The position numbers and the translations under genes are program-made. From contig NZ_CM001514.1 in the NCBI RefSeq assembly GCF_000263715.2, forward strand, positions 6,233,496-6,297,495: 64,000 bases of DNA. Reading direction: 5' to 3'. Below are positions 1 through 64,000 of the stretch, piece by piece (position 1 is the stretch's first letter; every line of letters begins with the position of its first letter). The notes under the pieces were generated by a model that saw only the letters and a program-made list of their open reading frames with translations, was not told the DNA's origin and searched no databases. The DNA comes from Pseudomonas synxantha BG33R (lineage in GTDB: Bacteria > Pseudomonadota > Gammaproteobacteria > Pseudomonadales > Pseudomonadaceae).

Positions 1-334
1 CGATACCGTTGACGGCAGCCTTGGCCACGAAGGCCTTGACCACATCGTCGCTGTAATGGCGGTAGCCCAGCAGGTTCTGGCCACGCAGCAGCATTTGCAG
101 GCGCGTGTTGGGCAACGCAGCGCGCAGTTTGCGCAGGCGCTCCCACGGGTCTTCTTTCAAAAAGCGCACGCAGGCGTCGAACGTTGCGCCACCCCAGACT
201 TCCAGGGACCAGTAGCCGACTTTGTCGAGCTTGTCGCAGATCGGCAGCATGTCGTCGGTGCGCATACGAGTGGCCAGCAACGATTGATGGGCGTCGCGCA
301 GGATAGTGTCGGTTACGAAAATCTTCTTGCTCAT
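1..334 (-). CDS. oadA: Pyruvate carboxylase subunit B / oxaloacetate decarboxylase alpha-like (5' part only)
   Basis: The gene runs off the left edge, so only about the first 111 codons are present. Reading leftwards from the ATG at 332-334, the protein begins [20 protein letters not shown], the start of the TIM-barrel carboxyltransferase domain; the DAHQS segment carries metal-binding and catalytic residues in this family. [15 protein letters not shown] segment follows. The C-terminal biotinyl domain lies outside the window. The gene starts 11 nt after the biotin carboxylase gene, so the two form an operon encoding the two-subunit anaplerotic pyruvate carboxylase known in pseudomonads (pyruvate to oxaloacetate). 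The name oadA is the common database label; decarboxylase activity is not implied. Confidence 0.93.
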
Positions 335-345
335 TCTTATATTCC

Positions 346-1761
346 TCACAGGCCTGCGTGGGCGGCGATGGCGGCGGCGATGGCCAGGGCCAGCTCTTCG
401 GGTTTGCGCTTGATCGAGTAGTTGGTCAGCTCAGGGTGGCTTTCCACGAAACTGGTGTTGAACTGGCCGCTGCGGAATTCCGGGTTGCGCAGGATTTCCT
501 GGTAGTAGGCGGCGGTGGTCTTCACGCCTTGCAGGCGCATATCGTCCAGGGCACGCAGGCCGCGGTCCATGGCTTCTTCCCAGGTCAACGCCCACACCAC
601 CAGTTTCAAGCACATGGAGTCGTAGAACGGTGGGATGGTGTAGCCGGTGTAGATCGCTGTATCGGTACGCACACCGGGGCCGCCGGGGGCGTAGTAACGG
701 GTGATCTTGCCGAAGCTGGGCAGGAAGTTGTTTTTCGGGTCTTCGGCGTTGATGCGAAACTGCAACGCGAAACCACGGTGCTGAATGTCTTCCTGCTTCA
801 CCGACAGCGGCAGGCCCGAGGCAATGCGGATCTGTTCGCGGACGATGTCGATGCCGGTGATTTCTTCGGTGATGGTGTGTTCCACCTGCACCCGGGTGTT
901 CATCTCCATGAAGTACACCTCGCCCTCGGCGAGCAGGAACTCCACGGTACCGGCGTTCTCGTAGCCCACGGCCTTGGCCGCACGCACCGACAGGTCGCCG
1001 ATGTAGGCGCGCTGTTCAGGCGTCAATTGCGGGCTGGGGGCAATTTCGATCAGCTTCTGGTTGCGACGCTGGATCGAGCAATCGCGTTCGAACAGGTGCA
1101 CCACGTTGCCAAAGCTGTCACCGAGGATCTGCGCTTCGATGTGCTTGGGATTGACGATGCATTTTTCCAGAAACACTTCCGCCGAGCCGAACGCCTTGGT
1201 GGCCTCGGAAATGACGCGGGGGAAGGCTTGTTCAAGTTCTTCGCGACTGTTGCAACGACGGATACCGCGCCCGCCACCACCGGAAGTGGCCTTGAGCATC
1301 ACCGGGTAACCAATGCGGTCGCCTTCGGTCAGCGCTTCGTGGATATCCGCGACGTTGCCCTCGGTGCCGGGAGTGACCGGCACACCGGCCTTGATCATGC
1401 TGCGGCGCGCTTCGGTCTTGTCGCCCATGCGGCGAATCACTTCGGCCGAAGGGCCAATGAACTTGATGCCGCGCTCGGCACAGATATCCGCCAGTTCGGC
1501 ATTTTCCGACAAGAAGCCGTAGCCGGGATGCAGCGCGTCGCAACCGGTTTCCACCGCCAGGTTCACCAGCTTGCGCGGGTTGAGGTAGCCGGCCAGGGGC
1601 TCGGCACCGATGCTGTGGGCTTCGTCGGCACGTTTGACGTGCAACGCGTGGCGGTCGGCGTCCGAGTAAACCGCGACCGAGCGAATGCCCATCTCGGCGC
1701 AGGCACGCACGATTCGTACGGCAATTTCACCACGGTTGGCGATCAGGATCTTTTTTATCAC
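346..1761 (-). CDS. pycA: Pyruvate carboxylase subunit A (biotin carboxylase)
   Basis: This 471-residue cytoplasmic biotin carboxylase lacks its own biotinyl domain and so works with the downstream oadA/pycB product. It carboxylates biotin using ATP and bicarbonate. Visible features are the N-terminal fold ([18 protein letters not shown]), the ATP-grasp glycine loop SGGGGRG at 160-166, [15 protein letters not shown] at 225-239 and [15 protein letters not shown] at 286-300, which hold the metal and bicarbonate ligands. The start codon is GTG at 1759-1761, preceded by AAGGGAA at good spacing. Housekeeping accC is close in sequence, but the pairing with oadA and the divergent LysR gene point to pyruvate carboxylase. 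Confidence 0.92.
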
Positions 1762-1904
1762 TTGGAAATTCCCTTGAGCCGATTGCTGCGTTTTTCGACC
1801 CGCTTGAGGTGGGTCGGCGCGTGACCAAATGTTTCATGACAGTCGCGAGACACACACTAAGCCCGCCAAGGGATTAACAAAAATCAATAATTATTGGGTC
1901 ATGC

Positions 1905-1920
1905 ATAAGCAAAGACTTAT
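1905..1920. promoter_or_regulatory. Inverted repeat in the pycA-LysR divergent promoter region
   Basis: ATAAG-N6-CTTAT lies in the AT-rich 196-bp gap between pycA and the divergent LysR gene, about 38 bp before the LysR start. An AATAATTATT palindrome sits just to its left. Position and dyad form suit a LysR-type operator. The assignment is inference. Confidence 0.4.
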
Positions 1921-1957
1921 AGTTGCCGGTATGGCCGGGGCTGAGAGGGGATAAATA

Positions 1958-2932
1958 ATGCGTAAGTCATTGATGAGGCTGACATTAAGGCAACTTCAGA
2001 TCTTTCATGAGGTGTGCGATTTGCGCTCTTACAGCCGTGCCGCCGAGGAAATGTCCCTCACGCAACCGGCCGTCAGCCTGCAAATCCGCCAGCTGGAAGA
2101 ACTGATCGGCCAACCGTTGTTCGACTACGTCGGCAAGAAGCTCTACATGACCGAGGCCGCCGAAGCCCTGCAACGGGCCAGTCGCGATATTTTCGGACGC
2201 CTGGAAAACCTCGATATGCAGCTATCGGACATGCAGGGCTCACTGCAGGGCCAACTGAAGCTGGCGGTGGAATCGAGCGCCAAGTACTTCGTGCCGCACC
2301 TGTTTGCAGCTTTCAAGCGCCAGCACCCGGAAGTGCAACTGCACCTGACCGTGGTCAATCGTGCCCAGGTAATCCGCAGGCTTTCGGATAACCGCGATGA
2401 TCTGGTGATCATGTCCATGGTGCCCCAGGACATGGGCCTGGAATTCCTGCCGTTTCTCAATAATCCGATTGTCGCGGTGGCGCTGCCGGATCATCCGTTG
2501 AGCCTGCAAGGGCCGCTGCGCCTGCAAGACCTGGAGCCTTACACGCTGCTTGTCCGCGAACCAGGTTCCGGCACGCGGCTGGCGTGCGAAGAGTACTTCA
2601 AGGAAAAACGCGTGCACTTCACACAGACCGTGGAAGTGGCCTCGGCCGAGGCGCAACGAGAGTGCGTGGTCGCAGGTTTGGGTGTGGCGCTGCTGACGCG
2701 CCACGCCTTGAACCTGGAACTGGCCACCGGCGGGCTCAAAGAGCTGCCGGTGGAAGAACTGCCGCTGTACCGCAGTTGGTGCCTGGTGCAGGCCAAGGCC
2801 AAACGCCTGTCACCGGTGGCCCATGCGTTCCTGGGCTTTATCCGCAGCGAACGGGTGCAGATCAGCGCGCTGGCTGAGCGTTTCGCTGGGCAGCCACGGG
2901 TGCCTGCCAATGGAGTTCCGGGTAGTCACTGA
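1958..2932 (+). CDS. pycR: LysR-family regulator, divergent from pyruvate carboxylase genes
   Basis: This 324-residue LysR-type regulator has an N-terminal winged helix (LTLRQLQIFHEVCDLRSYSR, then a helix containing LTQPAVSLQIRQLEE at about residues 35-50) and a periplasmic-binding-protein-like effector domain from about residue 95. It is divergent from pycA, the usual layout for a LysR regulator of its neighbour. In P. aeruginosa the gene at this place is PycR, which gives the symbol; the symbol is transferred on synteny. The ATG at 1958 has a GAGGGG ribosome site 8 nt upstream; a second in-frame ATG at 1973 is less well placed. The 3' end overlaps the small convergent gene at 2862-3059. Confidence 0.9.
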   Translation: MRKSLMRLTLRQLQIFHEVCDLRSYSRAAEEMSLTQPAVSLQIRQLEELIGQPLFDYVGKKLYMTEAAEALQRASRDIFGRLENLDMQLSDMQGSLQGQLKLAVESSAKYFVPHLFAAFKRQHPEVQLHLTVVNRAQVIRRLSDNRDDLVIMSMVPQDMGLEFLPFLNNPIVAVALPDHPLSLQGPLRLQDLEPYTLLVREPGSGTRLACEEYFKEKRVHFTQTVEVASAEAQRECVVAGLGVALLTRHALNLELATGGLKELPVEELPLYRSWCLVQAKAKRLSPVAHAFLGFIRSERVQISALAERFAGQPRVPANGVPGSH

Positions 2933-3059
2933 TGCTCTGGAGCAACTGGCGCTCTTCGCAACGGTCTTCGATGGCGCGACGGAACGCCATGCGGCGCTGG
3001 TCTTCCTGCTGACGACGGGTCTTGACGGTGCTGTTGCTGTCTTCGTAGTGCCGAGTCAT
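2862..3059 (-). CDS. Small basic pseudomonad protein of unknown function
   Basis: This 65-residue protein starts MTRHYEDSNSTVKTRRQQED and continues RRMAFRRAIEDRCEERQL. It is rich in Arg, Gln and Glu, has no signal peptide or membrane segment, and is predicted to be cytoplasmic. The N-terminal half (KTRRQQEDQRRMAFRRAIED) resembles a short conserved family seen across Pseudomonas, sometimes labelled PA3496-like; I recall this rather than having shown it. The ATG has a GGGAG ribosome site about 9 nt upstream. The last 71 bp overlap the end of the convergent LysR gene. Function unknown. Confidence 0.65.
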   Translation of the reverse strand: MTRHYEDSNSTVKTRRQQEDQRRMAFRRAIEDRCEERQLLQSISDYPELHWQAPVAAQRNAQPAR

Positions 3060-3160
3060 GTGGAGTCTCCCAATGCGAGTACGGGGGAGTACAGGATGGG
3101 CGCGACGGATGACGGGGGGATGACAGCCTCATGAAGATTCTGGATGCATGGAGAATCTAA

Positions 3161-3184
3161 TGTGGGAGCAAGCCCCCTCCCACA
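3161..3184. repeat. Single REP hairpin (P. fluorescens type)
   Basis: TGTGGGAG-CAAGCCCC-CTCCCACA is an 8-bp perfect stem in the gap between two genes ending towards each other. It matches half of the REPIN units found elsewhere in this window. Confidence 0.85.
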
Positions 3185-3205
3185 TTGAGCTCTGTGTGCA
3201 GGTAT

Positions 3206-4072
3206 TTAGTCGTCGAGGGCTTTGACGGACTTGGGTGACAGACGCAGGCTACGCAAGCTGCGTTTAACGCTCTTGAGGTGGTTGACCAGGCTCGGGCCGC
3301 GAGCCATGGCCACGCCCATCGCCAACACGTCGATCACCACCAGGTGGGCAATACGCGAGGTCAGCGGTGTGTAGATTTCGGTGTCTTCATGCACGTCGAT
3401 CGCCAGGTTAACCGTGGACAGCTCCGCCAATGGCGTCTGGCTCGGGCACAGGGTGATCAGCGAAGCGCCGCTTTCACGCACCAGGTTGGCGGTGATCAGC
3501 AGGTCTTTGGAGCGACCGGACTGGGAAATACAGATGGCCACGTCAGTGGGCTTCAACGTCACTGCCGACATCGCCTGCATGTGCGGGTCGCTGTAGGCCG
3601 CGGCCGTCAGCAGCAGACGGAAGAATTTGTGCTGGGCATCAGCAGCCACCGCGCCGGAAGCGCCAAAGCCATAGAACTCGACGCGCTGGGCCTGGGACAT
3701 CGCGGTCACAGCCTTTTGCAGCTCCACCGGGTCGAGCTTCTCGCGCACTTCCATCAGGGTGTGCAGGGTGGTGTCGAAGATTTTCAGGCTGTAGTCGGCG
3801 ACGGAGTCGTCTTCATGGATGGCAAACTGGCCAAAGCTCGCGCCGGCCGCCAGGCTTTGCGCCAGCTTGAGTTTCAAATCCTGAAACCCGGAGCAACCAA
3901 TGGCGCGGCAGAAGCGCACGATGGTCGGCTCGCTGATACCCACGCTGTGAGCCAGATCGGCCATGGAACTGTGCATCACGGCCGCAGGGTCAAGCAGCAC
4001 ATGATCGGCAACCTTGAGTTCCGATTTGCGTAACAGGTGGCGCGACTGGGCGATATGTTGCAACAGGTTCAA
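3206..4072 (-). CDS. RpiR/MurR-family regulator, HexR-like
   Basis: This 288-residue regulator has an N-terminal RpiR-type helix-turn-helix (residues 1-75; VGISEPTIVRFCRAIGCSGF is the recognition region) and a C-terminal SIS sugar-phosphate domain (about 115-250; FYGFGASGAVAADAQHKFF, ISQSGRSKD). HexR proteins control Entner-Doudoroff and glucose genes and sense KDPG. This is a HexR paralogue and not obviously the copy beside zwf/edd. The start is TTG at 4070-4072, because no ATG fits the family N-terminus. A near-perfect dyad 45 nt upstream suggests autoregulation. Neighbouring pyruvate carboxylase genes fit a role in central carbon control, but the targets are inferred. Confidence 0.88.
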   Translation of the reverse strand: MNLLQHIAQSRHLLRKSELKVADHVLLDPAAVMHSSMADLAHSVGISEPTIVRFCRAIGCSGFQDLKLKLAQSLAAGASFGQFAIHEDDSVADYSLKIFDTTLHTLMEVREKLDPVELQKAVTAMSQAQRVEFYGFGASGAVAADAQHKFFRLLLTAAAYSDPHMQAMSAVTLKPTDVAICISQSGRSKDLLITANLVRESGASLITLCPSQTPLAELSTVNLAIDVHEDTEIYTPLTSRIAHLVVIDVLAMGVAMARGPSLVNHLKSVKRSLRSLRLSPKSVKALDD

Positions 4073-4116
4073 AGGGCAGGACTCTTGTTATTGGCAGGTG
4101 CCAGGGATGTAGCAAG

Positions 4117-4135
4117 CTTGTAGTTATACTACAAG
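4117..4135. promoter_or_regulatory. Palindromic operator upstream of the HexR-like gene
   Basis: CTTGTAGT-TAT-ACTACAAG has two perfect 8-bp arms around a 3-nt centre. The inner TGTAGTTATACTACA closely resembles the HexR consensus TGTAATwwwATTACA described in gammaproteobacteria. It is 45 bp upstream of the HexR-like start codon, so it is a probable autoregulatory site. Confidence 0.65.
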
Positions 4136-4235
4136 AATTGTCGTTTTGCCCGTTCGATGCATCACTAAATCGCCCTGCTCCCCTCTGGTTTCAGCGGGCA
4201 GACGCCATGTAGCCATAAAGGCAGCCAACGCGGCG

Positions 4236-7109
4236 TTAAGAAAAATCTGCATTTTTGCGTAACAAATCCGCCAGCCCTTCGGCGTGCATTGGCGGGCTGA
4301 TCAGATAACCCTGCACCTCATCGCACTGTTCACCGCGCAGAAAATCCAGCTGCTGCTGATCCTCCACGCCCTCGGCCACCACCTTGAGCGCCAGCCCATG
4401 GGCCATGGCAATGATAGCCCGCGTGATAGCGGCATCCTCACGCGCCTGACCGAGACCACGGATAAAGGCCTGGTCGATCTTCACGTAATCCACAGGAATA
4501 CGCTTGAGGTAACTGAGGGACGAATAACCGGTACCAAAGTCGTCGATGGCCAGCTTCACCCCCAGGTCACGCAACTGCTGGAAAGTGGCGATGATGTGCT
4601 CAACGCTATCGAGCAACTGGCTTTCGGTGAGTTCCAACTCAAGGTATTGCGGGTCCAGTCCGGTCTCTTCCAGGACCTGGCGTACCAGGCTGACCAGCTT
4701 GCCCTGACGCAGCTGATGCACCGACAGGTTCACCGACACGCGAATCGGCGCCAGCCCCTGGCGCTGCCACTCGCAAGCTTGCCAGCACGCCTGGCGCAGC
4801 ACGAACTCTCCCAACGGCACGATCAAGCCGGTTTCTTCAGCCAGGCCGATAAAGTCCCCCGGCGGCACCATGCCCCACTGCGGATGCTCCCAGCGAATCA
4901 GCGCCTCGGCGGCATTCAGCTTGCCGGTCGCCAGGCACAACTTCGGCTGGTAGAACACGCTCAGATGGCGCTCCTCGATCGCTTTGCGCAGGTGGTTTTC
5001 CAGCTGCAGACGCTCCAGGGTGCTGGCTTGCAAACTGTCGGTGTAAAACTGGAAATTATTGCCGCCCAGATGCTTGGCGTGCTGCATGGCCATATTCGAT
5101 TGGCTGACCAACGCAGAGATTTCCCGCGCATTATCTGGCAGCAAGCTGACACCCATAGAAGCACTGACCACCAGTTCGTGCCCCTCCACCGTTACCGGTA
5201 CCCGCAGTTTCGCCAACAGCCGCGTCGCCACGCGCGCCAGGCTCGACAAATTGCCGTAGGCATCGAACAGCACCGCGAACTCATCGCCGGACAAGCGCGC
5301 AATGGTGTCGGCTTCGGGCAGCGCATTGATCAAACGCCGGGCCATTTTCTGTAACAACTGGTCGGCCACTTCATGGCCCAGGCTGTCATTGAGCAGCTTG
5401 AAGCGGTCCAGGTTGATATGCAGCAGCGCCAGGCTGCGCCCGCCCTGGCGCACGCGTTGATGGGCTTCGTGCAGCCGTTCGCGAAACAGCGAACGGTTGG
5501 CCAGGCCGGTCAGCTCGTCATAGTGAGTAAGGTAGCGCATACGTTCTTCGGATTCGCGCCGTGCCGAAAGATCGGCGAAAAAGCCTACAATATGGCTGAC
5601 GTTTCCCCGAACATCGCGCACCACATTCAGTTGCAACCACTGCGGGTAGAGCTCGCCGTTTTTACGCGTTTCTATCAACTCGCCCTGCCAGGTGCCATGG
5701 CTGAGCAGGGCCTGGCGGATCATCGGGAAGTGGCGTCGCGCATCGCGACTGCTGGGCAGCTCCACGACATTGCGACCAAGCATGTCGTGGATGTCAAAAC
5801 CGGTGACACGGCTGAACGCTTGGTTCACCGCAATCAGCGCGTACTCGGGATCAAGGATCACGATCCCCTCGCTGGCCGCCTCGAACACCGTCGAGGCGAG
5901 CCGTTGCTGTTCTTCCAGCGCCTTGCTGGCACTGATGTCGCGGCGCGTGCCGAGCATCCGCACGACGCGGCCGTTAGGCGCACGTTCTACTGCGCGCCCA
6001 CGGTCCTGGATCCACATCCAATGCCCATCGCCATGACGTATCCGGTATTCCACCTGATAATCCTCACTGCGACCTTTCAAGTGCTCCACCAGCGCGTGCT
6101 TGAGCAATGGCAGGTCGTCGGGGTGCAGGCGCGGCTTGAGGTGGCTGAGCATCGCCTTGACGTATTCAGGCTCCAGGCCGAACAGCTCCTTGAGCTGAGT
6201 GTGATGGACTTCGTCGGTTTGCAGGTTCCAGTCCCACAGGCCCAGTTCACTGGCTTGCAGGGCCATGGCCAGGCGCGCTTCGCTGGTATTGAGGGCGAGG
6301 CTGGCGGCATCCAGTTCCTGGCTGCGTTGCGCCACGCGGTCTTGCAGGCCGATTTGGGCTTCGCGCAGGTCCTGCTCGACCTGGCGGCGCTGCTCGACTT
6401 CACGCACCAGCTCCAGGTTCAGCTGCTCGCTGCGCTGCCGGGCCTGCTGCAGGTGCTCGATCAGGGCCTGGTTCTGGAAGCGACGCAACAGCCCGCGCTG
6501 GATCAAGCGGTTGACCTGCCACGCCACCAGGCTCAGGGACGCCAGCAGGATCAGGCCAAGCACGCCCCAGCCCTGCTGCTGTGGGGTACCATTGCAGAAA
6601 AGATAAGTAATGGCCGGCAACAGGCAGGGCAAGGCAAATGACAGGAAGGCCCAAAGGCTCACGGCATAGGCCACGCTGGCCGACAAGGTAGCGGCGCCGA
6701 TCAGGCCGAACACCCAGGCCTGATGCATGAAACTGTCGGTGGGTACCAGGGCAATGGCGGCAATGGACAGGGTCAGGCCGCTGACCGCTGAGCCGAGCAT
6801 GAACATACGCCGCCACACCGGTTGGGCCTGGCGGCTGGGCATGGCCGAATCAAAAGCCGCCACCTGGATCACGCGCATCGCCACCAGAGCGAGTAACCAG
6901 AGCAACCAGAGACTGTCGAGCAGGTAGTGCTCGGGATTCCACAGCAACCAGGCGCAGACCAGGCCATTGACCAGCATCAGCAGCGTCGGCAGCAACGAGC
7001 CCTGATACAGCAGGCGTGTGCGCTCGACCGCCATTTGGGTTGCATAGTGTTTGCGGATGACCTGCGCGGGCGCCACCGAGGGGCCAAACAGGTCAGTGCT
7101 AAGGGTCAT
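4236..7109 (-). CDS. Membrane PAS-GGDEF-EAL cyclic-di-GMP protein
   Basis: This 957-residue sensor starts at the ATG at 7107-7109 (MTLSTDLFGPSVAPAQ). The frame stays open further upstream, but that extension is not membrane-like and looks non-coding. About six membrane segments span residues 36-200, followed by a coiled coil (about 215-270), two PAS domains (about 273-393 and 400-515), a GGDEF domain (525-690) and an EAL domain (700-950). The GGDEF signature is SGDEF (607-611), a variant that can still be active. The EAL side looks catalytic: EAL at 735-737, NLSVHQL, ELTES, DDFGTGYSSL and AEGVE. It should make and/or degrade c-di-GMP at the inner membrane; net activity cannot be read from sequence. 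It is divergent from uvrD. Confidence 0.9.
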   Translation of the reverse strand: MTLSTDLFGPSVAPAQVIRKHYATQMAVERTRLLYQGSLLPTLLMLVNGLVCAWLLWNPEHYLLDSLWLLWLLALVAMRVIQVAAFDSAMPSRQAQPVWRRMFMLGSAVSGLTLSIAAIALVPTDSFMHQAWVFGLIGAATLSASVAYAVSLWAFLSFALPCLLPAITYLFCNGTPQQQGWGVLGLILLASLSLVAWQVNRLIQRGLLRRFQNQALIEHLQQARQRSEQLNLELVREVEQRRQVEQDLREAQIGLQDRVAQRSQELDAASLALNTSEARLAMALQASELGLWDWNLQTDEVHHTQLKELFGLEPEYVKAMLSHLKPRLHPDDLPLLKHALVEHLKGRSEDYQVEYRIRHGDGHWMWIQDRGRAVERAPNGRVVRMLGTRRDISASKALEEQQRLASTVFEAASEGIVILDPEYALIAVNQAFSRVTGFDIHDMLGRNVVELPSSRDARRHFPMIRQALLSHGTWQGELIETRKNGELYPQWLQLNVVRDVRGNVSHIVGFFADLSARRESEERMRYLTHYDELTGLANRSLFRERLHEAHQRVRQGGRSLALLHINLDRFKLLNDSLGHEVADQLLQKMARRLINALPEADTIARLSGDEFAVLFDAYGNLSSLARVATRLLAKLRVPVTVEGHELVVSASMGVSLLPDNAREISALVSQSNMAMQHAKHLGGNNFQFYTDSLQASTLERLQLENHLRKAIEERHLSVFYQPKLCLATGKLNAAEALIRWEHPQWGMVPPGDFIGLAEETGLIVPLGEFVLRQACWQACEWQRQGLAPIRVSVNLSVHQLRQGKLVSLVRQVLEETGLDPQYLELELTESQLLDSVEHIIATFQQLRDLGVKLAIDDFGTGYSSLSYLKRIPVDYVKIDQAFIRGLGQAREDAAITRAIIAMAHGLALKVVAEGVEDQQQLDFLRGEQCDEVQGYLISPPMHAEGLADLLRKNADFS

Positions 7110-7388
7110 AGGCGATGTTCTTATAATGGTGAACCCGAAACGTCGACGGAGCATACACAAGCAAGCGCCTGGGCCAAACTGCCCCACGTCATAAAAAACC
7201 GCCTGCAATGGGCCGCAAACCTTTGGCCCAGACAGCTTGAGCAAGACGCGGCGCGGGCTGCGGCCCATGACCGACCGGTCATCCCTCGCGACAGAATCTT
7301 TGCCCGCTGGGTGGTGTGCGAAGTGTTTTGCGTCGACCACCGGGCATTGGGATTTGCCCGAGCCCCTTTAGGCCCATAGAATGCGTCG

Positions 7389-9572
7389 ATGCGCGATGAT
7401 CTCTCTCTTTTGCTGAACTCCCTCAACGATGCCCAACGCCAGGCCGTAGCGGCCCCCGTTGGCCGTCAGTTGGTCCTGGCCGGTGCTGGCTCCGGTAAAA
7501 CCCGAGTGCTGGTGCACCGTATCGCCTGGTTGATCCAGGTCGAAAACGCGTCCCCGCATTCCATCCTGTCGGTGACCTTCACCAACAAGGCCGCTGCCGA
7601 GATGCGCCATCGCATCGAGCAGTTGATGGGCATCAGCCCGGCCGGCATGTGGGTGGGTACCTTCCACGGCCTGGCGCACCGCCTGTTGCGGGCCCATTGG
7701 CAGGAAGCGGGGCTGAGCCAGACCTTCCAGATCCTCGACAGCGATGACCAGCAACGCCTGGTCAAACGGGTGATCCGCGAACTGGGCCTGGATGAACAAC
7801 GCTGGCCGGCGCGTCAGGCCCAGTGGTTTATCAACGGCCAGAAAGACGAGGGCCTGCGCCCGCAACATATCCAGGCCAGCGGCGACTTGTTCCTGGCCAC
7901 CATGCGCAGCATTTATGAAGCCTACGAGGCGGCCTGCGCACGCGCCGGCGTGATCGACTTCTCCGAACTGTTGCTGCGCGCTCTGGACCTGTGGCGTGAC
8001 AACCCCGGTTTGCTGGCCCATTACCAGAAGCGCTTCCGCCACATCCTGGTCGACGAGTTCCAGGACACCAACGCCGTGCAGTACGCCTGGTTGCGCCTGC
8101 TGGCCAAGGGCGGCGACAGCCTCATGGTGGTGGGTGATGACGACCAGTCGATCTACGGCTGGCGCGGCGCGAAAATCGAGAATATCTATCAGTATTCCGA
8201 GGACTTCCCGGACGCGGTGACCATTCGTCTGGAGCAGAACTACCGCTCCACCGCCGGGATTCTCAAGGCCGCCAACGCCTTGATCGCCAACAACACCGGG
8301 CGCCTGGGCAAAGAGCTGTGGACCGACGGCGGCGAAGGCGAAGCGATCAACCTGTATGCCGCGTTCAACGAACACGATGAAGCACGCTACGTGGTGGAAA
8401 CCATCGAAAGCGCGCTGAAAACCGGGCTGGCCCGTAGCGATATCGCGATTCTGTACCGCTCCAACGCCCAATCGCGGGTACTGGAAGAAGCCTTGCTGCG
8501 CGAACGTATCCCGTACCGCATCTACGGCGGCCAGCGTTTCTTCGAGCGTGCCGAAATCAAGAACGCCATGGCCTACCTGCGCTTGCTCGAAGGCCGTGGT
8601 AACGATGCGGCGCTGGAGCGGGTGATCAATATCCCGGCCCGCGGCATTGGCGAGAAAACCGTTGAAGCGATCCGCGACCATGCGCGCCATGCCGATGTGT
8701 CGATGTGGGAAGCCATGCGTTTGCTGATCGCCAACAAAGGCTTGACCGGCCGCGCCGCCGGGGCCTTGGGGGTGTTTGTCGAGCTGATCGAGAACCTGGC
8801 CGCCAAGTGCGCAGAAATGCCCCTGCACTTGATGACCCAGACCGTGATCGAGCAGTCCGGCCTGATCGCCTACCACGAGGCGGAAAAAGGCGAGAAAGGC
8901 CAGGCCCGGGTCGAAAACCTTGAGGAACTGGTCAGCGCTGCCCGCGCCTTTGAAAACACCGAGGAAGATGAAGAGCTGACGCCGCTCGCCGCCTTCCTGG
9001 GTCATGCATCACTGGAAGCCGGCGATACCCAGGCCGATGAGCATGAAGACAGCATCCAGTTGATGACGTTGCACAGCGCCAAGGGCCTGGAATTCCCCTA
9101 TGTGTTCCTGGTGGGCATGGAAGAAGGCCTGTTCCCCCACAAGATGAGCCTGGAAGAGCCCGGCCGCCTTGAAGAAGAACGCCGCCTGGCCTACGTGGGC
9201 ATTACCCGGGCGATGCAGAACCTGGTGATGACCTACGCGGAGACCCGACGCCTGTATGGCAGCGAGACCTACAACAAGGTGTCGCGTTTCGTACGTGAAG
9301 TGCCGAAGGGCTTGATCCAGGAAGTGCGCCTGTCCAACAGCGTCAGTCGCCCGTTCGGGGGCGGCCAGCAGCAGAACTCCAGCACTATGTTTGCCGGTTC
9401 CGAGATTCCTGAAACCCCGTTCAGCCTTGGCCAGCAGGTCAAACATGCGATCTTCGGCGAAGGTGTGATCCTCAATTTCGAAGGCGCCGGTGCCCAGGCC
9501 CGGGTGCAGGTGAACTTCGCCGAAGGCAGCAAGTGGCTGATGATGGGTTACGCGAAGCTCGAAGCGGTCTGA
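7389..9572 (+). CDS. uvrD: DNA helicase II UvrD
   Basis: This 727-residue superfamily 1A 3'-5' helicase acts in nucleotide excision and mismatch repair. Motifs seen are the Q motif (LNDAQRQAV), Walker A (AGAGSGKTRV, residues 31-40), motif Ia (TFTNKAAAEM), motif II DEFQD near residue 221, motif III (GDDDQSIYGWRGA), motif IV (LEQNYRS), motif V (LMTLHSAKGLEF) and motif VI (ERRLAYVGITRA). The C-terminal part (FGEGVILNFEG...VQVNFAEGSKWL) is the Tudor-like fold found in UvrD/PcrA. Full length for the family. The 279-bp gap to the divergent GGDEF-EAL gene must hold both promoters; I saw no clear LexA box in it. Confidence 0.96.
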   Translation: MRDDLSLLLNSLNDAQRQAVAAPVGRQLVLAGAGSGKTRVLVHRIAWLIQVENASPHSILSVTFTNKAAAEMRHRIEQLMGISPAGMWVGTFHGLAHRLLRAHWQEAGLSQTFQILDSDDQQRLVKRVIRELGLDEQRWPARQAQWFINGQKDEGLRPQHIQASGDLFLATMRSIYEAYEAACARAGVIDFSELLLRALDLWRDNPGLLAHYQKRFRHILVDEFQDTNAVQYAWLRLLAKGGDSLMVVGDDDQSIYGWRGAKIENIYQYSEDFPDAVTIRLEQNYRSTAGILKAANALIANNTGRLGKELWTDGGEGEAINLYAAFNEHDEARYVVETIESALKTGLARSDIAILYRSNAQSRVLEEALLRERIPYRIYGGQRFFERAEIKNAMAYLRLLEGRGNDAALERVINIPARGIGEKTVEAIRDHARHADVSMWEAMRLLIANKGLTGRAAGALGVFVELIENLAAKCAEMPLHLMTQTVIEQSGLIAYHEAEKGEKGQARVENLEELVSAARAFENTEEDEELTPLAAFLGHASLEAGDTQADEHEDSIQLMTLHSAKGLEFPYVFLVGMEEGLFPHKMSLEEPGRLEEERRLAYVGITRAMQNLVMTYAETRRLYGSETYNKVSRFVREVPKGLIQEVRLSNSVSRPFGGGQQQNSSTMFAGSEIPETPFSLGQQVKHAIFGEGVILNFEGAGAQARVQVNFAEGSKWLMMGYAKLEAV

Positions 9573-9582
9573 AGCGAGCTGT

Positions 9583-9614
9583 TTGTGGCGAGGCAGCTTG
9601 CTCCCTCGCCACAA
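9583..9614. repeat. REP-like hairpin downstream of uvrD
   Basis: TTGTGGCGAGG and CCTCGCCACAA form an 11-bp perfect stem with a CAGCTTGCTC-type loop, 11 nt after the uvrD stop. It belongs to a second REP class (GTGGCGAGGGAGCTTGC) common in P. fluorescens. It may also act in 3'-end stability or termination. Confidence 0.75.
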
Positions 9615-9637
9615 GAAACACTGCGTAACATGAAGAT

Positions 9638-9676
9638 TATTGGCCCGCCCTTGTTTTAGAAGAGCACGGGCCAATA
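9638..9676. repeat. Inverted repeat upstream of the Tim44-like gene
   Basis: TATTGGCCCG and CGGGCCAATA are perfect 10-bp arms separated by 19 nt. There is no T-run, so a simple intrinsic terminator is not evident. It may be an operator or an RNA structure; function unknown. Confidence 0.5.
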
Positions 9677-9805
9677 TCTGTAGTTAGTCCTACAGACCCT
9701 TCGGATTTGGTCTTACGCAAAAGCCCGAAACATTATGCCGCTAGCCACTGCCACGACACCTGTGCAACATGGCGCGCGTGCAATCCACAAATGGGAATTC
9801 CCTTT

Positions 9806-10675
9806 ATGAAACGTTTTCTTAGCATCGCCATGGCGTTGTGCATCGGCTTGACGATGAGCCTGGACGCCAACGCCAAACGCTTCGGTGGCGGCAAAAGCTC
9901 TGGCGCAGCGCCGACTCACCAAACCAGTCAAATGGCTCCATCCGCCGGTGCCGGCGGTGCTGCCGCAACTGCGGGTGCAGCCGGTGCGGCTGGCGCTGCT
10001 GCCAAGGCCGGCGGTGCTTCGCGCTGGTTGGGCCCTCTGGCCGGTATCGCCGCCGGTGGCCTGCTCGCGTCCATGTTCATGGGCGGCGGCTTCCAGGGCA
10101 TGCAGATCTTCGACATCCTGATCCTGGCCGTCATCGCCTTCGTGATCTTCCGCTTTATCGCTGCCCGTCGCCGCAAGCAGCAGGAGCACCTTGCTCCAGC
10201 CGGCGCGCCGATGCAGCGTGAAGTGTTCGAGCAGAAGCCAGCCATGGGTTCGATCTTCGGTGGTTCGGCAGCACCTGCCGCCGCCCGTCCGGTGATCAAT
10301 GCTCCGGCCTGGTTCAACGAAGAGCGTTTCGTAGAAGCGGCCCGCAGCCACTTCCAGTCCCTGCAACAGCACTGGGACGCTAACGAAATGGACAAGATTG
10401 CCGAGTTCGTGACCCCGCAACTGCTGGAGTTCCTCAAGCGCGAACGCGCCGAGATCGGCGATGCGTTCCAGTCGACCTACATCGACGACCTGCGCGTACA
10501 GCTTGAAGGTGTGGATGATCGTGCCGACAAGACTATCGCCACCCTGACCTTCAGCGGCGTGTCGAAGTCGTCGCGTTTCGACCAGGGCGAAGTGTTCAGC
10601 GAAAGCTGGAACATGGAACGTGCCCAGGGCGAGAACCAGCCATGGCTGGTCGCCGGTATCCGCCAGAACGGCTGA
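9806..10675 (+). CDS. Tim44-like domain protein with signal peptide
   Basis: This 289-residue protein has an N-terminal signal sequence (MKRFLSIAMALCIGLTMSLD then ANA), a Gly/Ala-rich low-complexity stretch (about 45-75), one or two membrane segments (about 75-115, including MQIFDILILAVIAFVIFRFI) and a C-terminal Tim44-like domain (about 155-289). Bacterial proteins of this type are inner-membrane anchored and of unknown role. The start at 9806 begins the signal peptide; the frame is open 99 nt further upstream, but that part is not signal-like. A strong terminator follows. Confidence 0.85.
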   Translation: MKRFLSIAMALCIGLTMSLDANAKRFGGGKSSGAAPTHQTSQMAPSAGAGGAAATAGAAGAAGAAAKAGGASRWLGPLAGIAAGGLLASMFMGGGFQGMQIFDILILAVIAFVIFRFIAARRRKQQEHLAPAGAPMQREVFEQKPAMGSIFGGSAAPAAARPVINAPAWFNEERFVEAARSHFQSLQQHWDANEMDKIAEFVTPQLLEFLKRERAEIGDAFQSTYIDDLRVQLEGVDDRADKTIATLTFSGVSKSSRFDQGEVFSESWNMERAQGENQPWLVAGIRQNG

Positions 10676-10703
10676 TACTCACGCGTTTGAGCAAGCGGTA
10701 ACA

Positions 10704-10729
10704 AAAACCCCGGACATGTCCGGGGTTTT
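10704..10729 (+). terminator. Rho-independent terminator after the Tim44-like gene
   Basis: AAAACCCCGGACATGTCCGGGGTTTT is a perfect palindrome with a GC-rich stem and a T-run, 29 nt after the stop codon. The symmetric A/T flanks mean it could also act on the other strand. Confidence 0.92.
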
Positions 10730-10810
10730 CTATTTCACGGTTGCACTTATAGCGAGCTACTGTATAAAACGCCCCTATAAACCGCGCCATCTAGCAAGAG
10801 GATCCCGGCC

Positions 10811-11218
10811 GTGGAAGAAATCATCGAACAATTGCGTGAAGCCAACGAACCGGTCCCGGTTCCTTTGGAGCTGCCTGACGAAGACCTGCTGGTGGAGATC
10901 GAGGAACAACTGTTCATCGACATCCCCTTTGTCTTCCGCGAATTCCTGCTGACTGTCAGCGACGTGGTGTACGGCAGCCTGGAGCCGGTGACCGTCACCG
11001 ACCCACAATCCCATACCTACCTGCCGGACGTTGCCGCCAACGCCTGGGACGCCGGCGTCGACCGCAGCATGATCCCGATCTGCCAGGACGGCGATGACTA
11101 CTACTGCGTCGAAGAAGACGGCACCGTGGTGCTGTGGTCCGGTGAAGAAGAACTCGTTACCGAAGAAACCTGGGAGTCGGTGTGGCACTGGGCGCGGGAC
11201 GTCTGGCTGGAAAGCTGA
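10811..11218 (+). CDS. SMI1/KNR4-family protein
   Basis: This 135-residue acidic cytoplasmic protein (start MEEIIEQLREANEPVPVPLE) shows the SMI1/KNR4 pattern: a short N-terminal helix, then IPFVFREFLLTVSDVVYGSLEP, and a core ending SVWHWARDVWLES. The fold is found in toxin-immunity proteins, but also as single housekeeping genes. No toxin gene lies nearby, so an immunity role is not supported. It stands alone between a terminator and a convergent antiporter gene. Confidence 0.82.
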   Translation: MEEIIEQLREANEPVPVPLELPDEDLLVEIEEQLFIDIPFVFREFLLTVSDVVYGSLEPVTVTDPQSHTYLPDVAANAWDAGVDRSMIPICQDGDDYYCVEEDGTVVLWSGEEELVTEETWESVWHWARDVWLES

Positions 11219-11234
11219 GTCCCACACCCAACCT

Positions 11235-12998
11235 TTAGTGCTCCGGCGTATCCTTGTGGTTATCTAATGTTTCCAACAAGGCCACCTGCATCCGCGTATG
11301 CACCCGGATAAACCAGCGCCAGAGCACCGCAGCCACTGCAGCCGTGACCACGGCGATCAGCACCAGCAACTTGTTGGTCGGCAGAATGCTGGCCGACAAG
11401 GCTGCCAGTAACAGGAAGATCACCAGCAGTGAGAGCAGCGGAATCAGCTCCGCGATCACCCTTCGCACACGCTGGGTATGCCGCCCGGCCATCTCCGGCT
11501 TCACACTCATCTCGGCCAGCAACATCGACAGCGCCTTGAGCTTGCGATACGCCGCAATCAGGAACGGCAGCGACAACAGCAGCGCCCCGCCCCAGATCAA
11601 CGCCTTCTGCCAGCTCTGATCACTGATCCAGCCTTCCAGATACCCGCCGATGCGCGCCGCGAAAAAACTGCCAGCGAAGAAGATCGCGATCACCAGTGCC
11701 AGATTCACCCCGACTTGCAGGATGATCTTGCGGATCATCGAGGCCAGCATTGCACCCTCGCCCTGGGGCTGGATGCTGCGCAGCCATTCGCCATACAGTC
11801 CGAATACCCGGCTCATGCGCTTGGGCATTACCGCTGCGATCTTCAACGACAGCGGGTCAGCCCCGCGAATCAGGTAGGGGGTGAGCAAGGTCGTAATCGC
11901 CGAAACAGCCACGGCCACCGGGTACAGGAAGTCGCTGGTCACCTGCAAAGTCATCCCCAGCGCTGCGATGATGAAAGAAAATTCGCCAATCTGTGACAGC
12001 CCCATACCGACCCGCAACGAAGTACGACCATCATTGCCCGCGATAAAAGCGCCCAGGCCACAGGAGAGCATTTTGCCCAGCACCACAGCCACGGTGATCA
12101 CGGCGATCGGCCACGCGTATTGCAGCAAGATCTGCGGGTCGATCATCAAGCCAATCGCGACAAAGAAGATCGCGCTGAACATGTCGCGAACGGGTTCGAT
12201 CAAGCGCTCAATCTTAATCAACTGACGGGATTCAGCCATGATCGCGCCAATCAGGAAGGCGCCGAGCACCATGCTGTACTCCAGCTTCACCACCAGCAGG
12301 CAGAAGCCGAAACACAGGCCCAACACGGTGATCAGCAGCATTTCGTTGCTTTCAAACTTGGCCACGTAAGCCAGCAGGCGCGGCACCAGCAAAATGCCGA
12401 TCACCAGCGCGACGATCATGAACAGTGAGAGTTTGCCGACCGTGGAGAACACTTCGCCTGAGCTGACCGTGCCACTGACGGCGATGCTAGACAGCAGGGC
12501 AATGATGCCGATGCCCAGGATGTCCTCGACGATCAATACCCCGAAAATCAGCTGGGCGAAACGCTGGTCTTTCATCTTCAGGTCATTGAGGGCCTTGACG
12601 ATGATGGTGGTCGAGGAAATCGCCAGGATCGCGCCGAGGAACAGCGAGTCCATGGTGCTCCAGTCGAACCAGCGGCCAATCTCATAGCCGATCCAGATCA
12701 TCAGGACGATTTCCAGGAAGGCCGCGATAAACGCCGTGGCGCCCACCTTGAACAGCTTGCGCAGGCTGAACTCCAGGCCCAGGCAGAACATCAGGAAAAT
12801 CACCCCAAGCTCAGCCAGGGTCTTGATCGTGTCTTCATCATGGATCAGGCCAAACGGCGGGGTATGCGGCCCGATAATAAAACCCGCGACGATGTAGCCC
12901 AGCACCACCGGCTGCTTGAGGCGGTGAAACAGGATGGTCACAACCCCTGCCACCAGCATGATCACGGCCAGGTCCTGGATAAAGCTGATGGCGTGCAT
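11235..12998 (-). CDS. CPA2-family cation:proton antiporter (KefB-like, no RCK domain)
   Basis: This 587-residue integral membrane protein is of the monovalent cation:proton antiporter-2 family. The first about 390 residues hold the 12-13-helix transporter core (QPVVLGYIVAGFIIGP, AELGVIFLMFCLGLEFSLRKL, ASSTTIIVKAL, GMGLSQIGEFSFI). The rest is a second hydrophobic block (about 425-560) in place of the RCK/TrkA-N domain of true KefB/KefC, so gating must differ. The start at 12998 (MHAISFIQDLAV) has AAGGAG upstream; an open frame 63 nt longer is less likely. The substrate (K+ or Na+) cannot be read from sequence. Confidence 0.87.
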   Translation of the reverse strand: MHAISFIQDLAVIMLVAGVVTILFHRLKQPVVLGYIVAGFIIGPHTPPFGLIHDEDTIKTLAELGVIFLMFCLGLEFSLRKLFKVGATAFIAAFLEIVLMIWIGYEIGRWFDWSTMDSLFLGAILAISSTTIIVKALNDLKMKDQRFAQLIFGVLIVEDILGIGIIALLSSIAVSGTVSSGEVFSTVGKLSLFMIVALVIGILLVPRLLAYVAKFESNEMLLITVLGLCFGFCLLVVKLEYSMVLGAFLIGAIMAESRQLIKIERLIEPVRDMFSAIFFVAIGLMIDPQILLQYAWPIAVITVAVVLGKMLSCGLGAFIAGNDGRTSLRVGMGLSQIGEFSFIIAALGMTLQVTSDFLYPVAVAVSAITTLLTPYLIRGADPLSLKIAAVMPKRMSRVFGLYGEWLRSIQPQGEGAMLASMIRKIILQVGVNLALVIAIFFAGSFFAARIGGYLEGWISDQSWQKALIWGGALLLSLPFLIAAYRKLKALSMLLAEMSVKPEMAGRHTQRVRRVIAELIPLLSLLVIFLLLAALSASILPTNKLLVLIAVVTAAVAAVLWRWFIRVHTRMQVALLETLDNHKDTPEH

Positions 12999-13290
12999 GG
13001 CGAGGGACTCCTTGAGGTACCAGCGCTTTTCCCACTTCCGGCCGCCTTTGTACGGTCGCAAAGAGCGGAAGGAAAAGTCTGCCTTGATCGTAAGAAATGC
13101 CCTGAGATGGGCTTTTGAAGGTTAACACCGCGACTTCTGCTGAAAAGCCGGTGCAATATATGGAAACAGATCGATGCACGCGTGACGGCAAGCTGCCCAC
13201 CAGCGTCCCGTTAGGGATGGCGCTGCAAAGACTCCAGCACCCGCAGAGGTGCCCTCCCCCCAACCAATGCCTACAACCCGTGAGTGTGCT

Positions 13291-13776
13291 ATGGAACCCG
13301 GAAACGCCCAGCTGTCGATGACGGTACTGATGACCCCTGACATGGCCAACTTCTCAGGCAATGTCCACGGCGGCACGCTGCTCAAGTACCTCGACGAAGT
13401 GGCCTACGCCTGCGCCAGCCGTTATGCCGGTCGTTATGTGGTCACGCTGTCGGTGGACCAGGTGATTTTTCGCGAACCGATCCATGTCGGTGAACTGGTG
13501 ACTTTCCTCGCGTCGGTCAACTACACCGGCAATACGTCGATGGAAGTGGGCATCAAGGTGGTGACCGAGAACATCCGTGAACGCTCGGTGCGCCATACCA
13601 ACAGCTGTTTCTTTACCATGGTGGCCGTGGACGACCAGCGCAAACCTGCCGCCGTGCCGCCGCTGCAGCCGCAGAACAGCGAAGACAAGCGCCGCTTTGT
13701 GCAGGCCCAGCAGCGTCGGCAGATTCGTCAGGAGCTGGAAAAGCGTTACCGGGAGATCAAAGCCGACGCGCCGTAA
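13291..13776 (+). CDS. Acyl-CoA thioesterase, hotdog fold
   Basis: This 161-residue cytoplasmic thioesterase is of the YciA/BACH-like hotdog family. MTPDMANFSGNVHGGTLLKY holds the catalytic loop, followed by LDEVAYACASRYAGRYVVT and VDQVIFREPIHVGELV. The C-terminal 40 residues are charged and helical (QQRRQIRQELEKRYREIK). The start at 13291 (MEPGNAQLSMTVLM) is chosen because the family begins there; ATGs at 13249 and 13267 are in frame but have no ribosome site. It hydrolyses acyl-CoA, with chain length unknown. Confidence 0.88.
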   Translation: MEPGNAQLSMTVLMTPDMANFSGNVHGGTLLKYLDEVAYACASRYAGRYVVTLSVDQVIFREPIHVGELVTFLASVNYTGNTSMEVGIKVVTENIRERSVRHTNSCFFTMVAVDDQRKPAAVPPLQPQNSEDKRRFVQAQQRRQIRQELEKRYREIKADAP

Positions 13777-13802
13777 TTTGTAAACCCACGGGCTCCCTGT
13801 GC

Positions 13803-14675
13803 TTACAAACTGATCGGTGTGGCTTCGAAGCGCACACGAGGGTGGGCAATACGGTCCTGAGCCCGCACCAGTTCCAGTTCATAACTGGCGCAGGCCTGGG
13901 TCTCCAGTAGCACTTCATGCACCGCTGCGGCGGTGAATTCAAAGGCTGCCACCAGGCTATCGCCCAACAGCACCCGCGCCAGGAACAGGCCCGACGTCAG
14001 GTCACCCACACCCACCGGCTGACGCGGGAACGCCAACAGCGGCCGACGCAAGTGCCAACTGCCCTCAGCCGTCACCAACAGCATTTCAAAACCTTCCGGC
14101 AGTTTGCCTGGGTAATCCAGGTGCTTGACCAGCACCGCTTTGGGCCCGCGGGCCAGCAACGCCTTGGCCATGACCAGGCAATCAAACAGCGATTGCGGCT
14201 TGCGCCCGGCAAAGCTGTCCAGTTCCAGTTGGTTGGGGCACAGGAAATCTGCCATGGCCGCAGCCTCATCAAGCAGGAAATCGCTGACCTCCTGTGGCAC
14301 GATGCAACCCTTTTCCGGGTGGCCCATCACCGGGTCGCACAGGTACAGCGCCTTCGGATTGATCGCTTTGATACGGGCCACGCCGCTAAGGATTGCACGG
14401 CCCTGATCGGCGCTGCCCAGGTAGCCGGACAGCACCGCGTCACAGTTGCCCAGCTCACCAATCGCGGCAATGCCTTCTACCAAGGCCGGAATTTGCTGCG
14501 GCGCCAACACTTCGCCCGCCCACTGTCCATACTGAGTGTGGTTGGAGAACTGCACCGTATTGAGCGGCCAGACATTCACTCCCACACGCTGCATGGGGAA
14601 CACGGCGGCGCTGTTTCCGGCGTGGCCAAAGACCACATGAGACTGGATCGCAAGCAGATGAGGTGTGCGTTTCAT
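13803..14675 (-). CDS. pdxY: Pyridoxal kinase PdxY
   Basis: This 290-residue ribokinase-fold enzyme phosphorylates pyridoxal in the B6 salvage pathway. Marks are [20 protein letters not shown] at the N-terminus, [13 protein letters not shown] near residue 115, [11 protein letters not shown], and the anion-hole/catalytic motif [17 protein letters not shown] near 222-238. Length is normal for PdxY (about 287 aa). It is convergent with the thioesterase gene and single. Confidence 0.94.
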
Positions 14676-14792
14676 GCGGGAGATTTCCGTAAAGCCGTTG
14701 AAATTCTGGCCGCGCAGTATGCGACTAAACGCAGCCTGTACGACAGACCGGCGACGCAGTTAAGCTGCTCTCACTTTGTTGGAGTTCATGGA

Positions 14793-15188
14793 ATGCTGAC
14801 CCTGGGAAACATCTTCGTGCTGATGCTGCTGGCGACTGGCGCCGCCTGGGTTTGGCACAACCACGGCCTGCGTGAGCGGGCGCTGGAGCGGGTCAAGCAG
14901 CATTGCGCCAAGCTTGATATCGAATTGCTCGATGGTGCGGTTGCGTTGAAACGCATCGGTTTTGTGAAGGATGCCAATGGCCGGCGGCGCCTGGCACGCG
15001 TCTATAATTTCGAATTCACCGTGACCGGGGAAACCCGCCATGCCGGGACGATCACCCAATTCGGCGCCCACAGTGCGCAGATCGAACTGGCACCCTACCC
15101 GTTCGAAGCCAAGGAACCACTGCCTAGCGCCGAAGTGATCGAATTGAGCCAATGGCGCCAGGACCACGCCACCAAGAACCGTCAGTAG
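14793..15188 (+). CDS. DUF3301 small membrane-anchored protein
   Basis: This 131-residue protein has one N-terminal hydrophobic helix (LTLGNIFVLMLLATGAAWVW) and a soluble domain that matches the DUF3301 family pattern (RERALERVKQHCAKLDIELL, FEFTVTGETRHAGTI). GGAG lies about 9 nt before the ATG at 14793. The frame runs open far upstream antisense to pdxY; that part is a shadow. Its stop overlaps the convergent COG0523 gene by 7 nt. Function unknown. Confidence 0.82.
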   Translation: MLTLGNIFVLMLLATGAAWVWHNHGLRERALERVKQHCAKLDIELLDGAVALKRIGFVKDANGRRRLARVYNFEFTVTGETRHAGTITQFGAHSAQIELAPYPFEAKEPLPSAEVIELSQWRQDHATKNRQ

Positions 15189-16156
15189 CGGCAGGCTGCC
15201 AGCGCAGCCTGCAATGCGGCCACGTCCCGTGGTTCGCTGAAGATCAATTCGATACGCGAATCGCGTCGCCATTCGCTGGGTTGCCAGGTTAGGACGCTGT
15301 TATCCACAGCATTGGCCGAAACCCAGTCTTCGCCGCTGTGGATAACCAGTTTGGCACGATGCCAGTCGAGGCCTGATAGCCAGCGATGCAGACGGCTGAC
15401 ATCGAATTGCTGGCTGGGGTGCCATCGCCAGCCGATACTCCACCCCCCCTCCTGGCCCTGACTCAAACAGATGGGCAAGGCAGGATCGCTCCAGATGGCC
15501 GGCATTTGCGCAAGGCCTTCAGGCGCCGCGAAGTTATCCACAGCCGCTTGGGCCTGCGCATTCAAGCCCGGCAATTGGTCGATTGGCAGCTGAGCCTGGC
15601 GTGTCCAGTAAAGCGCGCAATCGGGTAGCTGCCGTTCAATCGCCTGACGCTGTGCGGCATTCAGGGCCTCATCCTTGTTCAACACCAGCAGGCCAGCACT
15701 TGCCAGCGCCGCTTGCTGTGCCTGCGGCAAGGGCTTGCCTGCTGCCAACGCCTGGGCATCCAGCACCAGCACGCTGGGCTGCACGGCCAGCACGTCTTGC
15801 CATGGAGCTTCCCGCAGTTGTTTGAGCAACTGCGCAGGATGACCCAAACCTGAAGGTTCTATAAACAGCCGATCCGGTTTGGCCTTACGCAGCAAACGGC
15901 CCAGGCCTACCTGGAACGGTGCACCATTCACACAGCACAGGCAGCCACCCGCTACCTCGCCCAAGGCGACGCCGTCAGCGTCTTGAGTCAGCAAGGCAGC
16001 GTCCAGGCCGATCTGGCCAAATTCGTTGATCAGCACCGCCCAACGCTCGTTGGCCGGGCGCTGAGCGAGCAGGTGCTTGATCAGGCTGGTCTTGCCGGCG
16101 CCCAATGGGCCGGCAATCACATGGGTGGGTATGTTCTGCAACATTGGAAACATCAT
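15182..16156 (-). CDS. COG0523 (CobW/YeiR-like) metallochaperone GTPase
   Basis: This 324-residue G3E-family GTPase has Walker A GPLGAGKTSL near residues 16-25, the metal-binding GGCLCCV (CxCC) near residue 70, EPSGLGHPAQ, and NKDE as a G4-like motif. The C-terminal domain is short (about residues 225-324). COG0523 GTPases insert or traffic metals, often zinc. This one is last in the dksA2-zigA-DUF1826 gene line under a Zur box, so a zinc role is inferred. Start uncertain: two ATGs in tandem (16156, 16153) and one at 16144, none with a clear ribosome site. Three perfect TTATCCACA 9-mers occur inside the gene. Confidence 0.87.
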   Translation of the reverse strand: MMFPMLQNIPTHVIAGPLGAGKTSLIKHLLAQRPANERWAVLINEFGQIGLDAALLTQDADGVALGEVAGGCLCCVNGAPFQVGLGRLLRKAKPDRLFIEPSGLGHPAQLLKQLREAPWQDVLAVQPSVLVLDAQALAAGKPLPQAQQAALASAGLLVLNKDEALNAAQRQAIERQLPDCALYWTRQAQLPIDQLPGLNAQAQAAVDNFAAPEGLAQMPAIWSDPALPICLSQGQEGGWSIGWRWHPSQQFDVSRLHRWLSGLDWHRAKLVIHSGEDWVSANAVDNSVLTWQPSEWRRDSRIELIFSEPRDVAALQAALAACRY

Positions 16157-16188
16157 TCTGGCCGTGTAGAGCGTTTGATCCTACGCGG

Positions 16189-16833
16189 TTATGCCAGCCA
16201 ATCCAGCGTCAGGATCAACCGGCGCTCATCGGCCTTGAGCGCTGGCGAACGATGGATCAGGCCATGCCCTTCGTTGCCGTGCCATTTGGTGCCCTTGAGC
16301 AGCGCCACCTCACCGCAGTGGATCTGCTCGATACGCCCGGTAGGTTCAGCATCCGCCTGGCTCAGTTTGCGGCGATCCATCACACCTTCGCGCAACCATT
16401 GGCTGCCGATACCGGCATAGGTGGTGATCAGCCGAACCGGCACATGATCAACGTGAAAACGCGGGCACATGGCCTTGTCCAACAGCCGCAAACGTACGCC
16501 AATACGCTTGGCGCCGAGCAGGCAGGCAAATGCACTGACCAGCCATGACACATCGGCGATAAAACCTTCGTAACCCTCAAGATCGCGGCAACTGGATGCC
16601 AGACCCTGCAAGTTCGGCACGGCGTCCTCGTTTTCGAGCTCAATCACCAGGGATTCGGCGAGCGGCTCATTGAGCGCCACCAGCAAAGCGCCGAACTCGG
16701 CGATATGCAGGGGCAGCTGACGTTGCCACAGCGCCAGGTTGACGCCATCTTCGAGGATATCGGACAGTGCCAACGGAGTTTGCCCACACGTCTGGCGGAT
16801 CACGGGGCGCAGGGGGATAACCGGGGCCAGCAT
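16189..16833 (-). CDS. DUF1826 protein of the Zur locus
   Basis: This 214-residue soluble protein carries the DUF1826 pattern: FIADVSWLVSAFACLLGAKR, DKAMCPRFHVDHVPVRLITT and GTKWHGNEGHGLIHRSP. The conserved His and Cys residues (CPRFHVDH, WHGNEGHGLIH) could bind metal or form a dioxygenase-like site. The ATG overlaps the zigA stop by one base, so the two are translationally coupled. The same gene sits next to zigA in other pseudomonads, where the locus is Zur-controlled. Biochemical function unknown. Confidence 0.85.
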   Translation of the reverse strand: MLAPVIPLRPVIRQTCGQTPLALSDILEDGVNLALWQRQLPLHIAEFGALLVALNEPLAESLVIELENEDAVPNLQGLASSCRDLEGYEGFIADVSWLVSAFACLLGAKRIGVRLRLLDKAMCPRFHVDHVPVRLITTYAGIGSQWLREGVMDRRKLSQADAEPTGRIEQIHCGEVALLKGTKWHGNEGHGLIHRSPALKADERRLILTLDWLA

Positions 16834-18038
16834 CAGGCGACCTGCTCATACCAAGGGCCGAAAGGATCAGGCAGCTGGCGCCAACCTTCGACACCCAGGG
16901 CCATTTCTTCATCATTGAGCAGGCAGGCATCCAGCTCCGCACGCATCAGGTTGAAGTCGATGTTTTGCCCGATAAACACCAGCTCCTGGCGGCAGTCCCC
17001 TGTGCTCAGTTGCCAGTTGCCCATGATCGCGGCCACGCTTTCCTCGTCCTGTGGCCATTGGCTTTTTGGCACAAAGCGCCACCAGCGTCCGGCAAAGCCA
17101 TGGCGCATCAAGCCACCGGCCTGGGACCAACTGCCGGCGTCCTGATGTTTGCTGGCCAACCAGAAGAAGCCCTTGGAGCGCAACAGTTTGCCGTTCACCC
17201 AAGGGCGATCGATAAAGTCGAAAAAACGCTGTGGATGGAAGGGGCGGCGCGCACGGTAAGCGGTGGAGGCAATACCGTATTCTTCGGTTTCCGGCACATG
17301 CTCACCGCGCAGCTCCTGCAACCAACCCGGCGCCTGGGCAGCGCGTTCGAAGTCGAAACGGCCGGTGTTGAGGATCTTGTGCAGCGCCACCTCGCCCATG
17401 ACCATCGGGATAATTTCCGCCTGGGCGTTGAGGCGCTCAAGGATGGCCATCAATTCTTCACGCTCGCGGCTGCTGATCAGGTCGATTTTGCTGATCAAGA
17501 TGACGTCGGCGAATTCGATCTGTTCGATCAACAGGTCAGTGATGGAGCGCTCATCTTCTTCACCTAGGGTTTCGCCGCGGGAAGCCAGGCTTTCGGCGGC
17601 CTGGTAGTCGAGCAGAAAGTTCATACCATCGACCACGGTGACCATGGTGTCCAGGCGTGCAATGTCGGCCAGGCTTTGCTCGTTTTCATCGCGAAAGGTG
17701 AAGGTTTCGGCCACGGGCAGCGGCTCGGAGATACCGGTTGATTCGATCAGCAGATAATCGAAACGCCCTTCCTTGGCGAGCTTGGCGACTTCTTCCAGCA
17801 AGTCTTCACGCAAGGTGCAGCAGATGCAGCCGTTGCTCATCTCCACCAGTTTTTCTTCGGCACGATTGAGCGTGACGTCGCGCTGCACCTCGCTGCCGTC
17901 GATGTTGATTTCACTCATGTCGTTGACGATCACCGCCACCCGCAGGTTGTCGCGGTTGCGCAGGACATAGTTGAGCAGTGTGCTTTTACCGGCGCCGAGA
18001 AAGCCGGACAACACGGTCACGGGGAGACGATTGGGCAT
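16833..18038 (-). CDS. zigA: Zinc-responsive COG0523 GTPase ZigA
   Basis: This 401-residue G3E GTPase has Walker [17 protein letters not shown] at about 10-25, the metal site [12 protein letters not shown] (CxCC) near residue 70, [13 protein letters not shown], and SKID as the G4 motif. The CobW C-terminal domain is about 265-395 with [13 protein letters not shown] and GFFWLASKH. It is longer than the second COG0523 protein in this operon and matches the YciC/ZigA type induced by zinc starvation. It starts 27 nt after the dksA2 stop and shares its Zur-box promoter. The proposed role is zinc delivery to client enzymes. Confidence 0.93.
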
Positions 18039-18065
18039 CAGGTATTCCTCATCAGGGTTGGCCGG

Positions 18066-18470
18066 TCAAACTGCCCGTTTATGGCGTTCGCGCAGCTCTT
18101 CACGTTCTTTGGCTTCGATACACAGGGTTGCGGTGGGGCGCAGCAGCAGGCGTTGCAGGCCGATGGGCTCGCCGGTTTCACGGCACCAGCCGTATTCACC
18201 GCGGGCCAGCAGCTCCATGGCGTCGTCGATCTTGTCCAACAGCTTTTTTTCCCGCTCGAGCAAGCGCAGTTGCCATTGGCGTTGTTCTTCGGCGCTGCCG
18301 ATATCCGCCAGGTCGCTGTTGGTTTCCTGCTCGCGCAGCGCCTGGAACTCAGCGTCGATACGCGCTTGCAGTTCATCGCGCTGAGCCAGCAGCAGTTCGC
18401 GGAAGAAGCGCTGTTGGGCTTCATTCATGTAGTCAGTAGCCGGTTGGGCCAGCAGTTCTTGTTCGGTCAT
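18066..18470 (-). CDS. dksA2: Zinc-independent DksA paralogue DksA2
   Basis: This 134-residue DksA-family transcription factor binds the RNA polymerase secondary channel with ppGpp. The central coiled coil carries the tip motif NSDLADIGSAEEQ. The zinc finger of ordinary DksA (four Cys) is reduced to WCRETGE...LCIEAKE, so only two of the four Cys remain and the others are Thr and Ala. That is the hallmark of DksA2, which works without zinc and replaces DksA during zinc starvation. It is the first gene after the Zur box at 18504-18518. Confidence 0.95.
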   Translation of the reverse strand: MTEQELLAQPATDYMNEAQQRFFRELLLAQRDELQARIDAEFQALREQETNSDLADIGSAEEQRQWQLRLLEREKKLLDKIDDAMELLARGEYGWCRETGEPIGLQRLLLRPTATLCIEAKEREELRERHKRAV

Positions 18471-18503
18471 GGGAAACGGTTCACGGGTGGGGCTGTGCTT
18501 TTA

Positions 18504-18518
18504 TGTTATAGTATAACA
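18504..18518. promoter_or_regulatory. Zur box between dksA2 and the small secreted protein gene
   Basis: TGTTATAGTATAACA is a perfect 15-nt palindrome around the central base and fits the gammaproteobacterial Zur operator core GTTATA-n-TATAAC. It lies 34 bp from the dksA2 start and 79 bp from the divergent start at 18597, so it can control both. An identical site stands before folE2. Confidence 0.9.
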
Positions 18519-18596
18519 ATACAAATAAGCCAACCTCCCTTGCTCCTCACGACGAAGGGCGCAATGCTTGATCACTTTCGCCCCCCGAGAAACACG

Positions 18597-18965
18597 ATGA
18601 GATACGTGCTGTGCGCCCTGCTATTGGCAACCGCAGGACCTGCCTGCGCCCAAGTCCCAAGCCCGTTGGCCAACTGCACCCGCAGCGCCACCTTGCTGGC
18701 TTGCGTGGACCCGCTGGGCAATGCCTACAGCGTGGCGACTGCGGGCAACATCACTTACCTGCGCGGTTTCGAAGTGATCGGCAAACGCTATTGGGCGCAG
18801 ACCAATAGCCGCTATGGGCAACTGACGTTCTTCACCGGGTTGGCATCGGATGGCGAGGCGTGGGTTGGCTACACGCGTCGCGTGGGCTGGACCACCATCA
18901 ACCGGTTTTCCAGTTCAGGCGGCGCCAGCGCCAAGTTCACCTGTAACCGAATGACCGGCTGTTAA
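18597..18965 (+). CDS. Small secreted protein of the Zur locus
   Basis: This 122-residue protein has a signal peptide (MRYVLCALLLATAGPACA, cleavage before QVPSP) and a mature part of about 100 residues with four Cys (NCTRSATLLACVDP near the start, CNRMTGC at the end), which could form two disulfides. It is predicted to be periplasmic or secreted. An upstream in-frame ATG at 18564 with GAAGGG before it would add 11 residues; 18597 gives the cleaner signal sequence. It is divergent from dksA2 across a Zur box and corresponds in position to PA5537 of P. aeruginosa. Function unknown. Confidence 0.78.
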   Translation: MRYVLCALLLATAGPACAQVPSPLANCTRSATLLACVDPLGNAYSVATAGNITYLRGFEVIGKRYWAQTNSRYGQLTFFTGLASDGEAWVGYTRRVGWTTINRFSSSGGASAKFTCNRMTGC

Positions 18966-20173
18966 GCCTGGGTTTTGTGCTGTTCCTGCACCCAAGCCAT
19001 GTAGCTGTTGATGGGCGGGTTCTTCTGGAAGTACTGTTTCAAACCTTCAAAAAGCCGATCCGCCACCGCTTGTTGATGACGCGCCGTCACCAGCCTCTGG
19101 GCGTCTCGCGCGTTGGAGATAAACCCGGTCTCCACCAGAATCGAAGGCACGTCCGGTGACTTGAGCACCGCGAACCCTGCCTGTTCCACCCGCTTCTGAT
19201 GCAGGCTGGTGATGCTTTGCAAGCTGCCCAATACCGCGCTGCCCAATTGCAGGCTGGAGGCGATGGTGGCGTTCATGGACATGTCGAGGATCACCCCGGC
19301 CAGCATCGGATCCTTGTCCTTCAGATTGAGTAACGTCGTGGCGCCCAAGAGGTCTGCGCCGTTCTCGCGCTGGGCCATGAACCGCGCCGTGGCAGAGGTG
19401 GCACCGCCTTCCGACAACGCATACACCGAAGCGCCCGATGCAGTAAGCCGTGGCGCGGCGTCGGCGTGCACCGAGATGAACATATCGGCCTTGTGCTTGC
19501 GGGCGATGTCCACGCGCTTGCGCAGCGGTACGAAGAAGTCGTCGTTGCGCACCAGCTTTACGGCAAAACCTTTTTCACGTTTCAAACGTTTCGCCAGCAA
19601 CTGGGCGATCGACAGCACCACATCTTTTTCGCGCTGGCCCTTGGAGCCGACAGCGCCCGGGTCTTTGCCGCCATGGCCGGGGTCAACCACCACAATGATG
19701 TCGCGTTTGGGATGCGCCTTGTCCGCCGGCACCACCAAGGGCGCCGGTTCAGCAGCGATTTGACGGGGCGCGTGCGTGGCGTTGGTCAGGTCCAGCACCA
19801 GGCGATGGCCTTGGCCATCCTGGGGCGGCAGCACAAAACTGTTGAGCTGCATCGGCGCGACCAAATCCAGGACGATACGCGTATCGCTCTTGCCGAAATG
19901 CCCGGAGCGGATCGAGGTAATCCCACTGTTCTTCAGCGCCAGTTGGGAAAAGTCGCCGCTGAGGCCGGCGCCACTCAAGTCGATGATCAGGCGGTCCGGC
20001 GACGTCAGGGAGAACATTTTGTATTGCACCGGGCCGCTAAGGTCGAACACCAGCCGCAGCTTATCGTCAGAGCGCCACAGCCGCGCATTGCGGATCTGCG
20101 TGGCGTAGGCCCCCAAAGGCAACGTGAACAAGGGGCTGACCAGCAGCAGGTTAAGGAGCTGACGTCTGTGCAT
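18962..20173 (-). CDS. amiA: N-acetylmuramoyl-L-alanine amidase with AMIN domain
   Basis: This 403-residue periplasmic amidase cleaves the peptide stem from peptidoglycan at the septum. The N-terminal signal (MHRRQLLNLLLVSPLFTLPL) has an RRQLL core that could be a Tat signal, as in E. coli AmiA/AmiC. The AMIN domain spans about 25-130 and the zinc-dependent amidase_3 domain about 158-385. Zinc and catalytic residues are visible in VVVDPGHGGKDPGAVG, QREKDVVLS, MFISVHADAA and SILVETGFISN. The gene is divergent from folE2 with a Zur box between them, so induction in zinc shortage is likely. An amiB-type copy normally lies elsewhere in pseudomonads. Confidence 0.92.
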   Translation of the reverse strand: MHRRQLLNLLLVSPLFTLPLGAYATQIRNARLWRSDDKLRLVFDLSGPVQYKMFSLTSPDRLIIDLSGAGLSGDFSQLALKNSGITSIRSGHFGKSDTRIVLDLVAPMQLNSFVLPPQDGQGHRLVLDLTNATHAPRQIAAEPAPLVVPADKAHPKRDIIVVVDPGHGGKDPGAVGSKGQREKDVVLSIAQLLAKRLKREKGFAVKLVRNDDFFVPLRKRVDIARKHKADMFISVHADAAPRLTASGASVYALSEGGATSATARFMAQRENGADLLGATTLLNLKDKDPMLAGVILDMSMNATIASSLQLGSAVLGSLQSITSLHQKRVEQAGFAVLKSPDVPSILVETGFISNARDAQRLVTARHQQAVADRLFEGLKQYFQKNPPINSYMAWVQEQHKTQA

Positions 20174-20255
20174 GACATATACCGCAGATAAAGGAGCATC
20201 CCTACTCGACAGGACTGAACAAAGGCTGGGACAGAAATTTCATCGTGACGACTAT

Positions 20256-20270
20256 TGTTATACTATAACA
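20256..20270. promoter_or_regulatory. Zur box between amidase gene and folE2 operon
   Basis: TGTTATACTATAACA is the reverse complement of the box at 18504-18518. It lies 32 bp before the folE2 start and 83 bp from the divergent amidase start. Confidence 0.9.
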
Positions 20271-20301
20271 TGACCAATCATTTCCAACGATGGACCTGCT
20301 C

Positions 20302-21192
20302 ATGAATGCGCTGACTCTGCCGGATATCGCCGCGCAGGCTTCACGCCAAGCCTTGCCACTTGACTGGGTGGGCATGTGCGGCATTGCCCTGCCTGTGTTG
20401 CTCGACGGCCAACACCTGGCCGCTACCGCCGATGCGGGCGTAAGCCTGAACGACGGCACGGCCCGTGGCATTCATATGTCACGCCTCTACCTGGCGTTGG
20501 AAATGCTCGAACAGCAACCCCTGACACCTGCACTTTTGCGTAATGTACTGCAGCGTTTTCTCGACACACATGAAGATTTATCTAAGAACGCCTACCTGCG
20601 TATTCACACAAATCTGTTGTTAAAACGCCCCGCGTTGGTCAGCCCTTTGGAGGGGTGGAAAAGCTATCCGGTCAGCATCGAAGCGCGCCTGGAAAATCAG
20701 ATGTTCCACGTGGAACTAAAAATTGACGTTACTTATTCCTCAACGTGCCCTTGCTCCGCTGCCCTGGCCAGACAGCTGATTCAGCAGCAGTTTCTCGAAG
20801 ATTTTGCCCACACACCTCTGCAGCATGAGGACGTGTTGAGCTGGCTGGGCAGCGCCAACGGTATTGTGGCCACGCCCCATAGCCAACGCAGTACCGCGCA
20901 GTTAAACGTTCAGCTGCAGGGTGACGATCTGGCGATAGTCGACTTGATCAACGCTGCCGAAGCAGCTTTGGGCACTGCCGTACAAACCGCGGTGAAACGT
21001 GCGGATGAACAAGCGTTCGCCCTGGTTAACGGACAGAACCTCATGTTCTGCGAAGACGCCGCACGCCGCTTGAACCTCGCGTTGAAGCGCTCGAATGCCG
21101 TCAAAGCCTTCCACCTCAAAGTGATCCACGCCGAAAGCCTGCACGCCCACGATGCGGTGGCTGAAAGCCGTTGGACGAGAGACTTTGCATGA
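20302..21192 (+). CDS. folE2: GTP cyclohydrolase IB, zinc-independent
   Basis: This 296-residue GCYH-IB enzyme converts GTP to dihydroneopterin triphosphate for folate synthesis and, unlike FolE, does not need zinc. Family segments seen are GIHMSRLYLALEM, IDVTYSSTCPCSAALARQ (active-site Cys region), ATPHSQRSTAQLNVQ and NLMFCEDAARRLNLAL. The start at 20302 (MNALTLPDIAAQ) is preferred; 20290 would add four residues. It is first in an operon with znuC-, znuB- and znuA-like genes, all overlapping or closely spaced. A parS-like site lies inside the coding sequence at 20702. Confidence 0.95.
   Translation: MNALTLPDIAAQASRQALPLDWVGMCGIALPVLLDGQHLAATADAGVSLNDGTARGIHMSRLYLALEMLEQQPLTPALLRNVLQRFLDTHEDLSKNAYLRIHTNLLLKRPALVSPLEGWKSYPVSIEARLENQMFHVELKIDVTYSSTCPCSAALARQLIQQQFLEDFAHTPLQHEDVLSWLGSANGIVATPHSQRSTAQLNVQLQGDDLAIVDLINAAEAALGTAVQTAVKRADEQAFALVNGQNLMFCEDAARRLNLALKRSNAVKAFHLKVIHAESLHAHDAVAESRWTRDFA
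20702..20717. other. parS-like ParB binding site
   Basis: TGTTCCACGTGGAACT has the perfect 14-bp palindromic parS core GTTCCACGTGGAAC and differs from the 16-bp canonical TGTTCCACGTGGAACA only in the last base. It lies inside folE2, about 43 kb from the DnaA-box cluster and 34 kb from parAB. Confidence 0.8.
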
Positions 21193-21857
21193 TTACCTGC
21201 CACGCTTTGCGCTGGGGCGCCCCCGGCCAACCACTGACGCCGGCGCTGAACCTGACGCTGGAAAAAGGTAGCCTCACGGGGATTATCGGCGCCAATGGCA
21301 CCGGCAAGAGCAGCCTGCTCAAAGTAATCGCCGGGGTGCAAAAGCCGCTGACGGGCAAGGTGCATGTCGATGTTCCACGTCGCGGCGGCTTGTCGTTCTT
21401 GCCCCAGCAACAGCACCTGGATCGTCAGTTTCCGATCAGTTTGCAAGAGTTGGTCGCTGCCGGCTTCTGGGGCACCCAGCTGAATTCACATGAACGCAAC
21501 GAGCGCCTGCACGCCGTATTGGACGACTGGTGTCTCAGCGGTTTGGAACAGCGCCCGCTGATGGCGTTATCCGGTGGCGAACTGCAACGCGCCCTGCTCG
21601 CCCGTATGAGCCTGGCCGACTCCCCCATCCTGCTGCTCGACGAACCCCACGCCGCCCTCGACGAAGACGGCCAGGCACTGTGCTGGAAACACATCCATAC
21701 CTGGCACAACCAAGGCCGCACGCTGGTGGTCGTCTGTCATGACTTGGCGTCCGTGCGTCACCACACCCAGCACGTGCTGCTGCTTAAAAACACCGGCTGC
21801 GTGTTCGGCCCCAGCAAAGAGCTGATCCGCCCGCAACCACAGATGCAGGTGGCCTGA
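21189..21857 (+). CDS. Zinc/manganese-type ABC transporter ATPase (ZnuC-like)
   Basis: This 222-residue ABC ATPase has Walker A GANGTGKSSL near residue 35, Q-loop LPQQQH, signature ALSGGELQRALLARM near 128, Walker B PILLLDEPHAALDE and the H-loop CHDLASV. Its ATG overlaps the folE2 stop (ATGA). With the next two genes it makes a metal ABC importer of the ZnuABC type under the Zur box. A separate zur-znuCBA locus is usual in pseudomonads, so this is probably a second zinc importer. Confidence 0.9.
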   Translation: MITCHALRWGAPGQPLTPALNLTLEKGSLTGIIGANGTGKSSLLKVIAGVQKPLTGKVHVDVPRRGGLSFLPQQQHLDRQFPISLQELVAAGFWGTQLNSHERNERLHAVLDDWCLSGLEQRPLMALSGGELQRALLARMSLADSPILLLDEPHAALDEDGQALCWKHIHTWHNQGRTLVVVCHDLASVRHHTQHVLLLKNTGCVFGPSKELIRPQPQMQVA

Positions 21858-22723
21858 TGCACCTCACCGCTCACCTGTGGATGCCATTCCAGGATTTCGT
21901 GTTTATGCGCCGCGCACTGATCGGCGGGTTGGTGCTTGCTTGCAGCACCGCCCCCTTGGGCGTGTTCCTGATCCTGCGACGCATGAGCCTGATCGGTGAC
22001 GCCGTGGCTCACGGCATTCTGCCGGGCGCCGCACTGGGCTTCTGGTTCGCAGGGCTAAGCCTGCCCGCGCTGACCCTCGGCGGCCTCGGCGCCGGCCTGA
22101 GCATGGCCGGCCTGGCGGCGTGGATCACCCGCCGCACCGGCCTGCGCGAAGACGCCAGCCTCGCCGCCATCTACCCCATTTCGCTCGCGGCCGGTGTATT
22201 GATCCTGGGCATTGCCGGCAAACGCTTGGACCTGCTGCACCTGTTATTCGGCTCCGCCCTGGCCGTGGACGAAACCACACTGACCGGAATGCTCTGGGTG
22301 TCCAGCTTCAGCCTGATCGCCATGGCACTGATCTACAAACCCCTGCTGCTCGACACCCTTGACCCGCTGTTCCTGCAAACCGTCAGCCGCCTTGGCCCAC
22401 TGGCCCACGGCCTGTTCCTGACCCTGGTGGTGCTGAACCTGGTGATCGGTTTTCAAGCCATCGGCGCACTGATGGTGGTGGGCTTGATGATGCTGCCGGC
22501 CATCGCTTCACGCTTCTGGAGCCGGCGCCTGCCGGTGTTGATCGCAGTATCGGCGGTGCTGGGATGCCTCTCCGTGTGGCTGGGTTTGCTGCTTTCGTTC
22601 TACTACTCACTGCCCAGCGGCCCGGCGATCGTGCTAGTGGCGGGCGCCGGATATGTGTTGTCCGTGGTATTCGGTCCGGTGCATGGCTTATTGCGCCGCC
22701 CGCCTTTGCCTACATCCTCATGA
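21857..22723 (+). CDS. Zinc/manganese-type ABC transporter permease (ZnuB-like)
   Basis: This 288-residue inner membrane protein is of the ABC-3 family with about eight or nine helices. Typical family segments are RRMSLIGDAVAHGILPGAAL (about 41-60), which holds the coupling region, and GFQAIGALMVVGLMMLPAIA. The ATG overlaps the last base of the ATPase gene stop. It forms the channel of the Znu-like importer. Confidence 0.9.
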   Translation: MHLTAHLWMPFQDFVFMRRALIGGLVLACSTAPLGVFLILRRMSLIGDAVAHGILPGAALGFWFAGLSLPALTLGGLGAGLSMAGLAAWITRRTGLREDASLAAIYPISLAAGVLILGIAGKRLDLLHLLFGSALAVDETTLTGMLWVSSFSLIAMALIYKPLLLDTLDPLFLQTVSRLGPLAHGLFLTLVVLNLVIGFQAIGALMVVGLMMLPAIASRFWSRRLPVLIAVSAVLGCLSVWLGLLLSFYYSLPSGPAIVLVAGAGYVLSVVFGPVHGLLRRPPLPTSS

Positions 22724-22734
22724 GGTGTTTCCCG

Positions 22735-23613
22735 ATGCGCGCTCTTCTTGTGTTGTTCAGCCTGTTGCTGCCGCTGTCGATGGCTCACGCCGCAGACAAA
22801 CTCCAGGTAGTCACCAGCTTCAGTATTCTCGATGACATCACCCATCAGATCGGTGGCGACCATATTCAGATCAGCAACATGGTCGGCCCGGACGCCGATG
22901 CTCATACTTATGAACCCACACCGGATGACGCCAAAGCGCTGCTCAAGGCCAAGGTCATCATCAAGAACGGTCTAGGTTTCGAGCCGTGGCTGGATCGCCT
23001 GGTCACCAGCACTGAAACCACCGCTACGGTCGTCACCGCCAGCAAAGGCGTGATCTCGCACACCATGGACGAAGACGGCGAGACCATTCCCGACCCACAC
23101 GCCTGGCACAACCTGGCCAACGCCGAAATTTATGTGAGCAACATCACCAAGGCATTGGTGGCCGCCGACCCTGCCAATAAAAGCGACTACCTGCGCAACA
23201 GCCAGGCTTACCTTAAACAAATCCACAGCCTGCTGGCCGAGGCCAAGGCCAAGTTCGCTGCACTGCCGTCGGGCAACCGCCGCATCGTCACCTCCCATGA
23301 CGCCTTCGGCTATTTGGGCCAGGCGTATGGCATCCAATTCCTCGCGCCCCAGGGCTTGTCTACCGAGCGTGACCCGTCGGCCGCCGAAGTCGCCGCGCTG
23401 ATCACCCAGATCCGTAAAGACAAGGTCAAAGCCGTGTTTATCGAAAACATCAAGGACTCGCGCCTGCTCAAGCAGATTGCCGATGAAAGCGGCGCGCAGA
23501 TAGGCGGCACGCTGTACTCCGACGCCCTCGCCGCTCAAGGCCCGGCCAGCACCTTTATCGGGCTGTTCGAATACAACCTGAACACCCTGTGCGCGGCGTT
23601 GAGCAAACCATGA
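22735..23613 (+). CDS. Zinc ABC transporter substrate-binding protein (ZnuA-like)
   Basis: This 292-residue periplasmic cluster A-I metal-binding protein has signal peptide MRALLVLFSLLLPLSMAHA. Metal ligands of the family are visible as His in DADAHTYEPTPDD, His in DPHAWHN, His in VTSHDAFGYL and Asp in GGTLYSDALA. It lacks the long His/Asp-rich loop of classic ZnuA, which is common in second zinc or Zn/Mn binding proteins. GAGGTG stands 8 nt before the ATG at 22735; an in-frame ATG at 22720 overlaps the permease stop but is less well placed. Confidence 0.9.
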   Translation: MRALLVLFSLLLPLSMAHAADKLQVVTSFSILDDITHQIGGDHIQISNMVGPDADAHTYEPTPDDAKALLKAKVIIKNGLGFEPWLDRLVTSTETTATVVTASKGVISHTMDEDGETIPDPHAWHNLANAEIYVSNITKALVAADPANKSDYLRNSQAYLKQIHSLLAEAKAKFAALPSGNRRIVTSHDAFGYLGQAYGIQFLAPQGLSTERDPSAAEVAALITQIRKDKVKAVFIENIKDSRLLKQIADESGAQIGGTLYSDALAAQGPASTFIGLFEYNLNTLCAALSKP

Positions 23614-24170
23614 TCCGCAAAAACCCTTCAGGTGACCTGCCGGTAATTGCTGAATCAGCCTACGTCGACAAGACTGCGATCATCTGCGGCAAGGTCATCA
23701 TCGGCGAGAACGTCTTCGTCGGCCCCTACGCCGTGATCCGCGCCGACGAAGTCGATGCCAGCGGCGCCATGGACCCGATCACGATCGGCGCGAACTCCAA
23801 CATCCAGGACGGCGTGGTGATCCACTCCAAGTCCGGCGCGGCGGTGACCATTGGCGAGTTCACCTCCATCGCCCACCGTTCCATCGTCCATGGCCCCTGC
23901 ACAGTCGGCGACCGCGTGTTCATCGGCTTCAACAGCGTGCTGTTCAATTGCGCCGTCGGCGATGGTTGCGTGGTGCGCCACAACTCGGTGGTCGATGGCC
24001 GCGACCTGCCCGCGGCCTTCTACGTGCCCTCCACCACCCGCATCGGGCCTAACACCGACCTGTCGCAATTCCCGCCGGTGAGTGTCAGCGCCTCGGAGTT
24101 TTCCGAAGACGTGGCACGCACCAACGTCGACCTGGTGCGCGGCTACAAAGCCTTGCAAAACGAGTTCTGA
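23610..24170 (+). CDS. Gamma-class carbonic anhydrase-like hexapeptide protein
   Basis: This 186-residue left-handed beta-helix protein has repeats such as AIICGKVIIGENVFVGPYAV. Three His that bind the metal in gamma carbonic anhydrases are in place: VVIHSK, SIAHRS and SIVHG. The C-terminal helix is about 150-186. The ATG overlaps the znuA-like stop (ATGA). Gamma enzymes can use iron or cobalt, so in a Zur operon it may stand in for a zinc-dependent beta carbonic anhydrase. Activity is inferred. Confidence 0.9.
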   Translation: MIRKNPSGDLPVIAESAYVDKTAIICGKVIIGENVFVGPYAVIRADEVDASGAMDPITIGANSNIQDGVVIHSKSGAAVTIGEFTSIAHRSIVHGPCTVGDRVFIGFNSVLFNCAVGDGCVVRHNSVVDGRDLPAAFYVPSTTRIGPNTDLSQFPPVSVSASEFSEDVARTNVDLVRGYKALQNEF

Positions 24171-24173
24171 GCC

Positions 24174-25225
24174 ATGAGTCGCCTGCTGATACGCAACGCC
24201 CGCCTGGTCAACGAGGGCCAGGTATTCGACGCCGACGTGCTGGTCGCCAATGGCCGTATCGAGAAGATTGCCGCCAGCATTGTACCGTCGCCGGCCTCGA
24301 CCCCTGTGAAGTGGCTGGAGTCAAAGTGTTCATGGGCGCCTCCACCGGCAACATGCTGGTGGACGACCCACGTATTCTGGACCGTTTGTTTGCCGAAGTG
24401 TCGACCATTCTGCTCGCGCACTGCGAACACACCCCGAGCATCCTGGCCAACGAGCAACGCTTGCGCGAGCGTTTTGGCGAGCGCATTCCCGCTGTCGCTC
24501 ATCCACTGATCCGCGACGCCGAAGCATGTTATCGCTCGTCATCGTTTGCCGTGGAACTGGCCCAGCGCCACGGCACGCGACTGCACGTGCTGCACCTGAC
24601 CAGCGCCCGCGAACTCGCGCTGTTCGAAGACAAGCCCCTGGCCGAAAAACACATCACCGCCGAGGTCTGCCTGCATCATCTGCTGTTCGACGACCGCGAC
24701 TATCACCGCCTCGGCCACCAGATCAAATGCAACCCGGCCATCAAGACACGCGCCGACCGCGACGCGCTGCGCCTGGCGTTATTAAGTGATCGCCTGGATG
24801 TGATTGGCACTGACCATGCGCCGCATACCTGGGCGCAAAAACAATTGGGCTATCGTGAAGCACCCTCGGGTTTACCCCTGGTGCAGCACGCCCTGCCGGC
24901 ACTATTGGAGTTGGTGGCCGACGGGCATTTGCCTCTGACCACACTGGTGGCGAAAACCAGTCATCGGGTGGCCGACCTGTTTGCCATTCCTGATCGCGGT
25001 TACCTGCGTGAAGGCTATTGGGCCGATCTGGTGTTGATCAAACCTGAGCCTCAGGGCAAACCGGTCAGCAGCCAACCGATTCTCGCCCGTTGCGGCTGGA
25101 CACCCTTTGCAGAGCGCAGCTTTCGTCACAGCGTGAGCACCACGCTGGTGTCCGGCCACCTGGCCTGGCACAACGGCCAGGTGGTCGACAGTTGCCAGGG
25201 CTTGCCCCTGCACTTTCTGCGTTAA
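24174..25225 (+). pseudogene. pyrC: Dihydroorotase, internal deletion with frame change
   Basis: The first about 36 codons (MSRLLIRNARLVNEGQVFDA...GRIEKIAASI) are a normal dihydroorotase start. Near 24285-24300 the sequence jumps into the middle of the family: a second frame resumes as LDPCEVAGVKVFMGASTG and runs in frame to the stop at 25225 (ITAEVCLHHLLFDDRDYH, VIGTDHAPHTWAQKQ). About 100 residues are missing, including the metal-binding HxH segment after strand 1, and the frame shifts by a non-multiple of three. The first frame ends at 24509. It is the last gene of the Zur operon, where other pseudomonads carry an intact copy for pyrimidine synthesis. Enzyme activity is not expected; a housekeeping dihydroorotase should exist elsewhere. 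Confidence 0.88.
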
Positions 25226-25743
25226 GCGCGGGGTTTGACCGTACCGCAATCGTTGCCCAGCCACTGAGCGTGGCTGTCCAGGCTGCCCTTCTGCTGGATG
25301 CCCGTGGCATTGAACGTACCATTGACGGTGGTGGTGAATTCCTTCTGGCTTTGGAAGGTCGCTACACCCGTGCCCTGGGCTTTGGGGCAGCTGAAACGGA
25401 ACTTCCATTGGTTGCCGGTCTTGTCAGTCACTTCCTGCTTGCAGCCCGATTGCGGGTCGGTCAGCGGGATGGAATCGGTGGCAACCTGGGCTGGGGTCAG
25501 GCACACCTGCACACCCTTACCGGCCATGTTGATGCCTTGCTTTTCGAGCATGGCGCGCTGTTCAGGAGTCATTTGTTGCTTGAGCTGACCGAGGATCAGC
25601 GACAGGTCCGGCAGGTCCTGGTTATCGACTTTCATATTGCTGGTGGTCAACTCCCACAAGCCCGGCGCCAGCATCTGCGCCTGCGCCGCCACCGGCAGCG
25701 ACAAACCAACAACCATGGCCAAACCAAGCAGACGAGCATTCAT
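25222..25743 (-). CDS. DUF3617 secreted protein
   Basis: This 173-residue protein has signal peptide MNARLLGLAMVVGLSLPVAA (cleavage near AQA). The DUF3617 pattern follows: APGLWELTTSNMKVD, a Gln/Met-rich helix (QQMTPEQRAMLEKQGI), VCLTPAQ, and several Cys (VCLTP, GCKQE, SCPKA, NDCGT) likely paired in the periplasm. It overlaps the end of the convergent dihydroorotase pseudogene. Function unknown. Confidence 0.85.
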   Translation of the reverse strand: MNARLLGLAMVVGLSLPVAAQAQMLAPGLWELTTSNMKVDNQDLPDLSLILGQLKQQMTPEQRAMLEKQGINMAGKGVQVCLTPAQVATDSIPLTDPQSGCKQEVTDKTGNQWKFRFSCPKAQGTGVATFQSQKEFTTTVNGTFNATGIQQKGSLDSHAQWLGNDCGTVKPRA

Positions 25744-25873
25744 CGGGTAACTCCTGGGTAATTGTGCGTGTTAGACGTCGCAATGCGGCCAGTGTTGCAC
25801 GGCAAATAAAATAGCGACATTCGCAGCGGTTCATGGTCTGTTACGCACTGGACTGCCTGGAGTAATGTCGTTC

Positions 25874-27313
25874 ATGGATTTCTTTGGCCCGCACCTGCTC
25901 GCCTACTTCATTGCCACGCTGCACGTTCTCGGGAGCCTCGCCGCAATTCACGCGGTACTGACTGTCCGCACCGCCCAAGGCTCGATCGCCTGGGCCTTGT
26001 CGCTGATGTTCATGCCTTACCTGACGCTGATCCCTTACCTGATCTTCGGCCGCAGCACCTTCGACGCGTACATCCAGGCCCGTCGCCAGGCCAACCAGGA
26101 AATGCACACGGCGATCGCCGAACTGAATTGGCGCCCGTGGGTAGAGGAAGCGCTCGCGGCGCGCAACTCCAGTGCCTATGCCTCCCTGCGAGCCATGCCC
26201 AAGCTCGGGCGCATGCCGTGTCTGGCTAATAATGAAGTGCGCCTGTTGATCAATGGCGAGGCTACTTTCGGCGCGATTTTCGAGGCGATTCGCAATGCCA
26301 GGACCGCCGTGCTGTTCCAGTTTTTCATCATCCATGACGATGAGCTTGGCCGCCAATTGCAGGTGCTATTGAAGGAAAAGGCCGCCCAGGGCGTAGACAT
26401 TTACGTGCTGTACGACCGCATCGGCAGCCACGCCCTGCCCCATCGCTACGTACAATCGCTACGCGACGCCGGGGTGCAGGTCAAGGCGTTCGCCACCCGC
26501 AGCGGCTGGCTCAATCGTTTCCAGGTCAACTTCCGTAACCATCGCAAGATCGTGGTGGTGGACGGCATCACCGGCTTTGTCGGCGGGCACAATGTGGGCG
26601 ATGAGTACTTGGGCAAAAAGCCGCCGCTGGCGCCATGGCGCGATACCCATGTACAGGTCACAGGCCCGGTGGTGGCCTGCCTTCAGGAGTCGTTTGCCGA
26701 AGACTGGTTCTGGGCGGCACGGCAACTGCCGCCGCTGATCCTGCCGGACGCCTACCCCGAAGACGGCGTGCTTTGCCAACTGCTCGCCAGTGGCCCGGCA
26801 GACCCCTATGAAACCTGCTCGCTGTTTTTCGTCGAGGCCATCCACGCCGCGACGGAGCGGGTATGGATTACCAGCCCGTACTTCGTCCCCGACGAAGCCG
26901 TATTCGCCGCACTGCGCCTGGCGGTATTGCGCGGGGTGGATGTGCGTCTGCTGCTGCCGTCACGGCCCGACCACCGCATCGTGTATGCGGCGTCCAGCCT
27001 GTACGCCATAGAAGCCGTGCGCGCAGGTGTGCGGGTGTTCCGCTACAAGCCCGGGTTTCTGCATCAGAAGGTGGTGTTGGTAGACAGCGAAATCAGCGCC
27101 ATTGGCAGCGCCAACATGGACAACCGTTCGTTCCGACTGAATTTCGAAGTGATGCTGCTGACGGTGGATGAGGCTTTCGCCAGCCAGGTTGAACACATGC
27201 TCCTGGACGATTTTGCCCTGTCCCATGAAGTCAGTCAGGAAGAAAGCCGCGAGACGCGACGCCTGCAACAGTTGGGGATGCGGGTGGCGCGCTTGATCTC
27301 ACCGATTCTCTAA
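25874..27313 (+). CDS. cls: Cardiolipin synthase
   Basis: This 479-residue phospholipase D superfamily enzyme joins two phosphatidylglycerols into cardiolipin at the inner membrane. Two N-terminal membrane helices (residues 7-58) precede two PLD domains with HKD motifs: [12 protein letters not shown] near 222 and [12 protein letters not shown] near 395. The first ATG at 25865 has its GGAG only 2 nt upstream, so the second at 25874 ([12 protein letters not shown]), with GGAG 11 nt upstream, is the better start and matches the family. It stands alone, near cfa and the ynb-like lipid operon. Confidence 0.94.
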
Positions 27314-27331
27314 CAGACAACGCAGGGAAAA

Positions 27332-27359
27332 TGTGGGAGGGGGCAAGTCCCCTCCCACA
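27332..27359. repeat. Single REP hairpin
   Basis: TGTGGGAGGGG-GCAA-GTCCCCTCCCACA forms a 12-bp-class stem with one bulge between the convergent cls and cfa genes. It is of the same family as the REPINs at 36652, 42585 and 45868. Confidence 0.85.
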
Positions 27360-27389
27360 TTTGGATCTTCAGTGTTCTGGAAAATCGGC

Positions 27390-28574
27390 TCAGCGGTAGA
27401 GATCTTCCCGCGTCCACGGCAATTCATGACCACCATCGGCGTGGGGTTTCACCGCCAGGATCTGATGCAAATTGATCCAGCCCCGAGCAAACGCATAAGC
27501 GCAACCGGCCAGGTAAAGCCGCCAGATGCGCAGCGCCTGCTCCGGCACCATCTTCGCCGCCGCTTCCAGATTGTCTTCCAGGCGCTCGCTCCAATGGTCC
27601 AACGTGCGGGCGTAGTGCAAGCGCAAACTTTCGACATCCACCACTTCCAACCCGACCTCGCTGATCTCGGCAGTCATCATCGCCAGGTGAGGCAGTTCGC
27701 CGTTGGGAAATACGTAGCGCTCGATAAACTCCCCAGCGCCTCGGCCCACTGGGCGACCATCGGTGTGTTTGGCGGTAATGCCATGGTTCATCACCAGGCC
27801 GCCTTCACGCACGGCACCGAACAGCGTCTGACAGTACTGCGCCAGGTTGGCGTGGCCGACGTGTTCGAACATACCCACGCTCACCACTTTGTCGAAGCGG
27901 CCATCCTGGGGCAGGTCGCGGTAGTCGAGCAGTTGCAGGTCGACCTGATCCTCCAGGCCCTCGGCTTTCACACGCTCCCTGGCCAGCGCCAGCTGTTCCT
28001 TGCTCAAGGTGATACCAAACACCTTGACTCCGAATTCCCGCGCCGCAAACCGCGCAAGCCCGCCCCAACCACACCCCACGTCGAGCAGGTACTCGCCCGG
28101 CTGCAGCCGCAGTTTGCGGCACAGGTGACGGAATTTGTCTTGCTGGGCCTGGTCGATGGATTCGCTGCCGGTTTCAAAATAACCGCAGGAGTACGCCATG
28201 TCCTGATCCAGCCATAGCTGGTAGAACTCGTTGGACAGGTCGTAATGGTAGGAAATGGCTGCCGCGTCGGTGGCCTTGTCGTGGATCGAGCGCACCGGAC
28301 GGCTGCCTTCGTCGTCATCGATCAAGGCGTGGCTCAACTCGTCACATACCCTGATCACCTCGGTGATGGAGCCTTCCAGCTCCAGTTTGCCTTCGACGAA
28401 GGCTTCGCCCAGTGAATCGAGCGTTGGGTGGGTCAGCTTGGACACCATCGTGGGGTCCTTGACCACAATCGTCACACTGGGCTCAGGTCCCAAGTTGAAT
28501 TCATGGCCGTCCCAGAGTCGAAGACGCAACGGTAGCTGAAGATTCTGTAAGGCCGGTGGAAGTTGCGCGAGCAT
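27390..28574 (-). CDS. cfa: Cyclopropane-fatty-acyl-phospholipid synthase
   Basis: This 394-residue SAM-dependent methyltransferase adds a methylene bridge to unsaturated phospholipid acyl chains. An N-terminal lipid-binding domain (1-120) is followed by the Rossmann domain with EYLLDVGCGWGGLARFA near 165-180, GITLSKEQ, and the conserved SVGMFEHVGH near 230. The ISYHYDLSNEFYQLWLD segment near 107-123 is typical of CFA synthases. Pseudomonads carry more than one copy; this is the Cfa-type and not the larger fused forms. Confidence 0.93.
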   Translation of the reverse strand: MLAQLPPALQNLQLPLRLRLWDGHEFNLGPEPSVTIVVKDPTMVSKLTHPTLDSLGEAFVEGKLELEGSITEVIRVCDELSHALIDDDEGSRPVRSIHDKATDAAAISYHYDLSNEFYQLWLDQDMAYSCGYFETGSESIDQAQQDKFRHLCRKLRLQPGEYLLDVGCGWGGLARFAAREFGVKVFGITLSKEQLALARERVKAEGLEDQVDLQLLDYRDLPQDGRFDKVVSVGMFEHVGHANLAQYCQTLFGAVREGGLVMNHGITAKHTDGRPVGRGAGEFIERYVFPNGELPHLAMMTAEISEVGLEVVDVESLRLHYARTLDHWSERLEDNLEAAAKMVPEQALRIWRLYLAGCAYAFARGWINLHQILAVKPHADGGHELPWTREDLYR

Positions 28575-28661
28575 GAGTAATCCCCCCTTGTTTCAGACGT
28601 CTGGAGTGAGGGTAGACCATCCGAAGACAAAGTAGGAGGCTATCGATTTAATAGCACGTCT

Positions 28662-29450
28662 CTATGGGGCTCGGAATTCGAGCAAACCGTCCTGGATCCA
28701 CTGTTTCAGCCACGTGGCCGCTTGCAGCGACGCACCCTCTGAATAAGTGACTGCCAACTCTGCGCACAGTTCTGAAAAATTCCAGCCGGTAGTCACCATC
28801 CCTGCCAGTGCACAGGCTTCGTCAGGCCCCAGGCTGCGGTAGTGACACACATTCTGATGACGCCATACCAGGCAGATTTGCATCGGGTCCAGCGCCTGGC
28901 TGCCGGGAAAACCCGATGCATCCTTGCTGGCTCGCCAGATCGCCACCGTGTTGAAACGGCACAGCAAATGCTGCACTGAAGGCGCCAGGCTTACCTGCAG
29001 CGTCGGCCAGTCCCCGGGTGCCAATTGCGCCATGTCATTCACGGTCAGCGGCGTACCCTGGGGTGCATCGAACGCCAGGGTAAACGCCCACTCCAGGCGC
29101 GCCAATTCAGCCAGCGGTGCACTTTGTTCTGCGACCAAGTGCTCAAGGATAAACATCGAAAAGCGCTCACCGAGCCAACGCAGGCTGTAGTGGGCCGAGG
29201 GGTAACGGCGAACGTAGGCTTCGCTCAGCGCGGCAAATTCATCATCACCCAGCCAATATCGGATAGCGCTGAAGTCATGGCACAGCACTTCCTTCAATCG
29301 CGACAGATAGGCGTTGTGGTAAATCGCCAGGCCGGTGTCCACATCCAGGGTCGGCCCCCCCAGCAAGGTGGCGGCAAAGCTGCTGTTGGCAGCGCAAGGT
29401 TCAGATAACAGGTGCTCTTCAAAAGCCAATTGCCAGTCGATCAGGCGCAT
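28662..29450 (-). CDS. bufC: Bufferin maturation partner (DUF2063, BufC/HvfC-like)
   Basis: This 262-residue soluble protein has a DUF2063 N-terminal domain (about 1-95: WQLAFEEHLL, AIYHNAYLSRLKEVLCHDFS, YVRRYPSAHYSLRWLG) followed by a less conserved C-terminal domain. In MNIO-type RiPP systems this protein delivers the precursor peptide to the DUF692 enzyme. The ATG overlaps the end of the upstream DUF692 gene by 10 nt, so the two are coupled. No DoxX-type gene, often found in such operons, follows here. Confidence 0.85.
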   Translation of the reverse strand: MRLIDWQLAFEEHLLSEPCAANSSFAATLLGGPTLDVDTGLAIYHNAYLSRLKEVLCHDFSAIRYWLGDDEFAALSEAYVRRYPSAHYSLRWLGERFSMFILEHLVAEQSAPLAELARLEWAFTLAFDAPQGTPLTVNDMAQLAPGDWPTLQVSLAPSVQHLLCRFNTVAIWRASKDASGFPGSQALDPMQICLVWRHQNVCHYRSLGPDEACALAGMVTTGWNFSELCAELAVTYSEGASLQAATWLKQWIQDGLLEFRAP

Positions 29451-30286
29451 AGCGATCTCCTGGCCAGGGCGCTGGCAGCCAGCTCGCGGGCCTTGCTCAA
29501 CTCAGTGAGCAACTCTTCGAACGGCGGGAAATGATCATCGCGCTCCAACAGCGTCGACACCGGCCCCAAATGCTCTAGGGTCTGTTGGTAAAGCGCCCAC
29601 ACCGGGTCGCACACAGGATGGTCGTGGGTGTCGACCACATAGTCGCCGTAGTCCATATGCCCGGCCAGGTGCAGTTGGCGGATGCTCTCGGGCGGCAGGT
29701 TGCGGATAAACGTCCAGGCATCAAAGCCATGGTTACGCGCACTCACATACACATTGTTCACATCCAGCAGCAACTGGCACCCGCTCAGGTGGGCCAAAGC
29801 GTTGAGGAACTCCCACTCGGTGAACTCATCAGCCTTGGAGCGCACATAGCTGGAGACGTTTTCCAGCACCAGCGGGCGCTGCAACACGTCCTGCACCTGA
29901 CGCACACGACCGGCCACGTGATAGAGGCTTTCTTCGGTGTAGGGCAGCGGCAGCAGGTCATGCAACTGGTGCGCGCTGCCGCGGCTCCAGCACAGGTGAT
30001 CGGAAATCCACGCCGGCTGGATGCGCTCGGCGAGCTGTTTGATTTGCGCAAGGTAATCGGTATCGAGGGCATGGGGCCCACCGATGGACAAGGACACACC
30101 GTGCATTACCACGGGGTAACGCTCGGCTATCGCATCCAGGTAGTACAAGGCTTTGCCGCCCTGCACCAGATAATTCTCGGAGATCACTTCGAACCAATCC
30201 ACGGCCGGCGACTGTTCGAGGATCTGCTGGTAGTACTCACTGCGTAAACCCAGGCCGTAACCCAGACTTGGAAGGGACGCGGACAT
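29441..30286 (-). CDS. bufB: DUF692 multinuclear iron oxidase (BufB-like RiPP enzyme)
   Basis: This 281-residue TIM-barrel protein is of the DUF692/MNIO family (MbnB, TglH, BufB), which oxidise Cys residues in precursor peptides with a multi-iron centre. Metal ligands are visible across the sequence: VVMHGVSLSIG, WISDHLCW, LVLENVSSY, QLLLDVNNVYVSARNHG, LHLAGHMDYGDYVVDTHDHP and LERDDHFP. It lies between the small Cys-rich secreted precursor and the DUF2063 partner, the standard bufferin order. Expected product: thiooxazole-type modified Cys on the precursor. Confidence 0.9.
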   Translation of the reverse strand: MSASLPSLGYGLGLRSEYYQQILEQSPAVDWFEVISENYLVQGGKALYYLDAIAERYPVVMHGVSLSIGGPHALDTDYLAQIKQLAERIQPAWISDHLCWSRGSAHQLHDLLPLPYTEESLYHVAGRVRQVQDVLQRPLVLENVSSYVRSKADEFTEWEFLNALAHLSGCQLLLDVNNVYVSARNHGFDAWTFIRNLPPESIRQLHLAGHMDYGDYVVDTHDHPVCDPVWALYQQTLEHLGPVSTLLERDDHFPPFEELLTELSKARELAASALARRSLCA

Positions 30287-30353
30287 GACTCACTCCAGGG
30301 CAAAGTGTCCGCAGCGGTGGCAGGCAGCCGCCGCGGTTGCACTCGTTTGCCGG

Positions 30354-30605
30354 TTACTCGCCGACTTTACCGCCAGCGGCGTCGCAGGCCGATTTAGTCA
30401 TGGCCTTGAAGCCCATCCCTTTGCACTCGCCCTGGCCCTTGCACGCGTGGTCCTTGGTTTTGCAGTCGTTCATGCCTTTGCAGGAGGTCACGCCGTAGCA
30501 GTGAACGGTGGCGTCTGCGGCTTGTACCTGAGTGGCCACACCCGCGAACAGAGAAGCAGCGGCCATCGCGAGGGCGGCACCAGCAGCAGCGGATTTAATG
30601 CTCAT
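30354..30605 (-). CDS. bufA: Bufferin-type RiPP precursor, secreted Cys-rich peptide
   Basis: This 83-residue precursor has an unusually long N-terminal signal ([20 protein letters not shown], cleaved near VQA) that doubles as leader, and a core of about 48 residues with six Cys: [37 protein letters not shown]. The CxGVxxCKG...CKGxGxC pattern resembles the BufA2 subfamily of periplasmic metallophores; the subfamily is recalled, not tested. The start at 30605 has AGGA 8 nt upstream. An open frame 60 nt longer is not signal-like. Known bufferins protect against copper by binding it through modified Cys. Confidence 0.87.
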
Positions 30606-30721
30606 TGTTGTATTCCTCATGATCAGTAGTGGAGCCGGTCCGAACGGATTGTTCAGTCTCGACACACCACTAGAGTGAGGCCCCCCATCGGCGTTACAGC
30701 CGTGTGCAAATATTTCTGAAA

Positions 30722-32608
30722 TTATTCATCAAGCTTCAACAGAGGCTCCTGGAAGCGTAATAACCGCCCAGCGTTACCCAGCACCAGCAAGGTACTGAGG
30801 TTATGCAGCACCGCCGCAATCATGGCACCCGCCGCGCCCAACCAGCCAAAGGCCGCGAACACCACGATGGCCAACGTCCAGCCCAGGCCGATGATCACGT
30901 TCACCTGCAACGTCTGCCGGCACTGGCGGCTCAAGCGCACGCAGGTACCCAGGCGGCGCAAGTCGCTGCCGATCAACACCACGTCCGCCGATGCCAGGGC
31001 GATATCGGCACCGCCCGCCCCCATCGCCACACCAACCACACCGGCCTTGAGCGCCAACGAATCATTGATGCCATCGCCCACCACCATCGGCCGGAAGCCG
31101 CTGCTGATTTCACCCAGCACGCGGTTGAGCTTGTCTTCCGGCAAGGCTTGGGCTTCGACATCACTGATGCCCACCTCCAGCGCCAGGCTGTCGGCCACGC
31201 TTTGGCGGTCGCCGGTCAGCAGCAACTGGCGGCCCAGGCCCAAATCACGCAACTCTTGCAGGGCCTGGCGCGCCTCCGGCTTGACGCTGTCGGCCAGCAA
31301 CAGCCAGGCCAGGAAATCGCCGTTCAACGCCAACCCGGCAATTGGGCCGTCATGGCTGGGAACGCCGCTGGTGACGATGCCCAATTGTTCGAACAACTCC
31401 GGCCGCCCCAGCGCCGCTTCGCCCTGTTCGGTCTGTGCGACCACGCCCAGGCCCTGACGCTCGCGAATGTCGGTGAGCGCCAGTAACTGCTCCTGAGTCG
31501 CCAACCCCGCCAACGCTCGGCTGACCGGGTGACTGCTCGCCGAGCCGAGGCTGGCCGCCAGGTTCAGCAGCTCCTGGCGATCCGGTGCGGTGGTCTCGAT
31601 GGACTGCAAACGCAGGGTGCCAAAGGTCAGGGTGCCGGTCTTGTCGACCACCAACGAGGTCAGGTCAGCCAATTCTTCGAGAAACGCCGAGCTGCGAATC
31701 AGAATCCCATGACGCGCCGCCACGGCGATCCCGGCAATCGCCGTGGCCGGCGCCGACAGCACCAAGGCACACGGGCACGCCGCCACCAGCACCGCCAGCA
31801 TCGCCTGCGCATCGTTGGTGACGAACCAGGTGACCGCCGCCAGCAACAGCACCAACACCATATAGCTACCGGCATAACGCTCCAGCAGCCGAGTGATCGG
31901 CGGCTTGGAGCGCTCGGCGTTCTGCATCAGTGCGATGACTTTGCCCAAGGTCGATTCGTTGCCAGTGCGCGTCACTTCAAGGCGCAACAGACCATCAAGG
32001 TTGATCGCGCCACCAAACACCTGCACGCCAACGCCGGCTTCCAGCGGCACTGACTCACCGGTGATCGGCGCCGTGTCCAGGCTCGCCTGGCCGGACAGCA
32101 CCACGCCATCGGCCGGCACGCGGTCGCCGGCGCGCACTTCGACGATATCGCCGGGCTTCAGCGTGGCGTTATCCACTTCGGTAATGGATCCGTCAGCCTG
32201 TACCAAACGCGCGTGGCTGCGGGTGAGTTTGCCCAGGGCATGGATCGCCTCCTGGGAGCCGATCACGCTGCGCTCTTCCAGCACATGGCCGAAGATCATG
32301 ATGATCGGCAACAACGCGGCGGTGAGCAGATCGCCGGTGGCCCAGGCGCCAAGCATGGCCAGGGCAATCAGTTGGTCGGTGATGCCGTGCAAGCTGGGAA
32401 AGCGCAGGCTGTACCAGGCCGAACGCATCACCGGCACCGCCACCAACAGCGATGCCACCCCCAGCAGCAATTGGCTCACACCGTTCTGATCCGGCGCCAG
32501 CCAGCGCCACACCAGGCCCAGCACGAGCAACCCAAGGGCGAGCATGGCCAGGGTCAATTGCCGGGCAGCGCTGCGCTGTTCGGCCGAGGTCAGCATGGGT
32601 GCGCTCAT
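30722..32608 (-). CDS. hmtA: P1B-type heavy-metal ATPase, HmtA-like
   Basis: This 628-residue inner-membrane metal pump lacks the N-terminal HMA domain. Motifs: TGES at 183-186, CPC in the sixth membrane helix (278-280), phosphorylation site DKTGT at 322-326, HP at 360-361 and GDGIND at 511-516. The last helices read [10 protein letters not shown] and [17 protein letters not shown], so the eighth helix has HNLST and not the usual motif of zinc or copper exporters. In P. aeruginosa the similar HmtA is a zinc/copper importer and its operon is zinc-regulated (recalled). It is last of four overlapping genes after three SPFH proteins; the ATG overlaps the previous stop by 4 nt. Confidence 0.85.
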
Positions 32609-33639
32609 TGTTCGGCTCCCTGGATGATCAAGCGGGAGTCGTCTTTGGGATCGACGGTGGTCACGGAACCCGCCTGGCCGAGAATCTTCGGCAGGCGTTC
32701 GCGGTACAGGCGCAACAGCAAGCCGGGGTCTTTGACCTGGGCGAGGCTGGCGACGGTAGCGGTTTGCGCCTGGGCATTGGCCAAGCGTTCGCTGGCCTGG
32801 GCGTGGGCGACTTGCACCTGGCGGTCAGCCTCCTGATTCGCGGTCTGGGTGAGTTTTTCCGCTTCGGTGCGGGCGTTGGCCACCGCTTTATCCGCTTGCT
32901 GGCTGGCGGTCAGCACTGCGTTGAAGGCATTCACCGCCGGGCCCGGCAGGCTCGATTGCACATCGACGCGGGTGACTTCGATGCCCAGGCCCAAGCCGCT
33001 GGCAGCCAACTCGGCCAGGCGTTTATTGATGCCTTGCACCAAGTCGCCGCGCAGTCGCTCGCGGCGTTCGGCGGCGCCATTGTCGCTGCCGATCAGTTCA
33101 GGGCGTGCTACCAGAATGGTGTCCAGATCCCGCGCTGCCGTCAGGGCTACGGCGCTGCGCGTCACCAACCGATCCAGCGCAGGCAACACGTGGTCGCCCT
33201 GCAACACGAAGGCATAGGGCTCGGTCACCTTGTAGAACACCCGCACATCCAACTGCACCACCCCGGCATCGCCGGTCAGCAGGTAGCCGGAACCGGCCAG
33301 GGCATCGCTCAACGGCGTAGCGAAACTGGCCACGCGATCGGCCTGCAACGCCGCATCGGAACGCAGCAGGTTCTCCACTCGGCGCTCGATCACCCGGTCC
33401 GCCGCCGGCAACAACACCACCTGCTCGAACGGCTGCGGCCAGGCCAGCAACAGCCCGGCGTTCTGAATGCGATCAAGGGCGCCGAAGTGCAGGACCACCG
33501 CGCGATTCTGCGGGTCGATCTGGCGCACATTGGAAAAGGCCCAGGCCAACGCCGCCAACACAGTGACCGCGTACAGCGCCAGGAAGGTCAGGCGCCCGGC
33601 CTGAATCCAGGGGCTGTCGGGACTGTCGCGTTCGCTCAT
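32605..33639 (-). CDS. SPFH-domain membrane protein (HflK-like), third of trio
   Basis: This 344-residue protein has one N-terminal membrane helix (about 16-38), then an SPFH/band-7 domain (RAVVLHFGALDRIQNAGLLL, about 45-235) and a long Ala/Gln-rich coiled coil (about 235-305; ANARTEAEKLTQTANQEADR). It has the make-up of HflK but is a paralogue: true hflKC lie with hflX/purA. Coupled by 4-nt overlaps to both neighbours. It is likely to form an oligomeric cage or microdomain at the inner membrane around the metal ATPase; that role is inference. Confidence 0.85.
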   Translation of the reverse strand: MSERDSPDSPWIQAGRLTFLALYAVTVLAALAWAFSNVRQIDPQNRAVVLHFGALDRIQNAGLLLAWPQPFEQVVLLPAADRVIERRVENLLRSDAALQADRVASFATPLSDALAGSGYLLTGDAGVVQLDVRVFYKVTEPYAFVLQGDHVLPALDRLVTRSAVALTAARDLDTILVARPELIGSDNGAAERRERLRGDLVQGINKRLAELAASGLGLGIEVTRVDVQSSLPGPAVNAFNAVLTASQQADKAVANARTEAEKLTQTANQEADRQVQVAHAQASERLANAQAQTATVASLAQVKDPGLLLRLYRERLPKILGQAGSVTTVDPKDDSRLIIQGAEQ

Positions 33640-34625
33640 GGCTGGATGTCCTTCGGCCCATCCACCAGGGCGCGGAACGGCGCGGCGTCGGTGCGCAGGA
33701 TGATTTTGGTACCCGGCGTGACCACCGTGCCCAAGGTATCCAGCGAGCGCAGCAGGTTGTACAACTGCGGATTACCCGCGTAGGCACGGCCATAAATCTG
33801 CGCGGCTTCTACCCGCGATTGCGCTTCGATATCGGCGGCTTTCACCGTGGCATCGGCCTGCACGATGCGCGCATCACGCTCGGCGGCGGAGCGGATTTGC
33901 GCCGCTTCGCGCTTGCCCACGGCGGTACGTTCAGTGGCGATGGTTTCCCGCTCGGCGCGCATACGATCAACCGTGGCGGTGAGTGTCACCGAAGGCAATG
34001 TCAGGCGCTCGATGCCGACCTGCGCCACGCGCACGCCGTAGGTGGCGAGCAATTGTTGATCAATCTGCTGGCGCAACTGCGCTTCAAAATCGGCGATGCG
34101 CACTTGGCTGGCGTCGGTGTTGATCAAACTGGACAGGTCAAAGCTGGCCGCCGTGGTTTCCAGCGCCGAGCCGACGAAGGCGCGGATCTGCCGCGCCGCT
34201 TCGTCCGGCTGGTTCTGCACTGCGCGCATGAAGCGCTGCACATTGTCGGCATCGCCCTGCACCTGCCACGCCACATAGGCCTGCACGATAATCCGCAGGC
34301 CATCGCGGGTGCCCACGTCCTGCAAGCCACTGGACGTGGTGCGCAGGCGCAGGTCCACCGGGATTGCCGCTTCGAATGGCGCCGGCCAGCGCCAGCCCAG
34401 GCCCGGTTCCAACAACACTCGCGCGGGGTTGCCGAAGCGGGTAATCACCGTGGCCTCGCCGGAGCGCACCTGCACCAGGCTCGCCGCTGCCACGGCAAAC
34501 AGCACCAGTAACGCCGCCCAGGCCATGCGCCGCCAAGGGAAAGGCCCGGCCGCTTGCTCATCACCATGGTGGTGATGGTGGTGGCCGTGATGATGATGAC
34601 CGTGATCGTGGGAATGAGCGCTCAA
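33636..34625 (-). CDS. SPFH-domain membrane protein (HflC-like) with His-rich N-terminus
   Basis: This 329-residue protein begins with a His-rich tail of about 20 residues (MSAHSHDHGHHHHGHHHHHH), the kind of sequence that binds zinc, nickel or copper. A single membrane helix (about 33-51), an SPFH domain (VRSGEATVITRFGNPARVLL, about 52-220) and a coiled coil (about 220-285) follow. The start is TTG at 34623-34625 with AAGGAG 8 nt upstream. The tail sits on the cytoplasmic side if the orientation is N-in. In this operon it may sense or buffer the metal carried by the P1B ATPase. Confidence 0.85.
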   Translation of the reverse strand: MSAHSHDHGHHHHGHHHHHHGDEQAAGPFPWRRMAWAALLVLFAVAAASLVQVRSGEATVITRFGNPARVLLEPGLGWRWPAPFEAAIPVDLRLRTTSSGLQDVGTRDGLRIIVQAYVAWQVQGDADNVQRFMRAVQNQPDEAARQIRAFVGSALETTAASFDLSSLINTDASQVRIADFEAQLRQQIDQQLLATYGVRVAQVGIERLTLPSVTLTATVDRMRAERETIATERTAVGKREAAQIRSAAERDARIVQADATVKAADIEAQSRVEAAQIYGRAYAGNPQLYNLLRSLDTLGTVVTPGTKIILRTDAAPFRALVDGPKDIQP

Positions 34626-34637
34626 CAGACAGACTCC

Positions 34638-36563
34638 TTATTGAACGGCTTTGCGCGGCGCCAGTGGATCGGCGGGCAAAGTAAAAGAACGCAGATCGAT
34701 CGTCGGCGCACTGTCGGCGCCCAAACGATGATCCAGAATAAGCAGCTTGGCGTGGGCCAGGCCCAGGCTCAGTTGGCTCAGGTACTGTTCCAGTACGAAA
34801 GCCTGGCCCGCCGCGGCATAGGCTTTTTGTTCGGCGGCAAAGCGCAGGTTCGCCGCTTGGGCGCCAGCATTCACTTCGCGGGCGCTGGCCTGGGCCTGAT
34901 CACGGACGGTGCTGGCTTGCAGCAGCGCCTGGTTGGTCTGCTCGCTGGCCGCGCCACGTTCACGGGCAATCAGTGCCTGGGCGCCGATCTGGGCAGCTTG
35001 CACACCGTGGTAAGCATTGGCGGCGCCGGCCGGTGGGTGGATCGCTTCAACCACCGTGGCGAGGATCTCCACCCCGCTGTCGAGGGTGTGCAGGTCTGCT
35101 TGCACCGTGCGGCCAATCTCGTCGGCGAGGCTGGTGCGTTGTTCCCCGAGCAATGCGTCGAGGGTGCGCGAGGCAAAGTCATGCACCAGGATGCGGCTGG
35201 CGGTGCTGCGGATCAGGGTGGGTATGTCCGCGCTGTTGTATGTGGCGGCAAGCGCAGCCTGGTCGGTGAGGCCGATGCGGTAGACAAATCGCACGTCCAT
35301 GTTGACGATCTGGAAGCCCTGCTTATCGCCGCTGCTGCTGGCGATGACCTGGGATTTGTCATTCACATGGCTGGCGTCCCACAGGCGGTTGGCAATCAAC
35401 GGCGCCGGGCCTTCGGCAGCGGCCAACTCCGGTGTGGCGGCTTCGCTGACGCTGGTCGCCAGTTCATGCACCACGCCGTTCTCCACGTTGAGTACGCGGC
35501 CCAGCGGCCACGGCAAACCCGTATGCAGACCGGGGCCGAACACCTCGACCGGTTTGCCGAAGCGCTCATAAATCCCACGCCCTTGCAGGGGCACTTCATG
35601 CACGCCGGTCAGCGCCCAGCCTACCGCCAGCACCACCAGCAACACCGGCAGGAAAGCCCGGCGCATGTAGGTGAAGGCCCAGATCTGGCGCAGGTCGATG
35701 CCAAAACGGTTGTGCAATTCATGCTGCAACGCCAGCAACGGTTGTGGCGGCCAACGCAGCAGGCCGGCGATAAAACTCTGCGCCATCAAGCGCGGCTCAA
35801 GGCGCGGCTGGCGCGGGCTGAACAGCGACAGCACGCCCCGCAGCAGGAACTCCAGCGCCACCAGCGCCGGCAACAGGCCGACGAGTGTCGCCAGACGCAG
35901 CGGCCACACCGACTCGGCATTGGCAAACAACAGGCAGATGGCACTCAGCACCAGGCAGATAATCGCCACCCGACTCAACTGCGCCAGCTGTGAAGCTTCC
36001 GGCCACTGGGCGGCGGTTTCCTGGGCCAGGCGACGCTCGAACACCAGCAAGCCAAAAGCCAGCCCCAATGCCAGCGCCGCACCGATGCTGGCGGACTGAC
36101 CGATGGCCGCAGCAGGCAAGGCCAGGTCCCAGAACTGGATAACGCTGACCAACGCCAGCAACGACCAGCCAGCCAACCACAGCACCGGTGCGCCAACTTG
36201 CGCCAGCAGGCCGTTGCCGAAACGGTTGATCAGCCCCTTGTGCCAGGCAGTGGGCTCAATGGGTTGCTCAATCAACTCAGCGCTCGGCACCTCCAGCGCC
36301 TGGGCACGCCAATCAGCCACCCACCAGGCCGACTGCAACCCGGCCACCAACAGCAGCAGGGCCGAAGCGCAGTTGATCAACACCACCGGCCAGATCGACA
36401 GTGGCGCAAACAACGCCACGAACAGCGCCAACACCCATCCGCTGATCGCCAGGGTCGTCAGGCTGATACCCGCTTGGCGTAACCGACGGGCATGGAACAG
36501 CCCTTGCTGAAAACGCGCCAGGCCTTCTACCGAAGCGCCATCAGCTTCTAAATCCACCTGCAT
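34638..36563 (-). CDS. Large multi-helix SPFH membrane protein (HflK-like)
   Basis: This 641-residue protein combines about six membrane helices in the first 280 residues (pairs near 25-75, 125-195 and 210-270), a further helix at about 303-320 and a C-terminal SPFH domain (about 325-560; EVPLQGRGIYERFGKPVEVF), ending in an Ala-rich coiled coil. Ordinary HflK has one helix, so the N-terminal membrane block is an added module. The start at 36563 (MQVDLEADGASV) is chosen because the longer open frame runs back through a REPIN. It is first in the operon, 12 nt before the His-rich SPFH gene, with a Zur-like box about 29 nt upstream. Confidence 0.82.
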   Translation of the reverse strand: MQVDLEADGASVEGLARFQQGLFHARRLRQAGISLTTLAISGWVLALFVALFAPLSIWPVVLINCASALLLLVAGLQSAWWVADWRAQALEVPSAELIEQPIEPTAWHKGLINRFGNGLLAQVGAPVLWLAGWSLLALVSVIQFWDLALPAAAIGQSASIGAALALGLAFGLLVFERRLAQETAAQWPEASQLAQLSRVAIICLVLSAICLLFANAESVWPLRLATLVGLLPALVALEFLLRGVLSLFSPRQPRLEPRLMAQSFIAGLLRWPPQPLLALQHELHNRFGIDLRQIWAFTYMRRAFLPVLLVVLAVGWALTGVHEVPLQGRGIYERFGKPVEVFGPGLHTGLPWPLGRVLNVENGVVHELATSVSEAATPELAAAEGPAPLIANRLWDASHVNDKSQVIASSSGDKQGFQIVNMDVRFVYRIGLTDQAALAATYNSADIPTLIRSTASRILVHDFASRTLDALLGEQRTSLADEIGRTVQADLHTLDSGVEILATVVEAIHPPAGAANAYHGVQAAQIGAQALIARERGAASEQTNQALLQASTVRDQAQASAREVNAGAQAANLRFAAEQKAYAAAGQAFVLEQYLSQLSLGLAHAKLLILDHRLGADSAPTIDLRSFTLPADPLAPRKAVQ

Positions 36564-36591
36564 CCGCTCAATGCCCACCTGTACACAATTC

Positions 36592-36604
36592 GTTACGATA
36601 TAAC
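36592..36604. promoter_or_regulatory. Degenerate Zur-like box before the SPFH/HmtA operon
   Basis: Read on the minus strand it is GTTATATCGTAAC: one arm (GTTATA) is identical to the two clear Zur boxes in this window and the other differs at two positions. It is flanked by TTCGT/ACGAA arms and lies 29 nt before the first ATG of the operon. Assignment rests on similarity and on recalled zinc control of hmtA in P. aeruginosa. Confidence 0.5.
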
Positions 36605-36651
36605 ACGAAGCGTGAAATTTTTGTTCGCTTTTGCATCCACTCTGAATCCCT

Positions 36652-36741
36652 TGTGGGAGGGGGCTTGCCCCCGATAGCAGTGTGTCAGTCGACTGATTAG
36701 TTACTGGTACACCGCAATCGGGGGCAAGCCCCCTCCCACAT
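36652..36741. repeat. REPIN (two inverted REP units)
   Basis: Two REP hairpins in opposite orientation (TGTGGGAGGGGGCTTGCCCC and GGGGCAAGCCCCCTCCCACA) are separated by about 50 nt. The element fills most of the 308-bp gap between the divergent SPFH operon and the ynb-like operon. Confidence 0.92.
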
Positions 36742-36871
36742 TTGTTTTGCTGTGCTCTCTGGATTGTGACTAACCCCCTATAAACACGAGCCATCACTGG
36801 TGTCGGCTGCGATTAATCGGCACACTCCGAAACAGCTTTTCGCGGGTTCACGGACAAGGAAGCGCCACCCC

Positions 36872-37495
36872 ATGATTTCCATCTACCAACTCAAACCGCG
36901 GTTTCAAAACCTGCTGCGCCCGCTTGTGCAGCGCCTCTACGACAACGGCACCACCGCCAACCAGATCACCGTGCTGGCCGGAGTTGTTTCGCTGCTGGTG
37001 GGGTTGTTGATCGCAGGCTTCGCCCAACACCTCTGGCTGTTTGCGTTGATCCCTTTATGGATGATCGTGCGCATGGCCCTCAACGCCATCGACGGCATGC
37101 TCGCTCGAGAATTCGGCCAGCAGTCACGCCTCGGCGCTTACCTCAATGAACTGTGCGATGTGATCGCCGACAGCGCGCTGATCCTGCCCTTTGCCCTGAT
37201 CCCCGGCGTGAGCCCGGTGCCGGTGGTGCTGGTGACACTGCTTGCGGTCTTCAGCGAGTACGCCGGTGTGTTGGGGCCGATGGTGGGCGCATCGCGTCGC
37301 TATGACGGGCCGATGGGCAAGAGTGATCGGGCTTTTGTACTGGGTGTACTGGCCACCGGCGTGGCGCTGGGCTGGCTCGGCGCCGGTTGGGTCGAGGCAG
37401 TGATGTGGCTGATCGCCGCCCTGCTCGCCTATACCTTGGTCAACCGGGTGCGTCAGGGTCTCAAAGAACAGCAACAAACTCCCCCTTCTGCATAA
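36872..37495 (+). CDS. ynbA: CDP-alcohol phosphatidyltransferase (YnbA-like)
   Basis: This 207-residue membrane enzyme is of the CDP-alcohol phosphatidyltransferase family with about six helices. The signature reads NAIDGMLAR at 71-79, then G88, N92 and D96, where the family norm is DxxDGxxAR-x8-GxxxDxxxD. Asn thus replaces the first and third Asp, which normally hold the metal ions. The same form is, as I recall, typical of E. coli YnbA. The start at 36872 (MISIYQLKPRF) has AAGGAAG upstream; the longer open frame is not supported. It would join a CDP-diacylglycerol-derived lipid to an unknown alcohol. First gene of a six-gene lipid operon. Confidence 0.87.
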   Translation: MISIYQLKPRFQNLLRPLVQRLYDNGTTANQITVLAGVVSLLVGLLIAGFAQHLWLFALIPLWMIVRMALNAIDGMLAREFGQQSRLGAYLNELCDVIADSALILPFALIPGVSPVPVVLVTLLAVFSEYAGVLGPMVGASRRYDGPMGKSDRAFVLGVLATGVALGWLGAGWVEAVMWLIAALLAYTLVNRVRQGLKEQQQTPPSA

Positions 37496-37505
37496 GGATT
37501 TTGCG

Positions 37506-39254
37506 ATGCGCGAACAGCAAGAGCACACCTTCAGTACCCATGATGGCGTCGAGCTTTTCTACCGGCACTGGCCGGCCACGGCAGACGCCGGGCCGCGCAA
37601 GGCAATCCTGTTGTTCCATCGTGGCCATGAGCACTCCGGACGTATTGCCCACCTGGTGGATGAACTGGACTTGCCGGGGTTTGATTTCTTCGCCTGGGAC
37701 GCCCGCGGCCACGGCCAATCGCCCGGCGAGCGCGGCGACAGCCCCAGCTTTGCCACCAGTGCCCGTGATGTGCAGACCTTCTGCGACCATATCGGCGCCA
37801 CCTACGGCATCGAAGAGCAAAACCTGGCCGTGATCGCCCAAAGCGTCGGCGCAGTGATCGCGGCCACCTGGGTTCACGACTACGCGCCAAAAATCCGCGC
37901 CCTGGTGCTCGCCTCGCCCGCTTTCAAGGTCAAGCTGTACGTGCCCTTCGCCCGCCCGGGCCTGGCCTTGATGCGCAGGTTTCGCGGCAACTTTTTCGTC
38001 AACAGCTACGTCAAGGCCAAGTTCCTCAGCCATGACCCGGAACGGGTAGCGTCCTACGACAGCGATCCGCTGATCACCAAGGCCATCTCGGTGAATGTGC
38101 TGCTGGGCCTGTACGAAGCGGCCGACCGGGTTGTAGCCGACGCCCAGGCGATCCAGGTGCCTACCCAGTTGCTTATCTCCGGCTCCGATTTTGTGGTGCA
38201 CCGTAAACCCCAGCAACAATTTTTCGACCGCCTCGGCAGCCTGAAAAAAGAGCTGCATATCCTCCCTGGGTTTTTCCACGACACCCTCGGTGAACGTGAT
38301 CGAGCCGTGGCCGTGAGCAGCGCCAAACGCTTTATCTTGCAGAACTTCGCACACCCGCTGGACCGCGCCTCTCTACTGGACGCCGACAAACTTGGCGCCA
38401 CCTGCGCCGAATCCGAATCCCTTGCCGCGCCGCTGCCACGCAATTCGCTGCGCGACCTCTACTGGCGCATGACCCGCGCCAGCATGGGCCTGGGCAAGAA
38501 CCTGTCGGACGGCGTGAAACTGGGCTTCGACACCGGTTTCGACTCCGGCAGCACGCTGGACTACGTGTATCGCAATAAGCCTACCGGCAAGGGCGGGCTG
38601 GGGCGGATGATCGACACCAACTACCTCAACTCCATTGGCTGGCGCGGTATTCGCCAGCGCAAGCTGAACGTCGAGGAACTGCTGCGCCTGGCCATGACCA
38701 AGCTGCGTGACGAGCACCGCGAGGTCCGTATCGTCGATATCGCCGCCGGCCACGGCCGTTACATCCTTGAAGCCTTGCAGGGCGTATCGCCGTTGCCGGA
38801 GTCGATCCTGCTGCGCGACTACAGCGACATCAACGTGCGCGACGGTGGCGCGCTGATTCGCGAGAAGGGCTTGGGGGACATCGCCCAGTTCGTCAAAGGC
38901 GATGCGTTCGACCGCACTGACCTGGCCGCCCTGGACCCCAGGCCGACCCTGGCCGTGGTGTCGGGCCTGTATGAGTTGTTCGCCGATAACGCCATGGTCG
39001 GTGGTTCACTGGCGGGGCTGGCCGAAGCTGTGGAACCTGGCGGTTACCTGGTCTACACCGGGCAGCCGTGGCACCCGCAGTTGGAGCTGATTGCCCGCGC
39101 GCTCACCAGCCACCGCCAGGGCCAGGCCTGGGTGATGCGTCGGCGCAGCCAGGCGGAAATGGACCAGTTGGTTGAAGCCGCGGGCTTTCGCAAGATCACC
39201 CAGCGCGTGGATGAGTGGGGCATTTTCACTGTGTCCCTGGCACAGAAGATCTGA
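37506..39254 (+). CDS. ynbC: Fused alpha/beta hydrolase and SAM methyltransferase (YnbC-like)
   Basis: This 582-residue two-domain protein has an N-terminal alpha/beta hydrolase (about 1-290) like monoacylglycerol lipases: ILLFHRGHEHSGR, WDARGHGQSPGERG, nucleophile elbow VIAQSVGAVIA, Asp in ISGSDFVVH and His in GFFHDTLGE. The C-terminal domain (about 380-582) is a class I SAM methyltransferase: VRIVDIAAGHGRYILEAL, then DYSDINVRDG. The fusion is the YnbC type. It starts 10 nt after ynbA. Together the domains suggest deacylation plus methylation of a lipid or its head group; the substrate is unknown. Confidence 0.88.
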   Translation: MREQQEHTFSTHDGVELFYRHWPATADAGPRKAILLFHRGHEHSGRIAHLVDELDLPGFDFFAWDARGHGQSPGERGDSPSFATSARDVQTFCDHIGATYGIEEQNLAVIAQSVGAVIAATWVHDYAPKIRALVLASPAFKVKLYVPFARPGLALMRRFRGNFFVNSYVKAKFLSHDPERVASYDSDPLITKAISVNVLLGLYEAADRVVADAQAIQVPTQLLISGSDFVVHRKPQQQFFDRLGSLKKELHILPGFFHDTLGERDRAVAVSSAKRFILQNFAHPLDRASLLDADKLGATCAESESLAAPLPRNSLRDLYWRMTRASMGLGKNLSDGVKLGFDTGFDSGSTLDYVYRNKPTGKGGLGRMIDTNYLNSIGWRGIRQRKLNVEELLRLAMTKLRDEHREVRIVDIAAGHGRYILEALQGVSPLPESILLRDYSDINVRDGGALIREKGLGDIAQFVKGDAFDRTDLAALDPRPTLAVVSGLYELFADNAMVGGSLAGLAEAVEPGGYLVYTGQPWHPQLELIARALTSHRQGQAWVMRRRSQAEMDQLVEAAGFRKITQRVDEWGIFTVSLAQKI

Positions 39255-39256
39255 AC

Positions 39257-40555
39257 ATGCGCGAACCCGGTTTATTGAAACCCGCGGTGCTCTGGCTGCT
39301 GCTATTGGCGCCGCTGTTTTTCAGCACCTACGGCTTCGCCACCTGGGTCACCAGCCAGCGCAGCGACGTCGGCACGCTGGTGTTCGGCTGGGAAAGCCAT
39401 ATGCCGTTCTGGGCCTGGACCATCGTGCCCTATTGGTCCATCGACCTGCTCTACGGCTTCTCTCTGCTGCTACCCAATACACGGCATGAGCTGAAACAAC
39501 ATGCACTGCGCCTGCTGAGTGCGCAGGTGATTGCCGTCAGCTGCTTCCTGATCTGGCCGCTGCGCTTCACCTTTGAGCGGCCAGAGCTGGACGGGGTGTT
39601 TGGCTGGCTATTCGCGGTGCTGGCCGGTTTCGACAAACCGTTCAACCAGGCACCTTCGCTGCATATCGCGCTGCTGGTGATCCTGTGGGTCATGTATCAG
39701 CGGCACACCCAGGGAGTCTGGCGCTGGGTGGTGCATGGCTGGTTTGCGCTGATCGGCATCTCGGTGCTGACCACTTATCAACATCACTTTATCGACTTAC
39801 CCACAGGCGCCCTCGCGGGGTGGCTGTGCGTGTGGTTATGGCCAGTGGAGCACCCGAGCCCATTGTTGAGTGCGCGGTTGACGCGGGATACCCAACGCTG
39901 GCGCTTGGCCGTGCGCTACGGGCTGGGTACGCTATTACTGCTGGCACTTGCCCTGGTACTGGGCGGCGGCTGGCTGTGGCTGCTGTGGCCAGCGGTTTCC
40001 CTGGGTTTGATCACAGCCAACTACCTTGTGATCGGCGCGTCGGGCTTTCAAAAACGTGCGGATGGCCGCCTTACGCCTGCAGCCCGCTGGTTGTATGCGC
40101 CTTATTTAGCGGGTGCGTGGGTCAATTCGCGGCTGTGGACACGCAAACATCCACAGCCGGACCTGATTGTGGATAACGTCTGGCTGGGGCGCATTCCTAC
40201 GGCCAGCGAGCAGGGTTCATTCAAGGCCATTGTCGATCTGTGCGCCGAACTGCCGATTAATCCACTGGGCCGCGCTTATGCCTGCGTGCCGGTACTGGAC
40301 CTCATCACCCCGACACCCGACGAATGCCTGGAAGCCGCACACGCCATTGAACGCCTGCGAACGAGCGGCCCCTTGCTGGTGTGCTGTGCTCTCGGTTACT
40401 CCCGTAGCGCCACCGCTGTCGCTGCCTGGCTGCTGAATACTGGCCGAGCCGCCACAGTTGATGAAGCACTGGCTATTATTCGTACAGCACGGGCCAATGT
40501 GGTCCTGCACCCCGCACACCGTAAAGCGTTGGAGGGTTTGCACCATGCCCGCTGA
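39257..40555 (+). CDS. ynbD: PAP2 / dual-specificity phosphatase fusion (YnbD-like)
   Basis: This 432-residue membrane protein has an N-terminal PAP2-type block (about 1-270, seven or more helices) with NQAPSLHIALLV and YQHHFIDLPTGALAG as the lipid phosphatase signatures. A cytoplasmic dual-specificity phosphatase domain follows (about 295-432), with Cx5R loop CALGYSRSA; the usual HC before it is CC. The DSP part resembles enzymes that remove phosphate from phosphatidylglycerophosphate. It starts 2 nt after the ynbC-like stop. Expected to dephosphorylate the product of the YnbA-like step. Confidence 0.87.
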   Translation: MREPGLLKPAVLWLLLLAPLFFSTYGFATWVTSQRSDVGTLVFGWESHMPFWAWTIVPYWSIDLLYGFSLLLPNTRHELKQHALRLLSAQVIAVSCFLIWPLRFTFERPELDGVFGWLFAVLAGFDKPFNQAPSLHIALLVILWVMYQRHTQGVWRWVVHGWFALIGISVLTTYQHHFIDLPTGALAGWLCVWLWPVEHPSPLLSARLTRDTQRWRLAVRYGLGTLLLLALALVLGGGWLWLLWPAVSLGLITANYLVIGASGFQKRADGRLTPAARWLYAPYLAGAWVNSRLWTRKHPQPDLIVDNVWLGRIPTASEQGSFKAIVDLCAELPINPLGRAYACVPVLDLITPTPDECLEAAHAIERLRTSGPLLVCCALGYSRSATAVAAWLLNTGRAATVDEALAIIRTARANVVLHPAHRKALEGLHHAR

Positions 40556-40988
40556 TATGGAACTCCAGGTAGTCGCCAGCCTGCTACGCCGTGGCCGTTC
40601 CCTGGATCAGTTATCCACAGGCCTGACGTTGCTCGGCGTACTGTTCGGCCTCGCCCAATTGTTGTTGGCCAGTATCTCGACGATCTGCCTGCTGCTGGCC
40701 CTGTGGATGATCGTGCTGGGCCTGCTGCAAAAGTACTGGGCGCTGCGAGTGGCCTTCGACGCCGACCTGTTCGCCTTGCTGGCCCGCGACGTTACCCGCA
40801 CCCCAGACCTTGACCAGGCCCTGCAAACCCTCGGCCTGCAATCGTCCAAGCGAGCCGGCCGGCCGTGGACCGAACGCCGCCGTGGTGCCCTCAAACTGTT
40901 GCGTAAACAAGCCTGGTTGCTGGGCGCGCAAGCGCTGCTGACCATGGGCGTCATCCTCGCCAGCCCTTGGCTACCTTTCGCCGGATAA
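40545..40988 (+). CDS. Hypothetical membrane protein of the ynb-like operon
   Basis: This 147-residue protein has two hydrophobic helices close together (about 24-60: LTLLGVLFGLAQLLLASIST and LLLALWMIVLGLL) and one near the C-terminus (about 125-143). The middle is soluble and contains DADLFALLARDVTRTPDLDQ. GGAGGG precedes the ATG at 40545, which overlaps the ynbD-like gene by 11 nt. I do not recognise the family. Its place between the phosphatase and the acyltransferase suggests a scaffold or accessory role. Confidence 0.75.
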   Translation: MPADMELQVVASLLRRGRSLDQLSTGLTLLGVLFGLAQLLLASISTICLLLALWMIVLGLLQKYWALRVAFDADLFALLARDVTRTPDLDQALQTLGLQSSKRAGRPWTERRRGALKLLRKQAWLLGAQALLTMGVILASPWLPFAG

Positions 40989-40997
40989 GGAATTCCC

Positions 40998-41618
40998 ATG
41001 TTCGAACCCGTGGTCGCCACGCTGATTACCTCCATGGCCCGCACCGTCACCGGCGCTCGCAGCCTGTGGCTGGGGTGCGCGCCAGTACCGGTGCAACGCA
41101 TCTATTTCGCCAACCACAGCAGCCACGGTGACTTCGTGCTGGTGTGGGCGTCGCTGCCGCAGAACCTGCGCAAGTTCACGCGCCCAGTGGCCGGCAGCGA
41201 TTACTGGAACAAGAGCGCGCTGCGCCGCTACATCATCAACCGGGTGTTCAATGGCGTGCTGATCGACCGCGAGCGCAAAGAGCCTGTGGATAACCCATTG
41301 CTGCCCATGCTCGCGGCCCTGGAAGGCGGTGACTCGCTGATCATCTTTCCAGAAGGCACGCGCAATCTGGAGGAGGGTTTGCTGCCGTTCAAAAGCGGCT
41401 TGTATCACCTGGCAAAGAGTTACCCACAGGCCGAGTTGGTTCCCGTGTGGATAGCCAACCTCAACCGGGTCATGCCCAAAGGGCGTGTGCTGCCACTGCC
41501 GTTGTTATGCACAACCAGCTTCGGTGCCCCCCTGCAATTGGCAGAAGGCGAAGACAAAGCCGCATTCCTCGCCCGCACCCGCGACGCCCTGCTCGCCCTC
41601 GCCCCGGAGCACTCCTGA
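40998..41618 (+). CDS. 1-acylglycerol-3-phosphate acyltransferase-like (PlsC family)
   Basis: This 206-residue acyltransferase has the four LPLAT blocks: NHSSHGDFVLVWASLP (HX4D catalytic motif), a GVLIDRERK segment, IIFPEGTRNLEEGLLPFKSG and LVPVWIANLNRV. It transfers an acyl group to a lysophospholipid or related acceptor at the inner membrane. A housekeeping plsC should be elsewhere, so this copy is probably dedicated to the operon. It lies 9 nt after the previous gene. Confidence 0.87.
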   Translation: MFEPVVATLITSMARTVTGARSLWLGCAPVPVQRIYFANHSSHGDFVLVWASLPQNLRKFTRPVAGSDYWNKSALRRYIINRVFNGVLIDRERKEPVDNPLLPMLAALEGGDSLIIFPEGTRNLEEGLLPFKSGLYHLAKSYPQAELVPVWIANLNRVMPKGRVLPLPLLCTTSFGAPLQLAEGEDKAAFLARTRDALLALAPEHS

Positions 41619-41619
41619 A

Positions 41620-42552
41620 ATGGATAGCCAAACCCTGATGTTGTTCGGCGGCATCGGCGCGATTCTGGTCATCGCCTCGCTGATCGGCCTGATCCTCAAA
41701 CTGCGCACCCGTGGCAGCCCCAACGCAGTCATCGACAACCTCAACGCCCGCATCAACGCGTGGTGGGTCATGGTGGTAGTGATCGGCGTCGCCTTCTGGC
41801 TCGGCACCGGCGCGGTGATCCTGCTGTTCTACGCGGTATCGTTCTACGCCCTGCGCGAATTCCTCACCCTCACCCCGACCCGCCGCAGCGATTACCCCGC
41901 TCTGGTGGCCGCGTTCTACCTGGCCCTGCCGCTGCAATACGTGCTGATCTACGCCGACTGGTACGGGCTATTCTCGATCTTCATCCCGGTGTACGTGTTT
42001 TTGCTGCTGCCGATCCTCGCCTCCCTGGGCGGCGACAGTACGCACTTTCTGGAACGCGCCTCGAAAGTGCAGTGGGGGTTGATGATCGCAGTGTTCTGCG
42101 TGTCCTTCGTCCCCGCCCTGCTGACGTTGGACATCCCCGGCTACGAAGGCCGCAACCTGTTGTTGATCGCTTACCTGGTGATCGTGGTGCAGCTTTCGGA
42201 CGTGCTGCAATACGTATGCGGCAAACTGTTCGGCAAACACAAGATCGCGCCCAATCTATCGCCGTCCAAGACCGTGGAAGGTTTTGTCGGCGGGATCCTG
42301 TTGTCTTCACTGATCGGTGCAGCGCTGTGGTGGACCACGCCGTTCAATCCTTGGCAGTCGTTCCTGATCGCGCTGCTGATCAACTTGCTGGGCTTTGCCG
42401 GCGGGATTGTGATGTCAGCGATCAAGCGTGACCGCGGCGTAAAAGACTGGGGGCACATGATCGAAGGGCACGGCGGGATGTTGGATCGGCTGGATTCGGT
42501 GTGCTTTGCGGCGCCGATCTTCTTTCACCTCGTGCGCTACTGGTGGACCTGA
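41620..42552 (+). CDS. ynbB: Phosphatidate cytidylyltransferase (CdsA family, YnbB-like)
   Basis: This 310-residue integral membrane enzyme makes CDP-diacylglycerol from phosphatidate and CTP. The C-terminal CDS signature is complete: SAIKRDRGVKDWGHMIEGHG followed by GMLDRLDS. SPSKTVEGFVGG is also typical. It is a second copy; cdsA proper normally lies next to dxr. The ATG at 41620 follows the acyltransferase stop by 1 nt. With PlsC-like, CdsA-like and YnbA-like enzymes, the operon holds its own route from lysophosphatidate to a phospholipid. Confidence 0.9.
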   Translation: MDSQTLMLFGGIGAILVIASLIGLILKLRTRGSPNAVIDNLNARINAWWVMVVVIGVAFWLGTGAVILLFYAVSFYALREFLTLTPTRRSDYPALVAAFYLALPLQYVLIYADWYGLFSIFIPVYVFLLLPILASLGGDSTHFLERASKVQWGLMIAVFCVSFVPALLTLDIPGYEGRNLLLIAYLVIVVQLSDVLQYVCGKLFGKHKIAPNLSPSKTVEGFVGGILLSSLIGAALWWTTPFNPWQSFLIALLINLLGFAGGIVMSAIKRDRGVKDWGHMIEGHGGMLDRLDSVCFAAPIFFHLVRYWWT

Positions 42553-42584
42553 GCACCAGCCCTCGATACTGACAAAGAACAAAC

Positions 42585-42675
42585 TGTGGGAGGGGGCTTG
42601 CTCCCGATAGCGGTGTGACAGTCATCAGATACCTTGACTGGTCCACCTATATCGGGAGCAAGCCCCCTCCCACCT
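42585..42675. repeat. REPIN between ynbB-like and a frameshifted gene
   Basis: Two inverted REP units (TGTGGGAGGGGGCTTGCTCC and GGAGCAAGCCCCCTCCCAC) are separated by about 50 nt. The frameshifted gene on the minus strand reads into this element. Confidence 0.92.
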
Positions 42676-42700
42676 TGGCTCCTGTGTGCTTTCAAGACCA

Positions 42701-43067
42701 TCAGGCAGTAATCTCGACGTAGCGAGACTCCCCCGCCTCCCGTCGCACCCATTAGCCAGCCCCAAACAAAACTCAGCGTCGTGCGCCCGGCGTGATCCAC
42801 GCCTACCGTGCCACGTGACCACCCCGCGAGCAGTTCACCTTCCAGGGTCACGCACTGAAATAGCAGCTCGATGGTCTCTGCACCGGTCACCCGCCCGACC
42901 TGCGTGCCCATGCGAATCCGGCCACCCTGGTAAGTGCTCGAAATCACGCCATCTTCGATTTGGTAATGAAACACAGTGCCGGTGCCGGACACCCCTTGGA
43001 CGTTGTTCGCGACCGCAAACCGACGATCGTGCAAACGTGCGTGGACAGTAGCAGGAGAGTTTTGCAT
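42701..43067 (-). pseudogene. N-acetylglutamate-synthase-named small protein, apparent 1-nt frameshift near the 3' end
   Basis: The ORF reads MQNSPATVHARLHDRRFAVA...VFHYQIEDGVISSTYQGGRI...FVWGWLMGATGGGG and then becomes unlike any protein, running through the REPIN to a stop at 42537 (176 residues). If one base is removed from the run of five C at 42730-42734, the frame continues as GGGESRYVEITA and stops at 42701, giving about 121 residues. The repaired form fits a small family often named n-acetylglutamate synthase without evidence of activity. Either a real extension/frameshift or a homopolymer sequencing error. Ribosome site AAGGATG lies upstream of the ATG at 43067. Confidence 0.65.
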
Positions 43068-43105
43068 CAGTACGCATCCTTGAATTAAGCGAATCCAAAA
43101 CGTAA

Positions 43106-43134
43106 AAAAGGGGCTGTTGAAAACAGCCCCTTTT
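43106..43134 (-). terminator. Terminator after glmS
   Basis: AAAAGGGGCTGTT-GAA-AACAGCCCCTTTT: a strong GC stem with T-runs on both sides, 18 nt after the glmS stop on the minus strand. It may also work for plus-strand transcripts. Confidence 0.93.
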
Positions 43135-43151
43135 GGGTACGTCAGTAAGCC

Positions 43152-44984
43152 TTACTCCACCGTCACCGACTTCGCCAGGTTACGCGGCTGGTCAACGTCG
43201 GTGCCCTTGAGCACGGCGACGTAGTACGACAGCAATTGCAGCGGGATGGTGTAGAGGATCGGCGACAGCGTGTCGTGGATGTGCGGCATGTTGATCACGT
43301 GAGTGCCTTCGCCATTGGTCATGCCCGCCTTCTCGTCTGCGAAGACGATCAGTTGGCCACCACGGGCGCGTACTTCCTGCAGGTTGGACTTGAGCTTCTC
43401 CAGCAGTTCGTTGTTCGGCGCGACGGTGACCACCGGCATGTCGTCATCCACCAAGGCCAGTGGGCCGTGCTTCAGCTCGCCGGCCGGGTAGGCTTCGGCG
43501 TGGATGTACGAGATTTCCTTGAGTTTCAGCGAGCCTTCCATTGCCACCGGGTATTGCGCGCCACGGCCGAGGAACAGGGTGTGGTTCTTGTCGGCGAACA
43601 GCTCGGCGACTTTTTCCACGGTGCTGTCCATGGCCAGGGCTTCACCCAGGCGGGTCGGCAGACGACGCAGTTCTTCCACCAGAGTGGCTTCGACGCCCTC
43701 GGCGAGGGTGCCGCGTACTTGACCCAGGGACAGGGTCAGCAACAACAGGCCTACCAATTGGGTAGTGAAGGCCTTGGTGGAGGCCACGCCGATTTCGCGA
43801 CCAGCCTGGGTCAGCAGGGTCAGGTCGGATTCACGCACCAGGGAGCTGATGCTGACGTTGCAGATGGCCAGGCTGCCGAGGAAGCCCAGCTCCTTGGCAT
43901 TGCGCAGGGCCGCCAGGGTGTCGGCGGTTTCGCCGGACTGGGAGATGGTCACGAACAGGGTGTCTGGCTGCACTACCACTTTGCGATAGCGGAACTCGCT
44001 GGCAACTTCGACTTGGCACGGGATGCCGGCCAATTCTTCCAGCCAATAACGCGCGACCATACCGGCGTGGTAGCTGGTGCCGCAGGCGACGATTTGTACA
44101 TTGCGCACTTTGGCGAACAGTTCGGCGGCTTGCGGGCCGAAGGCGTTGACCAGCACCTGGTTCTGGCTCAGCCGACCTTCCAGGGTGCGTTGCACCACGG
44201 ATGGCTGCTCGTGGATTTCCTTGAGCATGAAGTGGCGGAACTCGCCTTTGTCGGCGGCTTCGGCCCCGTCGCGGTATTGCACGGCTTCACGCTCGACCGA
44301 CTGACCGTCAACGTCCCAGATCTGTACGCTTTCACGGCGGATGTCGGCAATATCGCCTTCTTCCAGGTACATGAAACGGTCGGTCACCTGGCGCAGGGCC
44401 AGTTGGTCGGAGGCAAGGAAGTTCTCGCCCAGGCCCAGGCCGATTACCAATGGGCTGCCACTGCGCGCGGCAACCAAGCGGTCAGGTTGGCTGGCACTGA
44501 TCACGGCCAGGCCGTAGGCGCCGTGCAGCTCTTTGACTGTGGCCTTGAGGGCTGTGGTCAGGTCACTGTGGTCTTTGAGCTTGTGGTTGAGCAGGTGGGC
44601 GATCACTTCGGTGTCGGTGTCCGAGGTGAACACGTAGCCCAGGCCCTTGAGTTGCTCACGCAGCACTTCGTGGTTTTCGATGATGCCGTTGTGCACCACC
44701 GCCAGGTCACCGGAAAAATGCGGGTGGGCGTTGCGTTCGCACGGCGCGCCGTGGGTGGCCCAACGGGTGTGGGCGATACCCAGGCGACCCGCCAGAGGCT
44801 CGCCGGCCAGAGCCTGGTCCAACTCGCTGACCTTGCCCGGGCGGCGCATACGCTCCAGCTTGCCGGCGTTGGTGAAGACGGCCACGCCTGCGCTGTCATA
44901 GCCGCGGTATTCCAGGCGCTTGAGGCCTTCGATCAGGATGGCAGTTACGTTACGTTCGGCGACTGCGCCAACAATTCCACACAT
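43152..44984 (-). CDS. glmS: Glutamine-fructose-6-phosphate aminotransferase
   Basis: This 610-residue enzyme makes glucosamine-6-phosphate from fructose-6-phosphate and glutamine, the first step to UDP-GlcNAc. The N-terminal glutaminase domain starts with the catalytic Cys ([12 protein letters not shown]) and has [15 protein letters not shown]. Two SIS domains follow ([34 protein letters not shown]). It ends LAKSVTVE as in the family. The C-terminus/downstream of glmS is the known Tn7 insertion site in bacteria; no Tn7 is present here. glmR lies 10 nt upstream on the same strand. Confidence 0.97.
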
Positions 44985-44994
44985 GGTGTTTCTC

Positions 44995-45762
44995 CTAGAT
45001 GACTGCCGCGCATATCAGCGTAATGCCGCGGGCTTGGATCTGGTCGCGGGCCTCAAGTGGCAGGCGATCATCGGTAATAAGGGTATGGACGCTGCTCCAG
45101 GGCAGTTCCAGGTTGGGAATCTTGCGGCCAATCTTGTCGGACTCGACCATCACCACCACTTCACGGGCGACCTCAGCCATCACACGGCTCAGGCCCAGCA
45201 GTTCGTTGAAGGTGGTGGTGCCGCGCTGCAAGTCGATGCCGTCGGCGCCGATGAACAACTGATCGAAATCGTAGGAACGCAGCACCTGCTCGGCGACCTG
45301 CCCCTGGAACGAGTCCGAATGCGGGTCCCAGGTACCGCCGGTCATTAACAGCACCGGTTCATGTTCCAGTTCGCTCAGGGCGCGGGCCACATTCAAGGAA
45401 TTGGTCATAACCACCAGCCCGGGTTGATGACCGAGTTCCGGAATCATGGCGGCGGTGGTGCTGCCGCTGTCGATGATGATGCGCGCATGTTCACGCAAGC
45501 GCACCACGGCGGCACGGGCAATAGCGCGCTTGTAGGCCGAGATGGGCTGGGCGGCGTCACCCACCAGCTCTTGGGGCATGGTGATTGCGCCACCGTAGCG
45601 ACGCAGGAGCAGGCCGTTACTTTCGAGGGCGGCCAAGTCCTTGCGGATGGTGACTTCCGAAGTTTCGAAACGCTTGGCCAATTCGTCCACGCTGACTTCG
45701 CCCTGTTCATTGAGCAAGGTCAGGATATTGTGGCGCCGCTGGGGAGTATTTCGTTTCGACAT
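44995..45762 (-). CDS. glmR: DeoR-family regulator beside glmS (GlmR)
   Basis: This 255-residue DeoR/GlpR-type repressor has an N-terminal winged helix ([20 protein letters not shown], then [17 protein letters not shown]) and a C-terminal sugar-phosphate sensing domain ([37 protein letters not shown]). It sits between glmU and glmS; in P. aeruginosa the gene at this place is called glmR and affects amino-sugar metabolism. The start at 45762 ([12 protein letters not shown]) is the family start; an open frame 39 nt longer is unsupported. Repeats of TTTCGTTTCGA around the start could be its own operator. Confidence 0.9.
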
Positions 45763-45785
45763 GGCGATGATAAGTTTCGTTTCGA
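45749..45785. promoter_or_regulatory. Direct repeats TTTCGTTTCGA at the glmR start
   Basis: The 11-mer TTTCGTTTCGA occurs at 45749-45759 and 45775-45785, 26 bp apart, overlapping the glmR start codon region. Repeated TTTCG-type half sites are usual for DeoR/GlpR regulators, so autoregulation is plausible. Confidence 0.4.
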
Positions 45786-45867
45786 AAGATAACGAAGGCA
45801 ATCAAAACCTATTGGCGAAAGATCGTCAAGCGGGGCGATAACTATTTTTTTAAACAACACCGACAAA

Positions 45868-45957
45868 TGTGGGAGGGGGCTTTCCCCCGATGGCGCTGTG
45901 TCAGTCACCTGATGAGTTGACTGGTCCACCGCTATCGGGAGCAAGCACCCTCCCACA
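45868..45957. repeat. REPIN between glmR and glmU
   Basis: Two inverted REP units (TGTGGGAGGGGGCTTTCCCC and a second with GGGAGCAAGCACCCTCCCACA) are separated by about 50 nt. Both carry substitutions in the stem, so this copy is older than those at 36652 and 42585. Confidence 0.9.
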
Positions 45958-45991
45958 TTGGAGTTTTGAAACTGCCAACGGTGTGGATAAC

Positions 45992-47359
45992 TCAGGTCTT
46001 CTTGATTTTGACCGGGCGTTTCCAACCGTCGATGTTGCGTTGACGGGCGCGGGCTACAGCCAGCTGGGACTTATCCACATCCTGGTTGATGGTCGAGCCT
46101 GCCGCTGTATTTGAACCATCGCCAATGGTGACGGGTGCAATCAGCGAGTTATTGGAGCCAATGAATACATCTTCACCAATCGTCGTCTGGTACTTGTTGG
46201 CGCCGTCGTAGTTGCAGGTGATGGTGCCGGCACCAATATTGGTGCGGGCGCCGATGACGGCATCGCCCAGGTAAGTCAGGTGACCGACTTTTGCACCTTC
46301 GCCAAGGTGAGCGTTTTTCAGTTCGACAAAGTTACCCACATGGGCCTTGGCCCCCAGCTCGCTCCCCGGACGCAACCGTGCAAACGGGCCCGCATCGCTG
46401 CCCTCGCCCATCACGGCACCGTCGACATGGCTGTTGGCCTTGACGACCACGCCTTTGCGCAAGGTGCTGTCCTTGATCACGCAGTTCGGGCCGATGACCA
46501 CGTTGTCTTCAATGATCACGCGGCCTTCGAGGATCACGTTGATATCGATCAGCACGTCGCGGCCTACTGTTACGTCGCCACGCACATCGAAACGCGCCGG
46601 GTCACGCAGGGTCACGCCCTGGGCCATCAGACGCAGGCCTTCACGCAACTGGTAGTGACGCTCCAGCTCTGCAAGCTGCTTGCGGTCGTTGGCGCCCTGC
46701 ACTTCCATCGGGTCGTGGGGCTGCTCAGTGGCGACCACCAGGCCATCACTGACGGCCATCTCAATGACGTCGGTGAGGTAGTACTCGCCCTGGGCATTGT
46801 TGTTGGACAGACGGCTCATCCAGTCGCCCAGCTTATCGGCAGGTACGGCAAGAATGCCGGTGTTGCCTTCAGTAATGGCGCGCTGGGCTTCGCTGGCGTC
46901 CTTGTGCTCGACGATCGCGGCAACCTTGCCGTCGGCATTGCGCACGATGCGGCCATAGCCGGTAGGGTCGTCCAACTCAACAGTCAGCAAGCCCATCTGG
47001 CCAGGCACAACGTGCTTGAGCAGACGTTGCAGGGTTTCTACTTCAATCAGCGGTACATCGCCATAGAGGATCAGCACCGTGTCGGCGGCAATGAAGGGTA
47101 CGGCTTGCGCGGTAGCGTGGCCGGTGCCCAGTTGCTTGTCTTGCAATACGAAATTCAAGTCGTCCGCTGCCAAGCGCTCGCGGACCACATCGGCACCGTG
47201 GCCGATCACCACATGAATACGCTGCGGGTCCAATTGCCGGGCGCTGTGGATAACATGACCCAGCATGGAGTTACCCGCGACCGGGTGCAGCACCTTGGGC
47301 AGGGCTGAACGCATACGGGTGCCCTGGCCTGCGGCGAGAATGACGATTTCAAGAGACAT
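45992..47359 (-). CDS. glmU: Bifunctional UDP-N-acetylglucosamine pyrophosphorylase / glucosamine-1-phosphate acetyltransferase
   Basis: This 455-residue enzyme carries out the last two steps to UDP-GlcNAc. The N-terminal uridyltransferase domain has [20 protein letters not shown] (about 7-26) and ILYGDVPLI. The C-terminal left-handed beta-helix acetyltransferase domain (about 250-455) has hexapeptide repeats and [19 protein letters not shown] and [13 protein letters not shown]. It lies between the ATP synthase operon and glmR-glmS, the standard pseudomonad order. Confidence 0.97.
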
Positions 47360-47420
47360 GAATGGCTACCAATCCTGGGCGGTCCGGGTTCAGACCAAAG
47401 AAGTGTTTTGCAAAAAAAGA

Positions 47421-47447
47421 AAAAGGGTAGCCGAGGCCACCCTTTTT
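47421..47447 (-). terminator. Terminator after the ATP synthase operon
   Basis: On the minus strand AAAAAGGGTGGCC-TC-GGCTACCCTTTTT is followed by a T-rich stretch (CTTTTTTTG). It stands between the atpC stop and glmU, closing the atp transcript. Confidence 0.88.
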
Positions 47448-47482
47448 AATCAATCACGCATGAAGTGTAACGGCAAGGCCGC

Positions 47483-47899
47483 TTACTTCTTGCGGATCTG
47501 CTGGAGCGTACGCAGCTGAGCTGCAGCCTCGGCCAGACGAACTGCAGCAGCGCTGTAGTCGAAGTCTGCGCCTTTTTCGTTCAGGGCCTTCTCGGCAGCC
47601 TTGACGGCTTCCTGAGCGGAGGCTTCATCCAGGTCGCCAGCACGTTGCACGGTGTCGGCAAGTACCTTGACCATGTTCGGCTGAACCTCGAGGAAACCAC
47701 CAGAGATGTAGAACACCTCTTTTTCCCCGCCTTGCTTGGTCAGAGTGATCGGACCTGGCTTCAAGCTTGTGATCAGCGGAGCGTGACCCATGGCGATACC
47801 AAGATCACCCAAGTCGCCGTGCGCTGTTACAAACTCGACCAGACCGGAGAAAATTTCCCCTTCCGCGCTGACGATATCGCAATGGACTGTCATAGCCAT
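47483..47899 (-). CDS. atpC: ATP synthase epsilon subunit
   Basis: This 138-residue F1 central stalk subunit has a beta-sandwich N-terminal domain ([40 protein letters not shown]) and a C-terminal helical hairpin (about 90-138) that regulates the rotor. Last gene of the atpIBEFHAGDC operon. Confidence 0.96.
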
Positions 47900-47943
47900 C
47901 TGATTGCCTCAACCTGATGAGCGCCCGTTGCCGGGCGCCTGGA

Positions 47944-49347
<1,404 letters not shown>

Positions 49348-50208
49348 TTAAACCGCGGCAGCGCCGCCGACGATTTCCGAGATCTCTTGGGTGATCGCAG
49401 CCTGACGCGCCTTGTTGTAGATCAGCTGCAAATCGCTGATCAGATCACCGGCGTTATCGGTAGCGTTTTTCATCGCGATCATCCGCGCCGCTTGTTCAGC
49501 TGCGTTGTTCTCGACCACCGCCTGGTACACCTGCGACTCCACGTAGCGCACCATCAAGCCGTCAAGCAGCTCTTTGGCGTCTGGTTCGTAGAGGTAGTCC
49601 CAGTGGTGCTTGAGTTCCTGATCCGGAGTCGCCACCAGTGGAATCAATTGCTCCACGGTTGGCTGCTGGGTCATGGTGTTGATGAACTTGTTGGATACCA
49701 CGGAAAGGCGGTCAATACGGCCTTCCAGGTACGCATCCAGCATCACCTTCACACTGCCGATCAAATCATTGATCGACGGCTCTTCACCCAGATGGCTGAT
49801 AGCTGCAACGACGTTACCGCCGAAGTTGCGGAAAAAGGCCGCACCCTTGCTACCCACCACACACAGATCGATCTCGACGCCGTTTTCGCGGTTTACCGCC
49901 ATGTCCTTGACCAGGGCCTTGAACAGGTTGGTATTCAGACCACCGCACAAACCACGGTCACTGCTCACTACCACATAACCTGCACGCTTGACGGCGCGCT
50001 CGATCATGAACGGGTGGCGGTATTCCGGGTTGGCGTTGGCCAGATGCCCAATTACCTGGCGGATACGCTCCGCATAAGGACGGCTAGCAGCCATGCGCAT
50101 TTGTGCCTTGCGCATTTTGCTGACCGCCACTTTTTCCATGGCGCTGGTAATTTTTTGCGTGCTTTTGATGCTCGCAATCTTACTGCGAATCTCTTTTGCG
50201 CCTGCCAT
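49348..50208 (-). CDS. atpG: ATP synthase gamma subunit
   Basis: This 286-residue rotor shaft subunit has N- and C-terminal coiled helices ([20 protein letters not shown] at the start, [15 protein letters not shown] at the end) and a central Rossmann-like domain with [17 protein letters not shown]. It turns inside the alpha3beta3 ring. Confidence 0.97.
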
Positions 50209-50258
50209 GTAACACCTATCAGGTTAGCAAGCGGGAGCCTTGCGGCTCCCGCTGCGGC

Positions 50259-51803
50259 TTACCAGGTTTGGGTGGCCTTGAACTTCTCGATACCGGCTTT
50301 CATGCCAGCGTCGATATCGTCATTGAAGTCACCCTTCACGTTGATCTTCGCCATCAATTCGGCGTGATCGCGGTTGAAGTAAGCAATCAGCGCTTGTTCA
50401 AAGCTGCCGACCTTGGCGATTTCAACGTCGGTCAGGAACCCACGCTCAGCGGCATACAGCGACAACGCCATGTCAGCGATCGACATTGGGGCGTATTGCT
50501 TCTGCTTCATCAGCTCGGTAACGCGCTGACCATGCTCAAGTTGCTTACGGGTCGCTTCGTCCAGGTCAGAAGCGAACTGGGCGAATGCCGCCAGTTCACG
50601 GTACTGAGCCAGAGCGGTACGGATACCACCGGAAAGCTTCTTGATGATCTTGGTCTGAGCGGCACCACCCACACGGGATACCGAAACACCGGCGTTCACA
50701 GCAGGACGGATCCCGGAGTTGAACATGGCCGATTCCAGGAAGATCTGACCGTCAGTGATGGAAATCACGTTGGTCGGAACGAACGCGGAAACGTCGCCAG
50801 CCTGGGTTTCGATGATCGGCAGTGCGGTCAGGGAACCGGTTTTGCCGGTCACTGCGCCGTTGGTGAACTTCTCTACGTATTCTTCCGAAACGCGGGAAGC
50901 GCGCTCCAGCAGACGGGAGTGGAGATAGAACACGTCGCCTGGGTAGGCTTCACGGCCTGGTGGACGGCGCAGCAGCAGGGAAATCTGGCGGTAAGCCACT
51001 GCTTGCTTGGACAGATCGTCATAAACGATCAGCGCGTCTTCACCGCGGTCGCGGAAGAATTCACCCATGGTGCAACCGGAGTACGGTGCCAGGAATTGCA
51101 GCGCAGGAGATTCCGAAGCACTGGCAGCCACGATGATCGTGTTGGCCAGGGCGCCGTTTTCTTCCAGCTTGCGAACCACGTTGGCGATGGTCGATTGCTT
51201 CTGACCGATGGCTACGTAGACGCAGAAAATGCCGCTGTCTTTCTGGTTGATGATCGCGTCGATCGCCAGAGCGGTTTTACCGATCTGACGGTCACCGATG
51301 ATCAGCTCACGCTGGCCACGGCCGACCGGGATCATGGCATCGACAGCCTTGTAGCCAGTCTGTACAGGCTGGTCTACCGACTTACGCCAGATCACGCCTG
51401 GAGCAACTTTCTCGACCGCGTCGGTCTCGGTGTTGCCCAGTGGACCTTTACCGTCAACAGGGTTACCCAGTGCGTCGACTACGCGACCCAGCAGTTCCTT
51501 ACCAACCGGAACTTCCAGGATGCGGCCTGTGCACTTGGCGCTCATGCCTTCAGCCAGACTGGTGTACGCGCCCAATACAACGGCACCTACGGAGTCTTGC
51601 TCCAGGTTGAGGGCCATACCGTAGACGCCGCCCGGAAACTCGATCATCTCGCCGTACATTACGTCGGCCAGACCGTGAATCCGCACGATGCCGTCAGATA
51701 CGCTGACGACAGTGCCTTCGTTACGGGCTTGGGAGGTCACATCGAGCTTGTCGATGCGGCCCTTGATAATTTCACTTATTTCGGAAGGATTGAGTTGCTG
51801 CAT
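50259..51803 (-). CDS. atpA: ATP synthase alpha subunit
   Basis: This 514-residue non-catalytic nucleotide-binding F1 subunit has P-loop [15 protein letters not shown] near 170, [11 protein letters not shown] near 373 and the typical C-terminal helical domain. It starts [18 protein letters not shown]. Confidence 0.98.
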
Positions 51804-51824
51804 TGCTCTGCTGCCCCTTCAAAC

Positions 51825-52361
51825 TCAAGATTTCAATGCTTCGGCAAGTTTCGCGATTTTGCCGCGAATCGAGCCATCGATAACCAGGTCGCCGGCACGG
51901 ATAACAACACCACCAATCAGGGATGCGTCCTCCGAAGCTTGCAGGCGCACTTCCCGATTGAGTCGTGCACTGAGAACCTTGGCGAGTTTGTCTTGCTGTT
52001 CTTGGTTCAATGCGAAAGCACTGGTCACTTCAACGTCTACCGATTTCTCTGCTTCGGCCTTGTACAGGTCGAACAGAGCGGCGATCTCCGGCAATAGCGG
52101 GAGACGGTCGTTTTCGGCAATGACGTGGATGAAGTTCTGCACCTTCACATCAAACTTGTCGCCGCACACTTCAATAAAAGTGGCGGCCTTGTCTGCGCTC
52201 GTCAGGCGCGGGGCCTTGAGCACGCGCTGCATGGTGTCGTCTTGCGACACTGCTGCAGCCAGGCCGAGCATGGCTGACCAAGAGGCCAGCTGCTGGTGGG
52301 CCTGGGCGTGCTCGAAGGCTGCCTTAGCGTAAGGTCGGGCCAACGTGGTCAGTTCTGCCAT
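51825..52361 (-). CDS. atpH: ATP synthase delta subunit
   Basis: This 178-residue peripheral stalk subunit has the N-terminal six-helix domain ([20 protein letters not shown]) and C-terminal signature [20 protein letters not shown]. It links F1 to the b subunits. Confidence 0.97.
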
Positions 52362-52373
52362 GATCGCCCTCGC

Positions 52374-52844
52374 TTAAATTTCAGCAGCCAGTTTGTTAAC
52401 CAGCTCCGCGTGCGCGTTTTGATCGATTGTGGCACCGAGGATCTTCTCAGCACCGCCGACCGCCAGAGCACCCAGTTGGGCACGCAGCGCGTCTTTGACG
52501 CCGTTCAGTTCCTGTTCGATCTCGGCATGAGCCGAAGCCTTCACACGGTCAGCTTCGACGCGGGCTTTTTCAACAGCCTCTTCGACGATCTGGTTACCGC
52601 GTTTCTTGGCTTGCTCAATGATCTCGGCTGCCTTTGCTTTAGCTTCGCGCAGTTGCTGACCCACTTTCTCGTGGGCCAACTCCAGGTCGCGAGCTGCACG
52701 GCTGGCAGCGTCCAAACCATCCGCGATCTTCTTCTGACGTTCGTGCAAAGCCGCGATGACCGGAGGCCACACGAACTTCATGCAAAACACTACAAAAATG
52801 AAGAACGCAACGGATTGGCCAATCAGGGTTGCATTAATGTTCAC
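52374..52844 (-). CDS. atpF: ATP synthase b subunit
   Basis: This 156-residue Fo stator subunit has one N-terminal membrane helix (about 6-26; [20 protein letters not shown]) and a long coiled coil. The start codon is GTG at 52842-52844. It dimerises and binds the delta subunit. Confidence 0.97.
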
Positions 52845-52900
52845 GCCAACACCTCGCTCATTCGTTGTCCATCACCCCAATCACTCGAAAATTCGAGTGA

Positions 52901-53173
<273 letters not shown>

Positions 53174-53291
53174 TTACGTCGTATGGTTTAGGTTTTTTAG
53201 ATTTTAAAGCGGTAAAACAAATCGTTTCATAGCCCTGTTGGGCCACCTTCCCGTTTGACCGGGAAGGACATCAGACTAGTCGAGACTGGTC

Positions 53292-54585
<1,294 letters not shown>

Positions 54586-54733
54586 CACTCTTGCTCCTCA
54601 ATGGTCGGCTGCCGGAAATCAATAACTTGGCATAATTTGTGCCGACAAAATGCGCGCAGAGTATAGGGGCGGTTCTGCCCCTATTCAACTGTCGGGTAGT
54701 GATTTCCGATCACGCGCTACATAAGCAAATGTT

Positions 54734-55606
54734 TCAGCGGATGTGGGCAAGGACGCCCTGAAGCTCATCGAGGGAGTTATATCCGATGACCAGTTGCCCT
54801 TTGCCCTTCTTGCCGTGGCGAATTTGCACCGCAGAGCCTAGCCGCTCGGCCAGGCGCTGCTCGAGGCGCGCGATATCCGGATCAGGTTTGGCGGTTTCAA
54901 CCGGTGCAGGTTTACCGCTGAGCCACTGGCGAACCAGGGCCTCGGTCTGACGAACGGTGAGCCCTCGTGCGACAACGTGTCGCGCCCCTTCAACCTGTTG
55001 ATTTTCCGGCAAACCCAGCAAAGCACGAGCGTGGCCCATTTCCAGGTCGCCATGGGACAACATGGTCTTGATGACTTCCGGCAAGGCGATCAGACGCAGC
55101 AAGTTGGAAACCGTGACACGGGATTTTCCCACCGCCTCGGCCACTTGTTGCTGGGTAAGCTGAAATTCCTGCTGCAAACGCTGCAATGCGATCGCTTCTT
55201 CGATCGGGTTGAGGTCTTCGCGCTGAATGTTTTCGATCAAGGCCATGGCGATGGCGGTTTCATCCGGCACATCGCGCACCATCGCCGGGATGGTGTCCTT
55301 GCCGGCCTGTTGGCTGGCGCGCCAGCGACGTTCACCGGCGATGATCTCAAAGCGGCCAGCGCCAATCGGGCGCACCACAATCGGTTGCATCACGCCCTGG
55401 GCCTTGATCGAGTTAGCCAGTTCTTCCAGCGCCTGGGGATCCATGTCCCGCCGTGGCTGGTATTTGCCGCGTTGGATCAGGTCCAGGGGCAGGTGCTGCA
55501 GCTCGCGCTCGTCGGCCTGCACCGCTTGCTCTTCAAGCGATGTGACGGTCGGACCACTCAGCAGTGCATCCAGTCCACGTCCGAGACCTCGTTTCTTGAC
55601 GGCCAT
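54734..55606 (-). CDS. parB: Chromosome partitioning protein ParB
   Basis: This 290-residue CTP-dependent DNA clamp binds parS and spreads. The N-terminal CTPase part has the motif IIAGERRWRASQQAG (GERRxR), the central helix-turn-helix has TQQQVAEAVGKSRVTVSNLL, and the C-terminal dimerisation domain ends LDELQGVLAHIR. It follows parA by 9 nt. A parS-like site is found at 20702 in this window. Confidence 0.97.
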   Translation of the reverse strand: MAVKKRGLGRGLDALLSGPTVTSLEEQAVQADERELQHLPLDLIQRGKYQPRRDMDPQALEELANSIKAQGVMQPIVVRPIGAGRFEIIAGERRWRASQQAGKDTIPAMVRDVPDETAIAMALIENIQREDLNPIEEAIALQRLQQEFQLTQQQVAEAVGKSRVTVSNLLRLIALPEVIKTMLSHGDLEMGHARALLGLPENQQVEGARHVVARGLTVRQTEALVRQWLSGKPAPVETAKPDPDIARLEQRLAERLGSAVQIRHGKKGKGQLVIGYNSLDELQGVLAHIR

Positions 55607-55615
55607 GGGGATTCC

Positions 55616-56413
55616 TTAAGTTGGCTGGGCGGCAGCGGTGCGTGAATTGCGGCGTTGACGGCGAACCATCTCGCCGGCGAGCGCCAGGTAGGCAATGGCA
55701 CCACGCGAGGACTTGTCGTACGCCAGCGCAGGCATGCCATAGCTTGGCGCTTCAGCCAGGCGGATGTTGCGTGGGATGACGGTGTCGTACAACTGGTCGC
55801 CAAAATGTTCCTTGAGCTGCGCCGACACATCGTTCATCAGGCTCAGACGCGGATCGTACATGGTCCGCAGCAGGCCTTCGACTTTCAGGTTCGGGTTGAG
55901 CAACTCGGCGATACGCTTGATGTTATCCACAAGGTCGCTCAAGCCTTCGAGGGCGAAGTACTCGCACTGCATTGGGATAATCACCCCATCAGCGGCCACC
56001 AGGGCGTTGAGCGTGAGCATCGACAGCGACGGTGGGCAGTCGATCAGAATGTAGTCGTAATTCTCTCGAATGGGCGCCAGGGCGCTACGCAGACGGCTTT
56101 CTTTCATCTGCATTTCCAGCAGCACCACTTCCGCCGCGGTCAAATCGCGGTTGGCTGGCAGCAGTTGGTAACCACCATGCTCGGAATAGTGCATGGCCTG
56201 CGCCAGGTCGCATTCGCCAATCAGCAAATCATAGACCGAGTTTTCCAGGCCGTGTTTATCCACACCGCTACCCATGGTGGCGTTGCCCTGTGGATCGAGA
56301 TCGATCAACAGCACCCGACGCTTGGTGGCGACCAGGGATGCTGCGAGGTTGATACAGGTGGTGGTCTTACCCACGCCACCTTTCTGGTTCGCAATCGCGA
56401 ATACCTTAGCCAT
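55616..56413 (-). CDS. parA: Chromosome partitioning ATPase ParA
   Basis: This 265-residue Walker ATPase moves ParB-parS complexes. The deviant Walker A is NQKGGVGKTTTCINLAASL near 8-26 and DYILIDCPPSLSMLTLNAL is the Walker B region. The start at 56413 (MAKVFAIANQ) is the family start; the six residues before it would need TTG. Two TTATCCACA boxes (55923, 56256) lie inside. Confidence 0.97.
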   Translation of the reverse strand: MAKVFAIANQKGGVGKTTTCINLAASLVATKRRVLLIDLDPQGNATMGSGVDKHGLENSVYDLLIGECDLAQAMHYSEHGGYQLLPANRDLTAAEVVLLEMQMKESRLRSALAPIRENYDYILIDCPPSLSMLTLNALVAADGVIIPMQCEYFALEGLSDLVDNIKRIAELLNPNLKVEGLLRTMYDPRLSLMNDVSAQLKEHFGDQLYDTVIPRNIRLAEAPSYGMPALAYDKSSRGAIAYLALAGEMVRRQRRNSRTAAAQPT

Positions 56414-56431
56414 TCTTGCTTGTGTTCCCAA

Positions 56432-57076
56432 TCATGCCGTGCGGCGCAGTATCAGCAGATGGCGTTGGCCTTGGCAACCGGGTACGGCCAAGGCGTGTTC
56501 GCTATCGAGGTGGAAGTCTGCCGGCAATGCTAACAGCTCGTCGCTTGGATGGACGCCCTTCATTGCCAGCCAGCGGGTGTCACGGTCGCCGAGATGGCGG
56601 GTCCAGTTGCTGAAATTCTCCATGCTGCTGAACGCCCGGGACACAATGCCGTTGAAAGGCTGTTCAGGCGTGAAGGCCTCCACGCGGCTGTGGATAACCT
56701 GCAGGTTATCCAGCTTGAGTTCGAGTTTGACCTGGGTCAGGAAGCGGGTTTTCTTGCCGTTGCTGTCCAGGCAGGTCACTTGAGACTCGGGAAACAGGAT
56801 CGCCAATGGAATGCCAGGCATCCCGCCGCCACTGCCGACGTCGAGCCAGCGGCCGTTTTCGATGAACGGCATCACGCTGAGGCTGTCGAGCAGATGCCGT
56901 GACACCATCTCATCTGGATCACGCACAGCGGTGAGGTTGTAAGCCTTGTTCCATTTGATCAACAGGGCCAGATAGCTCAGCAATAACTCTTGCTGGGCTT
57001 CGGTGAGGGCCACACCCAACTGGCGCGCTCCTGTGGATAACTCTTCGGCGTGTTGCGAGGTGACCAACGAACTCAA
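56432..57076 (-). CDS. rsmG: 16S rRNA m7G527 methyltransferase RsmG
   Basis: This 214-residue SAM-dependent methyltransferase (GidB) modifies G527 of 16S rRNA. Motif I is [19 protein letters not shown], and [19 protein letters not shown] is the family signature. The start is TTG at 57074-57076 with GGAG 9 nt upstream, overlapping the mnmG stop by 4 nt. Two perfect DnaA boxes (56689, 57032) lie inside. Confidence 0.96.
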
Positions 57077-58968
57077 GCGCTTTGCTCCAACTGACGGCCC
57101 GCGCCGCGTTTTTTCAAATGAATCATCAACAGCGAAATGGCTGCTGGAGTGACGCCAGGGATACGTGAAGCCTGCCCGAGTGTTTCAGGTCGAGTTATCC
57201 CCAGTTTGCTTTGAATTTCTTTCGACAGCCCGGAAATCCCGGTGTAGTCGATATCCACAGGCAACTTGGTATCTTCACTGGCGCGCAGGCGAGCGATTTC
57301 ATCCTGCTGGCGATCAATGTAACCGGCGTACTTGGTCTTGATCTCCACCTGTTCGGCAACTTGTGGGTCTTCTGCGCCCTGGCCGGTCACTTCAACCAGA
57401 CCAGCGTAGTCGATTTCCGGACGGGAAAGCAGGTTGAGCAAGTTGTACTCATGGGTCAACGGCGTGCCGAATTTTTCCGCGATCGCGTCGCCTTGTTCGG
57501 TGCCCGGGCGAACCCAGGTACTTTTCAGGCGTTGCTCTTCAAGCGCAATGCTTTCACGTTTTTTGCAGAAGGCAGCCCAGCGCGCGTCATCGACCAGGCC
57601 CAGCTCGCGACCTTTTTCAGTCAGGCGTAGATCGGCGTTGTCTTCGCGCAGGATCAGACGGTATTCCGCGCGGGAAGTGAACATGCGGTACGGTTCCTGG
57701 GTGCCCAGGGTGATCAGGTCATCGACCAATACGCCGATGTACGCTTCATCACGACGCGGGCACCAGCTGTCTTTGCCTTGTGCACGCAATGCCGCGTTGG
57801 TTCCGGCCAGCAAACCTTGGGCGCCGGCTTCTTCGTAACCGGTGGTCCCGTTGATTTGGCCAGCAAAGAACAAACCGCCGATTACCTTGGTTTCCAGGCT
57901 GTATTTCAGATCACGCGGGTCGAAGTAGTCGTACTCGATGGCGTAGCCGGGACGCACGATGTGCGCATTTTCCATACCACGAATCGATTGCACGATCTGG
58001 ATCTGCACGTCGAACGGCAGCGAGGTGGAAATCCCGTTGGGATACAGCTCGTGAGTGGTCAAGCCTTCGGGTTCGATAAAGACCTGGTGGCTTTCCTTGT
58101 CGGCAAAGCGGTGGATCTTGTCTTCGATCGACGGGCAATACCGCGGGCCAATGCCTTCGATTACCCCGGAATACATCGGCGAACGATCAAGGTTCGCGGC
58201 AATGATTTCGTGGGTACGGGCGTTGGTGTGGGTAATCCAGCAACTGACCTGTTTGGGGTGCTGCTCTTTGGAACCCATGAACGACATCACCGGGATCGGC
58301 GTATCGCCGGCTTGCTCGGTCATCACCGAGAAATCCACAGAGCGCCCGTCAATGCGTGGCGGGGTACCGGTTTTCAAGCGGCCGACGCGCAGCGGCAGTT
58401 CACGCAGACGTTTTGCCAGGGCAATCGACGGCGGATCACCGGCGCGACCACCGGAATAATTTTGCATACCAATGTGGATAAGTCCGCCGAGGAACGTCCC
58501 TGTGGTCAGTACTACCGAGTCTGCGTGAAAACGCAGACCCATTTGCGTAACGACGCCGCGTACCTGGTCTTGCTCGACGATCAGGTCATCGGCAGCCTGC
58601 TGAAATATCCACAGGTTCGGCTGGTTTTCCAGGGTTTCGCGCACCGCTGCCTTGTACAGGATGCGGTCGGCCTGGGCTCGGGTAGCCCTTACGGCCGGGC
58701 CTTTACGGCTGTTTAGCACGCGAAATTGAATACCACCTTTGTCGGTGGCCATCGCCATTACACCGCCAAGGGCATCGATTTCCTTGACCAGATGGCTTTT
58801 GCCAATCCCGCCAATAGCGGGGTTGCAACTCATGGCACCGAGGGTTTCCACGTTGTGCGTAAGCAACAGGGTTTTTACGCCCATGCGTGCTGACGCCAGT
58901 GCTGCCTCGGTACCGGCATGACCGCCGCCGATGACGATCACTTCAAAACGGGAAGGGAAATCCACCAC
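57073..58968 (-). CDS. mnmG: tRNA uridine 5-carboxymethylaminomethyl modification enzyme MnmG (GidA)
   Basis: This 631-residue FAD protein works with MnmE on U34 of certain tRNAs. The FAD-binding motif is [19 protein letters not shown], and the family signatures [20 protein letters not shown] and [17 protein letters not shown] are intact. The start is GTG at 58966-58968 (a second GTG follows directly). It is first of the line mnmG-rsmG-parA-parB after the AT-rich gap. Confidence 0.97.
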
Positions 58969-59515
58969 GCACCTCGTGCCTGCTTATGTAGGTAATCAGG
59001 AATTGTCTGTTGAAAGAGTTTTGGAGCTATGGCGGCAAGTATAGGGACTTCGCCCTTCCTAAAGAACCCTTTGCACAAAATTTAACCAGCTGTGGATGAA
59101 TCACAGACAATAGAAATTAAAAGAGAGAAATTTATTAAATCTTTGTTTTTATGTTTATTTCTACTGAGCAACGTTTCTGTGGATATATCTCTACAGCCCT
59201 TTATATTCAATGTGTACAGCGATTCAAAAGTCTGTGGTCATGTGCCAATGAGGCCCTTGGATAAGTGCTTTAAGCCTGTGGATTAAAGTGATGGTTATCC
59301 ACAGACGGGTTTTTACTCAGGTTTCAAGCCCTGTTATCAACTGGGCACAGGCGCGGTTACTCACAGGGTTTAATCCACAGAAAAGTACCAGCCGAGGCGA
59401 ATAGCGCGCACGGAAAAACACCGATTGCTCGGCGAGTCAGTCAAAAAATGATTGGGTTGCCCTGAAACGGGCTGAACAGACAGGCGCGAATGGCCTGTCT
59501 GTGGACAACGAAGGT
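58969..59515. other. 547-bp non-coding gap between mnmG and mnmE, AT-rich with DnaA-type boxes
   Basis: The stretch 59097-59225 is strongly AT-rich (TTAAAAGAGAGAAATTTATT, TTTGTTTTTATGTTTATTTC), in sharp contrast to the GC-rich surroundings. One perfect DnaA box TTATCCACA is at 59295-59303, and near matches occur at about 59091 (TGTGGATGA), 59178, 59277 and 59371. The only frame in it (59092-59286) is unlike pseudomonad protein. A perfect hairpin lies at 59476-59502. Confidence 0.7.
59476..59502 (-). terminator. Hairpin downstream of mnmE
   Basis: ACAGACAGGC and GCCTGTCTGT are perfect 10-bp arms around a 7-nt loop, 13 nt after the mnmE stop on the minus strand. There is no T-run, so it may act in transcript stability and not in intrinsic termination. 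Confidence 0.55.
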
Positions 59516-60886
59516 CTATTTACCGATGCAGAAGCTGGAGAAGATCCTGCCCAGCAAATCGTCCGAGCTGAACGCGCCGGTAATTTCTCCCAGCAGTTGC
59601 TGTGCTTGACGTAAATCTTCAGCCAGCAGCTCCCCAGCACCCGCCAAGGTCAGCTGCGCCCGGCCGTGCTCCAAGGCGGCACTGGCATGGCGCAGTGCCT
59701 CAAGATGCCTGCGACGTGCACTGAAGCTGCTTTCCGAGGTCTGTTCATAGCCCATGCAGGCCTTGAGATGCTCACGCAGCAATTCCAGGCCGTCACCTGC
59801 CGCTTTGGCGCTCAGGCTGATAGTGACATGGCCATCCTCACTGGTTTGCAGGGCAATCGCTTCACCCGTCAGGTCGGCCTTGTTACGAATCAAGGTGACT
59901 TTGGCCGGGTCAGGCCGTTGCTCAAGGAATTCTGGCCACAGCGCAAAAGGATCCACAGCTTCCGGTGCCGTGGCATCGACAACCAACAACACACGATCGG
60001 CTTCCCCGATAGCCTTGAGCGCGCGTTCCACACCAATTTTTTCCACCTGGTCGTCGGTGTCGCGCAGCCCGGCGGTGTCGACGACGTGAAGCGGCATGCC
60101 GTCGATGTGGATATGTTCGCGCAAGATATCCCGGGTAGTGCCGGCAATCTCGGTGACGATCGCCGCCTCGCGCCCTGCCAGGGCGTTGAGCAGGCTGGAT
60201 TTTCCGGCATTGGGCCGGCCGGCAATCACTACGGTCATGCCATCGCGTAGCAACGCGCCCTGCCCGGCTTCACGCAGGACTGTGGATAATTCCTCACGGA
60301 CCTTATCCAACATCGCCAGCACATGGCCATCCGCGAGGAAGTCGATTTCTTCTTCGGGAAAATCGATCGCCGCTTCAACGTAGATACGCAGGCTGATCAA
60401 TTGCTCGGTCAAGTTATGCACACGCAGGGAAAAAGCCCCCTGCAATGAGCGCAAAGCGTTACGCGCAGCCTGTGCAGAACTGGCTTCGATCAAATCCGCA
60501 ATCGCTTCGGCTTGAGCCAAATCTAGCTTGTCGTTCAGAAATGCCCGTTCACTGAATTCCCCTGGCCGTGCCAGGCGGCAACCCAGTTGCAAACAACGCT
60601 GCAGGAGCATATCCAGGACCACAGGACCACCGTGCCCCTGTAATTCCAGGACATCTTCACCGGTGAAAGAGTTTGGTCCCGGAAAATAGATCGCCAAACC
60701 CTCGTCCAATACGCTTTGGTCGGCATCCAGAAACTGGCCGTAATGGGCATAACGGGGTTTCAGCTCTCGGCCACTGATTGCCTTGGCCGCAACGCCCGCC
60801 AAGGGCCCGGAAATTCGAACGATACCGACTCCGCCTCGGCCCTGAGCGGTGGCGACAGCAGCGATGGTTTCACGAGGAGCGCTCAT
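59516..60886 (-). CDS. mnmE: tRNA modification GTPase MnmE (TrmE)
   Basis: This 456-residue GTPase is the partner of MnmG. The N-terminal folate-binding domain ([20 protein letters not shown]) is followed by a helical domain and the G domain ([44 protein letters not shown]). It ends with the conserved CIGK motif that carries the functional Cys. The start at 60886 ([10 protein letters not shown]) is the family start; the six extra residues upstream would need TTG. Confidence 0.97.
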
Positions 60887-60921
60887 CAGCAGGTTCCAGA
60901 ACAAAAGTGACGGAAAGCAAA

Positions 60922-60940
60922 ACGCCCCACTAGGGGGCGT
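60922..60940 (-). terminator. Hairpin between yidC and mnmE
   Basis: ACGCCCC-ACTAG-GGGGCGT with TTTTG on the minus-strand side, between the yidC stop and the mnmE start. It could terminate or attenuate the yidC transcript before mnmE. A perfect DnaA box (60950-60958) lies beside it. Confidence 0.65.
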
Positions 60941-60965
60941 CTTGAGTGGTTATCCACAGAGTAAA

Positions 60966-62648
60966 TTACGCCTCGGCTTTTTTGGTAGCCGCTTCGATCT
61001 TACGTGTGATGTACCACTGTTGAGAGATCGACAACACGTTGTTGACCACCCAGTACAGTACCAAGCCAGCAGGGAACCACAGGAAGAAGAAGGTGAAGAT
61101 GATTGGCATCATTTTCATTACCTTGGCCTGCATCGGATCCGGCGGGGTTGGGTTCAGACGCTGCTGGATAAACATGGTCGCGCCCATGATGATCGGCAGG
61201 ATAAAGAACGGGTCCTTGATCGACAGGTCAGTTATCCACAGCATGAACGGCGCTTGGCGCATTTCCACGCTTTCCAGCAGTACCCAGTACAGCGACAGGA
61301 ACACCGGCATCTGTACCAGAATAGGCAAGCATCCACCCAGCGGGTTGATCTTCTCTTTCTTGTACAGCTCCATCATGGCCTGCGACATTTTCTGCCGGTC
61401 ATCGCCATGTTGTTCTTTCAGTGCCGCCAGTTTCGGGGCAACAGCACGCATACGCGCCATCGACTTGTAGCTGGCTGCCGACAGTGGGAAGAAGATCCCC
61501 TTGATCAGCATGGTCAGGAAGATGATCGACCAGCCCCAGTTACCGACGATGCTGTGGATATGTTGCAACAGCCAGAAGATCGGCTGGGCAATGAACCACA
61601 GGAAGCCGTAATCCACAGTCAGTTCCAGACCTGGGGACAACTCTTTCAATACGGCCTGGCTTTTAGGGCCGGCGTACAGCGTAGCGCTGGTTTCAGCCTT
61701 GGCACCTGGAGCGACGGTCAACGCCGGGCCAGTGAAGCCAATGATGTAGTTGCCCTGGCTGTCCTTGCGGGTTTGAACCAGGTTCGCGTCGCCCTTGTTC
61801 GGAATCCAGGCGGTTACGAAGTAGTGCTGCAGCCACGCTACCCAGCCACCCTGGACGGTTTCTTTCAGCGTGCCCTTGTCGATATCTTTCATCGACACTT
61901 TTTTGTACGGCTCGTTACTTGTCCACAGGGCGGCGCCCAGGTAAGTCGCGGTGCCGGTGGCGGTGCTGGAAGACGGATCGGAGCTGGCGTCACGCTTGAG
62001 CTGGGCAAACAGGTTGCCGCTCCAGGCTTTGTCGCTGGTGTTGTCGATCAGGTAAGTGACCTTCAAATCGTACAAACCACGGGTAAAGCTGAAACGCTTG
62101 ATGTAGTTGACGCCGTCGAGGCTGAATTTCAGGTCGACGTTCAACTGGTTCTGGCCGTCTGCCAGTTGATAAGTCTTTTGCTCGGTCGAATAAACCGGAC
62201 GACCGGTAGCACGTGCATCCGGACCATTGGTGCCGGTCAGGCCGCTTTGCGCCAGATAAGTACGTTCACCGCCGTTATCGAACAGCTGGAACGGAACATC
62301 CGGATGATCCTGGCGACGTGGATAAAGCGGCAGCTTCAGCTGTGCGATATCACCACCTTGTGGGTCGATAGCCAGGTCGAGCACATCCGTTTTCACGTGG
62401 ATGAGGTCTTTGTTGGTGACCACTGGCGTTTCTAACGGGGCACTTGTCTCGCCATTCGCGCTGGGAACATCGGCACTCGCGGACGCATTGTTACCCAGCG
62501 GGGTGTCCGGAATAGCCGGCGCAGCCTGATTGGTAGCAACATTCTGAGTCGGCAGGGCAGCCTGGCCGTAGTCCTGGTTCCATTTAAGGACCATGACATA
62601 GGACACGATTGCCAGGGCGACGATCAGGATTGTGCGTTTAATATCCAT
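60966..62648 (-). CDS. yidC: Membrane protein insertase YidC
   Basis: This 560-residue inner-membrane insertase has an N-terminal membrane helix (IKRTILIVALAIVSYVMVLK), a large periplasmic domain (about 60-340) and the conserved five-helix C-terminal core (about 350-545; ARMRAVAPKLAALKEQHGDD, PLGGCLPILVQMPVFLSLYW). It inserts Fo subunits such as the c subunit made by the nearby atp operon. It follows yidD by 2 nt. Confidence 0.97.
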   Translation of the reverse strand: MDIKRTILIVALAIVSYVMVLKWNQDYGQAALPTQNVATNQAAPAIPDTPLGNNASASADVPSANGETSAPLETPVVTNKDLIHVKTDVLDLAIDPQGGDIAQLKLPLYPRRQDHPDVPFQLFDNGGERTYLAQSGLTGTNGPDARATGRPVYSTEQKTYQLADGQNQLNVDLKFSLDGVNYIKRFSFTRGLYDLKVTYLIDNTSDKAWSGNLFAQLKRDASSDPSSSTATGTATYLGAALWTSNEPYKKVSMKDIDKGTLKETVQGGWVAWLQHYFVTAWIPNKGDANLVQTRKDSQGNYIIGFTGPALTVAPGAKAETSATLYAGPKSQAVLKELSPGLELTVDYGFLWFIAQPIFWLLQHIHSIVGNWGWSIIFLTMLIKGIFFPLSAASYKSMARMRAVAPKLAALKEQHGDDRQKMSQAMMELYKKEKINPLGGCLPILVQMPVFLSLYWVLLESVEMRQAPFMLWITDLSIKDPFFILPIIMGATMFIQQRLNPTPPDPMQAKVMKMMPIIFTFFFLWFPAGLVLYWVVNNVLSISQQWYITRKIEAATKKAEA

Positions 62649-62650
62649 GA

Positions 62651-62896
62651 TTACTCGGCCATCGAAGAAGAACGGGAGGTAGGGATAGGTGGAACCGGGT
62701 CATAACCACCGGGATTCCACGGATGACAGCGACCTAAACGACGAAAGGTCAGCCAGCCACCGCGCAGAAGACCATGATTTTCTATGGCCTCTAACGCGTA
62801 GCAGGAACAACTGGGGTAGAAACGACAGTGGCTGGCCATCAGAGGACTAATGGCATAGCGATAAAACTGGATCGGAACGATTGCCAGTTTACGCAT
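62651..62896 (-). CDS. yidD: Membrane protein insertion efficiency factor YidD
   Basis: This 81-residue small amphipathic protein has the family core [20 protein letters not shown] and [16 protein letters not shown] with three conserved Cys. The ATG at 62896 overlaps the end of rnpA by 8 nt, as is usual. It helps YidC-dependent insertion. Confidence 0.95.
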
Positions 62897-63296
62897 CAAG
62901 GCTGTCTACCCCTACAGTTTCGGTGCTGACTGCTGGTGCTGGCTTGTGGGTACGAGCCAAACGTTTCCAGAGCTTGCCGAAATGCTGAATCAATTCGGGG
63001 TTTTCTACATCACCCAAGCCTTTGCGCGCGACGATAACAATATCCCAACCAACCAGAGTGTCCTGGTGGAGGCGAAACGATTCGCGCATCAGACGCTTGA
63101 GGCGATTGCGCTCAACGGAGAGCTTGACGCTCTTCTTGCCAATCACCAGCCCGAGACGGGGGTGATCAAGATCGTTGTTACGCGCTAGGAGCAGGAGATT
63201 TTTCCCCGGAACCTTGCCGGTGGGGGAGTCAAAGACTGCCTTGAAATGCCGGGGAGTAAGCAGACGCTTTTCCCGACTGAAGTCCTGACTCACCAC
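62889..63296 (-). CDS. rnpA: Ribonuclease P protein component RnpA
   Basis: This 135-residue basic protein is the partner of the RNase P RNA in tRNA 5' processing. It starts at GTG (63294-63296), read as [20 protein letters not shown]; the longer open frame upstream runs into rpmH and is a shadow. The RNR motif is [19 protein letters not shown] near 60-78. Confidence 0.95.
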
Positions 63297-63309
63297 CAGT
63301 ACCGGATTA

Positions 63310-63444
63310 TCAAACTGCCAGACGCGCACGACCTTTGGCGCGGCGACGCGACAGGACAGCACGGCCGTTCTTGGTAGCCATGCGAGCACGGAAGCCGTGA
63401 GTACGGGCGCGTTTGATGGTGCTTGGTTGGAAAGTACGTTTCAT
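63310..63444 (-). CDS. rpmH: Ribosomal protein bL34
   Basis: This 44-residue protein reads [20 protein letters not shown] then [20 protein letters not shown], ending RLAV. It is among the most conserved short genes. It starts the rpmH-rnpA-yidD-yidC-mnmE line, 13 nt before rnpA, transcribed away from oriC. Confidence 0.98.
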
Positions 63445-63540
63445 GGCGTTGTTACCTGGTTCGTCCACAACGGGCCGGAATGGCCCCCGTTTTAAGAGAC
63501 CGGCGATTCTAGAGAAAGCAAGCCTCTAGGTCAATTTCCA

Positions 63541-64000
63541 ACCAGCTTTTCCTTCAATTAGATCTTTGTTGCCTTCCGAGCCGTTCTGCTTTCATCCGCC
63601 ATGCCATAGATATAAAAATAAAGAAGGAAGTTATTTAAAGCTTTTCTGTAAAGCTTATAAAAGCTAGCCAGGCGATCATCTGTGGATAACTGCCTTTAGC
63701 CCTTATTCTGCGTGCTGTACAGAGAATGACAACACCGGGGAGAAGCAGTGCTCTGCCTGTGCTGCGCTATCGGATAAGCTGTGCGTGGAATGGGTTGTTA
63801 TCCACAGGCCAGTTACCCACAGACTTTTGCCCCCACTTGTGCAACGAGCTCAGGGTGGCTTATCCACAGAGCTTATGCACAGACCATTGGTCGCCTTTTC
63901 TGCGGTTAACACATTGATTTTGGGTGCCCTGTGAGCAACCTACATGTGGATAAGTGGGCGGCTGGTCGCTACAATGGCGGCTGTTTTTGCCTCACCGGCT
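63541..64000. other. oriC: Chromosomal replication origin region (oriC), left of dnaA
   Basis: This rpmH-dnaA intergenic region holds perfect DnaA boxes at 63681-63689, 63798-63806, 63860-63868 and 63955-63963 and single-mismatch boxes at 63813-63821 (TTACCCACA) and 63873-63881 (TTATGCACA). An AT-rich stretch at about 63608-63665 (ATAAAAATAAAGAAGGAAGT, TTATTTAAAGCTTTTC) is a likely unwinding element. The position between rpmH and dnaA is the known origin of Pseudomonas. dnaA itself starts beyond the window. Confidence 0.9.

Follow-up and report, generated by a model that had tools for sequence, protein, structure and literature searches.

The four genes lying between positions 36563 and 30722 of the window (the whole stretch of DNA that was analysed, 64,000 nucleotides) are best read as a co-inherited, Zur-controlled scaffold-plus-pump unit, in which the cage and the direction of transport are what we infer. 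The operon would be the fluorescens-group counterpart of P. aeruginosa PA2439-PA2435, of which PA2435 is HmtA, with its three SPFH proteins and its ATPase working together in zinc starvation, and to this reading, taken jointly, we give a probability of about 0.55. Judging from genome comparison, what is new here is that the genes are co-inherited across distant bacteria. K7, C and K denote the first, second and third SPFH gene in operon order, the ATPase coming last:

36612-36618, minus strand: conserved ATTTCAC, 7 nt before the box, which may be a -35 element or bind a second protein
36604-36592, minus strand: Zur-type box GTTATATCGTAAC, 10/13 columns invariant, 28 nt before the K7 ATG
36563-34638, minus strand: K7, seven-helix SPFH protein, 641 aa, seven hydrophobic segments (PF01145, 73.2 bits)
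34625-33636, minus strand: C, SPFH protein of 329 aa with a TTG start, a His-rich tail at the N-terminus and a single hydrophobic segment (PF01145, 106.8 bits)
33639-32605, minus strand: K, SPFH protein of 344 aa with a single hydrophobic segment (PF01145, 65.2 bits)
32608-30722, minus strand: HmtA-like P1B-type ATPase with a CPC motif and without HMA domain, 628 aa (TIGR01525, 528 bits)

K7 and C are separated by 12 nt, and the pairs C/K and K/ATPase each share 4 nt, a layout on one strand that supports a single transcription unit and agrees with the original prediction of four overlapping or nearly touching genes. The predicted composition (three SPFH proteins, the first with 7 helices and the second with a His tail, plus a P1B ATPase lacking the HMA domain) was likewise recovered from the profile scores and the count of hydrophobic segments, K7, C and K all exceeding the SPFH / Band 7 cut-off of 23.6 bits.

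The ATPase belongs to the P1B heavy-metal pumps (TIGR01525 cut-off, 346 bits). It carries DKTGT, its CPC motif (278-280) and D322 are invariant in the 23 sequences aligned, HNxST is also present and the profile search gave no HMA domain match in this protein. Like the P1B-2 pump ZntA (PDB 4umv), it possesses CPC and DKTGT and can be aligned over nearly the whole pump, but the M2 Glu, M5 Lys and M6 Asp of that type (E202, K693 and D714) are replaced by T96, T578 and H602, and the HMA domain is missing. These equivalents were counted along the alignment, T96 and H602 being invariant in the 23 sequences and T578 coming from the alignment mask. By this alignment the ATPase is not of the ZntA type, three charged membrane residues being invariantly T, T and H, though CPC is retained. 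With the P1B-4 pump sCoaT (PDB 7qbz), its best PDB sequence match, the ATPase shares the lack of an HMA domain and the M6 histidine, H602 corresponding to H657. The SPC in M4 and HEGxT in M6 that mark the CoaT type are, however, CPC and HNxST here, and T96 stands where sCoaT has the exit glutamate E120.

The P1B fold in itself gives no argument for import, and the pump might instead be an exporter that, within an SPFH scaffold, removes copper or another metal that accumulates or replaces zinc in shortage. The next-best match in the class sample points in that direction, being an ATPase of P1B-4 type that shares 39% identity and carries SPC and HEGST. So does H602, since H657 of sCoaT has been proposed as a built-in counterion preventing back-transfer (PMC8880997). 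BufA2-type bufferin genes, linked to copper in the available literature, follow the operon in 51/80 loci. The reading of HmtA itself as an importer goes back to Lewinson et al. 2009, as cited in reviews, one of which asks that import be confirmed. Against export, the release-path glutamate (E202 in ZntA, E120 in sCoaT) is an invariant Thr, with replacements likewise at K693 and at D714 or E658, and Zur-box control and zinc-gene neighbourhoods speak for shortage and not excess. We regard the exporter as somewhat unlikely, and zinc uptake as the more likely direction.

The scaffold-plus-pump reading is supported by the joint distribution of its genes. Among 248 Pseudomonadaceae genomes, the 37 with a K7 match at E<=1e-30 are exactly those with an ATPase match at E<=1e-110, and the other 211 have neither, as expected if the SPFH set is tied to the ATPase, a tie that had been proposed at the outset and is borne out here. 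The gap between them measures 2.03-2.83 kb in all 37. It reaches at least 2.7 kb in nine of the 37, and a gene of 150-165 aa fills the larger gap in 4 of the 7 loci examined, namely those with it. The present operon has no such extra gene, and bufferin genes lie downstream of it. The ATPase is 77-83% identical to that of 13 genomes from a second genus of the family, with K7 nearby in each. In the phylum sample the ATPase (E<=1e-100) was found in 11/398 genomes, K lying just upstream in 11/11. K7 was also found in 10 plasmid records, with the order K7-C-K-ATPase in all six examined, the hosts of the plasmid operons being Rhizobium, Klebsiella, Burkholderia and Paraburkholderia (alpha-, beta- and gammaproteobacteria). 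The K7 and ATPase trees, built for 19 of the loci collected, agree in their main supported groups.

Two sets of candidate relatives were rejected. The 39% identical ATPase of G172 has P1B-4 motifs and no match to the trio within its 18 kb. SPFH matches across the class (158/369 genomes, E<=1e-3) reached at best 9e-10 after the own genome, and around such matches in L184, L185 and L186 no ATPase match was seen (L185 covering only 3.8 kb). They were taken for ordinary SPFH proteins because of these weak E-values and the absence of an ATPase nearby.

We compared the trio with the HflK-HflC complex bound to FtsH of E. coli (PDB 7vhp, 7wi3, 9cz1), which resembles it in that SPFH proteins follow an N-terminal membrane segment. 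Among the families searched, C and K are closest to HflC and HflK, and K7 to HflK. The initial names HflC-like and HflK-like are only loose labels, because all three proteins score below the curated equivalog cut-offs of TIGR01932 (C, 93.4 against 134.4 bits) and TIGR01933 (K, 91.2, and K7, 55.9, against 159.4 bits). The HflK and HflC of the same genome, used as control, clear these cut-offs with 377.7 and 283.6 bits. The N-terminus of C is a His-rich run with 13 His; at least 7 His precede the hydrophobic segment in 26/27 loci, the tail being absent from the Klebsiella plasmid copy. In K7, seven hydrophobic segments precede the SPFH domain, in agreement with the helices of a partly confident AlphaFold model (mean pLDDT 65.9; residues 316-411 and 413-417 below 50; SPFH part poor). 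The model places the SPFH strands before one long helix, as in HflK-HflC. The seven membrane helices set K7 apart from HflK-HflC, as does an inserted stretch with an invariant NRLWD and H399. Five His are invariant in the 32 K7 sequences, and His 366, 399, 509 and 519 have no counterpart in the own HflK, HflC, K or C.

This kinship allows the trio to be a counterpart of HflK/HflC for zinc starvation, one that retunes the zinc protease FtsH and is merely co-transcribed with the ATPase. A 2025 preprint notes that HflC and HflK are known to interact with HflB, a zinc protease. We consider this quite unlikely: the genome has one FtsH, elsewhere, at 5.32 Mb, the own HflK and HflC clear the cut-offs that K7, C and K miss, and in our samples no K7 stands without the ATPase and no ATPase without K. 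The co-inherited partner gene is the pump, unlike for HflK-HflC.

A Zur-type box lies shortly upstream of the operon, which places it among candidate members of the Zur regulon. The box had been described as degenerate and 29 nt upstream; column conservation upholds the box itself, while the spacing is 28 nt. In 81 aligned rows from related species, 10 of its 13 columns are invariant versus 6/117 of the remaining upstream columns. It differs by one base from the box ahead of the own znuD-like gene. The two clear Zur boxes announced for the same window are exact boxes at 18505 and 20257, one ahead of dksA2 and one between amiC and folE2. A pattern search of the whole genome with up to 2 mismatches returned 23 sites versus 62 for the reversed control pattern, without excess over chance, so the box is held to be above chance because its columns are conserved, the pattern match alone giving no such support. 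The exact combination ATTTCAC-N7-GTTATAnnnTAAC is present in 72/80 loci. Scans of 28600-37000 for sigma-70 promoters and terminators gave no more matches than shuffles, and no sigma-70 match at the box. Upstream of the six plasmid operons the same consensus gave best Zur-like matches with 3 to 5 mismatches, which are unconvincing, and the Rhizobium loci L170 and L171 have GATACGTAATAACGTATC in common in place of a Zur-like box. Next to the operon of P. sprentiae lies a zinc ABC transporter; in the 20 kb covered in G790, G847 and G703, no relatives of ten zinc-island proteins were found, save one weak ABC ATPase match. By its conservation the 13-nt box is a credible candidate Zur site, and the operon is probably switched on under zinc scarcity; the zinc-starvation setting predicted earlier is supported.

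The arrangement, first thought largely undescribed, has a precedent in P. aeruginosa, where PA2439-PA2435 is reported to be bound by Zur and raised in zinc depletion, and its SPFH trio is reported as PaFlo5-7. In these accounts Zur fully shifts the PA2439 promoter in gels only with zinc, the PA2439-PA2435 products go up in zinc depletion by proteomics, and RNA data on the operon are published alongside. One study describes hmtA mRNA as low throughout and not repressed by 2 mM zinc, and a 2022 review names hmtA as an exception to the promoters that Zur binds. For a PA14 mutant lacking all three SPFH genes only small effects are reported, the available text mentioning no zinc-limited condition. 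Both operons place SPFH genes before a P1B ATPase, with a weak Zur site and, as reported for P. aeruginosa, a zinc-starvation response. A box serving as a general promoter element, with the operon answering another signal, e.g. copper or envelope stress, would suit the degenerate sequence, the site counts, the conserved ATTTCAC and the zinc-insensitive hmtA mRNA, but is highly improbable in view of the one-base difference from the box of the znuD-like gene, the zinc-dependent shift and the rise of the proteins in zinc depletion.

In the scaffold-plus-pump reading, a drop in zinc would release Zur from the box upstream of K7, and K7, C and K would build, in the manner of HflK and HflC, a mixed periplasmic ring or dome that surrounds or docks the ATPase. 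The histidines of K7 would collect metal outside, the ATPase would pass it through its CPC site, and on the cytosolic side it would be received by the His-rich tail of C. The unit probably serves zinc uptake, and the SPFH cage around the ATPase is suggested by homology to HflK/C. Stomatin enclosing aquaporin-1 and urea transporter-B (PMC12407830) offers a comparable SPFH assembly around a membrane transporter, which here is only proposed; that case is eukaryotic, concerns passive transporters and has no operon link. The boldest version, in which a P1B pump that has lost its exit glutamate and counter-charges imports zinc only when enclosed in a three-part SPFH dome of its own, with K7 His gathering periplasmic zinc and the His-rich tail receiving it on the cytosolic side of the pump, and in which alpha-, beta- and gammaproteobacteria acquired the unit as a single cassette, we hold to be unlikely as a whole.

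SPFH cages have been solved structurally, yet to our knowledge the bacterial ones are mostly without known clients. The present SPFH set may name its client, because it was never seen without this pump in these samples, and with the SPFH genes and the pump inherited jointly, the idea of a pump that sits in a protein scaffold of its own can be put to the test. This could also concern HmtA, a reported importer whose direction a review would like to see confirmed: the pump may depend on its SPFH partners, which would be absent from assays of the pump by itself.

Downstream of a single Zur-type box, the minus strand carries four genes encoding three SPFH proteins (K7, C and K) and an HmtA-like P1B pump. 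The host, a Pseudomonas of the fluorescens group, is assembled as a single contig of 6.3 Mb, with the window at its end.

The four-gene unit and its upstream elements.
36612-36618, minus strand: ATTTCAC element
36592-36604, minus strand: Zur-type box, 13 nt, preceding all four genes
36563-30722, minus strand: the unit, comprising in order:
K7, minus strand: 641 aa, one SPFH/Band 7 domain
C, minus strand: 329 aa, TTG start, one SPFH/Band 7 domain
K, minus strand: 344 aa, one SPFH/Band 7 domain
ATPase, minus strand: 628 aa, P1B pump without an HMA match

The spacing between K7 and C is 12 nt, and the C/K and K/ATPase junctions each overlap by 4 nt; with the domain matches, this bears out the original prediction of three SPFH genes closely packed with a P1B ATPase gene lacking the HMA domain. 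By tblastn, C, K and the ATPase were found downstream of K7 in 79 of 80 named loci, the 80th (L056) being a contig of only 3.3 kb; in some, e.g. L030 and L055, a gene is only partly covered by the best segments. K7 loci from P. haemolytica, P. lactis and P. paracarnis were among the closest named ones (94-96%).

The operon is very probably a Zur-controlled zinc-starvation unit (probability about 0.9). Its box, GTTATATCGTAAC, shows two differences from GTTATAnTATAAC. The pattern search of the window returned 4 sites with at most two mismatches versus 0.19 expected, two of them exact, one 34 nt before dksA2 and one between amiC and folE2. Another Zur-like site with 2 mismatches, GTTATACTACAAG, lies at 4123-4135. 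Genome-wide, at the same tolerance, the pattern has 23 sites and its reversed control 62, and a pattern match by itself is therefore no proof. Column conservation does more to support the candidate box: 10 of its 13 columns are invariant, compared with 6 of the 117 other columns in 36564-36693, over 81 rows (80 loci and the window) which, coming from related species, are not independent trials. The ATTTCAC element stands at a constant 7 nt from the box in 72/80 loci, and a sigma-70 scan at this element gave no promoter match. Genomes of a second genus (L172-L174, L179) have a weaker box, GTTATAAGGTTAC; TTCAC and its 7-nt spacing are kept in L172, L173, L176 and L179. A site with one mismatch, GTTATATTGTAAC, one base from the operon box, precedes by 34 nt a TonB receptor gene, cut by the locus end, whose best family is ZnuD (5.5e-95, 319.5 bits against a cut-off of 950). 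In two Rhizobium plasmid copies, L170 (~8801) and L171 (~8706), the DNA some 150-170 nt before K7 contains a common near-palindrome, GATACGTAATAACGTATC, which a separate metal regulator may recognise.

The original prediction had called the arrangement largely undescribed, which does not stand, since the P. aeruginosa counterpart, PA2439-PA2435, and its Zur link are already in print. As far as the accessible part of Pederick et al. 2015 goes, PA2434, PA2435 and PA2437-PA2439 are up 5.6- to 14.4-fold when znuA is deleted, PA2436 is not in the list, and the Zur site is weak (E 0.11). The available text of Ducret et al. 2021 reports that Zur binds the PA2439 promoter completely, only with zinc, and that hmtA mRNA stays low throughout, zinc having no repressive effect on it; a 2022 review, in its accessible passages, treats hmtA as an exception to Zur binding and HmtA import as needing proof. 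In the available part of a 2025 preprint, which points out that HmtA lies near PA2437-PA2439, the PA2435 and PA2437-PA2439 proteins are up under zinc depletion (p 0.011 to 0.423) and PA2436 protein is undetected. The paFlo5-7 genes are equated here with PA2437-PA2439 by their order and names, not by sequence comparison. Their deletion altered biofilm and virulence in Galleria slightly, according to the accessible part of a 2026 paper whose main text does not contain the word ATPase and names zinc once, regarding FtsH. Literature searches for SPFH, Zur and zinc uptake together returned no paper, those for HmtA with SPFH terms no HmtA paper among the matches listed, and none of the searches made turned up a statement that the trio and the pump form one inherited unit.

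A zinc-starvation island lies about 5.5 kb from the end of the operon.

Members of the island (15182-25225).
GTPases: two of CobW/COG0523 type, one being ZigA over its cut-off
DksA2, AmiC-like amidase, FolE2
Azt-like zinc ABC transporter, gamma carbonic anhydrase-like protein, PyrC2

DksA2, FolE2 and PyrC2 are zinc-starvation proteins. The pyrC2 gene (about 24178-25225, plus strand) looks broken: a dihydroorotase-like start, recognised by eye, lies in one frame, the remainder, from profile position about 143 onward, lies in a different one, and some 95 residues are lacking in between. In P. sprentiae, a zinc ABC transporter and a GTP-binding protein lie beside the operon; in the 20 kb fetched from G790, G847 and G703, no relatives of ten island proteins were found apart from a single weak ABC ATPase match, in G703. 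Directly 3' of the ATPase (28662-30605, minus strand) are genes for a BufA2-type bufferin precursor, a BufB maturase and an HvfC-like partner. They probably have a separate promoter, as the intergenic DNA, about 117 nt long, includes a block that is itself strongly conserved, CTGTAACG ... TCTAGTGG. BufA or BufB is present in 51/80 loci, some of the others stopping short of that position.

Net zinc import by the pump is about as likely as not, and export is the less likely rival reading. CPC, D322 of DKTGT, H108, E111, H602 and N603 are invariant across 23 pump sequences drawn from alpha-, beta- and gammaproteobacteria. Counted along the HMMER alignment, E202, K693 and D714 of ZntA (P1B-2) correspond to T96, T578 and H602; compared with P1B-4 pumps (that of G172, and sCoaT), C replaces the S of SPC and T96 the exit E, while sCoaT H657 is retained as H602 and E658 is replaced by N603 (residue roles following the accessible part of PMC8880997). 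The pump therefore fits neither P1B-2 nor P1B-4, and the loss of its release-path acid agrees with an altered direction or an altered metal, being proof of neither. In G703, from a different class of the phylum, the ATPase, like C, starts with a His-rich tail.

The trio probably acts on this ATPase, and more tentatively might build a ring or dome around it, SPFH rings enclosing transporters having a precedent in stomatin, in the accessible part of the source. The rival account, less favoured here, is that the trio retunes FtsH, with which HflK and HflC associate; K7, C and K all score below the HflK/HflC cut-offs, and the genome's own HflK and HflC score above them. By profile, K7 is closer to K (probability 98.8%) than to C (74.3%). 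Hydropathy gives C and K one hydrophobic segment each and K7 seven, all ahead of its SPFH domain; in the K7 model, poor at 316-417, helices matching these segments are followed by SPFH strands and a single long helix (512-603). In HflK/C the SPFH domain is periplasmic and the N terminus inside, and the odd helix number of K7 would thus place its domain likewise. Five His of K7 are invariant in 32 sequences, and His 366, 399, 509 and 519 are absent from K, C and the genome's own HflK and HflC; K has no invariant His in 21 sequences. C has a His-rich tail ahead of its only hydrophobic segment in 26/27 loci shown, the Klebsiella plasmid copy having 2 His at that position. If the HflK/C topology holds, periplasmic His of K7 and cytosolic His of C would suggest a metal path.

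An identical set of 37 out of 248 Pseudomonadaceae genomes has K7 (E<=1e-30) and has the ATPase (E<=1e-110), the two genes being 2.03-2.83 kb apart in 37/37; the G585 ATPase has an internal stop. In a class sample of 369 genomes, K7 better than 9e-10 or the ATPase better than 6e-96 was found in the window's own genome only. In the phylum sample the ATPase (E<=1e-100) occurs in 11/398 genomes, 8 of them Pseudomonadaceae also in the family sample, and K adjoins it in 11/11. A gene of 150-165 aa with a signal-like N terminus separates K from the ATPase in 4 of the 7 loci inspected (L172 6835-7320; L173 7142-7594; L175 6981-7469; L179 5487-5984); the L172 copy, the sole one scanned, had no Pfam match. 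K7 was found in 10 of 72,556 plasmid records, with the four genes in order in 6/6 fetched. The Klebsiella aerogenes plasmid NZ_CP142847.1 (L167), typed conjugative, has a full four-gene copy with a Tn3 family transposase gene nearby. The K7 and ATPase trees of 19 loci agree on the main supported groups. The SPFH genes and the pump therefore look like one unit whose members move, and are lost, jointly.
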